This document shows, piece after piece, positions 1-64,000 of a stretch of DNA of 64,000 nucleotides; the first letter of the stretch is position 1, and each line of letters opens with the position of its first letter. Source of the DNA: Acidobacteriota bacterium (lineage in GTDB: Bacteria; Acidobacteriota; Terriglobia; Bryobacterales; UBA6623); NCBI GenBank assembly GCA_016125275.1, contig WGMB01000002.1:565231-629230 (forward strand). The letters are read 5' to 3'. Below the pieces are notes generated by a model, which was not told where the DNA came from, did no database searches, and worked only from the letters and a program-made list of their open reading frames with translations. A program made the translations under genes and the position numbers.

Positions 1-1466
1 GCGACAACCGCTTCCACTTTCTGGGCGTACGGCCCGACGACGAGGACACGGGGCGAGCCGAGGCCTCCGGTCGAGCGCTGGACCGCGGCAAGTTCCGGAC
101 AGCGAATTTGCGCAACGTGGCGCTGCGGGCGCCGTTCATGCACAACGGTAGCTTGGCCTCGATCGAGGCCGTCGTGGACTTCTACGGGCGTGGCGGAGAC
201 TTCGACTCGCCCAACAAGGACCGCAACTTCGTGCGAGTGCTGGGCCTGACGGAGCAGGATCGGGCGGACTTGGTGAGCTTTCTGCACTCGTTGACGGACC
301 CGCGCGTGGCCGGCGAGGCCGCTCCCTTGTTCGACCGCCCGTTGCTCTACGCCGAATCCGCCCGCGCGCCGCTGGTGCTCGACGATGACGCAGCGGAGTT
401 GGACGTCACGGTCGTGGAACCGCCTCTATTGGGCAACCCCAGCTTTACGGTGGGCGTGGCGGGAGGACCCGCGGGGGCGGAAGCGGTGCTGGTGATCGAC
501 AGCAGCCAGCCGGCGCGCGGGAGCGCCATTCCGGCCGAGGCTTCGTTCGCCCGCCGCACGGTGCCCTTGAAGGCGTCCGACGGCAGCCCCGGCTACGGCT
601 CGGTGAGCTTTGCCCTCCCCTCGGACCCGGCGATGGAAGGCATGACCCTGTACGGCCGCTGGTACGTCAACGCCGGCGGACGCATTCAGACCAGCCCGGC
701 GTTTCGGATGACGCTATTCGCGCCATTGGCGACCGCACCGCCGATGACGTTGCTGTCGACGGTTTCGGCGGCCAGCCTGCGGCTCGGCGTGGTCGCCCCG
801 GCCTCGATTGTCAGCGGCTTCGGGCAAGAACTGGCGTCGGTGACGGCGATCGCCGAGGAGTTGCCGCTGCCGACGACGCTGGGCGACGTGCGCGTGAGCG
901 TACGTGACAGCCTGGGCGTGGAGCGGGACGCCGGCCTGTTCTTCGTCTCGCCGGGACAGATCAACTACCAGGTTCCGGCCGGAGCTGCGTCAGGCGAGGC
1001 CGCCGTGACGGTCTTTGTGGCGGGCCGCGCGGCGTCGAGCGGAGCGCTGCAGGTAGCGCCGATCGCGCCGGCGCTGTTCACTGCCAACGCCAACGGCCGT
1101 GGACCGGCGGCGGCGCAGGCGTTGCGCGTGGCCGCGGACGGATCGCAGTCGATCGAGCCCGTGACCGCCTATGACGGAGCGCTGGGCCAGCACGTCGCCG
1201 CGGAGCTCGACCTCGGCCCGGCCGAGGAGCAGCTCTTTCTGCTGCTGTACGGGACCGGCGTTCGCGCGCACGGCGAGACGCCCGTGGCGGCCCGCATCGG
1301 CGGCGAGGAAGCCGAGGTCCTCTTTGCCGGCGAGCAGCCGCAATTCGTGGGCGTGGACCAGATCAACGTCCGCATCCCGCGCTCGCTGCAGAGCCGCGGC
1401 CTGGCGGATGTGGTCGTGCTGGTGGGCGATCAAGCCGCCAACACCGTGCAGATCCGAATCCGCTAG
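1..1466 (+). CDS. Di-haem cytochrome c peroxidase (C-terminal part) fused to a TIGR03437-type domain, 5' partial
   Basis: The reading frame is open from the left window edge (codons in phase with position 3), so the real start lies upstream. The first residues contain FRTANLRNVALRAPFMHNGS, the hallmark of the C-terminal haem domain of MauG/cytochrome c peroxidase proteins; the Met of MHNG is the usual distal haem ligand. After about residue 100 the sequence changes to a beta-rich region with a C-terminal domain (about 230 residues, including SPGQINYQVPAGA and LYGTGVR) typical of TIGR03437, a domain best known from Solibacter exported proteins. Known role of the peroxidase family: periplasmic electron transfer to peroxide or oxidative modification. 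Inferred: a secreted or periplasmic redox protein tethered through the TIGR03437 module. The missing N-terminal half prevents checking the CxxCH motifs. Confidence 0.85.
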   Translation, partial: DNRFHFLGVRPDDEDTGRAEASGRALDRGKFRTANLRNVALRAPFMHNGSLASIEAVVDFYGRGGDFDSPNKDRNFVRVLGLTEQDRADLVSFLHSLTDPRVAGEAAPLFDRPLLYAESARAPLVLDDDAAELDVTVVEPPLLGNPSFTVGVAGGPAGAEAVLVIDSSQPARGSAIPAEASFARRTVPLKASDGSPGYGSVSFALPSDPAMEGMTLYGRWYVNAGGRIQTSPAFRMTLFAPLATAPPMTLLSTVSAASLRLGVVAPASIVSGFGQELASVTAIAEELPLPTTLGDVRVSVRDSLGVERDAGLFFVSPGQINYQVPAGAASGEAAVTVFVAGRAASSGALQVAPIAPALFTANANGRGPAAAQALRVAADGSQSIEPVTAYDGALGQHVAAELDLGPAEEQLFLLLYGTGVRAHGETPVAARIGGEEAEVLFAGEQPQFVGVDQINVRIPRSLQSRGLADVVVLVGDQAANTVQIRIR

Positions 1467-1510
1467 TCTTCCGCTTTCCTCCCTCCCTTCCCTCCTGAGC
1501 CGATACCGGC

Positions 1511-1547
1511 GCGGGCTTCCGGCCCGTGCGGCCGAGGGCTCGGTTTT
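1511..1547 (+). terminator. Possible intrinsic terminator of the peroxidase gene
   Basis: Two small hairpins in series (CGGGC/GCCCG at 1512-1526 and CCGA/TCGG at 1532-1543) are followed by four T residues and an abrupt shift to AT-rich sequence. Stems are short, so this is only a candidate. Confidence 0.35.
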
Positions 1548-1554
1548 CTAACAT

Positions 1555-1583
1555 TTTTATCTTGCAACTGATTTGCATATATT
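1555..1583 (+). promoter_or_regulatory. Candidate promoter of the micro-gene chain
   Basis: The stretch 1548-1640 is the most AT-rich DNA in the first 10 kb. A good -10 hexamer TATATT lies at 1578-1583 with a poor T-rich -35 (TTTTAT, 1555-1560) 17 bases upstream. The repeated element TTGCA (1562-1566 and 1573-1577, 11-base period) could be an operator. It would leave an untranslated leader of about 145 bases before the first small gene at 1737. Nothing else was recognised between 1467 and 1736. Confidence 0.25.
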
Positions 1584-1736
1584 GATACGCTGTTCCGAGA
1601 TCGCAGAGACGCCCCGCCTACTTACTTTTATTGGACGGGACGAATGGAGCGAGAGCCCTCGGGGCGCAGCCGAGGGTCAACAATCGCAACGCCGCTGCGC
1701 AATGGCCGTTCGAAGCGAGCTCGGGAGACTTGCCGC

Positions 1737-1895
1737 ATGCGTCGCCATCACGTCCGCTACCTGATCGTTCTCGTCGCATCCTTGCTGGCCCAGACGGCTC
1801 TGTTGATGCATGTATCGGGAGCCTTCGAGAGATCGGGCGGCGCCTCGCGCCCCGCCGTCGGACTGGCTCGAACCCCTTCCAGAGGTGAGCAATGA
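1737..1895 (+). CDS. Small single-pass membrane peptide, first of four overlapping micro-genes (52 aa)
   Basis: Seen: ATG at 1737 preceded by GGGAG; a positively charged start (MRRHHVRY) then one hydrophobic helix at about residues 8-24, then a polar Gly/Arg/Pro tail. The helix could be an uncleaved anchor or a signal peptide. Its TGA overlaps the ATG of the next gene (ATGA), which argues for translational coupling. A longer start at 1644 is open but has no ribosome binding site and adds a low-complexity Arg-rich extension. No family recognised. Inferred: membrane partner of the small soluble proteins encoded by the next two genes. Confidence 0.5.
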   Translation: MRRHHVRYLIVLVASLLAQTALLMHVSGAFERSGGASRPAVGLARTPSRGEQ

Positions 1896-2092
1896 TAGCA
1901 ACTCAACTGCATGTCGAATGCGCCGAAGACGGCGCCATTTGGCTATTCGGCCCCCGATTCCGCCGCCGACTCGATCTCGGGGAGCTGGCCGTCCTGGCGA
2001 GAGCCATCTGCAGGGCGCGTCACCGGGCGGACAGCCAGATGCAATCCGGTTGCCCTGCCGAAGCGTCGCCGGAGGACCGTCGTGCCGCTTGA
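1892..2092 (+). CDS. Small hypothetical protein, second micro-gene (66 aa)
   Basis: ATG at 1892 follows a strong AGAGGTGA ribosome binding site at the usual distance and overlaps the preceding stop by four bases. The protein starts MIATQLHVECAEDGAIWLFG, which reads like a short beta hairpin, followed by an Arg-rich stretch and an amphipathic helix (LGELAVLARAI). No cofactor motif or family is recognised. The ribosome binding site, the start/stop overlaps on both sides and the protein-like composition are the reasons to call it a gene. Confidence 0.6.
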   Translation: MIATQLHVECAEDGAIWLFGPRFRRRLDLGELAVLARAICRARHRADSQMQSGCPAEASPEDRRAA

Positions 2093-2306
2093 CCAGCAAG
2101 TCCTTGCGCACTATGAACGCTTTGGGTCCGTCACGCGCTGTTCGCACGGCTGCGTGCACCTGCAACTGGGACAGATGTCGCTCTCGCTGACGGCTGAGCA
2201 GTATCTGCGCTTCGTCGCGATGGTCTCTGAGAGCGCTGCGAACTTCGAGTTTTTTCGGAGTGCGCTCACGGAGAGCGAGCAGGATGATCGGGACGAAACC
2301 GCGTAG
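2082..2306 (+). CDS. Small conserved-looking protein, third micro-gene (74 aa)
   Basis: GTG at 2082 lies inside the end of the previous gene, six bases after a perfect GGAGGA (2071-2076). The encoded protein contains CSHGCVHLQLGQMSLSL followed by TAEQYLRFVAMV, a beta hairpin followed by a helix; the pattern Cys/Gly-x-HL-x-x-G-x-x-x-x-(R/S)L-(S/T)-x-E-x-(F/Y) is what I associate with unnamed small bacterial proteins, but I cannot name the family. A longer upstream frame exists but would discard the ideal ribosome binding site. Probably made in stoichiometric coupling with its neighbours. Confidence 0.65.
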   Translation: MPLDQQVLAHYERFGSVTRCSHGCVHLQLGQMSLSLTAEQYLRFVAMVSESAANFEFFRSALTESEQDDRDETA

Positions 2307-2412
2307 GCGCGCCGAGCTATTGGAAGCGGCCGGACACTGGGTCACGGCCGCCATCTGGATCGCAGGGCTGCTGTTCGCGGCCTCGGCGCTGCCGACGCAG
2401 GGCGGCCCGTAG
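2284..2412 (+). CDS. Small single-pass membrane peptide, fourth micro-gene (42 aa)
   Basis: ATG at 2284 overlaps the third micro-gene by 23 bases and is directly preceded by AGG. The 42-residue product has an N-terminal basic segment (KPRRRAELLE) and a hydrophobic helix at about residues 20-36 (VTAAIWIAGLLFAASA), then a short polar end. It stops three bases before the convergent gene on the other strand. No family recognised. It mirrors the first micro-gene: the chain has a membrane peptide at each end and two soluble proteins in the middle. Confidence 0.5.
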   Translation: MIGTKPRRRAELLEAAGHWVTAAIWIAGLLFAASALPTQGGP

Positions 2413-2415
2413 GCG

Positions 2416-3036
2416 CTAGCCTTCGGCTTCGGCCTCGCTCCACTGCTCCTCGAGAATGCGGGCGTACTCTCCGGAAGCGTAGAGCGTGAACGGGAACTTG
2501 TCGCCGGGCAGCTTGGGCGCCTTGCGCATGTCCTGCCAGGCGGCGTAAGCGTAGTCGGCGTAGCGGTAGTAGAACCGCAGATAGTCCGCCTGCAAGGTCT
2601 GGATTTCCGGGGGCTCGCGGAACTGATTGTGGAGCCCGATGGAGCGGGAAAAGATGCGGGCGTACTCCACCACGCCCCAGTTGCGCAGCTTCTCGGCCAC
2701 GTCGGGAGGGGTCTGCTCGATCAGCAGTTGGGCGAAGCTCTGGCGGGGGATGCGCCGGCTCGCCAGCTCCGGCTCGCGCTCACAGCAGTCCATGCACTGG
2801 TCCAGCCAGCGGCAGACGTCCTTGCCGACGTAGAACACCATGCGCAGCTCGGTGAAGCGGCCTTCGAGCACTTGTTGCTCGAAAGCGGAGTCCTCGGCGC
2901 CGCCTTCCCGCAGGATGTTGAGCGTCGCCCGCGCGCTCTCCAGGACGCGCACGGTCGTGGCCGACTCGGTAAAGGGATGCAGAATCAGCGGCGGCAAGGG
3001 GTGTACGGACTCGAAAGGGGTCTGGGACTGCGACAT
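2416..3036 (-). CDS. Conserved-looking hypothetical protein, mostly helical (206 aa)
   Basis: The ATG at 3036 (protein MSQSQTPFES...) is preferred over an in-frame TTG four codons upstream. The product is acidic, predicted largely alpha-helical, soluble, with no signal peptide or membrane segment. A cluster of cysteines (CRWLDQCMDCCERE, about residues 79-92) stands out and could bind a metal or form disulfides. It contains many aromatic residues near the end (DYLRFYYRYADYAYAAW). I do not recognise a family. It is a single gene, convergent with the micro-gene chain and divergent from the methyltransferase-like gene at 3248. Confidence 0.75.
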   Translation of the reverse strand: MSQSQTPFESVHPLPPLILHPFTESATTVRVLESARATLNILREGGAEDSAFEQQVLEGRFTELRMVFYVGKDVCRWLDQCMDCCEREPELASRRIPRQSFAQLLIEQTPPDVAEKLRNWGVVEYARIFSRSIGLHNQFREPPEIQTLQADYLRFYYRYADYAYAAWQDMRKAPKLPGDKFPFTLYASGEYARILEEQWSEAEAEG

Positions 3037-3247
3037 CGTGACTACCAAAACATCTCATCGGCCGAAGATGCGCACCAAGTATGGCATAGCGATTCCGACC
3101 CGAAAACCCCGGACTCTTGCTGAGAGGGGGATAGGCCGAAAGGACTACAGGGCTAGGCCCGGAGGCCGTTCCGGGACGGCTGGATGGGTTCCGATTGTGG
3201 CGCCCGGGGTTGGACGACGACGCTCGATCGAGTAGCATCGACAGGCG

Positions 3248-3916
3248 ATGAGTAGACGATCCATCCCGACTTTCTCCCCGAGCCGAAGAGTGTTCCTGGC
3301 GCACCTGCTCGCCGGTTCCGCGGCGTTGGCGCAGAAAGAGTCCACGAGCCCATGGGACGCGGCCTACCTGACCGACAATCCGTCCTTCAACTTGGAGGCG
3401 AACTCCTTTTTGGTGCACGTAGCCGAGGGGCTGTCCCCTGGCCGAGCGCTGGATGTGGGCATGGGCCAAGGCCGCAACGCCCTACACTTGGCGCGTCGAG
3501 GATGGAAGGTCTCGGGATTCGACGTTTCTCGAGCCGGCATCGCTCAGGCGCTCCAAAGAGCTTCGGACGAAGAGCTTGTGATCGACGCCGTCGTGCAGAG
3601 CGCCCAGGAGTATGACTGGGGGAGCGAGCGCTGGGATCTGATCGTGCTGGCCTACTTCCCGTTCCTCCGGCCGTCTCTGCCCTCGATCCTCTCCAGCCTA
3701 AGGCCGGGAGGCAGCGTGGTGGTCGAGGCCTACCATGCCGACTCCGCTCGAGACCGTCCGCCCGGACCTGGAGCGGGAGTCACGTTCTCCACCAACGAGC
3801 TTCCGCGCCTCTTCGCCGACCTGCGGCTCCTCGAATATCACGATCTTCGAGCCCAGGCCGATTGGGGGCTTTTTGAGACGCGACTCGTCCGGCTCCACGC
3901 ACGGAAGGAAGCTTAG
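3248..3916 (+). CDS. Class I SAM-dependent methyltransferase-like protein with Tat-like signal (222 aa)
   Basis: A Rossmann methyltransferase core is visible: motif I ALDVGMGQGRNALHLARRG (SAM-binding glycine loop, about residues 66-84), the following acidic residue of strand 2 in GFDVS, and a motif near DLIVLAYFPF. The nearest known group is the TehB/UbiE-like small methyltransferases. Unusually, the N-terminus reads RRVFLAHLLAGSAALAQ after a polar start, a twin-arginine-type export signal. SAM is not expected outside the cytoplasm, so either the signal is not used, or the protein acts before or without export, or it binds another ligand. Single gene; convergent with the FG-GAP lipoprotein gene nine bases on. 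Confidence 0.8.
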   Translation: MSRRSIPTFSPSRRVFLAHLLAGSAALAQKESTSPWDAAYLTDNPSFNLEANSFLVHVAEGLSPGRALDVGMGQGRNALHLARRGWKVSGFDVSRAGIAQALQRASDEELVIDAVVQSAQEYDWGSERWDLIVLAYFPFLRPSLPSILSSLRPGGSVVVEAYHADSARDRPPGPGAGVTFSTNELPRLFADLRLLEYHDLRAQADWGLFETRLVRLHARKEA

Positions 3917-3925
3917 TCCCAGCGG

Positions 3926-5359
3926 CTACGGCATCGGCAAATGCTGGCTTTCGCTGGCGCGGGCGGGCTGGAAGTTCGGGACCGGCTGCTTCGTGCGCAC
4001 CTGCTCCAACCAGAGCACTCCGTCGAATTCGGCGCTGTTGCCACGCGTCGTCACGAAATCCACGTCGCCGTCGCCGTCCAGATCGCGCGGGATGAAGGCA
4101 TCGTACATCCCTCGCTTGCGGCGGCTGATGTTGTGCAAAGTCCACTCTTGCGAGACGTCCTCGGGCTGCTCCCACCAGGCGAGCCGCCCTACGGCGTTGT
4201 CGACGGTGACCTTGTCGCTGTCCGCCTCGCGCAGGCCGCTGCTGTACCCCCCGGTCATCAGGTCGAGCCGCCCGTCGCCGTTGATGTCGGCCAAGGCGAG
4301 GCCGGTGGAGGTATCCGGACCAAGGTCGCCGATCTTGTGCAGCGGCCAGGGCTGATCGAAGCCGGCGGGCTGCTCCATCCAGACCACGATGAGGGGCGTC
4401 TCCTGCAGGATCACGTCCAGCCGGCCGTCCTTGTTCATGTCCTCGAAGACGACGTTCATGCCGGTCAGCCGCTTGCCCTGGAATTTCTCGGGCTTGGGCT
4501 CATTGCGGCCGGTGACCTCGATGGCGTGATAGACGAACTCCGGCGGCGAACCGCCTTGGTTCTCGAACCAGAAGGGCCGCATCTCAAACCGCGTACCGCT
4601 GAAGATCTCGAGGTCGCCGTCGCCGTCCAAGTCCACCGGCTGGGCGTTCATCGGCAGCTTTACTTGGTAGAGGACGTGCTCTTCCCACTGGTCCCCCTCG
4701 GCCAGAGGATCAGCGGGGAGGTCGAACCAGGAGACGGCCTTGTCCTCGAAGGCGTCCGGACGGCTGCCCAAGTAGCCCAGCTGGTCGCCCTTGTTCGGCG
4801 CGGAGACCTCGGGGCGGCCGTCGCCGTCGTAGTCGGCGAAGAAGACGCGGATCCAGGAGCCGCGCATCTGCGTCTTGCGCGGAATGGTGCGAGGCCAGTC
4901 GCCGGAACGGATCTGCGGGACGTTGCCCGGGTTCTGGAAGTAGATCAGGTGGGCGAGCTCGCTGGCGACCACGATGTCCGGCCAGCCGTCGCCGTTAGCG
5001 TCGGCCACTGAGGCGTCCTCGGCCGCGGCGGCTTCGGCGCCTTCGGCGAGAGTCGCCAGAACCCACTTGTCGGGATCGCCGGTGCCGAAGGCCAACCGCA
5101 CGTGATGGTTGTCCTCATGGACGGAGACGATGTCCTCGAAGCCGTCCTGGTCCAAGTCGGCCATCTGGAGGCCGTCGCCGCCGCGAATGGGGACGCCGCC
5201 GTTGACGCCTTCGTCGTCAATGAGATGCTCCTTCCACGAAATGTAGCTGCCGTCAGCGGCCTTGGCGTCAGTGGGAGTCTCGGCCACGGTCAAGGGTTTG
5301 GAGCAGCCCAGGGCCAGCATCGACAGCAGGAAGATCGAAATCGCGGAAGTCCGAAGCAT
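3926..5359 (-). CDS. FG-GAP/VCBS repeat lipoprotein (477 aa)
   Basis: The N-terminus is a lipoprotein signal (LLSMLALGC, Cys at residue 19). The rest is a series of FG-GAP/VCBS repeats, each with a calcium-binding DxDxDGxxD loop, for example DLDQDGFED, DANGDGWPD, DYDGDGRPE, DLDGDGDLE, DMNKDGRLD, DINGDGRLD and DLDGDGDVD; about seven are visible, enough for a beta propeller. Known for the family: extracellular or surface-attached propellers in adhesion or polymer binding. Inferred: an outer-membrane or periplasmic anchored propeller. It is transcribed alone, away from the caspase-FGE gene. Confidence 0.85.
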   Translation of the reverse strand: MLRTSAISIFLLSMLALGCSKPLTVAETPTDAKAADGSYISWKEHLIDDEGVNGGVPIRGGDGLQMADLDQDGFEDIVSVHEDNHHVRLAFGTGDPDKWVLATLAEGAEAAAAEDASVADANGDGWPDIVVASELAHLIYFQNPGNVPQIRSGDWPRTIPRKTQMRGSWIRVFFADYDGDGRPEVSAPNKGDQLGYLGSRPDAFEDKAVSWFDLPADPLAEGDQWEEHVLYQVKLPMNAQPVDLDGDGDLEIFSGTRFEMRPFWFENQGGSPPEFVYHAIEVTGRNEPKPEKFQGKRLTGMNVVFEDMNKDGRLDVILQETPLIVVWMEQPAGFDQPWPLHKIGDLGPDTSTGLALADINGDGRLDLMTGGYSSGLREADSDKVTVDNAVGRLAWWEQPEDVSQEWTLHNISRRKRGMYDAFIPRDLDGDGDVDFVTTRGNSAEFDGVLWLEQVRTKQPVPNFQPARASESQHLPMP

Positions 5360-5434
5360 CGCGCCCGATTCTAGCAGGCGGAAAGAGAGGTCCGAGCGGG
5401 CGTTCCGTCGCTTACCCTAATCGAGGAGAGAAGC

Positions 5435-7174
5435 ATGCGACGCGCCCTCTTGCTTTTGGTCCTGTCCCTGACCGCAACCGCCGTTTGCGCCGCCCAGTCG
5501 CCGTCGACCCGTGACCTGACGCTCACCCAGCCGACCCGGCGGGCGCTGCTGATCGGCAACGATTCGTACCAGCACGTGCGCCCGCTGCGCAACGCGGTCA
5601 ACGACGCCCGGGACCTCAACGCCAGGCTCGAGCGGCTAGGCTTCGACACGATCATCGGGACGGATCTGGATCTGCGAGGCATGGAGCAGGCCATCGACGC
5701 CTTCATCCGCTCGATCGAACCGGGGGACGTGGCGCTGTTTCACTTCTCCGGGCACGGGCTGCAGTCGGACCAAGAGAACTACTTGATTCCGGTGGACTTC
5801 GAGCTGAGAGACCGCGCCAGCCTGCGCTACGAGGCCTACTCGGCCGCCAAGCTGCAGGATCGGCTCAACGAAGCCGGCGCGCGCCTGAGCCTGGTGCTGC
5901 TCGACGCCTGCCGCACCAATGGCTTCGATGGTTCCCGCGGGGCGACCGGGCTGGCTCCGATGAACCCGGCGCACGGCAGCTTCATCGCCTTCGCCACCGG
6001 CCCCGGCAAGACCGCCGACGACAACCCGGACGGACGCAACGGCTTGTTCACGGGCGTGCTGCTCGAAACCCTCGACCAGCCGGGCCTGGAGCTGACCGAC
6101 GTATTTCGCGAGATTCGCGAGCGCGTTTCGGCGCGGTCGGAGGGGCGGCAGGTTCCTTGGACGATTTCGAGCGTGTTGGGCCGCTTCTATTTCGATCCGA
6201 ACGAGACGCAGGGCCTGCCGGCAGCCCATGCTGCGGAGGTTTCGGCCCCGCCGAGCGCCAACGTTGATATAGCCTACTGGTCCTCGATTCGCGACAGCTC
6301 CAACCCGCAAGCCTTCCAGTCCTACCTGAGCCGCTTTCCGGATGGTGAGTTTGCGGACCTGGCGAAACTACGGCTGGATGAGCTGGGTGCGGCGTCCTCG
6401 GGAGGGCCTAAACCGAGCGAGGTGCGGGTGAACCCCGCTGACCGGCAGGAGTATGTATGGATTCCGGGCGGCGCCTTCCAGCAGGGCTGCATCCCGGGCG
6501 ACGGGGCTTGCCGCGAAGACGAGCGCCCGCGTCGGCAGGTGGAGCTGGAGCAGGGCTTCTGGCTGCGGCGGACGGAGACGAGCGTAGCCGAGTACAAGGC
6601 CTACGCCAAGACGAGCCGCAAGCCCATGCCGCCGGCGCCGGGCTATCTGCCGCCGCTGCTGCCGCTGTTGCCGCCGGTTGCGTTGGGCTTCAACCCTGGT
6701 TGGAAGCTGACGGACCATCCCATCAGCAACCTCGACTGGCAGCAGGCCGCGGACTACTGCCGAGAGGCCGCCGGAGGGCGGTTGCCGACCGAAGCGGAGT
6801 GGGAGCGGGCGGCGCGGGGCGGCCGCGACGGCCAAGCCTACCCCTGGGGCGACGCCGTATCCCGCGACAAGGCCAACTACGGCGCCGACGAGAACAGCGG
6901 CGCCGGCAAGGCCGAGGGCGGCGATCGCTGGGTCAACACCGCCCCGGTCGCCAGCTTTCCCGCCAACGACTACGGGCTGTACGACATGGCCGGGAACCTG
7001 TGGGAGTGGACCAGCGATCCGTTCGGCGACGGGACCGAGCGCGTAGTGCGGGGCGGCGCCTGGGACACGCCGGCGTCCGCCCTGCGCTCAAGCGCGCGGA
7101 GCCACTACTCGGCCGCGGCGCAGAACATGTGGGTCGGCTTTCGCTGCGCCGTGGCGGACATCCCCAAACCCTGA
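5435..7174 (+). CDS. Exported caspase-like peptidase fused to a formylglycine-generating-enzyme/sulfatase-modifying domain (579 aa)
   Basis: ATG at 5435 follows GAGGAGAG. Residues 1-20 are a signal peptide. Residues 34-253 form a C14/metacaspase-type domain with the catalytic dyad in place: His107 in HFSGHG and Cys159 in LLDACR. A linker with a short helical motif (SNPQAFQSYLSRFPDGEFA, about 289-307) leads to an FGE-sulfatase/SUMF1 domain (338-575) with the family landmarks RLPTEAEWERAARGG, YPWGD, GLYDMAGNLWEW, VVRGGAW and VGFRCA. Known: such caspase-FGE fusions occur in bacteria with complex lifestyles; many FGE-like domains are not sulfatase activators. Function is inferred: a periplasmic caspase-like protease with a C-lectin-like FGE domain for binding or modification. 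Convergent with the TonB receptor gene. Confidence 0.88.
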   Translation: MRRALLLLVLSLTATAVCAAQSPSTRDLTLTQPTRRALLIGNDSYQHVRPLRNAVNDARDLNARLERLGFDTIIGTDLDLRGMEQAIDAFIRSIEPGDVALFHFSGHGLQSDQENYLIPVDFELRDRASLRYEAYSAAKLQDRLNEAGARLSLVLLDACRTNGFDGSRGATGLAPMNPAHGSFIAFATGPGKTADDNPDGRNGLFTGVLLETLDQPGLELTDVFREIRERVSARSEGRQVPWTISSVLGRFYFDPNETQGLPAAHAAEVSAPPSANVDIAYWSSIRDSSNPQAFQSYLSRFPDGEFADLAKLRLDELGAASSGGPKPSEVRVNPADRQEYVWIPGGAFQQGCIPGDGACREDERPRRQVELEQGFWLRRTETSVAEYKAYAKTSRKPMPPAPGYLPPLLPLLPPVALGFNPGWKLTDHPISNLDWQQAADYCREAAGGRLPTEAEWERAARGGRDGQAYPWGDAVSRDKANYGADENSGAGKAEGGDRWVNTAPVASFPANDYGLYDMAGNLWEWTSDPFGDGTERVVRGGAWDTPASALRSSARSHYSAAAQNMWVGFRCAVADIPKP

Positions 7175-7189
7175 TCTCTCAGCGAAGAC

Positions 7190-7217
7190 GGCCACCCTCC
7201 CTGCCGGGAAGGCGGCC
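7190..7217. terminator. Hairpin between two convergent genes
   Basis: A 12-base stem with two mismatches (7190-7201 against 7206-7217) and a four-base loop lies between the stop codons of the caspase-FGE gene and the TonB receptor gene. There is no T tract, so it would be a weak bidirectional terminator or a transcript end stabiliser. Confidence 0.4.
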
Positions 7218-7242
7218 GCCGGTTGTCGCCTGTCGATCGCGC

Positions 7243-10200
7243 CTACCAGATGAAGCGCGCGCTGTACTGGAACTCGCGACCGGAGGAGGTCGCCAGTTGC
7301 GAGTTGACGACGCCGAAGCTGCCGCCGTCGTTGATGTTCGTCGAGGGGTTGGCCCCCATGAAGGAGTTCGTCAGGTTGTAGGCTTCGAGCCGGAGCTCGA
7401 GAGCCAGCTTCTCGGTGACGGGGAACTTCTTGTTCAGCGTCAGGTCGAGGTTCGAGAAGCGGGGGCCGCGCACGCCGTCGACGAACCAGGGGTTCGAGCG
7501 GCGCGTGAAGGCCGGCTGGCGCTCGAAAGCGGCGGTGTTGAACCACTGCTGCCGAGTCGGGTTGTCGAGCTTGACGTCGTTGGTGAGCAGCACCTGCGCC
7601 GGGAAGTTGAGCAGCTCGCCCTGCACGTAACGATAGATCCCCGAGGTGGACCAGCCGCCGACGATCAAGTCGAGCGCCTTGGGCATGCCGGCGCCGAACT
7701 GGCGGCCGTGCCCGAACGGCAGCTCGTAGATGCCGCCCAGGGTGAATGTGCTGCCCTGCAACGGGTCCTTTTGCAGCGTCGGAACCTGGTCATACATGTC
7801 GACCGGATCCCAGTAGGCCCCGTTGCGACCGCGGCTGTAGTTGTAACCCATCGTGAAGTTGAAGCCGTTGGTGAACGGGCGTTGCAGCTTCAACTGGACG
7901 GACTTGTAGCGCACCTTGCGCACCGGCATGGAGAGCTGCTCCACGTTGGCGTAGTAGGGGTAGGGCCGCAACAGATCGCCCACCGCGATGTTCTTGCTGT
8001 TGGCGAGCTCGCCCGGCATGATCGTCTTCGGCAAACCGTAGTAGGGGTTCGCCACGCTCTGCGTGGTGGCCGACTGGGCGGCGTAGGCGATCCGCGGGTC
8101 AGCGTTGTTGACCTGCGTGTCGAGCGAGTGGTTGTGGCCGTAGTTCATGAAGAACGTGGCGTCGACCACGATGCGGCTGACCAACTGCCGCTGGATGGTG
8201 ATGTTGAAACGGTCGTTGATGCCCTGCTTGTAGTTCTGGGTCTGGAAGACGCCTTCGCCAGTGCCCAGCACCGAGTAGATGCCGGCGGTCTTGCCGCGGG
8301 GAACGATCAACGGGTTGGAGTTCGTCCCCGACGACGGGAAGGGATCGGAGAGCTGTGTTCTCGGGACGCCCTGCAACACCGACAGCGGCCGGGTGGTGCC
8401 GGTAAAGCCCGGGTAGGGCGTGGAGCCGAGCGGGTCGACCGAGCTGCGGTCCTGGATCGGCGGGACGGCGTAGCGCGCCCAGCCGATACGAAGAGCGGTC
8501 TTGTTGTCCAGCCGGTAGGCGATGCCCAGCCGCGGCAGGAAGATCGTTTTCTGGGCCTTGTAGTAGCCCCGCTGCTCGTCGCTGGTAAAGACCCAAGCGC
8601 CGGTATAGGTCAGCGGACGGTTACGCAGCGCCAGCACTTCGTCCGGCATCGGAGCCGCCGCAGCCTCGAGGTCCGGCAGCCCTTGGGAGAAGTCCGGGCC
8701 GATTGAAAGCCGGCGCTGAGGATCGCGCAGCGGAGTCTCATACTCATAGCGCAACCCCATATTGATGGTGACGCGCTGGCTGACCTTGAAGTCGTCCTGC
8801 ACGTAGAAACCGTAGACGTCGGCGTGACCCCGGTTGATGGGCACTGTCTGCACGATGCCGTCGTTGACCGCACCGAGCATCAGCGACGCATAGGCGTGGC
8901 CGACCTCTGCGGTCTTGGGCGCAAAGAAGGTGTCGGCCGTGTCACTCGGCTGGAAGATGAACTGAATGCCGCGCGGGCGGGCCGCCTCCACGCGTTGCGC
9001 GCGGTACTGGTGGCCGATCTTCAGATAGTGCTTGCCCATCTGCTTGGACAGCTTGGCGTCGTAGTTGTAGGTCTTAGGCACCTGATACCAGAAGCCGTAG
9101 CGGCCCAGCCGCGTCCGCGTGTCGGCGCGAACGTCGAGCTGCGGATGGTAGACGGCCGGGATGTCGGCCACGTGCGAGGCGTACCAGTTGTTGCCCGGCC
9201 ACAGATCCGCCAAGCCTTGCTCGCCGATCTCCACCGAGGGGGCGGCGAACGAGTCGTTGATCTTGGACCAGGAGCCGCGAATGTTGAACACTGTCGTCGG
9301 ATTGATGGTCCACACGACGTCGCCGGAGGTCTGCCAGGTGTTGCGGGCGCTGCCGGCCTTGGGCTGCAACGGCGAGCCGCCGGTGAAGTCCGGATCGCTC
9401 TGGACGGTGTGAATGCGGCTCAGGCGCCCGAACACCTTCACCGAATCGTTGACGTTCCAGTCGGCGCGATCGGAGAAGTTATAGTACTTGAACGTCTGGG
9501 GATAGGTGTAGCGGAAGTTATTCGCGCCGGACGCGTTGTCGCCGGGCTGGTTCGGCTGCCACAGCGTGGACATCATCCGCAGCGCGGTCGGGTCGAGCCG
9601 GGTGCTCGGGATGACGTTGTTGGCGAACGGTTGGCGCGAAGAGGTGTTCGAGCCCGTGACAATGGTCGTGAAGGGATCGTAGATCGCGCGCAGCCCGCCC
9701 TTGCTGTTGAGGCTGTTGGAGAAGTCGCCGCCGCGCTCCAACGAGGTCGGCAGCGTCTCGGATTCGGTCCGGGGCTCGCGCGTGTTCTGCCCCTCGTAGG
9801 CGAAGAAGTTGAAGACCTTGTTCTTCACCAGCGGATTGCCTGACGTGAAGCCCCAAACGTTGCGGCGCACGATCGAAGCCTGGGAGGAGAGCGGATTGGG
9901 CCGGGCGTTGACGATCGGATTCCGGCCGAAGTAGTAAGCCGACCCGTGATAGTCGTTGGTGCCGGACTTCATCTGGACCGAAACCACACCGCCGGCGGAG
10001 TGGCCGTACTCGGCGTCCACCGAGTTCTGCTGGACGTTGACCTCGCTGACCGCGTCCATCGCCGGCACGTAGGTGCCCTTGGCTCCCACGAGCTGCGGCA
10101 CGCCGTCGAGCAGCACGCTGTTCTTGTACGCCGTGTCGCCGCCCACGTCGAGCTGGCTGGCCGCCCAGTGGTGGTACGGGCTGGATTCGGCGCCGCCGCG

Positions 10201-10740
10201 ATACTTGACTGCGGGATCGAGCTGAGCCAGCAGGAAGGGATTGCGGTGGATGATGGGCAGCTCGTTGGCCATCTTGGTATCGAGCGTCATCTCCATCGTG
10301 GTCGAGTTGAATTGCACAGCCACGGGCGTCTCTTCCACGGTGACGGTCTCGGCGATGGCCCCGATCTCCATCGCTGCGTTGACCGTGATATCGGCGCGTG
10401 TCTGCACGAGGATGTTCTGCTGGAGGTAGGACCGGAACCCTTCGACCTCCACCCGGATCTCGTAGGAACCGGGCAGAACGAAGTCGAAGATGTAGCGTCC
10501 GGCTTCGTTGGTCTGCCGATCAACGGCGACGTTGGTGTTCACGTTCCGCAACGTGACGTTGGCAGCTGGGATGACGGCTCCCGACGTGTCGGTGACGACC
10601 CCCTGAACTCTCCCGCGCAGATCCTGTGCGGGAGAGGAAACGGCGAAGGCGGCGAGCAGCAGCAAGGCGCTCGCCAGTGTCAAGGGCCCCCTAAGCGCCC
10701 CTGCCGCCGGACTCTTCGGTCCGGCTTGCAAACATTGCAT
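7243..10740 (-). CDS. Oar-like TonB-dependent outer membrane receptor with carboxypeptidase-regulatory domain (1165 aa)
   Basis: ATG at 10740 has a good GGGAGG ribosome binding site. Residues 1-39 are a signal peptide; residues about 43-125 form a carboxypeptidase-regulatory (CarboxypepD_reg) domain (GVVTDTSGAVIPAANVTLRN, YEIRVEVEGF). A plug domain follows with SVDAEYGHSAGGVVSVQMKSG (about residues 240-260), then a very large beta barrel ending in SARFIW, whose terminal aromatic residue fits a BAM signal. Known: this family, expanded in Acidobacteriota, takes up oligosaccharides or other large substrates with TonB. Length fits (1000-1200 aa). Substrate cannot be told; no SusD-like partner is adjacent. 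Confidence 0.92.
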   Translation of the reverse strand: MQCLQAGPKSPAAGALRGPLTLASALLLLAAFAVSSPAQDLRGRVQGVVTDTSGAVIPAANVTLRNVNTNVAVDRQTNEAGRYIFDFVLPGSYEIRVEVEGFRSYLQQNILVQTRADITVNAAMEIGAIAETVTVEETPVAVQFNSTTMEMTLDTKMANELPIIHRNPFLLAQLDPAVKYRGGAESSPYHHWAASQLDVGGDTAYKNSVLLDGVPQLVGAKGTYVPAMDAVSEVNVQQNSVDAEYGHSAGGVVSVQMKSGTNDYHGSAYYFGRNPIVNARPNPLSSQASIVRRNVWGFTSGNPLVKNKVFNFFAYEGQNTREPRTESETLPTSLERGGDFSNSLNSKGGLRAIYDPFTTIVTGSNTSSRQPFANNVIPSTRLDPTALRMMSTLWQPNQPGDNASGANNFRYTYPQTFKYYNFSDRADWNVNDSVKVFGRLSRIHTVQSDPDFTGGSPLQPKAGSARNTWQTSGDVVWTINPTTVFNIRGSWSKINDSFAAPSVEIGEQGLADLWPGNNWYASHVADIPAVYHPQLDVRADTRTRLGRYGFWYQVPKTYNYDAKLSKQMGKHYLKIGHQYRAQRVEAARPRGIQFIFQPSDTADTFFAPKTAEVGHAYASLMLGAVNDGIVQTVPINRGHADVYGFYVQDDFKVSQRVTINMGLRYEYETPLRDPQRRLSIGPDFSQGLPDLEAAAAPMPDEVLALRNRPLTYTGAWVFTSDEQRGYYKAQKTIFLPRLGIAYRLDNKTALRIGWARYAVPPIQDRSSVDPLGSTPYPGFTGTTRPLSVLQGVPRTQLSDPFPSSGTNSNPLIVPRGKTAGIYSVLGTGEGVFQTQNYKQGINDRFNITIQRQLVSRIVVDATFFMNYGHNHSLDTQVNNADPRIAYAAQSATTQSVANPYYGLPKTIMPGELANSKNIAVGDLLRPYPYYANVEQLSMPVRKVRYKSVQLKLQRPFTNGFNFTMGYNYSRGRNGAYWDPVDMYDQVPTLQKDPLQGSTFTLGGIYELPFGHGRQFGAGMPKALDLIVGGWSTSGIYRYVQGELLNFPAQVLLTNDVKLDNPTRQQWFNTAAFERQPAFTRRSNPWFVDGVRGPRFSNLDLTLNKKFPVTEKLALELRLEAYNLTNSFMGANPSTNINDGGSFGVVNSQLATSSGREFQYSARFIW

Positions 10741-11164
10741 GAGATGCCTCCCTTAGGCGTAAGTCAAACCAGGAAGAGGCAGTTTCAGCTACCCCTAACT
10801 AAGCACCGAAACATACCCCCTGAACCGCACTGAGGGTAGATCTAGAAACGAGGGATTGTCAACAGTGTTTCGATAAATAATCGCCAGAGACAGGAATCTC
10901 TTATAACAGTTAATGGTAGCGTGCGATATCGTTAATCCGTGAGCTGGACAACAACGCCTAAGTGGTGAATCTACGGCAGATGGCCGGACGGGGCCTCGAG
11001 AGGGGCTCCGCATCACGGTTTTTCCAGTTTTTTAAATCCATCCGTTTCAACAACTTCCCAAAAAGAAGGCGCTGGAGGCCTTGCAGCCCGTTCCTAACCT
11101 GGAATCGAGAGGGCGCAACCCGCCCGGAGTGCGTGGCGACCGGGGAGGTAGAGGGAAATTCGAG
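10741..11164. other. Divergent intergenic region, 424 bases
   Basis: It separates the receptor (minus) from the fibre-like protein (plus). Apart from the candidate receptor promoter, the centre (10850-10940) is clearly AT-rich, with a TATAAC at about 10901-10906 that could be a -10 for the plus-strand gene. I see no coding potential or RNA gene in it. Confidence 0.5.
10833..10862 (-). promoter_or_regulatory. Candidate promoter of the TonB-dependent receptor gene
   Basis: On the minus strand a perfect -35 TTGACA (10857-10862) is followed after 18 bases by TACCCT (10833-10838), a -10 matching at the three key positions. The predicted leader of about 85 bases ends in the good ribosome binding site of the receptor. 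Confidence 0.4.
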
Positions 11165-13606
11165 ATGCGGATGCGAAATAGTTGCTGGATTGGGCTTGTG
11201 CTGTTGGCGCTGGCGATAGCGCCTCCTCGGAGCTTCGGGCAGGCAGGCCCGACGGTGACGCGAATCGAGGACACCCTATATAACGCGGACGGCACGACGG
11301 TGGAAGGAACCGCCACGGTGTCCTGGAAGCAGTTCACCTCCGTGGACGGCTCGACAATCGCCAACAGCAAGATCAACGTTCCGATCGTCCAGGGGTTGAT
11401 CGCAGTCGAGCTTTCTCCCAACGAAGGCGCCACGCCGACGGGATCGAGCTATCGGGTGGACTACGCCCTCGTCGACGGCACCCAGTACACGGAGACCTGG
11501 GTGGTGCCGGCCAGTTCGTCTCCCTTGAAGATCTCTACCGTGCGGGTCGGGCTGCCGCCTCAGCCCAACGGGACGATCAGCCAATCCCAGGTGGAGGGCC
11601 TCGTCGCCGAGCTCGACGGCAAGGCCGATTTGGCGGAGTCCAACACCTTCACCGAACCCCTGACCTTGCAGGAGAGTGTGGACGGTCAGACTTTGCTGGG
11701 TTTTGAGAAGGCCGGCGGCTCCGACGGCGTCTACTTCCGCTTGCCGACGCTCAACGGCAGCTCGACCTACACCTTGCCGACAGCCGACGGGCTACCGAAC
11801 CAGCAGTTGACGACCGACGGCTCAGGCCACTTGTTCTGGGCGGCGGTCGGCGCCGGCGCGGGAACCTCGGCCTACGAAGTGGTCCAGAACAGCGGCATCA
11901 CGCTGACCCAGCGCAACGTGCTCAACTTCGGCTCGGGGTTGCAGTCCTTCGACGAGCCCGGCTCGACGCGGACGACGGTGCAGCCGATCTTTGGCACGAC
12001 AGCGGGAACGGTCACGCAAGGCAACGATTCTCGACTCTCCAACGCCCGCACGCCGCTGGCGCACAAGACCACTCACCAGATTGGCGGCTCCGATCCGATC
12101 ACGCCCGCTCTGATCGGCGCCCTGCAACGCAACAACGACTTCATGCTCGGCGCCAACGCCACCAGCCCGGTCTTGGTGCTGCAAGGCGCGTCCAACCAGT
12201 CCGCCGCCCTCCAGGAGTGGCGGGACGGCAGCGGATCACTGGCCGCCCTAGTGACGCCCGCCGGCAGCGCCTTCTTTCGCGAGTTCGGCCTCTCGGCCAA
12301 GACCGGCTCGACCACAACTACGCAGTTCTTCCAGATCGACGGCCTGAACCGTTTCGGCCTCTCGGCTACGTCCACCGTGTTCGACGTGGTGCGCTACAAC
12401 GACACGGGTCTGGTCAAGGATCGGCCGTTCCGCATTTTCCGCAACGGCGACATGGAGATCAACGCCACGCTGAGCATCGGTGACGCCGCCGTGGGCGCGG
12501 CGCGCACGACGTTCACCGGCCCGTCGATCAGCCTGGGCGCGACCACCACTCCGTCCACGCCGGCGTCGGGCTCGGCCAAACTCTTTCTGGACTCGGGGAC
12601 CGGGGAGATCTCGGTCCGCAAGTCGAGCGGCGTCATCATCTCCCTGGAAGCGACCGGGACCGGCGGCGCGGGAGGAGGCGGCAGCGGCGGTTCGTTCGGA
12701 CAGTTCGTTGACAACGAGATCCCATCCGGCACGATCAACGGCTCGAACGCCGTATTCAATCTGGCCTTCACCCCGGACCCCGCCGCAAGCCTCAACTTGA
12801 CGCGCAACGGCATCGGGCAGCAGTTAGGGATCAAGTACAACCTGGCCGGCAAGACCATCACGTTCCTGGCGGGCAACATTCCGCAGACCGGCGACGTGTT
12901 GCGCGCCTCCTACCGCACGGGGGCCTCGCAGGCGGGCGGTGACCTCTCGGGCAACTATCCCAACCCGACGGTCAGCGGACTGCAAGGGCGACTGGTGAGC
13001 TCCGGGGCGGCGCTGAATGGCGAGTGCCTGGCCTGGAACGACTTCTCGACCATGTGGGAGCCGGGCCCTTGCGCGCTGGTAACAGATCAGCTCACCTGGA
13101 CATTCTCCGGCACGCCCGGCGTGGGCGCGCAGCCGCTGACCATGAGCCTGCCGCCGGGCCTGACCGCGGCGACGCTGCAGGACGTGCGAATCGTGACGGC
13201 CGCCACCGGCTCGACGGCCACGACCTTCAACATCGAGCGCTGCATCGCCAACTGCACGACCTCCGCCGCCGTCTTCTCACCGATCTATACGAACAACGTC
13301 AGCCTGGGCGCCACGCTGCGCAGCGACCTGTTCGGTACGCCTGACAACTCGGTCGTCGAAGGCGGCGACCAGTTCCGGGTGAACTTCGTCTCGATCGGCT
13401 CGGGCGTGGCCAACGTCACCATCACGCTGATCTTCAACCACCAGGCGTATGCGGCGCTCGAGACCCAGAGCCCGCTCAACTGCGCCAGCTATTGCGCCGA
13501 GATTTGGGACGCCGCGGGCCTGGACCCTTTCCCGTTCGGGCCGCCGCGGCGGGTCGGCGACGCGTGCGTCTGCTTCGGCGCCGAGATGCCGGAACGCGTC
13601 GGCTGA
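11165..13606 (+). CDS. Large secreted fibre-like/adhesin-like protein (about 813 aa)
   Basis: The start is set at the ATG at 11165 (a second Met is at 11171); the frame is open further upstream but the signal peptide (NSCWIGLVLLALAIAPPRSFGQA) begins here. The mature protein is rich in Gly, Ser, Thr, Asn and lacks catalytic motifs. Phage tail-fibre-like signatures are visible: GTTAGTVTQGNDSRLSNAR, HKTTHQIGGSDPIT and GGDLSGNYPNPTVSGLQGR, the last a motif common in collagen-like and tail-collar proteins. A Gly-rich linker (GTGGAGGGGSGGS, about residues 499-511) separates two halves. Cysteines cluster near the C-terminus. Inferred: a trimeric beta-fibre at the cell surface. Function unknown. Confidence 0.75.
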   Translation: MRMRNSCWIGLVLLALAIAPPRSFGQAGPTVTRIEDTLYNADGTTVEGTATVSWKQFTSVDGSTIANSKINVPIVQGLIAVELSPNEGATPTGSSYRVDYALVDGTQYTETWVVPASSSPLKISTVRVGLPPQPNGTISQSQVEGLVAELDGKADLAESNTFTEPLTLQESVDGQTLLGFEKAGGSDGVYFRLPTLNGSSTYTLPTADGLPNQQLTTDGSGHLFWAAVGAGAGTSAYEVVQNSGITLTQRNVLNFGSGLQSFDEPGSTRTTVQPIFGTTAGTVTQGNDSRLSNARTPLAHKTTHQIGGSDPITPALIGALQRNNDFMLGANATSPVLVLQGASNQSAALQEWRDGSGSLAALVTPAGSAFFREFGLSAKTGSTTTTQFFQIDGLNRFGLSATSTVFDVVRYNDTGLVKDRPFRIFRNGDMEINATLSIGDAAVGAARTTFTGPSISLGATTTPSTPASGSAKLFLDSGTGEISVRKSSGVIISLEATGTGGAGGGGSGGSFGQFVDNEIPSGTINGSNAVFNLAFTPDPAASLNLTRNGIGQQLGIKYNLAGKTITFLAGNIPQTGDVLRASYRTGASQAGGDLSGNYPNPTVSGLQGRLVSSGAALNGECLAWNDFSTMWEPGPCALVTDQLTWTFSGTPGVGAQPLTMSLPPGLTAATLQDVRIVTAATGSTATTFNIERCIANCTTSAAVFSPIYTNNVSLGATLRSDLFGTPDNSVVEGGDQFRVNFVSIGSGVANVTITLIFNHQAYAALETQSPLNCASYCAEIWDAAGLDPFPFGPPRRVGDACVCFGAEMPERVG

Positions 13607-13623
13607 CGACGTGGTTGATTGGA

Positions 13624-15084
13624 TCAAGCCAGGGCCTTCTCGACCAGCTCACCGTGCACGTCGGTCAGCCGGAAGTAGCGGCCCTGGAACTTGTACGTCA
13701 GCCGCTTGTGGTCGACGCCCAGACAGTGCAGGATCGTCGCCTGCAGGTCATGGACGTGGACCGGATCGGCGACGACGTTGTAGGAATAGTCGTCGGTTTC
13801 GCCGATCACCTGACCCTTCTTCACGCCGCCGCCGGCCAACCAAGTGGAGAAGCAACGCGGATGGTGATCCCGACCGTAGTTCGTCTCGGTCAGCTTGCCC
13901 TGGCAGTAGACGGTGCGCCCGAACTCCCCGGACCACACGACGAGCGTATCGTCGAGCAGGCCGCGCTGGTCGAGATCCTGCACCAGGGCGGCTGAGGCCT
14001 GATCGTTGGCCTGGGTCTGAAGCCGCAGGTCGCGGGGCAAGTCGTTGTGCTGGTCCCAGCCCCGGTGATAGAGCTGGATGAAGCGCACGTCCCGCTCCGC
14101 CAGCCGCCGCGCCAACAGGCAGTTGGCGGCATAGGTCCCCGGCTTGCGCGAGGCCGGGCCGTAGAGCTCGAAGACGCTGTCGGGCTCGGACGACAAATCC
14201 ATCAGCTCCGGCACCGACGTTTGCATCCGGTAGGCCATCTCATACTGCGCGATCCGCGTTTCGATCTCCGGGTCGCCGTAGTCGTCAGCCTTGATCTGAT
14301 TGAGCTCCTCGAGCGTGTCGAGCATCCTTCGCCGCGACGCCTTGCTCATCCCCGGAGGGTCGGTGAGGTAGAGCACAGGGTCTCCCGAGGAGCGGAATTT
14401 CACCCCCTGGTAGCGCGACGGCAGGAATCCGGGTCCCCACAGCCGCGAAAACAGCGGCTGGGAGTTGTTGAGCATCGACGGCTGCGCCACCAGCACCACG
14501 TAGGCCGGCAGGTTCTGGTTTTCGCTTCCCAACCCGTAGCTGACCCAGGCGCCCATCGACGGGCGGCCGGGCTGCTGGCTGCCGCTCTGAATAAAGGTGA
14601 TCGCCGGGTCGTGGTTGATCGCCTCGGTGTGCATCGAGCGGATCAGCGTGATGTGATCGACGATGTTGGCGTGGTAGGGCAGCAGCTCGCTGAGCTCGAT
14701 GCCGGACTGGCCGTGCTTCTGGAATTGGAAGATCGACCGAGCCACCGGCAGAGACTTCTGGCCTGACGTCATGCCGGTAATGCGTTGGCCCTGCCGCACC
14801 GAGTCCGGCAACTCCGTCCCATGAAAACGGTCCAGTTGGGGCTTCGGGTCGAAGAGATCGATCTGCGAAGGGGCGCCGGACTGATGCAGGAAGATGACGC
14901 GCTTGGCCTTGGGCGCGAAGTGCGGCAACTCGGCCAGCCCGCCCGTGGACGGATTGAGCGTCGGCGCGGCGTCGGCGTCACGGGCCAGCAAGGAGGCCAG
15001 GGCCACCCCGCCCAAACCTTGCGCCCCGCGCCGAAACAGCGCCCGGCGGGTGAGTGAAGCTCGCAGCTCGTCGTCCGGCGCCAT
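13624..15084 (-). CDS. DUF1501 protein, Tat-exported (486 aa)
   Basis: ATG at 15084 follows AAGGAGCG. The N-terminus has a twin-arginine signal (TRRALFRRGAQGLGGVALAS). Family landmarks are RVIFLHQSGAPSQIDLFDPK, DRFHGTELP, YHRGWDQHNDLP, LVVWSGEFGRT and GRDHHPRCFSTWLAGGG. DUF1501 proteins are sulfatase/alkaline-phosphatase-fold proteins of unknown reaction, usually encoded next to a DUF1549/DUF1553 cytochrome c protein in Planctomycetes and Acidobacteria. That partner is absent here, so the gene is an orphan in this window. Ends 18 bases from the convergent fibre-like gene. Confidence 0.9.
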   Translation of the reverse strand: MAPDDELRASLTRRALFRRGAQGLGGVALASLLARDADAAPTLNPSTGGLAELPHFAPKAKRVIFLHQSGAPSQIDLFDPKPQLDRFHGTELPDSVRQGQRITGMTSGQKSLPVARSIFQFQKHGQSGIELSELLPYHANIVDHITLIRSMHTEAINHDPAITFIQSGSQQPGRPSMGAWVSYGLGSENQNLPAYVVLVAQPSMLNNSQPLFSRLWGPGFLPSRYQGVKFRSSGDPVLYLTDPPGMSKASRRRMLDTLEELNQIKADDYGDPEIETRIAQYEMAYRMQTSVPELMDLSSEPDSVFELYGPASRKPGTYAANCLLARRLAERDVRFIQLYHRGWDQHNDLPRDLRLQTQANDQASAALVQDLDQRGLLDDTLVVWSGEFGRTVYCQGKLTETNYGRDHHPRCFSTWLAGGGVKKGQVIGETDDYSYNVVADPVHVHDLQATILHCLGVDHKRLTYKFQGRYFRLTDVHGELVEKALA

Positions 15085-15148
15085 GATCGCTCCTTAGGAT
15101 ACGCCTCCCGGCTCGGCCTCAGACTACCACGCCGCCCGGCTCCCCGGT

Positions 15149-15616
15149 TCACTCCCGCGCAAAGCGGAAGATCTCCGGCTGGGCAATGCGGAGATAGTCT
15201 CCTGTCTGCAAGAAGATCGAGTGCTCGAGCGAGCCGGCGTTGAAGGCGATCCGCTCGTTGCGCCCGATCGATTCATCCACATACAAGTCGAAGGGCAGAA
15301 TGGGGCGTCCGAACGGCGGCACCGAGCCGGGGACGAGCCCGGTCAGCTCGAATAACTCGTCGCTGGTGGCGAAGCGGGAGCGCCGGGCGTTGAGCTTCTT
15401 GCGGATGGCTCCGGAATCCACGCGCAGGGCGGCGCTCATCACGAACAGGCCGAAGGCGTCGTCGACCTTCAGCAGCAACGCCTTCCCGCCGATCGACAGT
15501 TCCTCGCCGCGGACCCGGGCCGAGTCCTCCGACGTCCGCGTGGGCTCGTGCTCGAGCTCGCGATAGGCAACCCCCTGCTCGCTCAGCCAAGCCCGGATGC
15601 TCTCGAGGACGTGCAT
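15149..15616 (-). CDS. YbaK/ProX-type aminoacyl-tRNA deacylase-like protein (155 aa)
   Basis: The frame is open far upstream but the family-like protein starts at MHVLESIRAWLSEQGVAYRE (ATG at 15616). The YbaK/EbsC fold is visible: RVRGEELSIGGKALLLKVDD with its conserved Lys, then AIRKKLNARRSRFATSDEL and LTGLVPGSVPPFGRP, the latter matching the GxxPGxVxPFG motif of the family. Known role: hydrolysis of mis-charged aminoacyl-tRNAs (for example Cys-tRNA-Pro or Ala-tRNA-Pro) in the cytoplasm. Length is usual. Its start codon lies only 12 bases from that of the divergent gene at 15629. Confidence 0.85.
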   Translation of the reverse strand: MHVLESIRAWLSEQGVAYRELEHEPTRTSEDSARVRGEELSIGGKALLLKVDDAFGLFVMSAALRVDSGAIRKKLNARRSRFATSDELFELTGLVPGSVPPFGRPILPFDLYVDESIGRNERIAFNAGSLEHSIFLQTGDYLRIAQPEIFRFARE

Positions 15617-15628
15617 TACGATAGGGGC

Positions 15629-16438
15629 ATGGTACGTCATTCGGCGGCTCTGCTGATCCTGGCCTCGACCGCATTTGCAGGCGAAGGCGTGGTGATGGTG
15701 CAGAAGCACGAGAACCTGCGCGACAACTCGACCTCCACCATCCGGCTCTACGTGGAATCCGATAAGGTGGCGGTCAACACCGACGCCGGGGCTCGGCGCA
15801 CGACCTTCGCCTATTTGGCCGACGAGGGTCTGCTGCGCATCATCGACCACGAGAAGAAGACCGTCCGGGAGATGACCGAGCAGGAGATGGAGCAGATGAT
15901 GGCCGGCGTGCAGGAGCAGATGACCAAGATGCGCGCCCAGATGGAAGAGCAGATGAAGGGCATGTCGCCCCAGCAGAGGGCGATGATGGAGAAGATGCTG
16001 GGCTCCAAGATGGCCCAACTGCCGGGCCCGCCGACGGGCGAGAAGACCGAGTATCGCCGGGCGGGCGGCTCGGCCGAGATCAGCGGCCACGCCTGCGACT
16101 GGTACGAAGGCTACCGGGGCGGTCAGATGGCCGCGAAGGTCTGCGCCGCAGACTTCTCCGCGCTCGACCTGAGGCCCTCCGACTTCGCGGTCTTCCGGCG
16201 CTTGGCGGAGTTCCTGACCAAGCTTGCCCCGCAGATGGCCGACCAGATGCGTTTTGGCACCGAGGATTGGAGGGAGCGAGGCGGTTTTCCGGGCGTGCCC
16301 ATGCAGCAACAGATGTTCGACGACGGCAAGGAGATCGCGCAGACCACGCTCGAGAGCGCCGATCGGGAGTCGATCGACAGTGTGGTCTACGATGCGCCGG
16401 CCGGCTACGAGCGCAGCCGCGGCCTAGCGCCCCGCTAG
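15629..16438 (+). CDS. Exported protein with Met/Gln-rich helical segment (269 aa), DUF4412-like
   Basis: ATG at 15629 starts a short signal peptide (VRHSAALLILASTAFAGE). The mature part begins with a beta-rich stretch (LRDNSTSTIRLYVESDKVAV) then a strikingly Met/Gln/Glu-rich helix (about residues 85-125, repeats such as EQEMEQMM and KMRAQMEEQMKGM). The C-terminal half contains AEISGHACDWYEGYRGGQ. The layout resembles DUF4412-type periplasmic proteins of unknown function; that assignment is tentative. Methionine-rich helices can bind copper or serve as oxidation sinks, but no evidence decides this here. Convergent with the sugar-binding lipoprotein gene. Confidence 0.75.
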   Translation: MVRHSAALLILASTAFAGEGVVMVQKHENLRDNSTSTIRLYVESDKVAVNTDAGARRTTFAYLADEGLLRIIDHEKKTVREMTEQEMEQMMAGVQEQMTKMRAQMEEQMKGMSPQQRAMMEKMLGSKMAQLPGPPTGEKTEYRRAGGSAEISGHACDWYEGYRGGQMAAKVCAADFSALDLRPSDFAVFRRLAEFLTKLAPQMADQMRFGTEDWRERGGFPGVPMQQQMFDDGKEIAQTTLESADRESIDSVVYDAPAGYERSRGLAPR

Positions 16439-16453
16439 CTTCGAGGGACCGGG

Positions 16454-17416
16454 CTAGCCGAGATACTTCGACAGGTCCGGGTGCAACAGCTTGTCGATCT
16501 CGGGCGTGTCGATGTTGCTGGGCTTGACCACCGTGGCGGGAGAATCGATGCGCTTGGGCGGCGTCTGCCCCTGCATCGCGGCGATCACCGTCTTCACCGC
16601 TTCGTAGCCGATGTTGAAAGGGTCCTGCACCACCAGGGCGTCGATCACGCCGGCGCGCATGTCCTTCTCGATCGAATCGCTCGAATCAAAGCCCACCATC
16701 CGCACCTTGCCCACTAGGTCGCGGCTCTTGAGCGCCTGCGCCGCGCCCACCGTGGCCGGCTCGGCGGATGCAAACAGCGCGCTGAGCTCCGGGTTGGCCG
16801 TCAGCATGTTCTCGGTCACGGCCAAAGCCTTGGCGCGGTCGGACATACAATACTGCTCGGCCACCTTGAGGATGCCCGGAAACTCCTTCGCCAAGGTCTC
16901 CTGAAAACCCGCCTCGCGCTCCATGGTCGAAGAGCTTCCCGGAACCATCTTGACGATCGCGATCGTCCCCTTCCCGCTCAACAGCTCGCCCATCGCCCGG
17001 GCCGCCAGCGCGCCGGCGTCGTAGTTGTTGGTCGAGACATAGGAGACGTAATTCTCCGTGTTGATGCCGGAGTCGAAGATCGTCAGCGGCACGCCCTCAC
17101 GCGCGGCGCGCTCGACCACGCTCACCAGCGAGGTGGCCTCGGTGGGCGCCAGCACGATGCCGTCGAGCCGGGCGTTGATCATCGAATCGACGATCTCGAT
17201 CTGCCGCGAGAAGTCCGTCTCGGCCGCCGGGCCCTTCCAGTCAATCTCGATGTCCGCTTCCTTTCCCGCGGCTTCCGCTCCGGCATGGACGCTCTGCCAA
17301 AAAACATGCGCCGTCGCTTTGGGGACGACTCCGATGCGCTTCTTGGTGGAGCGATTGCACGCGCTGACGGCCAGGGCGGCGGGCAGAGCGGTCAGCAGGA
17401 ATTCCCGGCGAAACAT
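16454..17416 (-). CDS. Sugar-type ABC transporter substrate-binding lipoprotein (320 aa)
   Basis: ATG at 17416 gives a lipoprotein signal with Arg pair and lipobox (FRREFLLTALPAALAVSAC, Cys at residue 19). The body is a periplasmic-binding-protein type 1 fold of the RbsB/LacI-like family: GVVPKATAHVFWQSVHAGAE, DGIVLAPTEATSL, GKGTIAIVKMVPGSSSTMEREAGF, and VRMVGFDSSDS. Known role: capture of a sugar or related ligand for an RbsAC-type importer. The matching ATPase and permease are encoded at 20239-22655 on the other strand, so the transporter is likely split. Ligand unknown. Confidence 0.88.
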   Translation of the reverse strand: MFRREFLLTALPAALAVSACNRSTKKRIGVVPKATAHVFWQSVHAGAEAAGKEADIEIDWKGPAAETDFSRQIEIVDSMINARLDGIVLAPTEATSLVSVVERAAREGVPLTIFDSGINTENYVSYVSTNNYDAGALAARAMGELLSGKGTIAIVKMVPGSSSTMEREAGFQETLAKEFPGILKVAEQYCMSDRAKALAVTENMLTANPELSALFASAEPATVGAAQALKSRDLVGKVRMVGFDSSDSIEKDMRAGVIDALVVQDPFNIGYEAVKTVIAAMQGQTPPKRIDSPATVVKPSNIDTPEIDKLLHPDLSKYLG

Positions 17417-17490
17417 GGCGAAGGGGGTATTGTATCTCGAACGCGAGCCCACAAACGCTTTACGATGACGAAGGAGCACCCGTCCGCATC

Positions 17491-18393
17491 ATGGAAGAAC
17501 GCCGCCGCAAGCCTCGCAACGCAACGCCCGTCTCCGGAGACATCACCATTGGAATGGAGCGCAGCAACGGCGAGCTCCAGACCCGTCGGGTCCGCCTGGT
17601 GGACGTGAGCGAGTGGGGCCTCGGCTTCAACACCGACAAGCCCATGGTGGTAGGGGCCAAGCTCTACGTGTGGGGCTCGGCGCTGCCGCACGCTCCCGAC
17701 GAGGCGCGGCGCACGCAGATGCAGGTCGTACACTGCCGCCTGCTGTCCGAAGAAGGGCTCTACCGCGCCGGCTGCGCCTACGAAGGCGCTCCTCGCAGCC
17801 GCGGAGACGCCGCCGTCCCCAAAGCCGAGAGCTCTTTGGTGGACCTGTATGAGGTCCTCCAGGTCAGCCCGTCCGCGGATAACGAGACGATCCACCGCGT
17901 CTACCGATTCCTGGCCCAGCGCTACCACCCCGACAATCCGGACACCGGCGACCAGACGGCCTTCCAGGCGGTGCTGCAGGCCTATCAGGTCCTCAGCGAC
18001 CCGGAACGGCGCGCCGCCTACGACCTCTCCTACCAGGGCGCCAAGACCCTGCGCTGGAAAATCTTCGAAAAACCGAGCGGGGCCGAGGGGATCGAGGCCG
18101 AGCGGCGGATGCGCTCCGGCATCCTTTCGGCGCTCTACGCCAAGAAACGCACCGATCCCGAAGGACAGGGCATGATGCTGCGGGAGATCGAAGACCTGCT
18201 CGGCTGCCCCCGCGAGCACCTGCAGTTCCCTTTCTGGTACCTGCGCCGCAAGGGCCTGATCGAGGGTCCGCAGAACGGCCGCTACGAGATCACCTTGGAC
18301 GGCGTGGACGCCGCCGAGGCCTACGAGAGCGAGGGCTACGGTCCGAAGGCCGCCACGATCCCGCAGATCGAGGCCCCGAAGGGGCGGGGCTGA
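17491..18393 (+). CDS. PilZ-DnaJ fusion protein with C-terminal winged-helix-like region (300 aa)
   Basis: Residues 3-95 look like a PilZ domain: a basic RRRKPR stretch and DVSEWGLG, matching the RxxxR and (D/N)xSxxG c-di-GMP contacts. Residues about 118-175 are a J domain with the essential HPD in RYHPDNPDTG and the typical LYEVLQVSPSADNETI start and LSDPERRAAYD end. The C-terminal third (about 215-280) resembles a winged helix (FPFWYLRRKGLIEGPQNGRYEITLDG). Known: J domains recruit DnaK (Hsp70); PilZ domains sense c-di-GMP. Inferred: c-di-GMP-controlled recruitment of DnaK. Cytoplasmic. The start is the first in-frame ATG; AAGGAG lies rather far (14 bases) upstream. Confidence 0.85.
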   Translation: MEERRRKPRNATPVSGDITIGMERSNGELQTRRVRLVDVSEWGLGFNTDKPMVVGAKLYVWGSALPHAPDEARRTQMQVVHCRLLSEEGLYRAGCAYEGAPRSRGDAAVPKAESSLVDLYEVLQVSPSADNETIHRVYRFLAQRYHPDNPDTGDQTAFQAVLQAYQVLSDPERRAAYDLSYQGAKTLRWKIFEKPSGAEGIEAERRMRSGILSALYAKKRTDPEGQGMMLREIEDLLGCPREHLQFPFWYLRRKGLIEGPQNGRYEITLDGVDAAEAYESEGYGPKAATIPQIEAPKGRG

Positions 18394-18404
18394 GCCCCTT
18401 CGGG
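18375..18404. terminator. Strong hairpin at the end of the PilZ-DnaJ gene
   Basis: A perfect 11-base stem (CCCGAAGGGGC at 18375-18385 against 18394-18404) with an 8-base loop that contains the stop codon. It sits between convergent genes and lacks a T tract. Likely a transcript-end structure for the plus strand and possibly both strands. Confidence 0.5.
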
Positions 18405-18415
18405 CCGGCCAGTGC

Positions 18416-19165
18416 TCAGAGCTTCTTGAGCCCTTCGAGCGAAAACTCCGGGGACTGACAATAATCGATCGTCTTGTGCTCGCGTTCGAAGATCTGGGCG
18501 GCTGCCTCCGGAATCTTCGCGGCGATGTCGAGCGGAATCGTGTGCACGCCGTGCTGGTCCCCGTGCAGCAGGTCCCCGGGCTTGATCGTCACGCCGCTGA
18601 TCTTGACGGGCTTGCCGAACTCCACCATGTGCACATAGGCGTGCGAGACGCTCACGTGCCGCGAAAAGAAGTGGAAGCCCAGCAAGCGCACCTCGTTGAG
18701 GTCGCGCACGCTGCCGTCGGTCACCACGCCCACCGCGCCCAACGCATGGTGGATGCTACCGTTCACCTCTCCCCAGAACGAGCCCACGCCGGTCGGGTCA
18801 TCCAGATCCTGCAGCACGATCACACGCGGCGCCGGGATCGACACGATGTAGTCCCACCAGTCATGGCGCGCCACATAACTGCCGCCTTGCGGAGCCTTCG
18901 TGGAGGCACGGATCGTCGCCGGCACGGCGTAGCCCACCATGCCGCCGAGCTCCGGGAAGACCGGCTTGATGTCCGGCGGCAGAAAGCCTTCGTTGCGGGG
19001 CCGCACGTCGAACGTCTCGATCGCGTTGGCCGCCGTCGGCGTATCCATGCGTTTGAGCGCCAGCAGCGTCTTGAAGTCCACCGGGCTGGCCGGCGAGGGA
19101 ACGGCGGCCGCGGCCGGAGACAGGCCCAGCGCCGCGGCGGAAGAGAGGAAGTGTCGACGATCCAT
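18416..19165 (-). CDS. RraA-family protein with Tat-like signal (249 aa)
   Basis: ATG at 19165 has the ribosome binding site GAGGAG five bases upstream. The N-terminus (DRRHFLSSAAALGLSPAAAA) is a twin-arginine-like signal. The RraA/dimethylmenaquinone-methyltransferase-like fold is clear: AVGVVTDGSVRDLNEV carries the Asp-Gly-x-x-Arg-Asp metal/substrate motif, and PGDLLHGDQHGV is the second landmark. Known members include 4-hydroxy-4-methyl-2-oxoglutarate/oxaloacetate aldolases and the RNase E regulator RraA; the original methyltransferase naming is obsolete. Exported versions occur in acidobacteria and planctomycetes. Inferred: periplasmic metal-dependent aldolase or lyase of unknown substrate. 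Confidence 0.85.
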   Translation of the reverse strand: MDRRHFLSSAAALGLSPAAAAVPSPASPVDFKTLLALKRMDTPTAANAIETFDVRPRNEGFLPPDIKPVFPELGGMVGYAVPATIRASTKAPQGGSYVARHDWWDYIVSIPAPRVIVLQDLDDPTGVGSFWGEVNGSIHHALGAVGVVTDGSVRDLNEVRLLGFHFFSRHVSVSHAYVHMVEFGKPVKISGVTIKPGDLLHGDQHGVHTIPLDIAAKIPEAAAQIFEREHKTIDYCQSPEFSLEGLKKL

Positions 19166-19212
19166 GGTGCTCCTCTTGGGCCTTCGCCGTGCGCGAAGCC
19201 GCCGGTATCGTA

Positions 19213-20148
19213 CTACGAACCGCCGTCGCCCGTCCCCTCGCCCATCACTTGCTGGTGGCCGAGCGCCTGCAGCGCCTGCGTCAGGTCGTCGCGCAGCTTC
19301 ACGTCCGCTCCCATCACGTTGGCGTAGCGGATGGTGCGAATGTGGCGCACGTCGAAGGTCAGATCGTCGGCCGACTGCGCCAGCACGATCCAATCCTTCT
19401 TCCAGGCGTCGGCCAAACCGGCCTCGTAGTACACGTTGGGATTCTTTCCGGTGAAATCGACGATCACAATGTCGGCGGCGGCGATCTGCTCCTTCAAGTC
19501 CTCCACGACCGGGCGCGAAATGTAGATCTGGTCGGCCCGCACGCAGTCGATGCCGAAGCTCTGGATCGTTTCAGCGATCACGCGGTGGACGAAGTCGAGC
19601 TCCTGCGCGAACGGCATCACGACGAAGGCGCGCGGCTGCTGCTTGCGAATCTCGACCTTTTCGAAGCGAGCCCTGGTGCGGAAGGTCCGCAGCCCCACCT
19701 GGCCGATCTGGTAGAACTCGTCGAACACCGTCAACTGCTGCACGTCGTTGTCGTAGAGCGTGATGCGGCTGCCGTTGAACTCCACCCGCAAGTGATAGGT
19801 CTGGTCCACAGCCACCGAGTGGCGGCGGCCCACGGCTTGGCGGTGTTGGTAGATGGGCCCTTGGATGACCTTGCCGACGAAGAACTTGGAGTCGAACGCC
19901 GCCGTGCCGGCGTAGAAGTAGCTGTCGGGCCCGGAATAGCGGAACACCAGGCTGGCTTCGAGCGAGAGCTCGTCGTTGCGCGTCTTGCGCCCTTCCAGCG
20001 GCGTGATGTCCGCGGAAATCGACCCGTTCTTGACGCGGTCGCCGAACAACAAGGTCTGTTCCAGGGAACGCGGTTTGAGCGGCGACGTGAAGCCGCTCTC
20101 GTCCACATCCCAGTCGTCCTGCAGCATCGAGTATCGAAACTTGGCCAC
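19213..20148 (-). CDS. Two-domain protein: LamG/DUF1080-like N-terminus and nucleoside-deoxyribosyltransferase/TIR-like C-terminus (311 aa)
   Basis: GTG at 20148 follows GGGGAGGG. Residues 1-165 look like a concanavalin-type jelly roll of the DUF1080 kind (DRVKNGSISADITPLEGR, LVFRYSGPDSYFYAG, YHLRVEFNGSRITLYDND). Residues about 170-280 form a Rossmann-like domain with AFVVMPFAQELDFVHRVI, CVRADQIYISRPVVEDLKEQ, ADIVIVDFTGKNPNVYYEAGLA and FDVRHIRTIRY, the layout of nucleoside 2-deoxyribosyltransferase-like/TIR-like domains found in bacterial immune effectors; the Glu of YYEAG would be the catalytic residue. No signal peptide, so cytoplasmic. Function is inferred: sensing by the first domain and nucleotide or NAD hydrolysis by the second. 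Confidence 0.75.
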   Translation of the reverse strand: MAKFRYSMLQDDWDVDESGFTSPLKPRSLEQTLLFGDRVKNGSISADITPLEGRKTRNDELSLEASLVFRYSGPDSYFYAGTAAFDSKFFVGKVIQGPIYQHRQAVGRRHSVAVDQTYHLRVEFNGSRITLYDNDVQQLTVFDEFYQIGQVGLRTFRTRARFEKVEIRKQQPRAFVVMPFAQELDFVHRVIAETIQSFGIDCVRADQIYISRPVVEDLKEQIAAADIVIVDFTGKNPNVYYEAGLADAWKKDWIVLAQSADDLTFDVRHIRTIRYANVMGADVKLRDDLTQALQALGHQQVMGEGTGDGGS

Positions 20149-20238
20149 GGCGGACGCCCTCCCCTTTGCGCGGTCTCCATTCTACCCCCGCCCCGCAAGG
20201 CCGGCGGCGGCCTATGCTACCCTGCAACGTCGGTCAGC

Positions 20239-21713
<1,475 letters not shown>

Positions 21714-21717
<4 letters not shown>

Positions 21718-22655
21718 AGTTGCGGTCCGGGATGTTGCAGAAGCTGCTGCCGTTCTTGAGCCTGATCGGGCTCTTCGTGTTCCTGTCGATTGCGTCGCCG
21801 TACTTCCTTACGGCCACGAATCTGGCCTCGGTGGTGCGGCAAACGGCTGTGATCAACATCATGGCGCTGGGCATGACGCTGATCATCGTCTCCGGCGGCA
21901 TCGATCTTTCGGTCGGGGCGATCCTGGCTTTTTCCGGCGTGGCCGGCACGATGGCGATGGCGGGGGGGCAGCCGATCTGGATCGGCCTGCTGGTCGGCGT
22001 CGTCTGCGGCACGGCCTGGGGCCTGCTCAACGGCCTGTTGACGACGACGCTGCGGATTCCGCCGTTCATCGTCACGCTGGGCACGCTCGGTATCGCGCGC
22101 GGCGTCACCTTGATCCTCTCGGGCGGCTTGCCGATCACGGGACTGCCGCCGGAGTTGGCCTTTCTGGGCGAAGGAATGGTCTTCGGCGTCCCCTTCGTTC
22201 TGCTGGTGCTGCTGGCGACGGCGGGACTGGTGCACGTGACGCTCGACAAGACCAAGCTCGGCCGTTACACCTACGCCATCGGCAGCAACGTGCAAGCGGC
22301 GGTCTACGCGGGCATTCCCGTGGCGCGCTATACCGTGGCCGTCTACGCCATCTCCGGAGCCCTGTGCGGATTGGCGAGCCTGATCGAGGCCTCCCGGCTG
22401 ATGACCGGTCAGCCGACGGCGGGCCAAGGCTACGAGCTCCAGGTGATCGCCGCGGTGGTCATCGGCGGAGGCAGCCTCACCGGCGGCGAAGGCAGTGTGG
22501 CGGGCACTCTCGTGGGCGCCTTCATCATGGGCCTGCTGGCCAACGGCAGCGACCTGCTGGGCATCAACCCTTATCTGCAACAGGCCATCATCGGCGGCAT
22601 CATCATCCTGGCCGTGGCGCTCGACGAGGCTCGCAAGCGCCGCTTCGCCCGCTAG
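21714..22655 (+). CDS. Sugar ABC transporter permease, RbsC type (313 aa)
   Basis: Starts within the stop of the ATPase gene (ATGA overlap). About nine to ten membrane helices are visible, with the family signature ISGGIDLSVGAILAFSG written here as VSGGIDLSVGAILAF, and GGEGSVAGTLVGAFIMG near the C-terminus. This is the BPD_transp_2 family (ribose/xylose/galactose and autoinducer-2 importers). Length is typical. Forms the channel with two copies of the RbsA-like ATPase chain or one double ATPase. The operon ends here; the next gene begins 73 bases on. Confidence 0.92.
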
Positions 22656-22728
22656 GCGCGCGCCAAGGCGCCGGACCTTGTCTCACTATTTGCGGGCGGC
22701 CCCCGGCTTCGCCTAGACTTGGCAGCGC

Positions 22729-23334
22729 ATGAAAGGCAAGGTTCTCTACGAGTGGGTCCGCAAGATCCATATGTACGCCGGATTGCTGACGTTCATGGCG
22801 TTCGTGATCTGGGGAGTCACGGGCGTGCATGCCGTCTTCCTGCCCAAGCCCGGCGAGTTTACTCCGCCGCCGGTTTCATCGGTGCGGGAGGTCCCCTTCC
22901 AGGCCGACGGCTCCCTCGACGACAAGCAGCTCGCCGCGGCCATCTCCGACGTGATCCAGGTTCCCCTCGCCGGCGGGCGGTACAACATCCACCGCGACAA
23001 GGATCTGAACCTCGCGTTCAACATCTTCACCATCAATGGCGGAAGGGAAGTGACGTTTCTCGAGGAGCAAGGAATCGTCCGCGTGGACCATCGCGCCAAC
23101 AGCTTCTTGAGCTACCTTTCGTCGATGCACACGGCGCATTCGGGCCGGATGCGCCTGACGCTGGCCTCGACCGCCTGGGGCTACTACAACGAGATGTCGA
23201 TCTGGGCGTTCGTGTTCATGACGCTCTCCGGCATCTACATGTGGCTGGCGACGCGCCCCAAGCTGCGCTGGGCGCAGGCGTCGTTCGTGGGGATGGCCGC
23301 CCTGACGGCGGCGCTGTGGATCGTGATTCGGTGA
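22729..23334 (+). CDS. PepSY-associated membrane protein, first of a pair (201 aa)
   Basis: Two predicted membrane helices: residues 14-37 (GLLTFMAFVIWGVTGVHAV) and a C-terminal pair near 160-200 (MSIWAFVFMTLSGIYMWLA, then AALTAALWIVI). The helix motif WGVTG...F after a His-containing N-terminus and the HSG...LYYNEMS region resemble PepSY-associated transmembrane (PepSY_TM) proteins. A periplasmic loop of about 110 residues lies between. Four bases separate it from the next, related gene. In larger family members these parts are in one chain; here they are split. Known relatives are often near iron uptake or act as membrane oxidoreductase subunits; no direct evidence here. Confidence 0.75.
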   Translation: MKGKVLYEWVRKIHMYAGLLTFMAFVIWGVTGVHAVFLPKPGEFTPPPVSSVREVPFQADGSLDDKQLAAAISDVIQVPLAGGRYNIHRDKDLNLAFNIFTINGGREVTFLEEQGIVRVDHRANSFLSYLSSMHTAHSGRMRLTLASTAWGYYNEMSIWAFVFMTLSGIYMWLATRPKLRWAQASFVGMAALTAALWIVIR

Positions 23335-23338
23335 CGCC

Positions 23339-23917
23339 ATGTTCCGACTGATGCGCAACATTCACCTGGGGCTGGGCCTGCTGTTCGTCGGCATGGCGCT
23401 GATCTTCGGCTTGAGCTCGCTGGTGATCGTCTTCCGCCCGCGCCTCGAGACCAAGCCCGTGGACTCGGAGAGACAAGTGAACATTTCGGCGGAAGCGGCG
23501 GCGAGCCCGCGGGCCGCCGCCCGGGAGCTGATGGCCGAGCACGGCCTCGCGGGCGATCTGCGGCAGATCCAAGAAGATGGCGACACGGTCAAATTCCGCA
23601 TCGTGCGCCCCGGCGAGACCGCCGAGGTGGAATATTCCCGCTCGAACGGCCAGGCCACGGTGAAGCTGCGCCGCCAGGGCGCGCTCGAGACCATGGTGCA
23701 ACTGCACACCAACCACGGCCTTTGGCACGACTACGTGCCCTCGAACCTGTGGGCCGCGATCTCGCTGCTGACGTCGCTCGGGCTGCTGCTGCTCGGCGTC
23801 TCGGGGATCTACTTGTGGTTCTCGTTCCACAAGGAGCGGGTCATCGGCGGCTGGCTGCTCGGGCTCGGTCTGGCGTTCTCGCTGGTTGTGCTCGTCCTGA
23901 CGCGGCTGGAACAGTAG
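23339..23917 (+). CDS. PepSY-associated membrane protein, second of a pair (192 aa)
   Basis: Same architecture as the preceding protein: one N-terminal helix (LGLGLLFVGMALIFGLSSLVIV), a periplasmic PepSY-like loop of about 110 residues with MVQLHTNHGLWHDYVPS, then two C-terminal helices (ISLLTSLGLLLLGVSGIYLWF and LLGLGLAFSLVVLVL). His residues at the start (NIHLG) and in LHTNHG are positioned like those of haem or metal-binding PepSY_TM proteins. Tight spacing implies co-translation and probably a heterodimer with the first protein. Confidence 0.75.
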   Translation: MFRLMRNIHLGLGLLFVGMALIFGLSSLVIVFRPRLETKPVDSERQVNISAEAAASPRAAARELMAEHGLAGDLRQIQEDGDTVKFRIVRPGETAEVEYSRSNGQATVKLRRQGALETMVQLHTNHGLWHDYVPSNLWAAISLLTSLGLLLLGVSGIYLWFSFHKERVIGGWLLGLGLAFSLVVLVLTRLEQ

Positions 23918-23944
23918 CGCTAGAATCAGCGCCAGGAGCGGCGC

Positions 23945-24499
23945 ATGATGTCGATGGCGGCCGAAGTTCGCAAAAAGCTGACCTGGGAGGACATCCGCGA
24001 CTTGCCCGAGGGCGAGAAGGCCGAGCTGGTCGAGGGGGAGCTGTACTTGGCGCCGACTGCCGGAACTCCGCATCAATCGATCGGAACGCGTCTGACGGTC
24101 CTGATCTTCAATTTCGTCGAAGAGCGCGACTTGGGATGGTTCAGCGGACGGGATGTGCACTACGTCTTCGACGAGCACAACCACTTCGAGCCGGACCTCT
24201 CCTTCGTCGCCAAGGACCGCATGCACCTGATCCGTGGGCCCTATGTGGACGGGCCGCCCGATCTCGCCATCGAGATCCTCTCGCCCTCCAATCGCAAGCA
24301 CGACACCGAGCTCAAGTTCCGCTACTACGCCCGGTTCGGCGTGAAGGAATACTGGATGGTCGATCCGGACGCCAAGGCGATCGCGATCTTCGCGCTCGAA
24401 GGCGCCGACTACGAGCTCGTCGGGGAGTTCACGCCCGGCCAGCCGATCCGCAGCCGGGTGCTCGAAGGCCTCTCCTTCGATCCCGCCAAGATCTTCTAG
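23945..24499 (+). CDS. Uma2-family (DUF820) PD-(D/E)XK nuclease-like protein (184 aa)
   Basis: ATG at 23945 follows AGGAG with six bases spacing. Uma2 landmarks: TWEDIRDLPEGEKAELVEGELYL written from about residue 12, PHQSIGTRL, EPDLSFVAKDR, PPDLAIEILSPSN and KFRYYARFGVKEYWMVDP. The PD-(D/E)XK-type residues would be the Asp of EPDLSF, the Glu of AIEILSPS and the Lys of the following helix. Known: abundant in cyanobacteria and acidobacteria, often of unclear role, possibly mobile-element linked. Soluble; no partner toxin/antitoxin gene nearby. Confidence 0.88.
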   Translation: MMSMAAEVRKKLTWEDIRDLPEGEKAELVEGELYLAPTAGTPHQSIGTRLTVLIFNFVEERDLGWFSGRDVHYVFDEHNHFEPDLSFVAKDRMHLIRGPYVDGPPDLAIEILSPSNRKHDTELKFRYYARFGVKEYWMVDPDAKAIAIFALEGADYELVGEFTPGQPIRSRVLEGLSFDPAKIF

Positions 24500-24522
24500 C
24501 GGCGGGCCTCAGGCCGCGCCGC
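24499..24522. terminator. GC-rich hairpin between convergent genes
   Basis: A 10-base stem with one bulged base and a three-base loop begins at the last base of the Uma2 stop codon and covers the stop codon of the convergent serine-hydrolase gene. No T tract. Good candidate for a shared bidirectional transcript end. Confidence 0.45.
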
Positions 24523-25405
24523 CGCAGATCATCCGATCGATCGAACGAATCAACGGTGGAAACAAGGCCCCGCCGCCCTCTCGCTCCAGCAAGGCCACCG
24601 CCACATAGCGGTACTCGCCGGCCTCCACCAGGGCGCCGTCGGCGTGGTAGTTCCGCCAAGTGCCGCTCTTGCGGTAGATGGAGCGGCCCGGCACGTCAGC
24701 CAAACCGGCCACGAACTTGTGGCGGATACCCGGCGCCGACAGGATCTTCTTGATCTCCGCGCTGGCCTGTTGGCTGATCAGCCGCCCCTCTTCGACCAGC
24801 CAGAAGAAGCGCGCCGTCTGGGCCGCGGTCGCCCCGTGCGAGAGGTTGTGCAGCGGGTCGCGCTTCCAGCGGTCGTTCGGGCCGCCGTAGCCCTTGCCCA
24901 GCCACAAGCCGCCATTCTCCTGCGGGTCATAGAAGCGGTACTTGCGCAAGGTGCGGGCGATGTACTCGAATCCGATGGTCTGGATGGCGCGCGAGGCGTC
25001 GACGTTGCTCGAAAAGCGCGTCAGGCGGGTGAACATCTCCCGCACAGCCGGCGTGTAGCGTAGCAGCCCCTCCTGGATGCGCTCGAAGCCGGCGATCAGG
25101 ATCGCGATCTTCGGCAAGCTCGCCGCATACAGCATGGCGTGGTCATTCAGGCCCGCATAGCGCAGCTTGTCCGGCCGGCTCAGGTCGAGCAGCGCGACGG
25201 CCATGCGTCCGCTGTCGAGATCCGGCCGCAGGCCGAGATCCACGACGCTGCGACGCAGAGCCTCCTGCAAGGTCGCGTCGGCGGCCGGCAGCATCTCGCA
25301 GCTCGACGCGGGCGGCGGCGGCTCGGAGGCGCGCAGATTGGCAACTTGGGGGAGAGTAACCAGGCCGGGAACCAGGCCCAGGAACGCACGACGTGTGGCA
25401 GCCAT
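24509..25405 (-). CDS. Class A beta-lactamase-fold serine hydrolase, exported (298 aa)
   Basis: A twin-arginine-like signal starts the protein (ATRRAFLGLVPGLVTL). The three active-site elements of the penicillin-binding/beta-lactamase fold are visible: S96-L-P-K99, S132-S-N134 (the SDN-like loop) and K246-S-G-T249. The class A Glu166-equivalent omega loop is not recognisable, so true beta-lactamase activity is doubtful. Known relatives act as peptidases, esterases or lactamase-like proteins in the periplasm. Length fits. Single gene, ends in the shared hairpin with the Uma2 gene. Confidence 0.85.
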   Translation of the reverse strand: MAATRRAFLGLVPGLVTLPQVANLRASEPPPPASSCEMLPAADATLQEALRRSVVDLGLRPDLDSGRMAVALLDLSRPDKLRYAGLNDHAMLYAASLPKIAILIAGFERIQEGLLRYTPAVREMFTRLTRFSSNVDASRAIQTIGFEYIARTLRKYRFYDPQENGGLWLGKGYGGPNDRWKRDPLHNLSHGATAAQTARFFWLVEEGRLISQQASAEIKKILSAPGIRHKFVAGLADVPGRSIYRKSGTWRNYHADGALVEAGEYRYVAVALLEREGGGALFPPLIRSIDRMICGGAA

Positions 25406-25548
25406 AGGCAGTGCGGATTTCCCCCCAGGGTAGTCCAGGTCCGCCGCTCGGCGCCAGCGCTATTTCGCGGACCAGCCGTTTGGGGGTCAACGGTTTAGCG
25501 CCCCGCCCACCTCCGCCGGAGAGGTCGAACCGTGCTACGTTCCTGAGG

Positions 25549-26595
25549 ATGCGCAGCCATTCCGTCGCCCTTTTGCCCGGGGACGGCGTCGGTCCCGAAG
25601 TCGTCGCCGAAGCCGTCAAAGTCCTCCGCGCCGCCGCTCGGCTCGACGGCGGGTTCGAGCTCGCCATGGAAGAGATCTCCATCGGCGCCGGCGAATACCT
25701 GCGTAGCGGCGAGGCGATGTCAGAGCAGGCCTTCCAGCGCATCCGCGCCAAGGACGCCGTGCTACTGGGCGCCATGGGCCTGCCGAGCGTACGGCTGCCT
25801 TCCGGCGTGGAGATCGCCCCGCAACTCGACCTGCGCGAGCGGCTGGACCTCTACGCCGGCCTTCGCCCCATCCGCCTCTACCACCCCCGCTTCTCGCCGT
25901 TGGCGTCGAAGCGGGCCGGCTCCATCGACCTGCTCCTGGTGCGCGAAAACACCGAAGGCATGTTCTGGTCGCGCAAGGGTTCTCTTGTGGCGAACGATGA
26001 CGAGCGGATCGACGGCCTGCGCATCTCCCGCGCCGGATCCGAGAGACTCTTCCGAGCCGCCTTCGAGCAAGCCCGCGCTCGGCGAGGCAAGGTCACCCTC
26101 GTCGACAAAGCCAACGTGCTGCCGTCGCTGGCTTTCTTCCGCGGCATCTTCGACGAGGTCGCCGCCGAGTTCCCCGACATTGAGACCGAGCGGATCTACG
26201 TGGACGCCGCGGCGCTCTATCTGGTGCGCCGGCCGGAATCCTTCGACGTGATGGTCACCGAGAACATGTTCGGAGACATCCTCTCGGACTTGGCGGCCGG
26301 GCTGATCGGCGGCATGGGGATGGCCCCGTCGGGCGACATCGGCGACCGCCACGCGGTCTTCCAGCCGTCGCACGGCTCCGCGCCGGACATTGCCGGTCAA
26401 GGCGTCGCCAACCCGACGGCCACGATCCTGTCGGCCGCCCTGCTGCTGGACTGGTTGGGTGAGAAGGAGGCGGCCGGGGCCGTCTCGCGCGCTGTGGAGA
26501 GAGCCCTCAACGATCCGGCCCAATGGACGCGCGACCTGGGCGGCGAGCAGAGCTGCGCCGGGCTGGGCGACGCCGTGGTCGCCCAGCTCGGCTGA
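25549..26595 (+). CDS. Isocitrate/isopropylmalate dehydrogenase family oxidoreductase (348 aa)
   Basis: The ATG at 25549 gives [21 protein letters not shown], the family start with the GDGxGPEV loop. Further landmarks: [14 protein letters not shown] (substrate-specificity helix), the Arg residues in [18 protein letters not shown], the YxxD-type region [25 protein letters not shown] (metal-binding Asp residues) and [19 protein letters not shown] (NAD adenosine site). The RENTEG form of the specificity segment is unlike LeuB (RELTGG) and closer to tartrate, isocitrate or homoisocitrate dehydrogenases, so the substrate is not decided. No leucine-biosynthesis genes are adjacent. Cytoplasmic, NAD(P)-dependent oxidative decarboxylation. 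Confidence 0.9.
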
Positions 26596-26604
26596 ACGCG
26601 CCCT

Positions 26605-27309
26605 TTAGGGCTTCCGAGAATCCGAGATCATCGAGCCGATCTTCTGGAAGTCTTGGCTCGACATGCCGCCGCCGATCAGCTCGAGCTCGTACTTGTCGCC
26701 GACAAACGGGTCGATGATGACCTTGTACGGGTTCTTCCGCTTGAGCTCCTTGATCTCCTTCAACTGCCACTGTCGGGAGTGATCGATGTTGTCCACCGAG
26801 TCGTAGCTGATGCGGTCGTCGGTGATGAGCAGGCGCCCGGTGCAGCCGCTGCCGATGCGGTGGTTGTGGCGGGCTTGGTAGGTCATCTCCACCGACGAGG
26901 CCTTGGGCGCGACGGCCGCTGAAGCGGAAGTGGCGGCCGCGGCGGGCCCGCTGGTCATGGTAGCCGGAGCGATGCCCTGGGCCCAGCGCGAGAAGCGGCT
27001 CGCGTCGCCGCTCAGGAGCCGGAAGTTGAGAGCGTTCGAGCCGTTGACGGCCTCCACCGTCTCCACGGTCAACACGTTGTTGTTCACGCTCATGTTGCGG
27101 ATGTTCTCGCGGCGGATGGCGAAGGAGGCGTCCATACGTTCCGAGTTCAAGAAGAGGAGCAAGTCGTCCGCTGTGGCGATCTGGCCGCTGGCGGCCCCGA
27201 ACGGGATCGCAAGCTCCGCCTCCGCGGCCTCCACAGGCAATTGCGCCTGGAGACCGGGCGCGGCCAGAACCATCATCAGACAAATTGCGGGCACTAATTT
27301 TCGGATCAT
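26605..27309 (-). CDS. Exported hypothetical protein (234 aa)
   Basis: ATG at 27309 has GGGGGA nine bases upstream. A signal peptide (IRKLVPAICLMMVLAAPGLQAQ) is followed by an N-terminal region that reads like a short PH-like fold (LLLFLNSERMDASFAIRRENI), an Ala-rich linker (about residues 120-140) and a second similar unit (GCTGRLLITDDRISYDS, KRKNPYKVIIDPFVGDKYELEL). The two halves may be divergent copies of one beta domain. No enzyme motif. Own promoter proposed below. Function unknown. Confidence 0.75.
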   Translation of the reverse strand: MIRKLVPAICLMMVLAAPGLQAQLPVEAAEAELAIPFGAASGQIATADDLLLFLNSERMDASFAIRRENIRNMSVNNNVLTVETVEAVNGSNALNFRLLSGDASRFSRWAQGIAPATMTSGPAAAATSASAAVAPKASSVEMTYQARHNHRIGSGCTGRLLITDDRISYDSVDNIDHSRQWQLKEIKELKRKNPYKVIIDPFVGDKYELELIGGGMSSQDFQKIGSMISDSRKP

Positions 27310-27478
27310 GAAATCCCCCTTTCGACGTTCTATCTACCGCGGCGTCCGCTTCGACACCGCTTGCTGGGCGAGGTCTCCGCGCTGTAACCGAACGATCGAG
27401 CTCTCCTCGATGTCCTGTCGATTTCGACGACAAGAGCGCCTCGAAAAGGGCCGGATCTGCGCGAGACTTTCGAAGTTT

Positions 27479-27506
27479 ATTATACGGGGCGCCCGCGGGC
27501 TGTTCA
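27479..27506 (-). promoter_or_regulatory. Promoter candidate for the exported protein gene (minus strand)
   Basis: A consensus -10 TATAAT on the minus strand (27479-27484) with a 4/6-match -35 TGAACA (27501-27506) and a 16-base spacer. The leader would be about 160 bases, in which I see no riboswitch. Confidence 0.45.
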
Positions 27507-27567
27507 GGGCGAGCCGCCGCGAGGCCCAAAATCCCCCAAGAAACGCGGACGCCGCAACCGGGGTCTG

Positions 27568-27573
27568 TATAAT
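27568..27573 (+). promoter_or_regulatory. Promoter -10 element of the DUF1592-DUF1552 operon
   Basis: A perfect TATAAT on the plus strand ends only 11 bases before the ATG at 27585. Transcription would begin a few bases before the start codon, so the mRNA is predicted to be leaderless or nearly so. No good -35 is seen. Confidence 0.5.
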
Positions 27574-27584
27574 ATCGATTGTTC

Positions 27585-29567
27585 ATGCGCACTCTCGGCA
27601 TAGCCCTCGGTCTCGGCCTCGCGGCCAGCATCCTGTCGGCGGCCCCCTCGGCGCAGGACAGGAGCTTGTTCGTCGAGAAGCTCTATCCGGCAATGCGGGC
27701 GGCCCAGTGCCACATGTGCCACAACGACAACGGAGTGGCGTCGGGCACGCGCTTTGAGTTTCCGCCTGACGACGCGACGCCCGAGCAAATCTACAAGTTC
27801 GGATTGGGGCTCGACAAGGTCGTCAACCATGACGACCCCTCGACCTCCCTGCTCTATCTGAAGCCGACCAACCGGACCAAGCATCCCGGCGGGGAGCGGA
27901 TCAAGCAAGGCAGCCCCGAAGAGAAGCTGTTGCTCGAATGGGTGAACCGGCTCGCCGGCCTGACCCCGGAAGAGATCGCTGCGGCGGGAGACCTGGTCGC
28001 CGGCCCCAGCGAGGAGCGCCACGCCTTGAGCGTGCGCCGGCTGACGCACTCGCAATACAACAACGCGGTGCGCGACCTCGTCGGCGAGTTGAGCCGCCCG
28101 GCCGACCAGTTCCCGCCGGAAGACTTCATCCACGGCTTCAAGAATCAGATTCACGGCCAGTCGACCTCTCCGCTGCTGATGGAGGCCTACTCGGCCGCCG
28201 CCGAGAAGGTCGCCACCAACGCCTTCCGCGGCGGCGACCAGAATCATCTGATTCCCTGCGAGCCTAGCGGCCCGGCCGACGCGGATTGTTTCGCACAGTT
28301 TGTCAGCGCGTTCGGACGCCGGGCGTTCCGCCGCCCGCTGAAGGCGAACGAAGTTTCGCGCTACACCGACCTGGCGCTCGAGCTCGGCCGCGAGGAAAAG
28401 GATTTTCTCGCCGGCGTGCGCATCGTCGTGGAGGCGATGCTGCAATCACCAAGCTTCTTGATGCGCTTTGAGTACGGTCCGGGCAGCGACTACGAAGCCT
28501 ACGAGAACGCCAGCCGGCTGAGCTTCTTCCTTTGGGACACGATCCCGAATGAGTGGTTGCTCGATCTGGCTGAGCGCAAGGAGCTGGTCACGGCCGAGCA
28601 GGTCGAGCGCGCCGCGCGCCGTATGCTCGACGACCCGCGAGCCACCGCCTCGATGGACGAGTTCCTCTCGCAGTGGCTGCGCTTCGACCGCGCCCTGAAG
28701 ACGATCCGCGACCGCGCCTTCTACCCGGACTTCAACAGCGAGTTGGCCTCGGCCATGACCGAGGAGACGCGCCGCCTGTTCAACTACATTGCCTGGAACG
28801 ACCGCGATTTCCGCGAGCTGTTCACCGCCGACTACACCTTCGTGAACGCGGACCTGGCCAAGGTCTACGGGCTGCCCGCCCCGGCCGAGCCTTTTGACAA
28901 GGTCAGCTATCCGGCCGACTCCGGCCGCGCCGGCATCCTCGGCCAAGGTGCGTTCCTGCTGGTCACCTCCAAGCCCGCGGACACCTCGCCCACCGAGCGC
29001 GGCCTGTTCGTGCGCGAACACTTCCTGTGCCAGAACGTCCCGCCGCCGCCGCCCGGTGTCAACGCCGCGCTGCCGCCGCTGAGCGACGCCAAGCCGATGA
29101 CCAATCGCGAGCGGCTGGGCGTCCACCTGACCGGCGAAGGCTGCATGGGCTGCCACAAGCTGATCGACCCGATCGGCCTGGGCCTGGAGCACTTCGACGC
29201 CATCGGACAGTTCCGGGCGCAATATCACGTGCTGATTCCCCCCACGCGGGATCAGCAGCAACGCAAGATCAAGACCGAAACCACCGAATACTACCTGGAC
29301 ATCGATCCGACGGCGGAGATCGTCGGCATTCCTCAATCGTCCTTCACCAACCCCAAGGAGTTGGGCAAGGTGTTGGCGGAAGACGAAAGCTGTCAGAAGT
29401 GCGTGGTGAAGCAGTTGTTCCGCTATGCGTTGGGGCGGGAAGAGACCCTCGCTGACCGGCCGGCGATCGACCAGGCGCTCGAACGTTTCGAGCAGTCCGG
29501 TTTCAAGTTCCGTGAGTTGATCTTGTCGCTGGTCTCGTCCAAGCCGTTCCTAGGAGCCCAAAGCTGA
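27585..29567 (+). CDS. DUF1592-type cytochrome c domain protein (660 aa)
   Basis: Signal peptide ([21 protein letters not shown]), then a c-type haem motif CHMCH near residue 40. The string of planctomycete-type domains follows: DUF1587 ([18 protein letters not shown]), DUF1595 ([10 protein letters not shown]), DUF1592 ([20 protein letters not shown]), DUF1588 ([19 protein letters not shown] with a CMGCH second haem-like motif and [15 protein letters not shown]) and DUF1585 at the C-terminus. Known: these proteins occur with DUF1552 proteins and probably act in periplasmic redox or polymer degradation; the reaction is unknown. The stop overlaps the start of the DUF1552 gene by one base. Confidence 0.9.
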
Positions 29568-30871
29568 TGCCGAATTCCCTGTCTCGTCGAACCTTCCTCC
29601 GCGGAGTCGGTCTCACCGGCGCCGCCGTCCGCGTGGGCCTTCCGGGCCTGGCTGCCATGTTCAACTCGAACGGCACGGCGCTGGCGGCGACGACCAATCA
29701 GGCCTCCTCGGAAATTCCGACGCGGTTCGTGCTCTGGTTCAACGGCAACGGCATCATCGAGCGCTACTGGATCCCGCGGCAGACGGGCGCGAATTGGGAC
29801 ATGCCGCCGTGTTTGGAGCCGCTGGCGCGCTTCAAGGACCGCACCCACGTCATCACCGGGCTCGACAGCCCGTCGGCGCGTATGCCCGGCCCGGGCAACG
29901 ACCACCACCGCTCGATGAGCTCCCTCATGTCGGGCACGTCCTTTACCGGGCGCGGCGCGGGCGGTCCCTCGATCGACCAGATGATCGCAAACGAGATCGG
30001 GCGCGACACGCGGTTCCGCTCACTCCAGATCGGCGTCTGCCAAGAGTCATTTGGCGAGTCCATCCAGCGCAACATGAGCTGGGCGGACCGCGACCGGCCG
30101 CTGCCGCCGGAGATGCTGCCGCAGCGCCTGTTCGACCGGCTCTTCGGCACCAAGGAAGCGCACTGGATCGACCGGAAGAAGTCCGTGCTCGACGCTGTCC
30201 GCGAGGATGCGGCCTCGGTCCGCGGCTCGCTGGGCTCCACGGACCAGGTGCGCCTGGACGAGTACCTCGCCTCGGTTCGCGACGTGGAAAAGCAGGTGGC
30301 GAGCCTGCCGCCGGAGTACAGCCGGGTGGTGGAACGCCCCGCCGAGGGCGGCGATCTGAAGGATTGGCCGCGCATCGCCAAGATCCAGTCCGACCTGCTG
30401 GTCCACGCTTTCTCCTCGGGCCAGACCAACGTGGCCAGCTACATGCTCACCAAGTGCCAGGGCCTGTCGCGCTTCCCCTGGCTGGGCCACACCAGCCAGC
30501 GGCACCACGAGTACACGCACGGCGAGGTGGAGACGCCGGAAGGGCAGCGCATCATGAGGGACATCAACCGCTGGTTCGTCGAGGAGTTCTCCTACCTGCT
30601 GGCGAAGCTGGAAGCCACGCCCGAGGGCGACGGCACGTTGCTCGACCGGACCTGCCTGACGATGGTGCACGAGCACGCCGAGGCCAACGCGCACAAGAAC
30701 AGCGGCCTCGCCGTGGTGCTGGCCGGCGGCGCGCCGGGCCTCAAGGGCGGCCTGCACACGCGGATCGCCGGCACCGTGGGCGACCTGTACTTGACGCTCG
30801 CCTCGGAGGTCTTCAAGACTCGCATCTCCGAGTTCCCGACGTCGTACCGCAAGCTGCACGAGATCGTCTAG
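29567..30871 (+). CDS. DUF1552 protein, Tat-exported (434 aa)
   Basis: The twin-arginine signal [17 protein letters not shown] is clear. DUF1552 features: [48 protein letters not shown] and [11 protein letters not shown], and a C-terminal [15 protein letters not shown] with conserved His residues that may bind metal. The fold is distantly related to sulfatases/DUF1501. Encoded directly behind its usual DUF1592 partner in a two-gene unit, followed after eight bases by aat. Confidence 0.9.
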
Positions 30872-30879
30872 AGAAGCCC

Positions 30880-31545
30880 GTGCGTCTGGCGGCTCCGGTT
30901 CTACGGGAGCGAGATCCATTGCCCGCCGCCGAGTCGGCGACCGAGGAAGGCTTGGTCGCGATCGGCGGCGCCCTTACCGTCCCGCGTCTCAGAGAAGCTT
31001 ACTCCCGGGGCCTGTTTCCCTGGTCGGCGCGACCCGTCACGTGGTGGTCTCCGGACCCTCGGGCCGTCTTTCCCCTGGACGGGCTCCGCGTCTCGCGGCG
31101 CCTGGCGCAGAAGATTCGCCAGCAGCGCTACCGGGTGAGCGTGGACGAGGCCTTCCCGGCCGTGATCGAGGCCTGCGCCTCGCAACCGCGCCAGGGCGAG
31201 ACCACCTGGATCACGCAGCCTTTCCAGAAGGCCTACGCCGAGCTGCACCAGGCCGGCGCGGCGCACTCACTCGAGATCTGGGGAGAGGACGGCTCTCTCG
31301 TCGGGGGAGTCTACGGCGTCGCCACGGGCGCCTGCTTCTCCGGCGAATCCATGTTCCACCGTCGCCCGGACGCCTCCAAGCTGGCGCTGTACCACCTGGT
31401 GGAGCGCCTGCGCGAGAAGGGCTTTCAGCTCTTCGACGCCCAGGTGCTCAATCCGTTCACCGAGCAGATGGGAGCCGTCGAGATCTCCCGCAGCCAGTTC
31501 CTGGCCCTGCTGCGCCGGGCGATCGCGGTGGATGCTGGGTTCTGA
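30880..31545 (+). CDS. aat: Leucyl/phenylalanyl-tRNA--protein transferase (221 aa)
   Basis: Start at GTG 30880; no ATG lies near and the protein then begins at the family-typical place. Landmarks: EEGLVAIGGALTVPRLREAYSRGLFPW, TWWSPDPRAVFPL, ACFSGESMFHRRPDASKLAL and FDAQVLNPFTEQMGA. The enzyme adds Leu or Phe to N-terminal Arg/Lys of proteins, marking them for ClpS/ClpAP degradation (N-end rule). Length is usual. The ribosome binding site is weak (GAGAA); expression may rely on the upstream DUF1552 gene, eight bases away. Confidence 0.93.
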   Translation: MRLAAPVLRERDPLPAAESATEEGLVAIGGALTVPRLREAYSRGLFPWSARPVTWWSPDPRAVFPLDGLRVSRRLAQKIRQQRYRVSVDEAFPAVIEACASQPRQGETTWITQPFQKAYAELHQAGAAHSLEIWGEDGSLVGGVYGVATGACFSGESMFHRRPDASKLALYHLVERLREKGFQLFDAQVLNPFTEQMGAVEISRSQFLALLRRAIAVDAGF

Positions 31546-31551
31546 AGGGAG

Positions 31552-33168
31552 CTACGGCAGGGGCGACACCGAAAAGAGCTCGATGGCCTTTTCAGAGAGA
31601 GGCTCCGGTACGCAGGGGATCGGGGCCGCCCAGCACTGGTCGCCGCCGACCGGCCGATGGATGGTTCCTAACTCGCTGTGGCCGATCGGCTCGAGCTCGA
31701 CCATCGGAGGCGTCCCCCAGTCCTCCAACCTCGGCTCCGGCACGAAAGGCAGCGCCGCCAGGAAGCCCAGCGGCAGCAAGAACTGCAGGCTCTTAGGGCT
31801 CCATCCCGAGAGCCACGGCGCTACCGCCACGGCTGCCAGGAACAAGCACAAGCCGAGCACGTTGCCAACTCCAAACCGCGGGTCAGGCGCGGTAACGAAC
31901 CAAGCGGCCGAGCCGAACGCGAGCGCTCCGCCCAACAGCCAAGCGGCTCCGGCCCGGAGCCGGCGTCCCGTCAGCAGCCCGAGCCCTGCCACGACGGCCG
32001 CACCGATCAGGAGCCAGCCGCAGACGTCCACCAGGGCGTCCTGGCGGTGGTTGCCCCACCACGGGCTGATCCAGCTCCAGTCCTGCGGGGCGTGGTCGGC
32101 GGGACCCCACTTGGCCCACCACTCGATCATCCGAGCCTCCTTGGCGGCGGTCGCGTCGGTTACCGCCCACGGCAATTCGGTCAGGCAGGTCGCCCCGACG
32201 GGATAGGCCAGGCAGCCGCTGAGCACGGCGGCATTCAGGCACGCCAGGCCCCCGGCCAGCAGACCCATCCCGACGGCGGCGCGGGAGCGCCAGACGCTGC
32301 CGGGGATCCGCCAGGCCGTCGCCAGCACCATCGGCGCCGCCACGAACACGGCTGAAAGCTTCACCAGGACGGCGAACGTCGCCGTTGCGACCATCATCTG
32401 CGGCGCGGCTTCGCTGCCGGGATTCCGCAGCGCAGCCCAAGCCTGCACGGTCAGCAGCAGAATCACGATGGCAACGAGCGGGTCGTTGGCGAGCGCCGAC
32501 AGGTCGAGACACAACAGGGAGCCGACAGTCCCCAGTGTCAGTGTCGCCAGAACGGCCAAAACGGCCGGCGGGCTCAGCCTCCCGTCCTCAGCTTCCGACG
32601 CGCGAGCGATCCAGGCGTAAAGCCCCGCCAGGCCGGCCGCCGCCAAAACGGGCGTCATGCTGAAAGCCGACTTCCAGCCCAAAGCCGGAATGTAGAACAG
32701 AGCCGCGAGCTTGTAATAAAGGGAATTGAAAGCGAGGCGTCCGTGAATATTGGCCAAACCGGGCGTCGTGGCGGCCTCCTGAATCCAGCGTACGGCCTGC
32801 ATGTGATAGAGGCCTGTGTCGTAGCTGGCTCGAGGAGCCGCCGCAGCGCAATGGACAAGAAACGCGGCGGCGGCTAAGAAATAGAGCCCTTCAAGACTCC
32901 AAACGGCCGCCTTCCAGATATCGCGCCGAACCCAGGCGCAAACCGCCCCGCCCGCCAGAATTGCCGCCTGCACGCCGCCGCGGATGGGAGCCGCGAAGTG
33001 AACGACGGTCACGAGCGCCCCCGCCGTCAGCGCCCCCAGGACCACCAGATCGCCCAACCCGGGCCTTGGAATCCGTAGCACCCGGGCGACCGCCGCGCCG
33101 TACCCTGCAACACTCCCGCCTGCGATGAGAATCGAGACGCCAATGACGAAGAAACTGTAGGCCTCCAT
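31552..33168 (-). CDS. Large polytopic membrane protein, LIC_10190-like (538 aa)
   Basis: About 12 hydrophobic helices span the whole protein. The diagnostic segment ASYDTGLYHMQAVRWIQEA plus GLANIHGRLAFNSLYY resembles membrane proteins annotated as LIC_10190 type/DUF8201, a glycosyltransferase-like (GT-C) group; the Asp of SYDTGLYH would be the catalytic-type residue on the first periplasmic loop. Inferred: a lipid-linked sugar transferase or cell-envelope polysaccharide protein. Convergent with aat (six bases apart). Divergent from the phosphoesterase gene at 33394. Confidence 0.75.
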   Translation of the reverse strand: MEAYSFFVIGVSILIAGGSVAGYGAAVARVLRIPRPGLGDLVVLGALTAGALVTVVHFAAPIRGGVQAAILAGGAVCAWVRRDIWKAAVWSLEGLYFLAAAAFLVHCAAAAPRASYDTGLYHMQAVRWIQEAATTPGLANIHGRLAFNSLYYKLAALFYIPALGWKSAFSMTPVLAAAGLAGLYAWIARASEAEDGRLSPPAVLAVLATLTLGTVGSLLCLDLSALANDPLVAIVILLLTVQAWAALRNPGSEAAPQMMVATATFAVLVKLSAVFVAAPMVLATAWRIPGSVWRSRAAVGMGLLAGGLACLNAAVLSGCLAYPVGATCLTELPWAVTDATAAKEARMIEWWAKWGPADHAPQDWSWISPWWGNHRQDALVDVCGWLLIGAAVVAGLGLLTGRRLRAGAAWLLGGALAFGSAAWFVTAPDPRFGVGNVLGLCLFLAAVAVAPWLSGWSPKSLQFLLPLGFLAALPFVPEPRLEDWGTPPMVELEPIGHSELGTIHRPVGGDQCWAAPIPCVPEPLSEKAIELFSVSPLP

Positions 33169-33393
33169 GGTTGTACGACGGCTTCCGAAAGGCTACCCAG
33201 ATCCAGCGCCATGCGAGAAGGCCGGGGCGACGCTGCGATACCGCCGGTTGGAGGGATGCGTCTCGGGCGCGAGAAGGCTAGGGTATCGAAACTTCTCGCA
33301 GGAAGTCGAGGTAATTTACGCTACTCCGCAAAGCCCCGGCCGGAAGAAATCACCGGGCTTCCTGGAATGCCAGAATGAACGCTGGGCCCGTCA

Positions 33394-34245
33394 TTGTTGC
33401 ACCGAGCGTTGACTTTCTGTTGCGTTGCGCTGTGCCTATGGGCGTTTTGGCTCGAACCGGCCTCGCTGGTCGTCCACGAAACGACGATCGAGCTTCCGCG
33501 TTGGCCGCTAGAGCTCGACGGGCTTCGGGTGGCGGTGCTGAGCGACCTGCACGTCGGCTCTCCCTACAACGGGCCGGACCGTCTGCGCGAGCTCATCGCC
33601 GAAACCAACGCCCAGCGCCCGGACATCACCCTGTTGGCCGGCGATTTCGTGATCCAAGGCGTGCTGGGCGGCTCGTTCGTCGAGCCCGAGCGCATCGCCC
33701 AAGAGCTCCAGGCGCTACAAGCCCCACTAGGCGTCTACGCCGTCATGGGCAACCACGATTGGTGGCTCGACGAGCCCTGGACGCTCGTCGAAGCCTTTCG
33801 CGTGCACTGCCTGCCGCTGCTCCACAACGAGGCCGTCGCCATAGACGCCGCCGTTCCTTTCTGGCTGGCTGGAATCGGCGACTGGACCGACGGCGCGCCG
33901 GACCCGCAACGAGCCGTCGCCGGCGTTCCCGAAGGAGCGCCGCTCTTGGCGTTCACCCATAACCCGGACGTGTTCCCACACGTGCCGCCTCAGGTCGACC
34001 TCACCATCGCCGGCCACACCCACGGCGGCCAAGTGCGGCTGCCCTTTTTCGGTCCGCTGGTCGTGCCCTCTAGCTACGGACAGCGCTACGCCGCCGGGCT
34101 GATCGAGGAGGATGGAAAGCGACTGTTCGTCACCACCGGAGTGGGCCTCAGCATCCTGCCGGTGCGCTTTGGGGTTCCGCCGGAGATCAGCGTGCTGGTG
34201 CTAAGGGCGCCGGCGCAAAAAAGCCCACCGGCTCGATCGCAATGA
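33394..34245 (+). CDS. Membrane-anchored metallophosphoesterase (283 aa)
   Basis: All motifs of the calcineurin-like phosphoesterase fold are present: DLHVG, GDFVI, GNHDWW, THNPDVF and GHTHGGQ. The N-terminus (TFCCVALCLWAFWLEPA) is a membrane helix, as in YkuE/YaeI-type enzymes that act on lipid-linked phosphates in the envelope. No ATG or ribosome binding site is found; TTG at 33394 or 33397 is the best guess, so the true start is uncertain. The 3' end overlaps the convergent small gene by 59 bases. Confidence 0.85.
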   Translation: MLHRALTFCCVALCLWAFWLEPASLVVHETTIELPRWPLELDGLRVAVLSDLHVGSPYNGPDRLRELIAETNAQRPDITLLAGDFVIQGVLGGSFVEPERIAQELQALQAPLGVYAVMGNHDWWLDEPWTLVEAFRVHCLPLLHNEAVAIDAAVPFWLAGIGDWTDGAPDPQRAVAGVPEGAPLLAFTHNPDVFPHVPPQVDLTIAGHTHGGQVRLPFFGPLVVPSSYGQRYAAGLIEEDGKRLFVTTGVGLSILPVRFGVPPEISVLVLRAPAQKSPPARSQ

Positions 34246-34624
34246 AGCGCGGCTTGCCGCCCTCCACCCGCACGGTGGCTTTCACTTCCTGGCGACGCGT
34301 CTCCACCGGCCCCGCTTCGGCCTCGGAGGTGATCTGGAGCAACCAATCCAGGGTCAGGTCCACCTCGTCGCCGCGCACCGCGACCGGGACGGCCTCCACC
34401 GACGAAGCCAACCGGCTTTGCGCCAGCAGCGCCGTCACGCCCCGCCGTAGCGCCTCGAAGTCGGCGGTGGCGTCCTCGTCGAAGTAGCCCAGAAAGCGCG
34501 GCGCCGAATCGCCCTGCAGCGCCCGACTGGCGTCGAGAGCCAAACGCACGGCTTGTTGGGAGGGAGTCTGGGCGGCCGAAACGACTGCGGCCGCCAGCAG
34601 AAGCGCGGCGGCCCAACGAATCAC
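34187..34624 (-). CDS. Small exported hypothetical protein downstream of argJ (145 aa)
   Basis: GTG at 34624 overlaps the argJ stop by four bases (GTGA). A signal peptide (IRWAAALLLAAAVVSAAQT) precedes an acidic alpha/beta domain of about 110 residues (ARFLGYFDEDATADFEALRRGV-like, then DEVDLTLDWLLQI and VKATVRVEGGKPRF). Its layout, a helix followed by a curved sheet, resembles SnoaL/NTF2-like folds, but I cannot name the family. Co-transcribed with argJ by position only; no functional tie to arginine synthesis is obvious. Confidence 0.7.
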   Translation of the reverse strand: MIRWAAALLLAAAVVSAAQTPSQQAVRLALDASRALQGDSAPRFLGYFDEDATADFEALRRGVTALLAQSRLASSVEAVPVAVRGDEVDLTLDWLLQITSEAEAGPVETRRQEVKATVRVEGGKPRFIAIEPVGFFAPAPLAPAR

Positions 34625-35817
34625 GTGCGGTACTCCGCGTTGATCTTGATGTACGCCTCGGTAAAGTCGCAGGTCCAGAACTTCGCTGAGCCCTCGCCCT
34701 TGCCGCGGATCGCGAAGCGCAGCACCGACTCCTTCTCCCGCATGCTCTGCTGGACCTCGGCTTCGACAAAGTTCGCCCGCACGCCGCCTTCGCAGACCAA
34801 AAAGCCGTTGAGCGAGATGTCGACCTGCATGGGGTCGAACGCAACGCCGCTCTTGCCGGCCGCCGGCAGAATGCGCCCCCAGTTCGGATCTTCGCCGGCC
34901 AAGGCCGTCTTGACGAGCGGCGAGTTGGCGATCTCCCGAGCGATACGCTTCGCGTCGGCGTCGGAGGGAGCCCCGTCCACGTAAATCGTGAGCAGCTTGC
35001 TGGCCCCTTCTCCATCCCGCACGATCGCCACGGCCAACTGCTCGCAGACCGAGGTGAGCGCCTTCTGGAAGGCCGCCCGGTCGCCCTTCTTGGGCCGCAC
35101 GCCCGAGGCGCCGTTGGCCAGCAGGAAGACCGTGTCGTTGGTCGAGGTGTCCGAATCCACCGAGATCGAGTTGAAGGTTGGCTCGACGGCCTCGCCCAGC
35201 ATCTTCTGCAGCGCGCTCGGCTTGAGGTCCGCGTCGGTGAACACGAAGGCCAACATCGTCGCCATGTTGGGCTGGATCATGCCCGAACCCTTCGTCATGC
35301 CGGCGATGCGGATGGTTCCCTCGGCTGTCTCCACGGAAGCGAAGGCCATCTTCGGAACCGTGTCGGTCGTCATGATGGCCTCGGCCGCCGCCCGAAAGTT
35401 CTCGGGAGCCAGAGCCATCTGCAACCGCGGCAGATTCTCGACGATCTTGCCCACTTCCAGCGGCTCGCCGATCACGCCGGTGGAGGCCAGCAGAATCTGT
35501 TCCTTGGGCGATTTGAGCAGGCTGGAGGCGGCGTCGGCCGTGCGCTTGGCTACCGCATCCATGTCCGGCGTGGCACAGTTGGCGTTGCCGGCATTGCACA
35601 CGATCGCCCGCGCCAGCCCGCCGCTCTTCTTCAGGTGCCGCGCAGAACGGTCCACCGGGGCGGCGCGCACGAGATTGCGGGTGAAAACGCCCGCGGCCGC
35701 AGCCGGGGTTTCCGAAACCATCAGGGTCAGGTCGGCTTTGGGCTTCTTGCGGATGCCCGCGTAGCAGGCGGCAAAGCGAAAGCCGCGAGGCAATTCCGGT
35801 AGTTCGTGGGCGCTCAC
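34621..35817 (-). CDS. argJ: Glutamate N-acetyltransferase / amino-acid acetyltransferase, bifunctional ArgJ (398 aa)
   Basis: GTG at 35817 follows AGGAGAGG. Family landmarks: RGFRFAACYAGIRK, FTRNLVRAAPV, CNAGNANCATP, STGVIGEPL and the autocleavage site NMATML, where the precursor is cut between Ala and Thr and Thr becomes the nucleophile. It catalyses transacetylation between N-acetylornithine and glutamate in arginine biosynthesis, cytoplasmic; some members also use acetyl-CoA. Full length. Lies after fmt (70 bases) on the same strand; other arg genes are not in the window. Confidence 0.95.
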   Translation of the reverse strand: MSAHELPELPRGFRFAACYAGIRKKPKADLTLMVSETPAAAAGVFTRNLVRAAPVDRSARHLKKSGGLARAIVCNAGNANCATPDMDAVAKRTADAASSLLKSPKEQILLASTGVIGEPLEVGKIVENLPRLQMALAPENFRAAAEAIMTTDTVPKMAFASVETAEGTIRIAGMTKGSGMIQPNMATMLAFVFTDADLKPSALQKMLGEAVEPTFNSISVDSDTSTNDTVFLLANGASGVRPKKGDRAAFQKALTSVCEQLAVAIVRDGEGASKLLTIYVDGAPSDADAKRIAREIANSPLVKTALAGEDPNWGRILPAAGKSGVAFDPMQVDISLNGFLVCEGGVRANFVEAEVQQSMREKESVLRFAIRGKGEGSAKFWTCDFTEAYIKINAEYRT

Positions 35818-35887
35818 GCAGGGCCTCTCCTAATCCAACAACATAGCCTAAAACAAGGTGGATCGGCTTTGGAGCGGCGCCGGCGGG

Positions 35888-36814
35888 TCACTCCAGGCGC
35901 TCACCGAGCCGGGGCTGGTAGCCGTTGCAGAACGCCGCCGCGGCCATGCGCGCCTTGCCTTCGGGCTGCAGCTCGACGGCCGCCAGCGCCCCTCCGCCGC
36001 CGCAAGCGATCGTCAGGCTCTCGCCGACGGCCAGTATCTCTCCCGCCTGGCCCGAGCCCTCGGCCATGCGGGCGCGCCGAATGTGCAGCCGCTTGCCACG
36101 AAAGCTCGTGAACGCCCCCGGCCAGGGGTCGAAGCCCCGCACCCGGGCGTAGACCTCCGTCGCCGGCAGCGACCAGTCCACGCGGCCATCCTCCCGCTGC
36201 ATCAGCGGCGCATAGGTCATCGCGGCCTCGTCCTGGGGCTGCGGCATGAGCGTCCCCGCCTCGGCCCGCTCCAAAGTCTCCAGCAGCAGCTCGGCGCCCA
36301 GGGGGGCGAGCCGGTCGGTGAGCTCGGCGGCGGTCTCATCAGGCCCGATCGTGGTCTTGCGGCACAGCAACACGTCGCCGGCGTCGAGCTTTTTGACGAT
36401 GCGCATCGTGCATACGCCGGTCTCGGTCTCCCCGCGCACGATCGCCCAGTTCACCGGGGCCGCGCCCCTATACTTCGGCAGCAGCGAAGAGTGCACGTTC
36501 ACACAGCCATGGCGCGGCAGGTCGATGATGCGTTGCGGAATGATCTGACCGTAGCCGACCACGACGATCACCTCCGGCGCGAGCTCTTCCAGGCGCGCAA
36601 AGGCCTCGTCGGAGCGGACCTTTTCCGGCTGCTCCACCGGCAGCCTGAGCTCCAGGGCCAACTGCTTCACCGGCGGCGGCGTGAGCTTGCCTCCCCGCCC
36701 CGCCGGACGGTCCGGCTGCGTGAACACCCCCGCTACGTCATACCGCGGCGATTCGGCCAGGGCTCGCAGTGAGGGCAGCGCGAAGCCCGGCGAGCCCATG
36801 AAGACGACCCGCAT
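35888..36814 (-). CDS. fmt: Methionyl-tRNA formyltransferase (308 aa)
   Basis: Starts MRVVFMGSPGFALPSL, with the 10-formyl-THF site NVHSSLLPKYRGAAP (the SLLPxxRGAAP signature) and catalytic Asn/His/Asp region ETETGVCTMRIVKKLDAGDVL. Normal length, with the C-terminal tRNA-binding domain. Formylates initiator Met-tRNA. It follows def by six bases, the classic def-fmt pair. Confidence 0.96.
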   Translation of the reverse strand: MRVVFMGSPGFALPSLRALAESPRYDVAGVFTQPDRPAGRGGKLTPPPVKQLALELRLPVEQPEKVRSDEAFARLEELAPEVIVVVGYGQIIPQRIIDLPRHGCVNVHSSLLPKYRGAAPVNWAIVRGETETGVCTMRIVKKLDAGDVLLCRKTTIGPDETAAELTDRLAPLGAELLLETLERAEAGTLMPQPQDEAAMTYAPLMQREDGRVDWSLPATEVYARVRGFDPWPGAFTSFRGKRLHIRRARMAEGSGQAGEILAVGESLTIACGGGGALAAVELQPEGKARMAAAAFCNGYQPRLGERLE

Positions 36815-36820
36815 CGAGAG

Positions 36821-37342
36821 CTAGTCCCACTCCCCTTTCTTGCGAAGCGCCTTGATCTTGCGCTTGATCATCTCGCGCTTGAGCGTGCTGAGGTGCTTGA
36901 GGAAGAGCACGCCGTTGAGGTGGTCGTTCTCATGCAGAATCGCCCGCGCCAGCAGTTCCTCGCCCTCCACCTCGATGACCTCTCCGTCCGGCGTCCACGC
37001 GCGAGCCTTCACGCGGTAGGGCCGCCGCACGTTGTCCCGAAAGCCGGGGATGCTCAGGCAGCCCTCTTCGCCCACCTGCTCGCCCTTCGTCTCCAGAATC
37101 TCCGGGTTGATCAGTACGATCCGCTCTTCCGGCTCCTCGCCCGCCGAGCAGTCCACGATGAACAGGCGCTTCGCCTCGCCGATCTGCGGCGCCGCCAAGC
37201 CCACTCCCTTGGCCTGGTACATCGTTTCAAACATGTCGTCGACCAACTGCTTCAGCTCCGGCGTTCCGAGCTCCTCCTCGGGAATCGGCGCGCAGGGCGT
37301 CTCCAGAACAGGGTCGCCATAGAGTCGAATTTTTCGAACCAT
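36821..37342 (-). CDS. def: Peptide deformylase (173 aa)
   Basis: All three conserved motifs are present: GVGLAAPQIG, EEGCLSIPG (Cys metal ligand) and HENDHLNG (HExxH metal ligands). Removes the formyl group from nascent proteins. ATG at 37342. C-terminal tail is basic (KREMIKRKIKALRKKGEWD), usual for the family. First gene of the def-fmt-argJ unit; a weak TACACT (-10-like) lies on the minus strand at 37366-37371. Confidence 0.96.
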   Translation of the reverse strand: MVRKIRLYGDPVLETPCAPIPEEELGTPELKQLVDDMFETMYQAKGVGLAAPQIGEAKRLFIVDCSAGEEPEERIVLINPEILETKGEQVGEEGCLSIPGFRDNVRRPYRVKARAWTPDGEVIEVEGEELLARAILHENDHLNGVLFLKHLSTLKREMIKRKIKALRKKGEWD

Positions 37343-37418
37343 CGTCGAATGAACCGCTTAGCCTTAGTGTAGCGCTTCGGCGAGGTCGCTTCGAGCGATC
37401 CTGCCGCCGGAAAAGGTC

Positions 37419-37427
37419 TGGTATACT
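37419..37427 (+). promoter_or_regulatory. Extended -10 promoter of the LytTR regulator gene
   Basis: TG-G-TATACT (37419-37427) is an extended -10 element with no clear -35. It would leave a leader of about 70 bases before the ATG at 37503, with a tract of T residues inside it (37461-37468). Confidence 0.5.
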
Positions 37428-37502
37428 CGCAGCAATGGGCCGCCGGAGCAGCGGCTTAGTCTTTGTTTTTGAACGATTTGCGGTCCCGGACCGATCGCAG
37501 CC

Positions 37503-38297
37503 ATGATCGACAGCCCAACCAAGCGCGCGACGCTGACCGCTCTTCTGGTGGATGACGAGGAACTGGCGCGCAGCGAGCTGACCTTCCTGCTCGCCGACCA
37601 TCCTGACATCGAGATCCTGGCCCACGCCGCCAACGGGCTGGAGGCCGTCGAGCTAATCTCCGACCTCGAGCCCGACGTCGTCTTCCTCGACGTCCAGATG
37701 CCCGGGCTCGACGGCCTGGGCGTGGCCCGCAAGCTCGTGGAGCGGGGCGGTCCGCTGCCCTACTTCATCTTCGCCACGGCCTACGACCAATACGCCGTCG
37801 AAGCCTTCGCGGTCGAGGCTTCCGACTACTTGCTCAAACCCATCGAGAAGAAGCGGCTGGCGCAGGCGCTCGACCGAGCGCGGCGGCGGGTGCTCGCCCC
37901 CGTGGAGGACGGCGACCGAATGGCGGAGCTGCTGGCGCAGCTCCAGCCGGCCTCGCGCGGCCCGTCCAAGCTGCTCGTCAAGCACGGCTCGCGCATGGTC
38001 CTCGTCGACGCCAGCGACCTCATCTACGCCACCATCGAGGAAGGCGAGATCTCCGTGGTCGCGACCTCCGTGGAAGGCCTGTCGAACTACCGTACGATCG
38101 AGGAGCTCCAGTCCCACCTGGACCCGCACACCTTCTGGCGGGCGCATCGCTCCTACCTGGTCAACATCAACCGCATCAAGGAAGTCGCGCCTTGGTTCAA
38201 GTCCAGCTACCGTCTGCTGATGGCCGACCGGCGGCAGACCGAAATTCCTGTCAGCCGAGCGCAAACCAAGCGCCTCCGCGAGCTCTTCAAGCTGTAA
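37503..38297 (+). CDS. LytTR-family response regulator (264 aa)
   Basis: Receiver domain at residues about 13-130 with the acid pocket DDEE, phospho-acceptor Asp in VVFLDVQMPGLDG, Thr in IFATAYD and Lys in YLLKPIEKKR. A LytTR DNA-binding domain fills residues 155-262 (KLLVKHGSRMVLVDASDLIY, WRAHRSYLVNINRIKEV). Known: LytTR regulators control secretion, envelope and virulence genes, usually with a LytS-type kinase. No kinase gene is adjacent, so the partner is elsewhere. Cytoplasmic. Confidence 0.93.
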   Translation: MIDSPTKRATLTALLVDDEELARSELTFLLADHPDIEILAHAANGLEAVELISDLEPDVVFLDVQMPGLDGLGVARKLVERGGPLPYFIFATAYDQYAVEAFAVEASDYLLKPIEKKRLAQALDRARRRVLAPVEDGDRMAELLAQLQPASRGPSKLLVKHGSRMVLVDASDLIYATIEEGEISVVATSVEGLSNYRTIEELQSHLDPHTFWRAHRSYLVNINRIKEVAPWFKSSYRLLMADRRQTEIPVSRAQTKRLRELFKL

Positions 38298-38320
38298 ATT
38301 GAGCGCAGGAGGACTGCTGT

Positions 38321-38791
38321 TTGCACTCCACGCGCTCCCTCTCCGCCGCCGCGGTCGCGGCGCTCTTTCTAGCTACGGGGCTCCAGGCCCAAGGCGAAGC
38401 CTCGGCCGTCGACTGGGACGGGCTGCGCCGCGCCGCCCACGGTCGCTCGGCCGTGGTTCGACTCGTCGACGGCGCGTCGATCGACGCGCGGCGGGCGCAC
38501 TTCGACGCGGGAGCCGTCCAACTCGACGGCCGTCGCGTGACCTGCTCGGAGATCGCCTCCGTCACCGTGCAGAAGAAGTCCCGCCGAACCCTTTGGGCCG
38601 GTATCGGCGCAGCCGCCGGAGCCGCCGCCGGCATCGCCCTCGCCACTCGCTTCAGCAATGAGGGCAACGACTCGGCCGCCGCCGCGACCGTCGTCGGTCT
38701 CGCCGGAGCCGGGGCGGGAGTGGGCGCCTTGGCCGGGGGCAAGCGCTCGTCACGCTCGCTACAGTTGGCTCCGGGCGCTTGCGGCGCCTAG
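38321..38791 (+). CDS. Exported protein with glycine-zipper helices (156 aa)
   Basis: TTG at 38321 is used as the start because AGGAGG lies eight bases upstream and no ATG is available. A signal peptide (SLSAAAVAALFLATGLQAQ) precedes a polar region; the C-terminal third is an Ala/Gly-rich helical pair (AGIGAAAGAAAGIALA, then TVVGLAGAGAGVGALAGG), a glycine-zipper pattern that can insert in membranes. Follows the LytTR gene by 23 bases, so likely co-transcribed. No family recognised. Confidence 0.65.
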   Translation: MHSTRSLSAAAVAALFLATGLQAQGEASAVDWDGLRRAAHGRSAVVRLVDGASIDARRAHFDAGAVQLDGRRVTCSEIASVTVQKKSRRTLWAGIGAAAGAAAGIALATRFSNEGNDSAAAATVVGLAGAGAGVGALAGGKRSSRSLQLAPGACGA

Positions 38792-38810
38792 CGGGCGAGG
38801 ACCTCAGGCG

Positions 38811-39269
38811 CTAGCGGCGCGGCCGAAACAGCCCCAAGGCCCAGGCCAGCGCCGGCCCTGTCACCAGCAGGCCGCCCAAGGCAGCGGTGAAGGCCGGGGT
38901 CAGCCAGAGCTGCTCGAAGCGGTCCAAGCGAGCTTCGGCCGGCGACGCGGGATCGTAGAGAACCGTCACGCGATCGCCGATCGTGTATCCGTTCCACGGT
39001 AGCAGCATGCGGGGTCGCAGCTCATGCGAACCGCCGTTGGGGGTGGAAAAGCCGATCACCGGCTGCAGCAGGTCGGGCGTCACCTCCGGCTCGCGCGCAA
39101 AGGCGATCACGAAGCCCTCGGTCGGCCAACTCCGCTCCACGAACGAGCGCGTCTGCTGCAAACCCCAAACGCCCCAACCGATCAGCGCCAAGCCGACGAG
39201 CTCGGCCGTCAGCAACAGCGCGGCCGCCAAACCGGCCTCTCGGCGGGGAGAGAGCTTGCGTCTTCTCAC
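38811..39269 (-). CDS. DUF3592-like membrane protein (152 aa)
   Basis: Two predicted helices: residues 11-38 (EAGLAAALLLTAELVGLALIGW) and about 122-144 (TPAFTAALGGLLVTGPALAWAL). Between them is the DUF3592 core: PVIGFSTPNGGSHELRPRM, GDRVTVLYDPASPAEARLDRF. Known only as a small family of unknown function. Convergent with the glycine-zipper gene; a gap of about 170 bases without a gene follows to the glycosyltransferase. Confidence 0.8.
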   Translation of the reverse strand: MRRRKLSPRREAGLAAALLLTAELVGLALIGWGVWGLQQTRSFVERSWPTEGFVIAFAREPEVTPDLLQPVIGFSTPNGGSHELRPRMLLPWNGYTIGDRVTVLYDPASPAEARLDRFEQLWLTPAFTAALGGLLVTGPALAWALGLFRPRR

Positions 39270-39438
39270 GGCAGAATCCTTCCCGGCGGCGTCGCGCCCG
39301 CGCCCGGTCCCTTCCGCGTGCCCGGAATTGCCGCCCGAAGGGCCTGGAGCGCGAGACCTGGACTCATGATAGGTCTCATCGGCTCGCTCGCCGTTTCACG
39401 AAGACGACGTGGCGCGGGCCGTCACGGAGCTCACGCGG

Positions 39439-41277
39439 TTACTTCGCTATTGTAGGCCCGATACCGCGGAGAAACGCTTCGCGATAAGAGTGAATCGTTC
39501 GCTCCCACGTAAAACTTTCCACCACGCGCCGCCGAGCGGCCCGGCCGAGGCTCTCCGCCAACCCCAGTTCGCGCAGCAGCCGGGCGCAAGCGTCCGCCAA
39601 AGCGCCGGCCCCAGGATCGTCCACCAGCAGCCCGGTCTCGCCCGCAGCCACGACCTCGGCGACCGCTCCGACGTTGGACGCCACCACGGGGAGCCCCATG
39701 CTCATCGCTTCTAACAGCGTCAGCGGGCTGCCTTCGATGGACGACGGCAAGCAGAAGGCGTCCGCCGCGGCCAGGATTTGTGGGATGCGTTCGGTAAAGC
39801 CCAGGGTCCTGACGCTGTCCCGGAGCCCTTCGTCGCGCAGCAGCCGCTCCACCTCCAGCCGCTCCGAGCCGTCGCCGGCCAGCAATCCGCGAATCTCCCG
39901 CTCGGGAAACATCCGCCGCAGCAGGCTCAGCGCGAGCACGAAACGGGCGGGACGCTTCTCCGGCGAAAGCCGCGCGATGTAGGCGAAGGCGAAATCGCCG
40001 GGCTCAAGGCCAAACTCGGCGCGCAGCTCCGGCCGCCGCTCGGCCCACCTGTGCGGATCGAAGCGGCCCAGGGCGTCCACGCCGTTCGGCGCCAGGACGA
40101 TACGCTGCGGATCGACCCCGCCAGCTTCGAGGGCCCGGCGCTGCATCTCTCCGACGGCAAAATGCGTCTCGATCTCGCTCCGGCGCGCGATCGACCGTGC
40201 TAAATGACCTTCGGGCGCCACGTTGTGGACGATGTCCGCCCGCCACAGCCCGCCAAGCGCCGGCAGCGCCTCGTACCCGGCGCCGGTCGAGGAGACCAGC
40301 GCCCCGCGAATCCCATGGGTTGCGGCGAAGGCTTTCAAGAAGCCCGGAGCGTCGCGCACGCCGAGCTCATCGAGGCAGTAAACCCAAGGCGTGAGCGCCT
40401 CGAAGGCGTCGCGCCGCAGGTTCCCATCCGCTTCCAGAGCGACCACCGCGAAGGAGAATTCCCCGCGCAGGCCGTCCATCAGGTCCAGCGCCACCTGCTC
40501 GGCGCCGCCGTAAGCCAGCCAAGGCAGCAGAACGAGGACGCACGGCTTGTCGGCGCTGAAGTCGAGACCACGCGGAAAGCGGCCGGACGAGCGAAACGTG
40601 CGGCTCCCTGGGCTGGACTCCCGCCCCAAAACGAGCCCTCCGTGGCCCGCTCGCGCCGTGCGTAGCCAGAAATCGCCCCACGGGTCGGGAACGTCGCCCC
40701 GCAGCCCGCCCAACTCCTCAAAAAGCTCCCGCCGAAAGACCGCGCCGGCGGGGACCGGATTGAAGCGTTCCAGCCGTTCGGCCTCGAAGGGCGCGCCGCC
40801 CTCGTAGCACACAGCCGCGGAGGAGCTGCTCTCCAGCGCCAGTACCGCCCGCTCGAACCACGACGGCGCGACCGGCGCCTCCGGCAGCAAGGCGCAGTAG
40901 CGGCCCGAAGCCTCCGCCAACGCCTCATCTACCGAACCCGCCGCCGGCAGGATCTCCACATCCGTCAGCGTCCAGCCGGCCGTCTCCGCCTCGGCCGCTC
41001 CCGTGCGAAGAACCGAGAGCAGCGGCTTGTCGGTGGGCCAGGGGGGATCGAGGGGCTCCGGCGGCGGCGCGGCCTGCTCGGCGCGCAGAATCTCCAGCAA
41101 CCGGCCGGGGAGCCCCACGGCCTCGCGAACCGAACCGCCGGCCTCGGCCACGGCGCGTTGCAGCCGCCACGTCCGCGAAAGCTCCAGCTCGGCGATGCGG
41201 CGCTCCAGCTTTCCCGCCCAAGCCAGGCACTGGTCCAGCGCCTGCTCGAGCTCCCGAACCTGATCCTCCGCCTTCAC
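39439..41277 (-). CDS. Large glycosyltransferase, GT4-type C-terminal domain (612 aa)
   Basis: GTG at 41277 overlaps the M14 peptidase stop (GTGA). Residues 1-60 are coiled-coil-like. Residues about 85-240 resemble a degenerate GT2-type (GT-A) module without a clear DxD motif. Residues about 245-605 are a GT4/GT-B enzyme: LLPWLAYGGAEQVALDLMDGL at its start, VLAPNGVDALGRFDP, FAYIARLSPEKRPARFVLAL and the nucleotide-sugar binding EGSPLTLLEAMSMGLPVVASNVGAVAE written here in parts (SSIEGSPLTLLEAMSMG). Function inferred: polysaccharide or glycoprotein synthesis. Third gene of the unit 44608 to 39439. Confidence 0.87.
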   Translation of the reverse strand: MKAEDQVRELEQALDQCLAWAGKLERRIAELELSRTWRLQRAVAEAGGSVREAVGLPGRLLEILRAEQAAPPPEPLDPPWPTDKPLLSVLRTGAAEAETAGWTLTDVEILPAAGSVDEALAEASGRYCALLPEAPVAPSWFERAVLALESSSSAAVCYEGGAPFEAERLERFNPVPAGAVFRRELFEELGGLRGDVPDPWGDFWLRTARAGHGGLVLGRESSPGSRTFRSSGRFPRGLDFSADKPCVLVLLPWLAYGGAEQVALDLMDGLRGEFSFAVVALEADGNLRRDAFEALTPWVYCLDELGVRDAPGFLKAFAATHGIRGALVSSTGAGYEALPALGGLWRADIVHNVAPEGHLARSIARRSEIETHFAVGEMQRRALEAGGVDPQRIVLAPNGVDALGRFDPHRWAERRPELRAEFGLEPGDFAFAYIARLSPEKRPARFVLALSLLRRMFPEREIRGLLAGDGSERLEVERLLRDEGLRDSVRTLGFTERIPQILAAADAFCLPSSIEGSPLTLLEAMSMGLPVVASNVGAVAEVVAAGETGLLVDDPGAGALADACARLLRELGLAESLGRAARRRVVESFTWERTIHSYREAFLRGIGPTIAK

Positions 41278-43892
41278 CGCTCCATGGTAAGCCCGGCCGT
41301 ATGGATCGCGTTGAACAGCAGCTTGAAGGTGTTGTGCGGCTGTCCTCGGAACTGCGGCCGGAACGCGATCATCACGATCGAGCCCTTCTTGTAGCCCACC
41401 TGCGCGGCCGCGATGCGATTGTAGAGGTGCTGCTCGCCCCGTATCCAGCCGCTCTCCAGCAGATCGCCGGGCGGATAGCGCGCCACCACGTCAAAGGTCA
41501 CGTAGCTAAAGGCCGGCAACGGCTCGAAGGCGCCGTCGTCGTCGAAGACCGCCGTGGCTTGCTCTTCCATGCCGTAGCCGATCGGGTGATCCGTGTCCAC
41601 CTGCACGCGCAGGAACGAGCCGGGGCAGGAGAACTGCGAGCGCGGCGTACCCCGCAGCGCGTCGCGCAGCGGCAGCTCGAAGGTGCGCTGGGCGAAGTCC
41701 ACGGCCTGATGCCACACGACAAGGCGTCCGCCCTGCGCCACGAATTCCCGGATGGCCTTGCGACCCTCCTCGCCGATGCCGCCGCGATACTCCGACGGAG
41801 TCGACGAGCTGTCGTTGCCCCGCACCACGTCGGTATCGTCCCGGTCGCCCGGCAGCAACAGCACGTCCCAGTTCTTGCGCAGGTCGCCCGCACGAAGATC
41901 GGCGTCGAACACGGCCGTAAACGGAAACTCGTACTGTTCGAGCAGCCAGCGCGTCCAGCCTTCGTCCATCGAGGCCGTCCATGGCCGGTACAGAGCCACC
42001 CGCACGGGCCGCAGCGGCTCCGACGCCCGCGCCTCGCCCGGCGCCGGCGCCGCCTGCAGGCCCAGCTCGCCCACCCAGTCGGCAACGGCCGTCGGCGCGG
42101 ACGCCTCCAGCAGCAGCGACCCAGCCGGCAAGTCGCCGGCGTCCTCGGTCAGCAGCCGCACCGGCACGTCCCGCTGGTGGAGTCGATTGACGAGCGTCGC
42201 CAGATTGTTCGGTCCGGCCGCGACGACGATGCCGGCCTTGTCGCTCTTCCAGGCGCCGGGAGGCTTGGGGATCGAATCGAGCTTGGCCAGGCGGGCCTGA
42301 AAAGCGTCCTTGGCGACCACGGTCTCGACGCCCATCTGCAAGGGCAGAGTCCAGGCGGTGAGGTCGTAGGGTTGGTCGGCCATCTTGCCGGGCGGCATGG
42401 AGCTGGGGTCCGGGTGCTCCTGCGGCTCGAGCAGATCCTTGGCGTAGGCCCGGAACGGCTGGGCCATGCGGATCACGTAGGTCCCGACCGGCCACACCCG
42501 GCCCTCGGACTCGAACGGCGCCTCGGCGCGCTCCACGATCACGCCGCAGAACCGCAGCGCCTCCAGCAGCTTGTACAAGGCCGTCGAGTCGTGCTGCTCC
42601 GGCGGAAACAGATAGGCCCAGGGGTCGCCGGCTTGCCCTGCGGCGATGGCGTCGAGCCCCATGCGGATCTGCGTCCGGATCAGCCGGCGGCGCTGGTCGG
42701 CGGCGCTTTCCAGCAAGGCGTGGGTGATGGCCAGCTCCGAGTCGATGATGTCGCGCAGCGTCCACTTGCCGCCCAGCCAGGGCCTCGGATAGTCATAACG
42801 AGGCATGACGTCGGTAGGCGGCGGCATGGGGGCTTCGGGATTCTTGTCGCGCACGGCCAGCCAGTTGGCCCGCGAGGTCGCCACGGACCGCTTGCCCAGC
42901 TCGGCCTTCTCCTGGTAGGTCGGGCTGGCGAGGTTGGCGCTGGCAACCTCGGTCAAAATGCCCACGGTGTTGTGGAACCAAGCCCCTCGCAGGAACCCTC
43001 CCTGCCACCAGGCTGTGTAGCGCGCGTCGTAGCCTACCCCGTCGATGCCGGCCTCATGCAGGGCCTGGTACATGGCGAAGCCGATCTTGCCGGCCCCGGC
43101 CCAGATAGACGGGTGCACGTTCGGGTTGACCGGGTTCGAGAACGGCGGCACGAACACCCGCATCCCCGTCTGGCCTTGCTGGTGCTCGTCCACGTAGACC
43201 TGCGGGAACCACTCCTGGAAAAGGATCTGGTTGCCGTAGCGGCTCTCCGGCTGGGTCATCATGAAGGCGTCGCGGTTGTTGTCGTGCCCCACGTAGGGGT
43301 GATAGAGCCACGGCAGGGACGACCAGACGTTCTCGGTGCCGCGCACGCGATTGTTCCAGTCCGTCACGATCACCTGGCCGTCGGGATTGAACGAGGGCAC
43401 CAGCAGAAACACCACGTTGTCGAGAATGCGGCGGGTCCACGGCGAATCGTCCGTCGCCAGCTCATAGGCGACCTCCACGGCCATCTGCGACGCCCCGATC
43501 TCGGTGGCGTGGATGTTGCACGTGACCATCGCCACGGCTGGGGAGTTTTCAGCGATTTGGTCGATCTCTTCCGCGGTCAGGCCTTCGGGGAACGCGATGC
43601 GGCGCTGTGTCGCGCGAATCTCGTCGAGCCGCGCCATGTTTCGCGGCGAGGAGATCGTGGCCAGAATGAAAGGGTTGCCGTTGTTGGTCTTGCCGAGCTC
43701 GCGAACCTGGACGCGGTCGCTGCCCGCGTCCAGCAGCCGAAAGTACTCGACGATGCGTTCCCAGCGCAGCAGGTTGCCGTCCGACCCGATGGGGAAGCCG
43801 GCGAAATCGTCCGGCTTGGGGATCGGCTGGGCGGCGGCGACCGCTCCGAGCAGGAGGACGGCCGCTCCGAGGCGCAGGAAGGCTCGAACCAT
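41274..43892 (-). CDS. Exported M14-family zinc carboxypeptidase-like protein with C-terminal amidotransferase-like domain (872 aa)
   Basis: The ATG at 43892 gives a signal peptide (VRAFLRLGAAVLLLGAVAAAQ). Zinc ligands fit M14: HATE in CNIHATEIGAS, and the third His in YVDEHQQG; the catalytic Glu would be in ILTEVAS. Also FNPDGQ and GHDNNRDAF, usual in the family. From about residue 560 on, the protein continues with a class I amidotransferase-like region (DVLLLPGDRDDTD, FVAQGGRLVVWHQAVDF). Known: periplasmic peptidases for peptides or peptidoglycan. Second gene of a three-gene unit, overlapping the glycosyltransferase by four bases. Confidence 0.87.
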   Translation of the reverse strand: MVRAFLRLGAAVLLLGAVAAAQPIPKPDDFAGFPIGSDGNLLRWERIVEYFRLLDAGSDRVQVRELGKTNNGNPFILATISSPRNMARLDEIRATQRRIAFPEGLTAEEIDQIAENSPAVAMVTCNIHATEIGASQMAVEVAYELATDDSPWTRRILDNVVFLLVPSFNPDGQVIVTDWNNRVRGTENVWSSLPWLYHPYVGHDNNRDAFMMTQPESRYGNQILFQEWFPQVYVDEHQQGQTGMRVFVPPFSNPVNPNVHPSIWAGAGKIGFAMYQALHEAGIDGVGYDARYTAWWQGGFLRGAWFHNTVGILTEVASANLASPTYQEKAELGKRSVATSRANWLAVRDKNPEAPMPPPTDVMPRYDYPRPWLGGKWTLRDIIDSELAITHALLESAADQRRRLIRTQIRMGLDAIAAGQAGDPWAYLFPPEQHDSTALYKLLEALRFCGVIVERAEAPFESEGRVWPVGTYVIRMAQPFRAYAKDLLEPQEHPDPSSMPPGKMADQPYDLTAWTLPLQMGVETVVAKDAFQARLAKLDSIPKPPGAWKSDKAGIVVAAGPNNLATLVNRLHQRDVPVRLLTEDAGDLPAGSLLLEASAPTAVADWVGELGLQAAPAPGEARASEPLRPVRVALYRPWTASMDEGWTRWLLEQYEFPFTAVFDADLRAGDLRKNWDVLLLPGDRDDTDVVRGNDSSSTPSEYRGGIGEEGRKAIREFVAQGGRLVVWHQAVDFAQRTFELPLRDALRGTPRSQFSCPGSFLRVQVDTDHPIGYGMEEQATAVFDDDGAFEPLPAFSYVTFDVVARYPPGDLLESGWIRGEQHLYNRIAAAQVGYKKGSIVMIAFRPQFRGQPHNTFKLLFNAIHTAGLTMER

Positions 43893-43900
43893 GCCACTGA

Positions 43901-44608
43901 TTATGCCCGAGCCTTGGATTTGTTGGCCTTGCTGACCGCGGTGATCGACTTCAGCAACCCCAGCGCCCGCTCCTTCCACACCTCCGCCCCAGGAAACAGC
44001 GCCCGCAGCTCGCGCAGATCCAGCAGCCGAATGTCCCGCAGAAACTCGTCGCAGCCCTGCGGCGTCGGCTTATGCAACACGCCCCAAACCGTGTAAGGCA
44101 ACAGCGGTCGCCGCCAACTCTTGGGCAGAAAGTGGATCAGCGGCGTCATCAGGTGCGGCTCCACGGGGAACCAGCGGTAGGGCGTCTGCACGTAGTAGCC
44201 GCGTCCGACGCGCCGGATCTCCGCCGCGTAGGCCCGGCGATCCTCTTCCGACGGGATGTGTTCGACCACCGAGTTCGAGAAGGCGATCTCGAACGATTGG
44301 TCCCGAAACGGCAGCCGGCAGGCGTCGGCCACCACCCATTCGACGCGCGGATCCGGCTCCGCCGGCGGCTCCAGGTTCACCACCGTCACACGCGGCAAGG
44401 GGTCGAAATAGCGCCAATAGTAGGCGTAGCCGCCCACGTCCACAATCCTCGTCGAGGCCCCCACCCCGAGCCGCTGCTGGAATGCGCGAAAGCGCCGGCT
44501 GCGAAAGTAGCGCGCGATGGGACGATGGATCTGCGGAATGCCGAACGCCACGACGGGAACCCTCGATGATCCCACCTTGGCGGCGGCCTTTGCTAGATTT
44601 GCCAGCAT
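43901..44608 (-). CDS. Class I SAM-dependent methyltransferase (235 aa)
   Basis: The SAM core is visible: motif I RIVDVGGYAYYWRYFDP (altered glycine loop), acidic strand-2 residue in VNLEPPAE, motif II VVADACRLPF and the post-motif NSVVEHIP. Typical of UbiE/MenG-like enzymes near polysaccharide genes. The start is placed at ATG 44608 (GAGAG upstream); its ATG and the plus-strand ATG at 44607 share the palindrome CATG, so one of the two starts may be elsewhere. Heads a unit with the M14 peptidase (eight-base gap) and the glycosyltransferase. Confidence 0.8.
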   Translation of the reverse strand: MLANLAKAAAKVGSSRVPVVAFGIPQIHRPIARYFRSRRFRAFQQRLGVGASTRIVDVGGYAYYWRYFDPLPRVTVVNLEPPAEPDPRVEWVVADACRLPFRDQSFEIAFSNSVVEHIPSEEDRRAYAAEIRRVGRGYYVQTPYRWFPVEPHLMTPLIHFLPKSWRRPLLPYTVWGVLHKPTPQGCDEFLRDIRLLDLRELRALFPGAEVWKERALGLLKSITAVSKANKSKARA

Positions 44609-46154
44609 GGCTCGGCTCTCGATCCGGAACGCCGGGCCGATGTGGCCGGCGCTGGCGGCGCAGGCGGCCCTGTGGTTGTGGGGCCTGGATCTGCTGCCGG
44701 TCTGGGGGGATGAACAGTTCACGCTGAACACCGTCGCCCTGAGCTGGGGCGAGATCGCCGCCACGCTCGCCCGCGACATCCATCCGCCGCTGTACTACTA
44801 CCTGCTCAAGGCCTGGCTGCTGGTGGCGCCGGGCGACCCTGTCGTGGCGGCTCGAGCCTTTTCGGTCGTCTGCGCCCTGGCCGCCACGGTCGTCTTGGAT
44901 CGCCTCTGGTTGCGCGCCAGGCCGCCGCGCGAGCGAGTCGTCTTTCTCGCACTGTGGACGCTGTCCCCCTGCCTGCTGCTGTACGTGCGCATGGCCCGCT
45001 CCTACAGCCTGCAACTGCTGTTGGCGGCGCTGGCGATCGAGGCTGCCGCGCGCTGGCTCCAGTCCCGCCGGACAGCCGCCGCCCTACGCTTCGCCTGCGC
45101 CGAGAGCGCCCTGCTCTACACGCATTACCTGCCGGGGTTGGCCGTGGGCGCGGCGGCCGGCCTGTTGGGACTCCGGCGCTCCTTCCGGCAGACGGCGCTC
45201 GTTTCCTTGGCCGTGATCCTGCTGTATCTGCCCTGGCTGGGGACGCTGTGGAGCAGCGTCAGCAAGGCAGCCGTTCATGAAGCCTACTCGCTGACCGGCC
45301 ACGGCCTCGCCGAGACGGCCGTACGCCTCGCCTTTGTCGGAACGTCATTCACCGTCGGGGAAGCCGTCGACGCTCCTTTGGTCGCGATCGCGGCCGTGGT
45401 CGCCCCTTTGGCGCTGGTGCTCACAGCATGGGCGGCCTGGGAGCAGGACGACGTTCGCTGGCGGCTGGCCGCACCGGCCGCCGCGGTCGCCTACCTGGGA
45501 GCGACGCAGTGGGTCTCCTACCCTTTCGTACCGGCTCGCCTGTTGTTCCTGCTGCCGTTCCTACTCGGCGGGGTGGCATGGGCCGCGGCGCGCCGTTGGC
45601 GCTCCGGCGTCGCGGCGGCAGCGCTACTGTTGGCGGGAGGGCTGGGCGGGCAGATTCTCTATCGTGAAACCGAGGGCTTCCTCAACAACGGCTATCTGAT
45701 CCCCTACCGGGAGATGGCTCACCGGATCGTGGCCGAGTCCCGGCCCGACGACGCGCTGGTCCTTGCCGACGCCTTCAACGCCGATCCCAAGCCGCTCGTC
45801 GCAGCCCTGCCGCCGGGCTACCGAGTGCTGCAAGCCCACGACGCCGGCTTCCCCGCCGCCCTCGACGAGGCCCTCGCCCAAACCCGAGCCTCCATCGTCT
45901 GGTACGCGCGATCGACTCGCGACGTCTCCCCCGGACGCCTGCAAACCCAGGCGGCCGAAGATCTCGCGCGCCGCTACTTACGCGCGGAGGCCTCCGCCTA
46001 CCTGCCCTATTCGCCGCTGCTGCGCGCGGCTCTGGGGGCCCTGCAGCACGACCAGCCGCCGAGCCACCACTTCGTCCTCGAAAAATGGGTGCGCCGCGAC
46101 CCTCCGCCCACAGGCGGAGGGTCCAACGACGCCGGACGGACGGGACGGCGCTAG
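44607..46154 (+). CDS. Polytopic GT39-type glycosyltransferase (515 aa)
   Basis: A membrane-embedded GT-C enzyme of the ArnT/PMT_2 group: the catalytic acidic pair is seen in VWGDEQF on the first periplasmic loop, and DIHPPLYYYLLKAWLL in the second, a signature of these dolichol/undecaprenyl-phosphate sugar transferases. About 10-11 helices, then a C-terminal soluble domain (from about residue 355; RPDDALVLADAFNAD). Start at ATG 44607, or at ATG 44640 if the shared CATG belongs only to the divergent gene. Inferred role: envelope glycan or protein glycosylation. Confidence 0.82.
   Translation: MARLSIRNAGPMWPALAAQAALWLWGLDLLPVWGDEQFTLNTVALSWGEIAATLARDIHPPLYYYLLKAWLLVAPGDPVVAARAFSVVCALAATVVLDRLWLRARPPRERVVFLALWTLSPCLLLYVRMARSYSLQLLLAALAIEAAARWLQSRRTAAALRFACAESALLYTHYLPGLAVGAAAGLLGLRRSFRQTALVSLAVILLYLPWLGTLWSSVSKAAVHEAYSLTGHGLAETAVRLAFVGTSFTVGEAVDAPLVAIAAVVAPLALVLTAWAAWEQDDVRWRLAAPAAAVAYLGATQWVSYPFVPARLLFLLPFLLGGVAWAAARRWRSGVAAAALLLAGGLGGQILYRETEGFLNNGYLIPYREMAHRIVAESRPDDALVLADAFNADPKPLVAALPPGYRVLQAHDAGFPAALDEALAQTRASIVWYARSTRDVSPGRLQTQAAEDLARRYLRAEASAYLPYSPLLRAALGALQHDQPPSHHFVLEKWVRRDPPPTGGGSNDAGRTGRR
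46098..46123 (+). terminator. Perfect 11-base hairpin in the end of the GT39 gene
   Basis: GACCCTCCGCC (46098-46108) pairs perfectly with 46113-46123 around a CACA loop, inside the last codons of the gene and just before the convergent roadblock gene. It has no T tract. It may be a transcript end or a Rho/processing barrier; the coding effect is the linker RDPPPTGGGS. Confidence 0.4.
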
Positions 46155-46513
46155 AACACGATCTGCTTTTCGATGTCCGCGGTTTTGTGCCGCGCCAGCG
46201 CCAAGTTCGACCGCTGCTTGTCAAGCACCAGATACACGAAGACGCCGTTCTTGCGCTCCATCGGGCGGATGATATGGTACTGCTTGCCCAGCGTGATCAG
46301 AATGTCTTCCAGCGAATCGTTCAAGCCGAGCGACTTCATCGTTTGGAGCTTCGCGCGTACGACCTCCGTGTTGCCGGCGGCGGCCAGATCCAGGTCGATG
46401 CCGTTGCCGATCTTGCCGAGAACCATGCCTGTGTTGCTGTCCACGACGGCCGCGGCCATCGCTCCTTGCAGGCTGGTCGTCAACTCCGAGAGGCTATCGT
46501 CGATGGTTGCCAT
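46151..46513 (-). CDS. Roadblock/LC7-domain protein, MglB-like (120 aa)
   Basis: ATG at 46513 follows AAGGAG. The whole protein is one roadblock domain: ALVDSNTGMVLGKIG written as AAVVDSNTGMVLGKIG, the long helix NTEVVRAKLQTMKSLG, and the strand GKQYHIIRPMERKNGVFVYLVLDKQ. In bacteria such proteins act as GTPase-activating partners of MglA-type small GTPases (cell polarity, gliding, type IV pili). The gene is 67 bases downstream of a second roadblock gene. Its stop overlaps the end of the GT39 gene on the other strand by four bases. Confidence 0.85.
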   Translation of the reverse strand: MATIDDSLSELTTSLQGAMAAAVVDSNTGMVLGKIGNGIDLDLAAAGNTEVVRAKLQTMKSLGLNDSLEDILITLGKQYHIIRPMERKNGVFVYLVLDKQRSNLALARHKTADIEKQIVF

Positions 46514-46580
46514 GGTGATATTCTCCTTGCTCTTCCGTTACTTCCAAAACTGGTCGTTCCGGCCTCGAGGCGGCCGGACG

Positions 46581-47015
46581 TCATTGATATCGCGCGATTT
46601 CCTCGGCGATCTCGTGCGCGCACTCCCTGCTGACGACCAGCAGCTTCCCCAGGACCGTGCGCTCATTGCTGATGACGATGAGCGAGTACCTCTGGGCTCC
46701 CACCGGCACGGCGCGAATCAGCGCGGCGCCCGCCGAGGTCTGCATCAAGAGGTCGTCGCACTCGGGCAAGCCTGTCTCCCGCGCCAAGGCGTCGCCCACG
46801 GCCGTCAGCGTGCTCGCCAGGGCCGCCAGCTTGGGGACGCTGAGGCCGCCTTCGACCAGCGCCGTCAGCTCAAAGCCGTCCGGCCCGGCCAACACCGCGG
46901 AAATCCTTCCGCTGACGCGCTCGCACAGCGCCTTGAGGCGAGCGTCGCAGGCCGCGGCGGCCTCCGGAGACAATGCCGGCGGGGAGTCGTCTTCAATGTC
47001 GAGCACAAAGCTCAC
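46581..47015 (-). CDS. Second roadblock/LC7-like protein (144 aa)
   Basis: GTG at 47015 overlaps the GTPase stop (GTGA). Roadblock pattern: a first helix (AAACDARLKALCERV), ISAVLAGPDGFELTALVEGG, a second helix (VPKLAALASTLTAVGDALARE), then LLMQTSAGAALIRAVPVGAQRYSLIVISNERTVLG. More diverged than the downstream paralogue. Overlap with the GTPase gene suggests direct interaction (an MglB-like partner of the encoded GTPase). Confidence 0.8.
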   Translation of the reverse strand: MSFVLDIEDDSPPALSPEAAAACDARLKALCERVSGRISAVLAGPDGFELTALVEGGLSVPKLAALASTLTAVGDALARETGLPECDDLLMQTSAGAALIRAVPVGAQRYSLIVISNERTVLGKLLVVSRECAHEIAEEIARYQ

Positions 47016-47578
47016 GAGTACATGCCCCCGGCGGCCGCCGCCTCTTTGTAGAGGCCGGACTCCGCCATCGCCAGCACCGCGTCGACCAGCGCCAGGACGT
47101 CTTCGCGCTCGCGAGCGTCCACTTGGAGCAGCGGAATGCTGAGCCCTCGACGCTGGATCACGTCTAGGTAGGCGTCGAACGGTCGCTCGGGCCGCAGGTC
47201 GGCGTGGGTGATGCCGACCACGCCGGGGGTGGAGCCGAGAATGTCGGCAAAAGCGTCGAGAAAGCCTTCGAGTTGCTGGGAAGAATCCGCCTCCGAGTGG
47301 TCGACGAGGATCAGCACCCCCAGGGCGCCCGTGGCGAGAATGTCCCACAAATAGCGATAGCGAGCCTGCCCCGGCGTGCCGAACAGGCGCACCTTGCAGT
47401 CGGGCGCGATCGTGATCTCGCCGTAGTCAAGCCCCACCGTGGTGGTCAGCTTGTCTGGACGATGACGGTCCGAACAGGGCGCCTCGGTTCGCAACGTCGG
47501 CGCCTCGCTTAACGCCGAGATGGCGGCCGTCTTGCCGGCGCCCATCGATCCCGTAAAGAGAATCTTGACCTCTTGCAT
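47012..47578 (-). CDS. Small Ras-like GTPase, MglA/CvnD type (188 aa)
   Basis: ATG at 47578. G1 is GSMGAGKT (residues 10-17), G3 is FGTPGQ (66-71), the form typical of the MglA/conservon-type bacterial small GTPases, and G4 is THAD (124-127) instead of NKxD, as often seen in this group. G2 region TTTVGLDYG. Cytoplasmic switch protein for cell polarity or signalling. Co-encoded with two roadblock proteins and, five bases upstream, a receiver-like protein. Confidence 0.9.
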   Translation of the reverse strand: MQEVKILFTGSMGAGKTAAISALSEAPTLRTEAPCSDRHRPDKLTTTVGLDYGEITIAPDCKVRLFGTPGQARYRYLWDILATGALGVLILVDHSEADSSQQLEGFLDAFADILGSTPGVVGITHADLRPERPFDAYLDVIQRRGLSIPLLQVDAREREDVLALVDAVLAMAESGLYKEAAAAGGMYS

Positions 47579-47583
47579 CGCGT

Positions 47584-48276
47584 TCAGCTCGCCAGACCCA
47601 GCCGCACCCGGATGCGCTGCAGAACCGACAGATGGGACAGTGCGCGCCGCCAGCTGGAGTCCGTCGCCGGACGCCTCGCCGACGGATCGGGCCGCTCGTG
47701 CAGGCGATCGAGAAAGGAGTCGAGCGGGCTCACCTGGAACGGAGCCCAGGGGACTCCGGCCTGCAGGGCCACCACGCGGATATCGAGGTTGAGTCGCTCC
47801 CGTAGCTCCTCGAGCCGCTCCGGCGACGATCGCCAGCGGCAGACGTCGCGTTTGGAGTCGAGCGCCGCCTCCACATCGTCGATCTGAATGAATAGTTCGT
47901 GAGGCGAGGCGGGATCGGACAGCAGGCGCCGTAGGCCCACGTCCAGTTCCCGGATCGAGCCGCTGCGCAGCAAAGGCGGCTCGGACTGGCGCCGCTTCTC
48001 GGCCACTTCGTTGAGAATCGACCGCAATTGCGAGATTCTGGCCGGTCGCACCAGAGCGGCCACCCCCGGGGGCGCGGCGCGTCCGCGGGAGACCAAAGCC
48101 ACCTTGTGGTCGCAATCGAACGCACGATATCCCGGCGCTTCCGGATCGAAAAACGCCAAGTCGAAGCGCTCGTCGTCAACGTCCCACTGATCGTCCAACA
48201 TCCCTTCGAGGACGCGCAGCATGGACCGAACGACGAGAGCTTCCCGCTGTTGCAGTCCGCTCAGGGTCAGCTTCAT
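47584..48276 (-). CDS. Receiver-like regulatory protein heading the GTPase/roadblock unit (230 aa)
   Basis: Residues about 10-95 read like a degenerate response-regulator receiver: FDLAFFDPEAPGY, KVALVSRGRAAPPG and LVRPARISQLRSILNEV, the last like the usual Lys-Pro region but with RP. The phospho-acceptor Asp is not clear, so phosphorylation is doubtful. The second half (about 105-230) is Arg-rich and helical. Five bases separate it from the GTPase gene. Inferred: input or scaffold subunit of the GTPase module. Strongly different from the LytTR protein. Confidence 0.6.
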   Translation of the reverse strand: MKLTLSGLQQREALVVRSMLRVLEGMLDDQWDVDDERFDLAFFDPEAPGYRAFDCDHKVALVSRGRAAPPGVAALVRPARISQLRSILNEVAEKRRQSEPPLLRSGSIRELDVGLRRLLSDPASPHELFIQIDDVEAALDSKRDVCRWRSSPERLEELRERLNLDIRVVALQAGVPWAPFQVSPLDSFLDRLHERPDPSARRPATDSSWRRALSHLSVLQRIRVRLGLAS

Positions 48277-48622
48277 TTTCCGTAAAACCCTTTCCTATAC
48301 TTCGGCTCCACGTCGCTATTTTCTGTGACGCATTCGAATTTTCGCGGATCTCATAGACGCGCTCAATACAACGAAATGCTGACTTTGCACCAGTTGGCGC
48401 CTGCTGCGGAGTTAGGGCGTTTGCGAGGGGCCCGACACGGTACCAAAGTTTGAACCGAGCACTACGACCGCCAGACCCGGAAACCTCCTAGGGGCTGAAA
48501 ACACGAAGCCCAGGCAGTCCCTCGCACGTTCGCCGGCGAGCATCGGCGGACACGCGCCACGGTGGAAGCGGGGCCGTCGCCCGGGCCGTGCCCTTAAGCG
48601 GACATGCTCCAATGAATAGGCC
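48277..48622. other. Intergenic region, 346 bases
   Basis: Between the GTPase module (minus) and the truncated transporter gene (plus). It is AT-richer near 48290-48390, with a TATAGG -10-like element on the minus strand at about 48292-48297 for the module. The rest holds only short GC-rich open frames without ribosome binding sites. No RNA gene recognised. Confidence 0.4.
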
Positions 48623-49093
48623 ATGTCGAGACTTCAGATGCACAAAATCTCGATCCTTGTTTCGCGCCATTCGGCCTTTTACAGCCCCCTGATCTCAACG
48701 ATCTCCGGCGGATTTCTAGAGCGCGAAGGATTGGAGGCGACCTACGGCGCCATCCAGCCCGGCCAAAACAGCCGGCCGCTGTTGCGAAGCGGCGCCGCAG
48801 AGGTCATGCAGTCGGCGGTGGGCTCCAGGTGGGGCCCTCTGGAGCGAGGCGAGACCGACCTGCCGGTCCACTTCGCGCAGATCAACCGCCGCGACGGCTT
48901 CTTCCTGGCCATCCGCGCCGGCGCGCTGATCTCCGATTGGAAGGACCCCGAAGGCCGACGGCTCCTCGACGACCATGGCGATCCGGCGCCCCTGTACGAG
49001 CAAGCCCTGGAGGTCTTCGAGGCCGGCGGAGCAGTTCAAAAGCGACATCCGTACGAAAGTGTCGCCGCACCGCCCCCAGTTGGTCTAGAATAG
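48623..49093 (+). pseudogene. Truncated NMT1/THI5-like ABC transporter substrate-binding protein (156 aa)
   Basis: The first 95 residues match the N-lobe of the NMT1/THI5-like substrate-binding family: MHKISILVSRHSAFYSPLI, ISGGFLEREGLEATYGAI, and VHFAQINRRDGFFLAIR. Full-length members run to about 300 residues; here the similarity fades after residue 95-120 and the frame ends at 156 with an unrelated tail. The stop lies 12 bases before tRNA-Val. Seen: truncation and the tRNA. Inferred: the gene was cut by a recombination event at the tRNA. It could still make a stable N-lobe, but transport function is unlikely. No signal peptide is evident. Confidence 0.6.
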
Positions 49094-49105
49094 GGGTTTG
49101 GGCCC

Positions 49106-49182
49106 GGGCGCGTAGCTCAGCTGGTTAGAGCGCCTGCTTCACACGCAGGAGGTCCCCGGTTCGAGTCCGGGCGTGCCCACCA
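49106..49182 (+). tRNA. tRNA-Val, anticodon CAC
   Basis: Complete cloverleaf with encoded CCA: acceptor GGGCGCG (49106-49112) pairs with CGTGCCC (49172-49178) with one G-U; the D arm has GCTC/GAGC; anticodon loop TTCACAC with CAC at 49140-49142; T loop TTCGAGT. CAC reads GUG valine. Only tRNA gene seen in the window. Confidence 0.95.
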
Positions 49183-49593
49183 ATCCCCTTAACAACTCAT
49201 GGGCCGTCGGCCTCGAGGCTCTGCTCTCAGCGAGACCCGCTCTCTCGGCGTTCGGGGTCGAGTGCCCTGTTGACTGAGCGCCGGTGCGTCCCAAAGATCA
49301 ACAGCAACGACATTCGCGAACCCCATTCCTTCCGCGCGGTCCTGACGGCCTTCCAAGGTCCCCACCATCAATAGCTTCAGATTGCGAGAATCCACTCCTC
49401 CCCATTTCTCTCGTCATCCACGGTGACCCCATCCTTTCGGGGACGCAGGCGATGGACCGGAGCGAGCTGGCAGATTCTGGCTTAACTACGACAGTTCTCG
49501 TTGCGCGGACCGCCGGAATGGAATAACATCTCCTCGACTAGTTCGGCGGCGCGCACTAAACAATCGGAGTCCGCACGTTTCCCGGGGGGGAGG
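49183..49593. other. Gene-poor region between tRNA-Val and the ubiquitin-like operon, 411 bases
   Basis: No convincing gene. A 68-residue frame on the minus strand (49189-49395) is open but lacks support. Composition is less GC-rich than neighbouring genes. It may be the remnant of an integration event at the tRNA. A candidate promoter for the operon lies at 49501-49529. Confidence 0.5.
49501..49529 (+). promoter_or_regulatory. Candidate promoter of the nine-gene ubiquitin-like/Tad operon
   Basis: TTGCGC (-35, 49501-49506, 4/6 match) and TAACAT (-10, 49524-49529, 4/6 match) with an ideal 17-base spacer. The leader would be about 58 bases and ends in a GGGGGGGAGG run directly in front of the start codon of the E1-like gene. 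Confidence 0.35.
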
Positions 49594-50841
49594 ATGGTGG
49601 AGGAAGAGACTCTCGACTTTCGGGCCGACCGCGACGCTACGCTCAAGCTCATCGATTGGTTCGATATTGATCGCGCTCGAACCTCCAAAGTGCTCGTAGT
49701 GGGCGCCGGAGCAATCGGTAATGAGGCGCTCAAGAATCTTGCGCTCCTCGGCGTCGGCCATATCTATATCTTCGACAGGGACACCATCGAGATGTCCAAC
49801 CTGTCGAGGTCCGTCTTATACACCGGCGCGGACATGGGCCAGTCCAAAGCGCATACCGCGGCTCGGCGGCTGCGCGAAATCAACGCCTCGGTTCGGACCT
49901 ATTGGAATGACGGCGACATCTACTCGGACCTCGGAGAAGGTCTGATCCGCCGCATGGATGCCGTGATCGGTTGCCTCGACAACATGAACGCGCGTCTCTT
50001 GCTCAACCGGCTTTGCTGGCGGGTGGGAAAGCCCTGGATCGATGCGGGCATCGGGAGCTTGAACGGTCACGTCCGAGTCTTCCATCCCCCCAACGGCCCG
50101 TGCTACGAGTGCGCCCTCCCGGAGGACCACGACCGGCGTCAGGCCGTCGGCGAATCTTGCCGCGTGATCGCCCGCCGACAGGTCGACCAAGGCCGCATCC
50201 CCACGACGCCAACGATTGCATCAATCGTCGGCGCCGTCCAGGTTCAGGAGTGTCTGAAGCTTCTGGATGCGAAGCGCTGGGAAGGGCGCTCGCTCGCCGG
50301 GCGCCAGTTCGACTTCTACGGGGAGTTTGCAGCTGCAGACGTGACTGGGCTGCCCGCGCGGGAAGGCTGTTTAGTCCACGACGAGACGATTGACCCGCAC
50401 CTGATCGTAGAGATGCCCAAAGCGCACTCGCAGATGACCGCCGCCGCCCTGATGGTGGCGGCAAAGCGAGTCTTGCCCGACGCCTATCTCGTTTTGCCGG
50501 ACGAAGTCGCTGTGGAATGGCGGTGCCGCCTGTGCGGAGCTGCGTACCCTCTGCTTCGCCCGTTGCCCTCTCTATACCAGGGAGATCTGATCTGTGAGTC
50601 CTGCGGCCACGAGCCGACCTGGGAAAGCGAGATCAAACTTACCCACAAAGTCAGCGCCAACCACTCGCCTAGGGCCTTGCTCGAGGCCACCTTGCGCGCA
50701 TTGGGCGTGCCTCGTTTCGGACTGGTCGAAGCGCGAGGCTCCAATGGGGAAGTTCGCTTTCTCGAGTTGACCGGAGACGCCAACCAATCGGTTATCGCCG
50801 AACCGCCGCCTGTTTCACGGACCGGGGATTCAGTCTTGTAA
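49594..50841 (+). CDS. E1-like (ThiF/MoeB/UBA superfamily) ubiquitin-activating enzyme homologue (415 aa)
   Basis: ATG at 49594 lies directly behind a GGGGGGGAGG run; GTG at 49597 is possible. Seen: nucleotide loop VVGAGAIGNEALKNLALLG (residues 36-54), acidic Asp61 after strand 2 (IFDRD), the Arg-containing SNLSRS (68-73) and a CxxC zinc pair C170/C173 (GPCYEC). C189 (GESC) and C220 are candidates for the catalytic thioester Cys. The C-terminal 100 residues add a second zinc ribbon (C311/C314 and C334/C337: WRCRLCG and LICESCG), unlike MoeB or ThiF. Known family reaction: ATP-dependent adenylation of the C-terminal Gly of a ubiquitin-like protein. Its partners follow directly. Confidence 0.9.
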   Translation: MVEEETLDFRADRDATLKLIDWFDIDRARTSKVLVVGAGAIGNEALKNLALLGVGHIYIFDRDTIEMSNLSRSVLYTGADMGQSKAHTAARRLREINASVRTYWNDGDIYSDLGEGLIRRMDAVIGCLDNMNARLLLNRLCWRVGKPWIDAGIGSLNGHVRVFHPPNGPCYECALPEDHDRRQAVGESCRVIARRQVDQGRIPTTPTIASIVGAVQVQECLKLLDAKRWEGRSLAGRQFDFYGEFAAADVTGLPAREGCLVHDETIDPHLIVEMPKAHSQMTAAALMVAAKRVLPDAYLVLPDEVAVEWRCRLCGAAYPLLRPLPSLYQGDLICESCGHEPTWESEIKLTHKVSANHSPRALLEATLRALGVPRFGLVEARGSNGEVRFLELTGDANQSVIAEPPPVSRTGDSVL

Positions 50842-50880
50842 GTTTTGAGTCGACGCCGGCGACCTGGAGGAGGAACCATC

Positions 50881-51477
50881 TTGAGCACCATCAACATCAA
50901 TCTCGAGACGCCGAGCGGGATGCTTCTCGAAAATACCGAAATCCCTCTTGACTACACCGTCTCCCAAATCGTCAACGATATGGCGGACTACTTGGAGCTG
51001 CCACGGTTTGCCAACGGCAGAACGGTCGAGTATCGACTTTCCTGGGTCGAGCGCGGGGAGGACCTCTCCCCGGCCGCCACTTTGACCGATGCGGGGGTGC
51101 CCAACGGAGTCCGCCTCAAGCTCATCTCCTCCGCCCCGGCCGAGCCGCACCAGAACGGCAAGACCGCGCCGCCGTTGCCGCGCAAGAGCGAGGCGTCGGA
51201 GAAAGAGATCGAAGTGGTGATGTCAGTCCTCGATCTAAACAAGACCGAGCCGGTCACTCTGTCCCTGGATCAGAAGGTGGAGGATCTGATCCGCATGATC
51301 GCCAAGCAGCATCGGCTGCCCGATCGCGACGGTCTCGACGCTCCGATCCTCTACCGTCTCAAGAGCAAGGCGATCGGCCGGCAGCTCCGGCCGGGCGAGA
51401 CGCTGCGGGAGGCCGGAGTTCCACGCCATGACCGGCTCAGCCTCTTGCGCGAAGAGATCGCCGGAGGCAAGCCATGA
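50881..51477 (+). CDS. Tandem ubiquitin-like protein with C-terminal Gly-Gly-Lys-Pro (198 aa)
   Basis: Start is TTG at 50881, eight bases after GGAGGAGGA; an upstream frame adds only an Arg/Gly-rich lead. Two beta-grasp domains are visible. Ubl1 (about 4-82) has INLETPSGMLLENTEIPL, TVSQIVNDMADYLEL and VRLKLIS; Ubl2 (about 108-190) has IEVVMSVLDLNKTEPVTL, KVEDLIRMIAKQHRL and DRLSLLREE. The protein ends AGGKP: a Gly-Gly pair (195-196) followed by two residues. Known: ubiquitin-like proteins are activated at an exposed C-terminal Gly, so trimming of Lys-Pro, possibly by the JAMM protease, would be needed. Its stop overlaps the E2 start (ATGA). Confidence 0.85.
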   Translation: MSTININLETPSGMLLENTEIPLDYTVSQIVNDMADYLELPRFANGRTVEYRLSWVERGEDLSPAATLTDAGVPNGVRLKLISSAPAEPHQNGKTAPPLPRKSEASEKEIEVVMSVLDLNKTEPVTLSLDQKVEDLIRMIAKQHRLPDRDGLDAPILYRLKSKAIGRQLRPGETLREAGVPRHDRLSLLREEIAGGKP

Positions 51478-52139
51478 CGGAGCGACAGAAGCGCCGCTAC
51501 GCTTTGCTGCAGACCAACTATACGGACTTGATGAATGTGGCCGGTCGCAGCGACTTCATCCACATCGAGGCCATCGAGGTGGAGCCGCCCTGGCCGCCCG
51601 ACCGCTACATCGTGACCTACACCTGCGTCGGGATCAGCGGCGTCAATGCCGCCCGCGAGCCGGTCACCTCGAGCCTGCATCGCTGCGAGCTCTATCTCTC
51701 GCAGGACTATCCGAAGAAGGTGCCCTCTCTGTTGTGGCTGACCCCGATCTGGCACCCCAACATCATGCACCGGGAGCCTCGCCACGTTTGCACCAACGAG
51801 GTGCAGAACTACTATCCCGGCAAGTCGCTCGGGGAGTTGATCGAGTGGCTCGGCGAATTGGTGCAGTACAAGCGCTACCACGCTCGCCACGAGCCGCCCT
51901 TCCCGATCGACACCGAGGTCGCCCAATGGGTGCTCGACGTCGCCGAACCGAAGGGATGGATCAGCACGCAGAAGCCGGTAGACTCGCGCCCCTTGCTGCG
52001 TGGGCTCGGCATTGTTCAAGGTTCCCCTCCTCCTGCTCCGGCCCCCGTCGGCATCAAGTGGGGCAAGCCGGGAGGACCCAAGCCCGGGGGAATCAAGTGG
52101 GGTCGTGCGTCCGAACAGGGCGTGGGTCAAGGCAGCTAG
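51474..52139 (+). CDS. E2-like ubiquitin-conjugating enzyme homologue (221 aa)
   Basis: Residues about 60-135 carry the E2 signature: LHRCELYLSQDYPKKVPSLL, then the canonical HPN tripeptide H94-P95-N96 in IWHPNI, then catalytic Cys106 in HVCTNE, and a post-Cys helix (LGELIEWLGELVQYK). This matches the UBC fold closely. The tail (about 181-221) is Pro/Gly-rich and contains two copies of IKWG (194-197 and 207-210). Known role: accept the ubiquitin-like protein from E1 as a thioester and transfer it to lysine. Starts in the ATGA overlap with the Ubl gene, 40 bases before the JAMM gene. Confidence 0.92.
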   Translation: MTERQKRRYALLQTNYTDLMNVAGRSDFIHIEAIEVEPPWPPDRYIVTYTCVGISGVNAAREPVTSSLHRCELYLSQDYPKKVPSLLWLTPIWHPNIMHREPRHVCTNEVQNYYPGKSLGELIEWLGELVQYKRYHARHEPPFPIDTEVAQWVLDVAEPKGWISTQKPVDSRPLLRGLGIVQGSPPPAPAPVGIKWGKPGGPKPGGIKWGRASEQGVGQGS

Positions 52140-52179
52140 CTCGAGGCCGGCCCGGGGGCCGACGGATGAGGAGGGAAGG

Positions 52180-55100
52180 ATGCCCGAAGGACCTCAGCGA
52201 ATCAAGTTTGGCAAGGCCGTGCGGGCCGCCCCTTTCCCCCGGGCGCGTCTGTACCTGTGGGAGCCCGAGTCCGGGCGGACCGCGCCGCGACCCGACACCC
52301 CCCTCCTCGTCTCGCAGGAGGTGCTGCTCGGCGCTAGCCGCCACGTGTCCGAAGACGTTCGCCGGGAAATGGGCGGATTTCTGCTGGGCAACCGCTTTCG
52401 CGATCCCAACGAGGATTTCGAGTACCTGATCATTGATCAGTTCGCCCCCGCCCAGTGCACGCAAGCCACCGACGTCTCACTTTCGTTCACCACCGACGCC
52501 TGGGCCCGACTCGCGGATCAGCTCGACTACAAGTTCCTCGGCAAGGAGCTCGTCGGCTGGTACCACTCCCATCCGAGCATGGGCATCTTCCTGTCGGAGT
52601 ACGACGTACAAATCCACGACAACCGGTTCCGCGACTCCTACATGGTCGCGCTGGTCCTCGATCCGGTCGGCGGCAATGGCGGCTTCTTCTCTCGCGCCGA
52701 AGGCGTCCTACCCACCCGCAAAGTCTGTGAGTTCTACGAGCTTCTCGAAGAAGGGTCGGAGGAGGACCGCGAGACCGTCGTTTTCTGGAACGGCTATTCC
52801 TGCCGAGACGCGCTGAGCCGAGAGATTGTCCGGCCCGCGCTGGCGGCTGCAGCCCGCCCGAACGGCGCCTTGCCGGCTCCTGCTCCGCCCGCCCCCGCTC
52901 CGCCCGTTCCGGCCGCCTCACCCGCTCCAGCCAGCCCTCCAGCACCGTCAGCAAAGCCCGCGCCGTCAGCCCCTGCTGCCAAAAAAAGATCCGGCTCGGT
53001 CGCCGTCCACCCCGAGCCGTTTCCGGAAGCGCGCTCGTATCACTGGCTGCCGCGGGAGGATTCCGCTTTCGACGACGCCTCCGGCGCACGCCCGGGTTGG
53101 TCGATCGTAGTGACCCAGGAAGTATTGCGGGCGGTCAATCAGCATCTACTCGAGGACGTCAGCAGAGAGCTCGGCGGCCTTCTACTCGGCAACCTATACG
53201 AATGCCCAAACACCGGCGCCAAGTACGTCAAGGTCGATCAGTACTCCAAGGTCAAAGCGGGAAAGGGAACTGAGGTTTCCCTCGAGATCGCCGCCGAGGA
53301 TTGGGATTGCGCCGCGGAGGATTTGGCGGGCAAGTTTCGCGGCAAGACGCTGGTAGGTTGGTACCACTCTCACCCCGGCATGGGACCGTTCCTTTCCGGC
53401 CATGACGTCGCGATTCATGAGGAGCGTTTTCCGAGCGACTACGGGCTGGCTCTGGTGATCGACCCCAAGGCGGGGTTGGGCGGCTTCTTCTGCCGCTGGG
53501 ACGGCCGCCTCGACGCCCACCGGACCGCCGACTTCTTCGAGTACCGGCGTTCCACCGAGAAGGACGAATCCGTGGTCGAGTGGGGGAACTTCTATCGTGA
53601 GGATCTCGGCCCCAAGCTCGGAACCAAGCCGCCGGTCCATCTGACGGGCAGAGGGAGTCGAGGGAAGGCAGAGAACCTGCTCGCCAGCGTATTGGCGCTG
53701 TTGGGCGCGCAGCCGAGAAAGCCCCTGCGCTACTTGGCGGCCTTCGCCGCTCTGGCTGCTTTGGTGCTCGTCGGGTTTGTCGGCCTTTCTCAGTTCGGGT
53801 ATTGGCTGTGGCCTGCCAGCGCCAGCCTGTCGGGCCCCGAAGCTCCCGTCGATCCGGGCGAGCCGGTCGAGTTGCGCTGGACCACGGAAAACATCGAGAG
53901 CGCAACCCTGGATGGCAGGCCGGTGGCGCTGGAGGGAGCCCTCCAGGTCCGCCCCTTGGAGACGACCGTCTACACCCTGGCGTTCAACGGCAAATACGGC
54001 GGCGCCGGCGAAAAGCAGATCACCGTGAACGTGCGGGAACCGCAGAAGAACCCGCCGCAAGTGCAACTCAGCGCCGCTCGGGGCGAGATCCGCAAAGGAG
54101 AGGAGGCCAAGCTCCTCTGGTTGACCGTTAACGCCGTCTCGGTGCGCCTGATGCCCGAAGGCAAGCCGCTGCCCGTCAGCGGGGAGACAACCGTTCAGCC
54201 CAGCGAAACCAAAGAGTATTGGCTGATTGCGGAGTCGAAGGATGGCTCGCGGGCCGAATCGCCGAGGGTCTCGGTCACCGTCACGGATCCCAAGCGTAAC
54301 GAGAGCCCGCCGCCGCAAACCCCGAAGCCCATCATTGCGCTTCTCGCTGCGCCGCAGAGGCTGGAGAAGGGCTCTCGTGTTGAATTGAGTTGGCAGGTCT
54401 CCAATGCAGACACGGTCCTGCTCACCATGGATGGAGCCAAGGCCAAGAAGGTCACGCCAAGTGGCAAAGTGACCCACGACCCGAAGGCCGACGCCAAGTA
54501 CGTCATCGAAGCGAGCGGACCGGGCGGCAAGGCGTCGGAGAGCGTGACGGTATCGGTTGTCAACCCGCCGCCGCAAATAGTGACGCCGCCGCCCCCCGTG
54601 GTAAAGCGCGCGCCGGTCAAGCCCTCAGTCTCGCTCGTTGCCGATCCCCCTACGGTGGAGCGGGGCAAGCCGACCAAGCTGAGATGGAAATCCGAAGGCG
54701 CCCAGAAGCTCTACATCAACAGCGGGGTTGGAGAGGTCGCTCCGGAAGGAACCGTCGAAGTCCGACCGGCGAGCGACACCTCTTACACGATTACCGCAAC
54801 GTCCATCAGCAACATCGAGGCCTCCGCGTCCGTACGAGTCCAAGTAAAGGACCCCGCGCCCGTCTCGCCGCGAATCCTCTCCTTTCAGGCCAATCCAAAG
54901 ACCCTGCGGCCCGGCGAAACCTCCAAGCTGAGCTGGCGCACCGAACGGGCGGATAATGTCACCCTGGACGGCGCCAGAAAGAACCCGACGGACTCGGTGT
55001 CCGTTTCTCCCACGAAGACCACGACCTTCCAGCTCATCGCCCTGGGACCTGGCGGCCGAGACGAGAAGGACCTGGTGGTCGAAGTCGAACCGGCCCCTCC

Positions 55101-55521
55101 CACGGAGAAGCCTGCCACGCCGGCCCCCTCTCGAGCCGAGGCAGACGCCGGCGCCGAGCAGTTGTCGAAAAACCTCGGCCTGCTGCAGGGCTCTCAGGAG
55201 AAGAAGGCCGACTTCGACAAAGCCCTGGAGAAGCTGCGAGGGGCGCGTGGCGACCTCGCCAAATGCCTGCAGGAGAAGGGCGCGAAGAATCCCAAGAGTT
55301 GTCTCAAGAAAGGCGAGTTCGACGGTGTGGAGAAGCGCCTGAAGGAGCTGGCGGGCGGCGCCGACTTCCTCTCGGCCACGATCTCCAGCGCGAACCAGGA
55401 CAAAGACGACTCCGCCAGCGTCAAGGCGCATCTAGAGAAGCTGTCAGCACAGATGGAGGTCGTCGAAAAACATCTCACGGCCGAGATCGCCAAGATACCG
55501 ACGCCCACTACAACCCCCTAG
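52180..55521 (+). CDS. Membrane-spanning protein with two JAMM/MPN+ deubiquitinase-like domains and Ig-like repeats (1113 aa)
   Basis: ATG at 52180 follows GAGGGAAGG. Residues 1-20 contain RIKFGK. JAMM domain 1 (about 41-215): Glu63 in REMGGF and H129/H131/D142 in YHSHPSMGIFLSEYD. A Pro/Ala-rich linker (225-267) follows. JAMM domain 2 (about 305-460): Glu330 and H396/H398/D409 in YHSHPGMGPFLSGHD. All zinc and catalytic residues are intact in both. One membrane helix lies at about 517-541. Then come five Ig-like beta domains (starting near 548, each with a PxxVxxGExxxLxWxTxNAxxV pattern) and a C-terminal helical/coiled-coil region (about 1000-1105). Inferred: cytoplasmic deubiquitinase pair with an extracytoplasmic sensor. 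Confidence 0.9.
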   Translation: MPEGPQRIKFGKAVRAAPFPRARLYLWEPESGRTAPRPDTPLLVSQEVLLGASRHVSEDVRREMGGFLLGNRFRDPNEDFEYLIIDQFAPAQCTQATDVSLSFTTDAWARLADQLDYKFLGKELVGWYHSHPSMGIFLSEYDVQIHDNRFRDSYMVALVLDPVGGNGGFFSRAEGVLPTRKVCEFYELLEEGSEEDRETVVFWNGYSCRDALSREIVRPALAAAARPNGALPAPAPPAPAPPVPAASPAPASPPAPSAKPAPSAPAAKKRSGSVAVHPEPFPEARSYHWLPREDSAFDDASGARPGWSIVVTQEVLRAVNQHLLEDVSRELGGLLLGNLYECPNTGAKYVKVDQYSKVKAGKGTEVSLEIAAEDWDCAAEDLAGKFRGKTLVGWYHSHPGMGPFLSGHDVAIHEERFPSDYGLALVIDPKAGLGGFFCRWDGRLDAHRTADFFEYRRSTEKDESVVEWGNFYREDLGPKLGTKPPVHLTGRGSRGKAENLLASVLALLGAQPRKPLRYLAAFAALAALVLVGFVGLSQFGYWLWPASASLSGPEAPVDPGEPVELRWTTENIESATLDGRPVALEGALQVRPLETTVYTLAFNGKYGGAGEKQITVNVREPQKNPPQVQLSAARGEIRKGEEAKLLWLTVNAVSVRLMPEGKPLPVSGETTVQPSETKEYWLIAESKDGSRAESPRVSVTVTDPKRNESPPPQTPKPIIALLAAPQRLEKGSRVELSWQVSNADTVLLTMDGAKAKKVTPSGKVTHDPKADAKYVIEASGPGGKASESVTVSVVNPPPQIVTPPPPVVKRAPVKPSVSLVADPPTVERGKPTKLRWKSEGAQKLYINSGVGEVAPEGTVEVRPASDTSYTITATSISNIEASASVRVQVKDPAPVSPRILSFQANPKTLRPGETSKLSWRTERADNVTLDGARKNPTDSVSVSPTKTTTFQLIALGPGGRDEKDLVVEVEPAPPTEKPATPAPSRAEADAGAEQLSKNLGLLQGSQEKKADFDKALEKLRGARGDLAKCLQEKGAKNPKSCLKKGEFDGVEKRLKELAGGADFLSATISSANQDKDDSASVKAHLEKLSAQMEVVEKHLTAEIAKIPTPTTTP

Positions 55522-55530
55522 GGAGCCACG

Positions 55531-57081
55531 ATGACAAAAGCGCCCCCAGCCCGCCTGCAAACGCTTCTGACGCTGGCCCTCGCCTTCGCTCTGCCAACCG
55601 GGGCGCTCCGGCTCGCCGCTCAAGATCTGGGCGAGCCCGCGATCGCTCCCAGCGCCGAAGAGATCAACAGGGAAGGCTTCACGCTCCATCCAGCGGGCGC
55701 AGTGGAGGCCAACAACTGGGCCGCCGAGCCGCCCAAGATCCGTTTCAACTTTGCGATCACCCGAGCGGATGAGCAGCCTTTCGAGGGGCTGACCGAAAGC
55801 GCCATCGAGGCCAGGATCGGGACGCCGCCGGCCGAGCCGTTGGGCGCCAGGCTCGAGAGCTCCAGCAATGCCGAATCCGACGCGGTGATCCTGATCGACG
55901 TCAGCGGCAGCATGAAAGGTCCCAAGCTCGAAGCCGCCAAGAGCGCCGTCGCCGGCTTCCTCGGCAACCTGCGGGAGGAGGATTCGGTCGAGATCATCGT
56001 CTTCGACAACACTCCCAGGACGGTCTACGAGTTTGGCCGTGACAAATCCGCTGCCCAGGACGCTTTCGCCGGCTACGAGATCGTGGACTCACCGGGGACA
56101 GCCCTGTACGATTCCATCCTGGATGCCATGGAAAGGGCCCAGGCTCTCGAAGTGCGCAACGTCGTTGTCCTGACCGACGGGGTCGACATCGTCGCCTACG
56201 ACCGCGCTCGGTCCGAGGAGGAGAAAAATCAGTTCAAGCAGGAGAAGGAGGAGCGAATCCTGCAGACGTCGCGTGAAAGGGGCGACATCCGGGTCTTCAC
56301 CATCGCGGTCGGCGATCGAGAGGCGACAGACATCAACGAAGCCGGCTTCGTCGATGTCGCCTCGCTCGACCGCATCGCCAAGGGCACCAACACCTTGGAA
56401 TACCACTACGTCGACCTGCCGAAACTCGAAGCGATTCGCGACACGTTCGGACCGGCCGCCTACCAACAGGCCCTGGTCGAGAGCCTCACCGCCGTGCTGA
56501 ACACGATCAGCGAAGCTTTCCACTACGACTACGTGCTGGAGCTCGACCTGGACCCGGCGTCCATCGAGCAAGGCCGCCGCTCGAGCGGAGAGATCATCTT
56601 TTGGGTCGGCGCGGTCGGCCTGCCCGTCACCTTCGATTACATCTGGAGGAGAGGGGAAGAGTTCCCCCGGATCGATCCTCCTGTTGCGTCCCCGTATTTC
56701 ATCCGGCCGCCGGAGGGCCTCAACGGTTGGGATCTGACACAGATCTACCTCCAATTCGCAGGCGCACTGATGGCCTTGGCGCTGGTTCCTCCGGTCGGCG
56801 GTTGGCTCCGGTCCAGGCGCCTCGCCCGCGAAGCGCTCAAAGCCGTCACCGTCATTCAGCGCGGCTCTCCGCTGGCGGGCGCACAGTGCCCCAACGAGCG
56901 CGACAAGCTCGGGCAGAGCTTCCTGTTGCAGGTGGGCGAGGCCGCCATCGTCTGTCCGAAATGCGGCCGCGCCCATCACGTCGGTTGCTGGGAACAGTCC
57001 GGCGACAAATGCTGGGTTCGCGGCTGCGGAACCCATCTAGCCCTTCCGGAAGAGGTCAAGAAGACCTACTTGGCGTCCTGA
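55531..57081 (+). CDS. vWA-domain membrane protein with C-terminal RING-like zinc finger (516 aa)
   Basis: GGGAG precedes the ATG at 55531. Signal peptide or anchor at 9-29; a von Willebrand A domain at about 117-330 with intact MIDAS DVSGS (D123, S125, S127), Thr in GTALYDS and LTDGVD. A membrane segment at about 405-424 (QFAGALMALALVPPVGGWL), then a cytoplasmic C-terminal zinc finger: C453, C475-x2-C478, H482/H483, C486, C494, C499 (VCPKCGRAHHVGCWEQ). This is the prokaryotic RING-like/treble-clef pattern; the first knuckle has only C453, its second Cys being absent. Known: such fingers accompany bacterial E1/E2 genes. Inferred: candidate E3 or scaffold linking outside signals to the conjugation system. 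Confidence 0.83.
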   Translation: MTKAPPARLQTLLTLALAFALPTGALRLAAQDLGEPAIAPSAEEINREGFTLHPAGAVEANNWAAEPPKIRFNFAITRADEQPFEGLTESAIEARIGTPPAEPLGARLESSSNAESDAVILIDVSGSMKGPKLEAAKSAVAGFLGNLREEDSVEIIVFDNTPRTVYEFGRDKSAAQDAFAGYEIVDSPGTALYDSILDAMERAQALEVRNVVVLTDGVDIVAYDRARSEEEKNQFKQEKEERILQTSRERGDIRVFTIAVGDREATDINEAGFVDVASLDRIAKGTNTLEYHYVDLPKLEAIRDTFGPAAYQQALVESLTAVLNTISEAFHYDYVLELDLDPASIEQGRRSSGEIIFWVGAVGLPVTFDYIWRRGEEFPRIDPPVASPYFIRPPEGLNGWDLTQIYLQFAGALMALALVPPVGGWLRSRRLAREALKAVTVIQRGSPLAGAQCPNERDKLGQSFLLQVGEAAIVCPKCGRAHHVGCWEQSGDKCWVRGCGTHLALPEEVKKTYLAS

Positions 57082-57084
57082 GTC

Positions 57085-57987
57085 ATGTCGTTCGCACGCA
57101 TCTACTCACACTTCGTCTTCGGCGCGCTCGGCGGCCTGACCGGCTGGTACCTGGCGGCGCTGTGGCTGCACTCCGACGGCGTCGAGATCACGTCCGAAGA
57201 ACAGTTGCTGCGGGGCGCCATCCTCGGCTCCTGTATCGGCTTCGGAGTGGGAGCTTTCGACGGCGTCGACCTGCGGTCCGCGGCTCGCCTTCTGCGATAC
57301 GGCGGCGTCAGCCTCCTGCTGGGATTGCTCGCAGGAGCCGTGGCGCTGCCGGCCGCGCAGAACCTGTTCGACCGCTTTCAGACGGGCTCCGAACCCTTGG
57401 TCTGGCAAGGGACGCTTTGCTGGATCCTGTTCGGCGCGCTCATCGGCCTGGGCGAAGGCGTCACGAAGGGAACTCAAGCGTGGAAGGGCGTGGCGGGCGG
57501 GATGCTCGGAGGCATGGTCGGCGGCGGTTCCTATGAGCTGTTCGGGCGCACGGCCGACGGCGCCTCCTCCCAGGAACAGGCCACGCTGGCTCTCGCGCTA
57601 GCCGCCCTGGGAGGGGCCATCGGCGCCGCCGTGGCCTACGTCACCACGCTGCTCCGCGGCGCCTGGGTGGTCATCAACGACGGCAAACTGGCCAAGCGGG
57701 AGTTTGACGTCTCCAAGTACGTACATCCTCAGCTCGGCGCCCGCCGGCCGGGCGTCATCGGCAGCAACGGGGACATCTACCTGCCGGGTGACTCCGAAGT
57801 GCTTCCGGCGCACGCCACGATCAGCTACGTCGACGGAGCTCCCACCTTGACCGCCAGCGCCGAGGCCGTGAGCCAACGAAGGACGACCTCCGTCAACGGC
57901 CATCCCGTCCAGCGCTGGCCGCTCGCTCACGGCGACACGATCCAGATCGGCAATACGTCGATGACCTTCCGACACAAACGACGCTAG
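57085..57987 (+). CDS. Polytopic membrane protein with C-terminal FHA domain (300 aa)
   Basis: Three bases after the vWA gene. About five to six hydrophobic segments (5-28, 42-60, 72-92, 106-128, 165-190, with a Gly-rich stretch near 135-148). An FHA-like domain fills residues about 200-298: GVIGSNGDIYL (usual GR-like start), HATISYVDG, TSVNG and GDTIQIGN. The Ser/Arg that normally contact the phospho-threonine (SRxH) are replaced by PAH. Known: FHA domains bind pThr; without the Arg contact binding is uncertain. Inferred: membrane platform between the vWA/RING protein and the CpaF ATPase. Confidence 0.83.
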   Translation: MSFARIYSHFVFGALGGLTGWYLAALWLHSDGVEITSEEQLLRGAILGSCIGFGVGAFDGVDLRSAARLLRYGGVSLLLGLLAGAVALPAAQNLFDRFQTGSEPLVWQGTLCWILFGALIGLGEGVTKGTQAWKGVAGGMLGGMVGGGSYELFGRTADGASSQEQATLALALAALGGAIGAAVAYVTTLLRGAWVVINDGKLAKREFDVSKYVHPQLGARRPGVIGSNGDIYLPGDSEVLPAHATISYVDGAPTLTASAEAVSQRRTTSVNGHPVQRWPLAHGDTIQIGNTSMTFRHKRR

Positions 57988-58009
57988 CTTCGCGGCCGCG
58001 AGTTGACCC

Positions 58010-59116
58010 ATGCATTCCGACCAGATCTTCGCCATCACGATCGGACACTACCTGGCGCCGGTGGCCGGCTTGTTGGCCGACGACCACGTCAACGAGATCA
58101 TGATCAACGGCCCCGACGAGGTCTATCTCGAGCGGGACGGCCGGCTCGAGCTCACCGACATCCGTTTCCACGACCCCCTCACGCTCGAGGAGATGGCGCG
58201 CAACTTCGCTCAGTTCACCAACAAGCGCATCGACGCCCACACCGCCCGCTTCGATTCACGCCTGCCGGACGGCTCCCGCGTCCACGTCCTGATGCCTCGC
58301 TGCAGCCGCAAAGGTCTCTGCATTTCCATCCGAAAGTTCTCCCCACTAGGCTTCTCTCTCGAGGGCATGCTCGAAAGCGGTTCCTTGACCCCGGCCGCCA
58401 AGGAGTATCTGGAGACGATGGTCGCCATTGAAGCGAACATCATGGTCTCCGGCGGGACCGGCTCCGGCAAGACCTCCTTCCTCAACGCGCTCTCGCTCAA
58501 GATTCCACCCTCGGAACGGATCATCGTCATCGAGGACACCGCGGAGCTGAAGCTCGGACAGCCGCACGTGCTCTCGCTCGAAACCGCTGCGGCTGATCGG
58601 AAGGGCCGTGGCGCAGTGACGATTCGAGACCTCTTCCATTCCGCGCTGCGTATGCGGCCCGACCGCATCATCATCGGCGAGTGCCGCGGCGGCGAGGCCC
58701 TCGACCTGGTGCAGGCCCTCACCTCGGGCCACGGCGGCTCGATGTCCACGCTCCACGCCAACACCGGCCGGGACGCCTTGAGCCGTCTGGAGACAATGGC
58801 GCTGATGTCGGGCGTGAATGTACCGGTGGGCGCATTGCGCCCGCAGGTTGCCGCTGCGGTCGACGTTGTGGTTCAGCTCATTCGGCTCATCAACGGGCGG
58901 CGCGTCGTCTCGGAGATCGTGGAAGTCGACGATCTGCTGAACGGCGAGTACCAGACCATTCCGATCTTTGAGCGCTCCCGCTCCGCATCCGGCCGGGGAG
59001 AGTGGGAGCTGTGCGCCGCCGGCCGCAAGTCGATCTTCGGGGCGAAGGTGCAGGCTCAAGGCCGCCACAGAGAGCTTCGCCATACCGCCGCCATCTTCGG
59101 CCAACAAGGCAGCTGA
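58010..59116 (+). CDS. CpaF/TadA-family secretion ATPase (368 aa)
   Basis: ATG at 58010, 22 bases after the FHA gene. CpaF/TadA landmarks: an N-terminal domain (DDHVNEIMINGPDEVYLERDG), RIDAHTARFDSRLPDGSRVH, Walker A GGTGSGKT (148-155), the Walker-B-like Glu in VIEDTAEL, and [14 protein letters not shown]. Shorter than the second CpaF of this locus (611 aa) because it lacks the FHA and linker parts. Known: hexameric ATPase driving Tad/Flp pilus assembly or secretion. Its place within the ubiquitin-like operon is the link between the two systems. Confidence 0.93.
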   Translation: MHSDQIFAITIGHYLAPVAGLLADDHVNEIMINGPDEVYLERDGRLELTDIRFHDPLTLEEMARNFAQFTNKRIDAHTARFDSRLPDGSRVHVLMPRCSRKGLCISIRKFSPLGFSLEGMLESGSLTPAAKEYLETMVAIEANIMVSGGTGSGKTSFLNALSLKIPPSERIIVIEDTAELKLGQPHVLSLETAAADRKGRGAVTIRDLFHSALRMRPDRIIIGECRGGEALDLVQALTSGHGGSMSTLHANTGRDALSRLETMALMSGVNVPVGALRPQVAAAVDVVVQLIRLINGRRVVSEIVEVDDLLNGEYQTIPIFERSRSASGRGEWELCAAGRKSIFGAKVQAQGRHRELRHTAAIFGQQGS

Positions 59117-59141
59117 CGCTTCCTGAACAAGGTCCTCGCCC

Positions 59142-59639
59142 ATGAGTGACATGAACCCGCCCAGAATCAAGTACGGAACGATCCGAGAGCCCAGCCGACA
59201 AGCGCCTCCCGGCGAGGCGGTGACGTCCGAGGAAGCCGCTCGCGGTTTCCGCTTGGGGTCCGAGGCCGCCCTCCGTGAGCCGGCCGGCGCGGTCGCGCCC
59301 AACGATACCGCCGTAAACCCGGTGATCCTCGGAGCCACGATCGTGGCGGCGGCGGCTCTGGTGGTCACTCTGGCCTTTGGCGGAGCCGGCAAGGCCTCCA
59401 AGCTCCAGTTCGACGATCGGCGCGCGCTGGAAGACTACTCCGCCTACGTAGCCTCCCACCCGGGCGAGGACCTGCCGGGCATCGAGGAAGTGCGCATCGA
59501 GCTCAACGAGATCGTCCGCTTGGGCAACAGTGGCCGTCAGGATCTGGTGCGGCGTCATTGGCAGTCGCTGCTGCTGCGGAGCAACGGTCCTGACAATCCC
59601 CTGCTGCGCCTGGCTCAGGAGCGCCTCGAGCATGACTAG
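59142..59639 (+). CDS. Small single-pass membrane protein of the operon (165 aa)
   Basis: ATG at 59142. The N-terminus is MSDMNPPRIKYGTIRE: the RIKYG echoes RIKFG of the JAMM protein and IKWG of the E2. A polar, cytoplasmic-looking stretch follows, one membrane helix at about 62-84 (VILGATIVAAAALVVTLAFG), and a helical soluble domain of about 80 residues. No family recognised. Its stop overlaps the next gene's start region by eight bases. Inferred: adaptor recruiting the conjugation machinery to the Tad-like ATPase at the membrane. Confidence 0.7.
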   Translation: MSDMNPPRIKYGTIREPSRQAPPGEAVTSEEAARGFRLGSEAALREPAGAVAPNDTAVNPVILGATIVAAAALVVTLAFGGAGKASKLQFDDRRALEDYSAYVASHPGEDLPGIEEVRIELNEIVRLGNSGRQDLVRRHWQSLLLRSNGPDNPLLRLAQERLEHD

Positions 59640-59814
59640 CTGCCCCTCCGCGAGCCGCCGGCGGCTGCGAGCGCAGCAGGGGCAGGCCACTGTCGAGTGG
59701 CTGCTCCTCATCGCCGTCGTGGCGCCGATGGCCGTTTTGATGTTCGAGGTTCTGCGCTACTTGGCGCGGTTCTACGCCTTCACCAGTTGGGCAATCTCGT
59801 TGCCGTTTCCGTGA
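59632..59814 (+). CDS. Prepilin-like peptide, Flp/TadE type (60 aa)
   Basis: ATG at 59632 overlaps the previous stop by eight bases. After an Arg-rich lead (ASRRRLRAQQ), the sequence GQATVEWLLLIAVVA carries a type IV prepilin site: Gly at -1 and Glu at +5 before a hydrophobic helix (about 20-44). This fits Flp or TadE-type pilins of Tad systems; the short tail (FTSWAISLPFP) lacks a folded domain. Inferred: structural subunit or pseudopilin of the Tad machine. Last gene of the plus-strand operon, 12 bases before the convergent TadC gene. Confidence 0.75.
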   Translation: MTSCPSASRRRLRAQQGQATVEWLLLIAVVAPMAVLMFEVLRYLARFYAFTSWAISLPFP

Positions 59815-59826
59815 GCGCTGGCGGGA

Positions 59827-60771
59827 TCAGAACGGACTCTGCTGCGCCATTCGCATCAACAGCGGCCCCACCAGCAAGATCATCGCGGCGACGGCGACGA
59901 CCATGAGCGGAAACGTCGCCCTGGCGCTCGCCTCCTTCGCGATGACTTCGGCCGACTGGTAGCGGCGTTGTCGGGCCACATCGGACTGCGTCCGCAAGAT
60001 CTGCCGAATCGGCTGGCCGTTCTCCAGGCCCGTTCTCACAGCGAGCGCAAACGCCGACACGCCGGGCGAATCGATGCGCTCGGCCAGGCCGCCGAACGCT
60101 TCGGCGGGCTCCCGGCGCCGCTCCATGTCGTGGAGCACGCTGGCGAGTTCCTCCGCCATGGGGTCGGCCTGCACGTGTTCGATGTAGACCTGCACGGCGG
60201 CCTCGAGCGACGAGCGGGCCTCCATAGCCAGCACGATGAACTCCAGGGCGAACGGGAGCCGCTTTTCGATCAGCGAGACTCGGTTGGCTGCGGCCGAATC
60301 CAGCGCCGCCCGCGGGGCTAGCGAGCCTACGGCCCCCGCCGCCGCGCTCAGCAGCAATGCCACCGGCCAAGCCAGCCCGCTCAGCAGGGTCATTGCGAGC
60401 ATCAGGACCGCGCCCGCGACGGCGGCCAGGACCGAGTAGGCCGCGATCTCGAGCGGCGCGAGATCCCGCCGCAGGCCCGCGCGGACCAAGGCCCGGTCGC
60501 TGTCGGCGAGAAACCGCCGGAACCCAGCCGCCGAAGTTCCCTGCCCCTGCAACCGGATTCCCTCCAGCGCTGGGGTCACGACCGAGACCGGCCCGTTGAG
60601 CCAGCTCCAATCCGAGCCGCCCCAAAGGGTCTTGCCCGAGACGCGAGATTCGCTCCGGATCCGATTCCCTCTGGCGTAAGCCTCGGCCAGGGCTCCGGCC
60701 GCCCAACTCGCCCCCAGCCCCACGCTCGAGGCCGTCAGAGCCACGCACAACGCTTGCAGAATCAGCTCCAT
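59827..60771 (-). CDS. TadC-like type II/F secretion system protein (314 aa)
   Basis: A T2SS-F-type membrane protein: an N-terminal helix, helices around residues 108-155, the cytoplasmic helical core with EKRLPFALEFIVLAMEARSSLEAAV-like start (residues about 188-212) and a C-terminal helix (MVVAVAAMILLVGPLLMRM). Ten bases behind TadB. Known: TadB and TadC form the inner membrane platform with the CpaF ATPase. Convergent with the prepilin gene. Confidence 0.88.
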   Translation of the reverse strand: MELILQALCVALTASSVGLGASWAAGALAEAYARGNRIRSESRVSGKTLWGGSDWSWLNGPVSVVTPALEGIRLQGQGTSAAGFRRFLADSDRALVRAGLRRDLAPLEIAAYSVLAAVAGAVLMLAMTLLSGLAWPVALLLSAAAGAVGSLAPRAALDSAAANRVSLIEKRLPFALEFIVLAMEARSSLEAAVQVYIEHVQADPMAEELASVLHDMERRREPAEAFGGLAERIDSPGVSAFALAVRTGLENGQPIRQILRTQSDVARQRRYQSAEVIAKEASARATFPLMVVAVAAMILLVGPLLMRMAQQSPF

Positions 60772-60781
60772 GATTGCGCCC

Positions 60782-61633
60782 CTAGATCGTGCTCTTGACG
60801 ATCGACCGAATCCAGAAGAAAGCGGTCGCCTGCAGCAGGATCACCAGGCCCAGCAGGGCCTGCCCCCCAATCGTGCTGGACAGCAAGTCCCAGACGCCAG
60901 GGTCCATCAAGCAGACCAAGACCCCGAACAGCGGCGTGATCCACAAGATGATGTTCTGTTGGGCGCGGACTTCCGTCGTCTCGCTCACAATCTTCTGCCG
61001 CAACCGCGACAGAGAGCGAATCGACTCCGCCATCCGTTCGAGAACCTCCAACAGCCGGCCGCCCTGGTCGGCGCTGATCGCCAGGGCCGTCGCGACCATC
61101 CCGAAGCTCTCGTTGCCGACGCGGCCCCGCGCCCTTTCGAGCGATTCGGGGAGCCCCAGCCCGCTCTGCTCATGCTCTTGCGCCACTAGAGCCAGCTCTT
61201 GCCCGATCGGCCCCCCCGCGCGCTCCGCAGCGTCGGTGATTGCGCGCAGTAAGGAGCTTCCGGACCGCACCGAGCTCACCATCACGTCCACCACATCGGG
61301 CAAGCGTTCCTCGATCAGTTGAGAGCGCCGCTCTCGAGCCAGGGCGTAAAGCATCTCCGGCGCGCGATACAGGGCGTAGCCGATCAGCGGAGCCATCAGC
61401 ACCTTGCCGGCCGCCGCCAAGCCGATCACCGCCGCGGCAGGCGCCGCCTTGGCCGCCACCGCCACGCGCCGGCAGTCCTGTTGCGACCAGCCCAGAAACA
61501 GGTCGATGGACCAACGCCGATAGCGCTCCGCGTCCTCCCGGATCAGCCGCAGCAAAGGCTCCCACGCGGCGAAACAAGCCAGGCCCGCCGCCAGTCCCGT
61601 GCACAAGGTCGCCACCGCCAACATCAGCGTCAC
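60782..61633 (-). CDS. TadB-like type II/F secretion system protein (283 aa)
   Basis: The start is GTG at 61633, overlapping the CpaF stop by four bases (GTGA); the alternative ATG at 61624 is three codons downstream. Helices near residues 5-22, 62-92 and 225-275; the T2SS-F core contains EERLPDVVDVMVSSVRSGSSLLRAI and GLPESLERARGRVGNESF. Platform protein of the Tad machine with TadC. Direct coupling with the FHA-CpaF gene supports a complex. Confidence 0.9.
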   Translation of the reverse strand: MTLMLAVATLCTGLAAGLACFAAWEPLLRLIREDAERYRRWSIDLFLGWSQQDCRRVAVAAKAAPAAAVIGLAAAGKVLMAPLIGYALYRAPEMLYALARERRSQLIEERLPDVVDVMVSSVRSGSSLLRAITDAAERAGGPIGQELALVAQEHEQSGLGLPESLERARGRVGNESFGMVATALAISADQGGRLLEVLERMAESIRSLSRLRQKIVSETTEVRAQQNIILWITPLFGVLVCLMDPGVWDLLSSTIGGQALLGLVILLQATAFFWIRSIVKSTI

Positions 61634-63465
61634 ACCGAGTCCCCTCCCTCTTGGAACAGGCACTCCACCTTGGCGCCGACGTCCAGCAGCTCGGGCATGA
61701 ACGAGGGAACGTGCCCGGTGAACACCAAGCGCCGGGGCGGCAGCATCTGGTCCGTCTTCCGCTTGCGATAGCGGAAAATCTGCTCGATCACCAGCTCGCC
61801 GTCCTCCTCCTCGATGCCCAGCACCTCGCTGATCGAGACCACGCGCCGCATTCCCGGCCCCACACGGGAGATCTGCACGATCACCTGGACCGCGCTCGCC
61901 ACCTGTTCGCGAACGCCGCTGGCGGGCAGGTTCACGCCCTCGGCCTCGAGCGCCATCACTTCCAGCCTGCGCATCGCGTCCGCCGGTGAGTTCGCGTGAA
62001 CCGTCGTCATCGACCCGTCGTGGCCTGTGTTCATGGCCTGCAACATGTCGAGCGCCTCCCCGCCGCGGCACTCGCCCACGATGACCCGGTGCGGTCGCAT
62101 CCGTAGCGTGTTGCGGACGAGCTGCCGGATGCCGATCGCCGCTTCCCCTTCCATGTTGGGCGGCCGCGCCTGCAACGCCACCACATTGGGCTGCGACAGG
62201 CTCAGCTCGGCCGTGTCCTCCACGGTCACGATCCGCTCCTCGGCCGGAGCGCAGGACGCCAACGCGTTCAGCAGCGTGGTCTTGCCCGTCCCGGTTCCTC
62301 CGGAGATCACCAAGTTCTTCCGGGCCAGCACGCACGCCTGCAGAAAGTCCGCCACGCCCCGCGTGATCGTTCCGTTCATCGCCAAGTCCGCCAGACCCAG
62401 CCGTGTGGCGGCGAAACGGCGAATGGTCAGCGCCGGCCCGAGGACCGCCACGGGGGGAATGACCGCGTTCAGGCGCGAGCCGTCCTTTAGGCGGGAATCC
62501 ACCATCGGAGAGCTCTGATCGATCCTGCGTCCCTGGCGCGAGACGACTCGTTCGACGATCCTGCGAGAGACCTCCGGAGACAACATCACGCGGCCTGAAT
62601 CGAGCATCCGGCCGCCTTCCTCCACGAAGATCCGCCCGGTGGGCAGAACCATCACCTCCGTGATGTTCGGAGCCGACATCAGATCCTGCAGCGGACCCAG
62701 GCCGAACATCAGACTCGACAGGTGTTGCCGTAGCAGCTCATGGGAGAGCAGCCGCCGATCGGTCCCACTCAGCGCATCGCCTTGCTCCCGGAACAGCCAC
62801 GGCAGCAGGGCTCGCACACGTTCGGTCCGCTCGGCCTTGGAGTGGTCCGCGGCCAAGTCGATGCGTTGCTCGATGATCTCGAGCAGACGCGAGCGTTCGG
62901 TGCGACGCCCCGCTTCGGCGGGCGAACCCGTGTCGGTCTCTCGCCCGTGGATGCGGTCCATCAGCAACTGCTCGACCGCCCGCATCGCCAAATAGGCTTC
63001 CAGCTCGGGCGCAATTCGCAGCTCTCGAATCAGACCATTGAGCTCCTCAGCATGCCGCCGGCGGCCTTCAGCGTCGTCCTCGTCCGGCGAGACGTTTCGG
63101 AGTCGATCGAGGACGGCCGTATGCAACGCCTTCTCGATCTCGAACAGCTTTTCGGCCAGCCGTCCCGAGATGGGGCTGGCCTCGGTGGGCCGCCGCAAGT
63201 GAATCCGCCGGCTCCCCAGGGTCAGGTCGCACGAGGGGCCGCACTGCACCGACGATCCCCGCGGGATGGGGGTCCCATTGAAGAGAAGCCGCGCGCCGTC
63301 CAGGTTGCGAATCCTCCAGACGCCGACGGGGTCGCAGCGCAGGTCGCAGCTCTGCGGTCCCGCGTCCGACCGCGGCAGACGGATTCCGTCTTCGGGCGCG
63401 CTGCCAATGGAAACGCCCGCTTCCCGAATGCGTAGGATCGTTCGCCCGTCAACGATGCCAAACAT
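61630..63465 (-). CDS. FHA-CpaF fusion: secretion ATPase with N-terminal FHA-like domain (611 aa)
   Basis: Residues 1-95 form an FHA-like beta domain ([51 protein letters not shown]). A long helical linker follows (100-225). From about 240 on comes the full Cpa[41 protein letters not shown], Walker A GGTGTGKT (389-396), VEDTAEL, and [14 protein letters not shown] with [11 protein letters not shown]. The C-terminus is extended beyond the usual ([11 protein letters not shown]). Known: Tad pilus or secretion ATPase. FHA fusion suggests control by a Ser/Thr kinase. Ten bases separate it from CpaB. Confidence 0.92.
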
Positions 63466-63474
63466 GGCGGATCC

Positions 63475-64000
63475 TCACGGCTTCTCGACGCCGGCCAGCG
63501 CGAGCCGCACCCTCCCTTGGGAGAGATCCAGCAGGTGCAGGATCTCCGGCAGACTCGATTCCCGCACAACCACGGTGACGGTTCGATAGGCTTGGTCGCG
63601 GCCGGCGGCGTCCGGAACGATGGTCGCGTCGCCCACTGAGCGCACGACGGCCCCCGCCACGATTGGGCCGCTCGGCTTGTCCATCTTCGTCCCGTAAACG
63701 TCCACCACGTCTCCGGGGCGGACGAAGTACGCCACAGCCGCCGATTCGTCTTCAATCGGCAGCGCGATCGCCCGTTCCCCCGGTCCGATGGAGTCGCGAA
63801 TCCCAGGGTCTCCGTCGAATCGGAAGAAGCTCTGAAACAGCGGCTCGCCTTGCTCGATGCGCCGTACGATCGAAACTCCTTCGTAGGACTTGATCGCGTC
63901 CTTTTCGACGAACAGCGCTTTCAGCTGGTCTCGATCGGCGGCCGGTACGTGAATCGTGAGCGAATCGAAGTCCGCCCCGTCCACGGTCTCTCCGGCCCGC
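63475..64000 (-). CDS. CpaB/RcpC-like Tad pilus protein, N-terminus cut by the window edge
   Basis: The frame stays open to position 64000, so the gene continues to the right; the GTG at 63984 is not a likely start. Visible landmarks are of the SAF-type and RcpC parts of CpaB: SIVRRIEQGEPLFQSFF, GERAIALPIEDESAAVAYFV and PGDVVDVYGT. Length seen is 174 residues of an expected 250-300. Known: periplasmic protein of Tad/Flp pilus assembly. First seen gene of the minus-strand Tad unit (CpaB, FHA-CpaF, TadB, TadC). Confidence 0.88.
   Translation of the reverse strand, partial: RAGETVDGADFDSLTIHVPAADRDQLKALFVEKDAIKSYEGVSIVRRIEQGEPLFQSFFRFDGDPGIRDSIGPGERAIALPIEDESAAVAYFVRPGDVVDVYGTKMDKPSGPIVAGAVVRSVGDATIVPDAAGRDQAYRTVTVVVRESSLPEILHLLDLSQGRVRLALAGVEKP

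Follow-up and report, generated by a model that had tools for sequence, protein, structure and literature searches.

Does a single bacterial operon supply a component for each stage of a ubiquitin-type cycle and, if so, where in the cell would such a cycle operate? The question is raised by a 64,000-nucleotide stretch of DNA (the window) from a soil-type Acidobacteriota bacterium, in which a sequence-only reading had picked out five consecutive genes as an E1-like enzyme, a ubiquitin-like modifier (Ubl), an E2, a JAMM peptidase and a vWA protein with a RING-like finger. All five are full-length open frames on the + strand (49594-57081), and their spacing, i.e. a gap of 3 bases between E1 and Ubl, an overlap of 4 between Ubl and E2, and gaps of 40 and 9 on either side of the JAMM gene, is as that reading described. 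The operon extends further, comprising nine co-directional + strand genes (49594-59814), the additional members being an FHA membrane protein, a TadA/VirB11-type ATPase, a small membrane protein and a pilin-like open frame.

Gene sets of E1, E2, JAB and Ubl are known from bacteria (Iyer et al. 2006, PMC1779556), and complete E1/E2/RING/JAB/Ubl sets are described as well (PMC7159879, citing Burroughs et al. 2011), confirming the premise of the sequence-only reading; this kind of system has already been described, and the type of gene set is not new. The searches recovered over 490 related loci. A survey of 80 loci from Acidobacteriota, Chloroflexota, Planctomycetota and Bacillota showed E1 in 80, E2 in 73, JAMM in 71, Ubl in 64, FHA (with a transmembrane segment, as a gene or a fusion) in 31 and vWA in 27. 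Because the same set recurs in most of the 80 loci, in several phyla, the five-gene combination lies far beyond chance. Fusions further link the parts, namely vWA-RING here, Ubl-E2 in Anaerolineae and E2-TM-FHA in Clostridia. Together, gene content, conservation and predicted folds support the claim that parts for every ubiquitin-type step are encoded side by side.

Activation, conjugation and the modifier

The E1-like activating enzyme (ThiF/UBA fold, 415 aa; 49594..50841, + strand; Pfam ThiF 190 bits) retains, in an alignment of seven E1s, an invariant GAGA.GNE nucleotide loop, on which the earlier interpretation depended, together with R13, D61, N69-L-S-R72, K85 and D129-N130. C170, C173, C259 and H262 are likewise invariant and form a possible zinc site; C189, invariant but outside these presumed zinc cysteines, is from the alignment a candidate catalytic cysteine. 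The best PDB matches of an E1 profile were the eukaryotic UBA7, UBA1, SAE2 and UBA3, with MoeB/ThiF behind. The E2 (UBC; 51474..52139, + strand) carries H94-P95-N96 and C106, none of which varies across 63 homologues spanning several phyla, so the cysteine on which the earlier reading also turned is conserved. Its Pfam UQ_con score of 23.3 bits lies below the 27-bit cut-off, above which its relatives in loci L032 and L060 are found; an AF2 model nevertheless adopts the UBC fold (pLDDT 87), Foldseek matched this model to UBE2D/UBE2A (E 1.7e-6, prob 1.00) and an E2 profile matched yeast Ubc13 (E 3e-14), in agreement with the original assignment.

The Ubl precursor (50845..51477, + strand; start codon probably TTG, its exact position being uncertain) matches Pfam YukD, the nearest Pfam family and one of type VII secretion, in two stretches (45 bits) and is thus a tandem protein, ending ...REEIAG/GKP. 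Burroughs and colleagues are said to have proposed in 2011 that YukD-like Ubls are conjugated modifiers. The GG of ...AGGKP was considered as a conserved mature end and rejected, as relatives end in -AG: 51 of 52 standalone Ubl homologues have this end, 37 of them stopping exactly there. The residues that follow IAG differ in each acidobacterial orthologue (GKP, CRFASRSGGRP or GREDH), such that the conserved end is -IAG and the GKP, which is not conserved, would have to be trimmed to expose a Gly-terminated modifier. The search for Gly-Gly remnants on lysines that had been suggested would miss this Ubl, since the stub expected on the lysine after trypsin is EEIAG (or EEIAGG).

JAMM and vWA/RING-like proteins with predicted membrane anchors

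The tandem JAMM peptidase (52180..55521, + strand; Pfam JAB 72 bits in two stretches) bears two intact JAMM motifs in one protein, HSHPSMGIFLSEYD and HSHPGMGPFLSGHD, as first noticed, with both metal sites complete (Glu plus HxHx7SxxD); each of 92 homologues has a single HxHx7SxxD. An N-terminal IKFG motif is followed by the two JAMM domains, one transmembrane segment (about 520-538) and a bulky C-terminal ectodomain with a weak Ig-like Pfam match, the corresponding ectodomain of Clostridia homologues being LysM (JAMM-TM-LysM). Hydropathy predicts that the protein is membrane-anchored with cytoplasmic JAMM domains, consistent with the earlier suggestion of membrane-anchored deubiquitinases, and a layout of cytoplasmic part, transmembrane segment and ectodomain recurs among proteins of the pathway.

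The vWA-TM-RING-like protein (55531..57081, + strand; Pfam VWA_2 51 bits) has a DVSGSM MIDAS and two hydrophobic segments, with a +4 charge after the second and a transmembrane segment placed at 405-423; hydropathy would make it a single-pass protein with the vWA domain extracytoplasmic and the finger cytoplasmic. The finger possesses seven of the eight canonical ligands of a C4HC3 arrangement, the second Cys being Glu here and also in L032 and L033, and scores 21.8 bits against Prok-RING_1, below the 29.1-bit cut-off; for these two reasons we call it RING-like rather than Prok-RING_1. An AF2 model of this part adopts the RING (cross-brace) fold (pLDDT 89.7). Accordingly the vWA domain and the RING-like finger noticed in this protein both stand, with one ligand missing, and the candidate E3, whose predicted fold resembles those of RING E3s, is graded as probable and no higher because that ligand is replaced.

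FHA protein, ATPase and a shared IK[FWY]G motif

Downstream lies a multi-TM protein with a C-terminal FHA domain (57085..57987, + strand; Pfam FHA 29 bits, with a weak YscD-like match). The FHA fold is present, but the phospho-binding Arg is missing throughout, in the window and in relatives (IGS for IGR), and the Ser is replaced too; reading of phosphothreonine was accordingly rejected, and phospho-reading appears unlikely from these residues.

The TadA/CpaF/VirB11-type secretion ATPase (58010..59116, + strand; T2SSE 185 bits, TIGR03819 282 bits) shares 60% identity with its counterpart in L032, an orthologous operon, and 70% with the truncated version in L033. Against the ATPases of 60 relatives its identity reaches 47% at most, and against the Tad ATPase lying 2.5 kb from it 40%; a Tad gene set sits directly downstream on the opposite strand (59827-63984). 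It is present in three of three close orthologous operons (truncated in L033) and only in the acidobacterial clade, and no other Tad genes were recognised beside it in L032; these comparisons identify a dedicated subfamily of its own, inherited together with the Ubl genes. A further genome of the order, G500, that appeared to add a close orthologue was taken to be that of L033 and is not new. The operon closes with a small single-TM protein (59142..59639, + strand; TM 61-79 by hydropathy), for which no family match was found and which carries an N-terminal IKYG motif, and an overlapping open frame for a 60-aa hydrophobic peptide (59632..59814, + strand; GQATVEW...) that may be pilin-like or TadE-like and weakly matches DUF4244 (E 0.037).

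A scan of all six-frame open reading frames across the window gave four instances of IK[FWY]G, all within three operon genes whose products are mutually unrelated: two as IKWG in the disordered tail of the E2, one as IKFG in the JAMM protein and one as IKYG in the small membrane protein. A shuffle test on a broader motif gave P = 0.0014, and the motif is absent from L033; it is probably a shared docking tag. Matches of the FHA protein ('IRMG') to the pattern were rejected as tags, being part of the FHA domain. Such a terminal peptide tag may differ by lineage, IKxG here and RIKLK in Anaerolineae. Charge complementarity between E2 tail and Ubl, considered as a clue to a tag receptor, was also discarded, the raw Spearman correlation of -0.62 being lost under phylogenetic contrasts (r = -0.08, p = 0.59).

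Comparison with known systems

The operons known from comparative genomics (PMC1779556; Burroughs et al. 2011, as cited in PMC7159879) have the same parts, i.e. E1, E2, Ubl, JAB and prokaryotic RING. The present operon differs in having vWA fused to RING in one transmembrane protein, a tandem Ubl, a tandem JAMM with an Ig-like ectodomain, a dedicated TadA-type ATPase as operon member and the IK[WFY]G tag on unrelated members. For these features no earlier description was found, Burroughs et al. 2011 being represented by a paper that cites it; what is new is the vWA-RING fusion, the two JAMM domains, the dedicated ATPase subfamily and the IK[aromatic]G motif in three unrelated proteins. The ternary systems of Kaur et al. 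2020 (PMC7159879) similarly unite JAB, E1, a RING-type E3, a Ubl-E2 protein and vWA in one operon, but the vWA-MoxR/FtsH systems carry MoxR, FtsH, an EAD1-tagged Ubl and caspase-like effectors, none of which was recognised in this operon. The archaeal Caldiarchaeum subterraneum operon (PMC5654768) also combines Ub, E1, E2 and a small RING, with an adjoining Rpn11/JAMM, a canonical E2 active site and JAMM maturation of the Ub precursor; unlike the present operon, it has a single Ub with a GG end and a small RING protein, lacks membrane parts and has been reconstituted in vitro, whereas the acidobacterial operon is known from sequence and models. The operon ATPase shares its TadA/CpaF family with the Tad/Flp pilus (CpaF, TadB/C, RcpC), from which it differs in forming a separate subfamily inherited with the Ubl genes.

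Proposed function and alternative readings

We consider it likely that the operon lets Ubl be attached and removed again at the inner membrane, on its cytoplasmic side, with sensor domains placed outside the cytoplasm, a link to the ATPase and docking through the IK tag. Once the JAMM protein had trimmed the precursor behind the conserved IAG (or IAGG), the E1 would adenylate the Ubl and load it onto the E2 at Cys106. E2~Ubl would then be recruited by the vWA protein's RING-like finger, which would steer transfer to lysines of membrane-proximal substrates, from which the membrane-tethered JAMM domains would remove the Ubl again. Through contacts with the envelope or surface, the outward-facing vWA domain and the Ig-like domain (in Clostridia relatives, LysM) may shift the balance of conjugation and removal, and IK[WFY]G on the E2, JAMM and small membrane proteins would serve for docking; in the acidobacterial clade, the ATPase may be a client of the pathway or a machine under its control. 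We infer the reaction steps, the in vivo topology, the E3 role, the substrate and the signal alike. A proteasome or Pup degradative end-point is unsupported, as the host genome contains one HslV-sized proteasome-family gene, no other, and no Pup ligase. More tentatively, one might picture the vWA domain outside gating the cytoplasmic RING E3, opposed by the tethered tandem deubiquitinase, whose ectodomain would face the wall, with the ATPase as output and the parts meeting via a lineage-specific terminal tag, which can be likened to SUMO-interaction motifs.

Conjugation may be real and the finger only a structural zinc module, with the E2 picking targets itself and perhaps mostly auto-modifying its tail lysines. 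The Glu at the second ligand position is found across the whole acidobacterial clade, the C. subterraneum E2 auto-modifies a C-terminal lysine (PMC5654768) and the E2 tail here bears the IKWG lysines. We regard this as doubtful: the finger is tied to E1/E2 operons across phyla (of 31 Anaerolineae-type loci, 30 carry it as a separate, membrane-anchored RING gene), its CW and central Cys/His ligands are conserved, and every one of the nine best PDB matches of its model by Foldseek is a RING E3 structure (best prob 0.93, E 0.058, a modest value).

Anti-phage defence of the Bil/CBASS type, in which the same chemistry would serve, on infection, to mark phage proteins or an effector, is in our judgement unlikely. 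Known bacterial Ubl conjugation systems of tested function are antiphage (PMC10097602), related sets sit inside predicted conflict systems (PMC7159879), and occurrence is sparse and patchy, with 11 positive genomes among 257 in the order and 22 among 199 in the class to which L057 belongs. However, the resemblance to Bil (BilABCD) and to type II CBASS Cap2/Cap3 lies in a common E1/E2/JAB logic: here there is a separate gene for a canonical HPN E2, a YukD-type Ubl, a RING-like finger and FHA/vWA membrane proteins. PADLOC returned weak BilD and BilC similarity, i.e. generic E1 and JAB, with no match for the Ubl, E2, vWA/RING or FHA proteins; the comparison with Bil made earlier therefore fails at family level, lacking any BilA- or BilB-type match, and membership of Bil/CBASS was rejected. 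No cGAS/DncV-like nucleotidyltransferase family match was obtained among the operon proteins and E1 and E2 are separate genes, so this is not type II CBASS; nor does the operon contain a recognisable effector (nuclease, caspase, NTase). Carriage on mobile elements was rejected since 72,556 plasmid and 50,697 phage records contained no E2 relative, and several Anaerolineae copies share one site adjoining the ribosomal L10/L7-L12 genes, unlike a mobile island.

Non-covalent use, with the YukD-like Ubl helping to assemble a secretion machine and E1/E2 vestigial, would accord with its nearest Pfam family, with the secretion ATPase and pilin-like peptide of the operon and with the reported lack of YukD conjugation in B. 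subtilis (PMC1779556), but we judge it very improbable, because across phyla E1 and E2 retain their active sites and the Ubl its -AG end, which would not be so if the enzymes were vestigial. Type VII genes also went unrecognised: neither WXG100 nor an FtsK-type EccC was found in the scanned operon proteins or recognised among recurrent neighbours in the 80 loci, a neighbour survey and not a dedicated EccC search. A sulfur-carrier or cofactor module of the MoeB/ThiF-MoaD/ThiS type is scarcely credible, as the ThiF/MoeB family models that match the E1 adenylation domain do so far below their own cut-offs, E2, RING-like finger and JAMM are present, no cofactor genes lie nearby and two other ThiF-family genes in the genome are available for such work.

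If conjugation at the membrane is correct, an EEIAG remnant on lysine (+499.23 Da), invisible to standard K-GG reagents, and a common partner bound by the shared peptide tag are predicted. The E1 and E2 profiles are nearer eukaryotic UBA/UBC enzymes than MoeB or Cap2, and for this reason the system bears on the origin of eukaryotic ubiquitin chemistry. It would bring together a RING E3, a canonical HPN E2 and a membrane-bound deubiquitinase in bacteria, and would extend bacterial ubiquitin-type signalling beyond phage defence or cofactor chemistry to envelope-linked regulation.

Operon content and relation to known systems

The sequence-only reading had placed an E1, a ubiquitin-like protein (Ubl), an E2, a JAMM protein and a vWA protein with a RING-like finger in five consecutive genes at 49594-57081, and this position was correct, all five lying uninterrupted on the forward strand with spacings of +3, -4, +40 and +9 bases in the order E1-Ubl-E2-JAMM-vWA/RING. 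Pfam assigns the E1 to ThiF (190 bits), the Ubl to YukD (45 bits, two stretches), the JAMM protein to JAB (72 bits, two stretches) and the vWA/RING protein to VWA_2; the matches of the E2 to UQ_con (23.3 bits) and of the finger to Prok-RING_1 (21.8 bits) fall below the cut-off. The operon extends past 57081, to 59814, through genes for a multi-TM FHA protein (gap of 3 bases), a TadA/CpaF/VirB11-type ATPase (22 bases), a 165-aa single-TM protein (25 bases) and a 60-aa pilin-like peptide, the last overlapping its neighbour and ending at 59814. A Tad gene set on the opposite strand (RcpC, a second CpaF and two T2SSF proteins) converges on the operon; this CpaF (61630-63465, reverse strand) is extended at its N-terminus by a long segment that includes an FHA-like stretch uncalled by Pfam. 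Upstream, at 46151-48276 (reverse strand), a small Ras-like GTPase (Pfam ATP_bind_1/Ras) adjoins short proteins that are roadblock-like by eye.

The type of system is known: E1/E2/JAB/Ubl operons have been described (PMC1779556), as have complete sets including a RING-type E3 (PMC7159879, citing Burroughs et al. 2011). The present operon resembles these in its set of parts. It differs in the fusion of vWA with RING, the pairing of two JAMM domains, the dedicated ATPase and the terminal tag common to several of its proteins, none of which is described in the literature that could be consulted.

Predicted conjugation enzymes

The proposed pathway hung on conservation of E2 Cys106 and of the E1 nucleotide loop, and it held on both, E2 H94, P95, N96 and C106 being invariant in 63 sequences, and the E1 nucleotide loop, R72, K85, D129 and candidate catalytic C189 in seven. 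The E2 AlphaFold2 model (63 homologues, pLDDT 87, tail disordered past about residue 180) matches UBE2D, UBE2A and Rad6 in Foldseek with probability 1.00, and the E2 profile finds yeast Ubc13 (3e-14); the E1 profile ranks eukaryotic UBA7, UBA1, SAE2 and UBA3 ahead of MoeB and Cap2.

The conserved Ubl end is -AG, 51 of 52 standalone homologues ending there (37 exactly) or a few residues beyond. Since acidobacterial Ubls run on past it (GKP, CRFASRSGGRP or GREDH), trimming is expected, presumably by the JAMM protein, which alone among 92 homologues carries two JAMM motifs. For the RING-like part, the best nine PDB matches of an AlphaFold2 model (26 homologues, pLDDT 89.7) are all RING E3 structures, including RNF13, RNF38, Ark2C, RNF12 and a UBE2K-bound RING E3 (best probability 0.93, E 0.058). 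Most relatives have a C4HC3 finger; we term this one RING-like because Glu replaces the second Cys here and in both close orthologues. The FHA domains read IGS instead of IGR throughout, so phospho-reading is unlikely.

Among the related loci, the E1 of L057 (Anaerolineae type; 4599-6338) bears an N-terminal GntR-type DNA-binding domain (Pfam GntR 1e-20, residues 43-105; ThiF 164-401), a fusion that suggests auto-regulation by Ubl flux; the domain scan covered L057, and the open frames of further Anaerolineae-type E1s are of comparable length. The E2 of L032, one of the close orthologous operons, carries a C-terminal double zinc ribbon (9371-10471).

Distribution and membrane layout

With the E1 as bait, relatives were encoded in at least 493 of 589 candidate stretches, and 80 named loci were surveyed from Acidobacteriota, Chloroflexota (Anaerolineae), Planctomycetota, Bacillota and a few others. 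An E2 accompanies the E1 in 73 of the 80, a JAMM protein in 71, a Ubl in 64, FHA in 31, vWA in 27 and, by direct similarity, RING in 21. Of 31 Anaerolineae-type loci, 30 have a gene for a membrane-anchored RING protein after the E1. In one Syntrophomonas sp. locus (L074) the E2 and JAMM genes are each present twice, along with several RING genes.

By hydropathy the JAMM protein reads JAMM-JAMM-TM-Ig-like, and the vWA protein signal/TM-vWA-TM-RING, its second TM followed by a +4 flank. RING and vWA are separate TM proteins in Anaerolineae and a single fused protein in the acidobacterial clade; Clostridia have a TM and a LysM domain after the JAMM part, and their E2 is joined to a multi-TM FHA region. 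On the predicted topology, we infer a recurrent pattern in which catalytic domains lie inside the cell and binding modules outside it. The JAMM-TM-LysM proteins at L060:7469-8575 and L080:11777-12868 tether a deubiquitinase-like domain to a peptidoglycan-binding one, and L060:5799-7478 and similar Lachnospiraceae/Ruminococcaceae loci (L073, L098, L104-L106) encode E2-multi-TM-FHA fusions of about 560-650 aa, i.e. membrane-bound E2s.

The operon ATPase shares 60% identity with its counterpart directly upstream of the E1 in L032 (Blastocatellia) and 70% with a shortened copy located behind the FHA gene of L033 (Bryobacterales). Among ATPases of this type in 60 relatives none exceeds 47%, and the Tad ATPase 2.5 kb away reaches 40%, which indicates that the operon ATPase travels with the Ubl operon. 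The search of other clades found no operon-type ATPase outside the acidobacterial one. The truncated L033 copy (13626-14105) is apparently a decaying component there.

A shared terminal motif

A scan of every six-frame ORF in the window gave four IK[FWY]G sites, each of them within the operon: two in the tail of the E2 and one each at the start of the JAMM and small TM proteins. In the 80 loci, 1.28 million residues contain five. The broader [IV]K[FWYLMI]G has three carriers (P = 0.0014 against shuffled operon proteins), a descriptive value because the patterns were picked after the sequences had been seen. L032 has RIKLG in its E2 and JAMM protein and nowhere else, and L033 lacks the motif. 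In Anaerolineae, [RKHQ][IV][KRHT][hydrophobic][KRG], typically RIKLK, lies in the tails of 22 of 31 E1s, 25 of 30 E2s, 17 of 25 vWA and 4 of 30 JAMM proteins (about one or fewer expected per protein set). The motif at the end of planctomycete E2s is another one, acidic-hydrophobic in character, counted 27 times in 25 E2s against 0.08 per 1000 residues elsewhere.

That unrelated proteins of one operon have a short tail motif in common suggests that they dock on a common partner, in a way analogous to SUMO-interaction motifs. Alternatively, the lysine of the motif could serve as an acceptor; auto-modification at a C-terminal lysine is known for an archaeal E2 (PMC5654768). Identifying the docking receptor by charge complementarity failed with phylogeny accounted for. 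E2 C-termini across L032-L111 carry clade-specific, hydrophobic-alternating motifs (RIKLK in Anaerolineae, GINIL in other Chloroflexota, D-D-I-x-F-I/L in Planctomycetota, DIKLW/F in Clostridia), and the L074 FHA protein starts with acidic-hydrophobic repeats (DNLIVLD, EKIIIELDD) like those E2 tails.

Functional interpretation

A role in anti-phage defence is possible, and the patchy occurrence of the system (11 of 257 genomes in the order; 17 of 61 in the family and 22 of 199 in the class of one Anaerolineae member) would suit it, but no effector, Bil/CBASS component or phage or plasmid carriage was found. Seven loci (L051, L055, L056, L057, L063, L078, L084) share a conserved gene block immediately upstream of the Ubl operon, whose members read (L051_3617, L078_3142) resemble ribosomal proteins L7/L12 and L10; this fixed chromosomal site argues for vertical inheritance there. 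A proteasomal end-point is unlikely, since the genome has no Pup ligase and its only proteasome-family gene is HslV-sized. On the best reading, the Ubl would be attached and removed reversibly at the inner membrane, with extracytoplasmic sensors biasing the process; the secretion-type ATPase of the acidobacterial clade would be a client of conjugation or a machine under its control.
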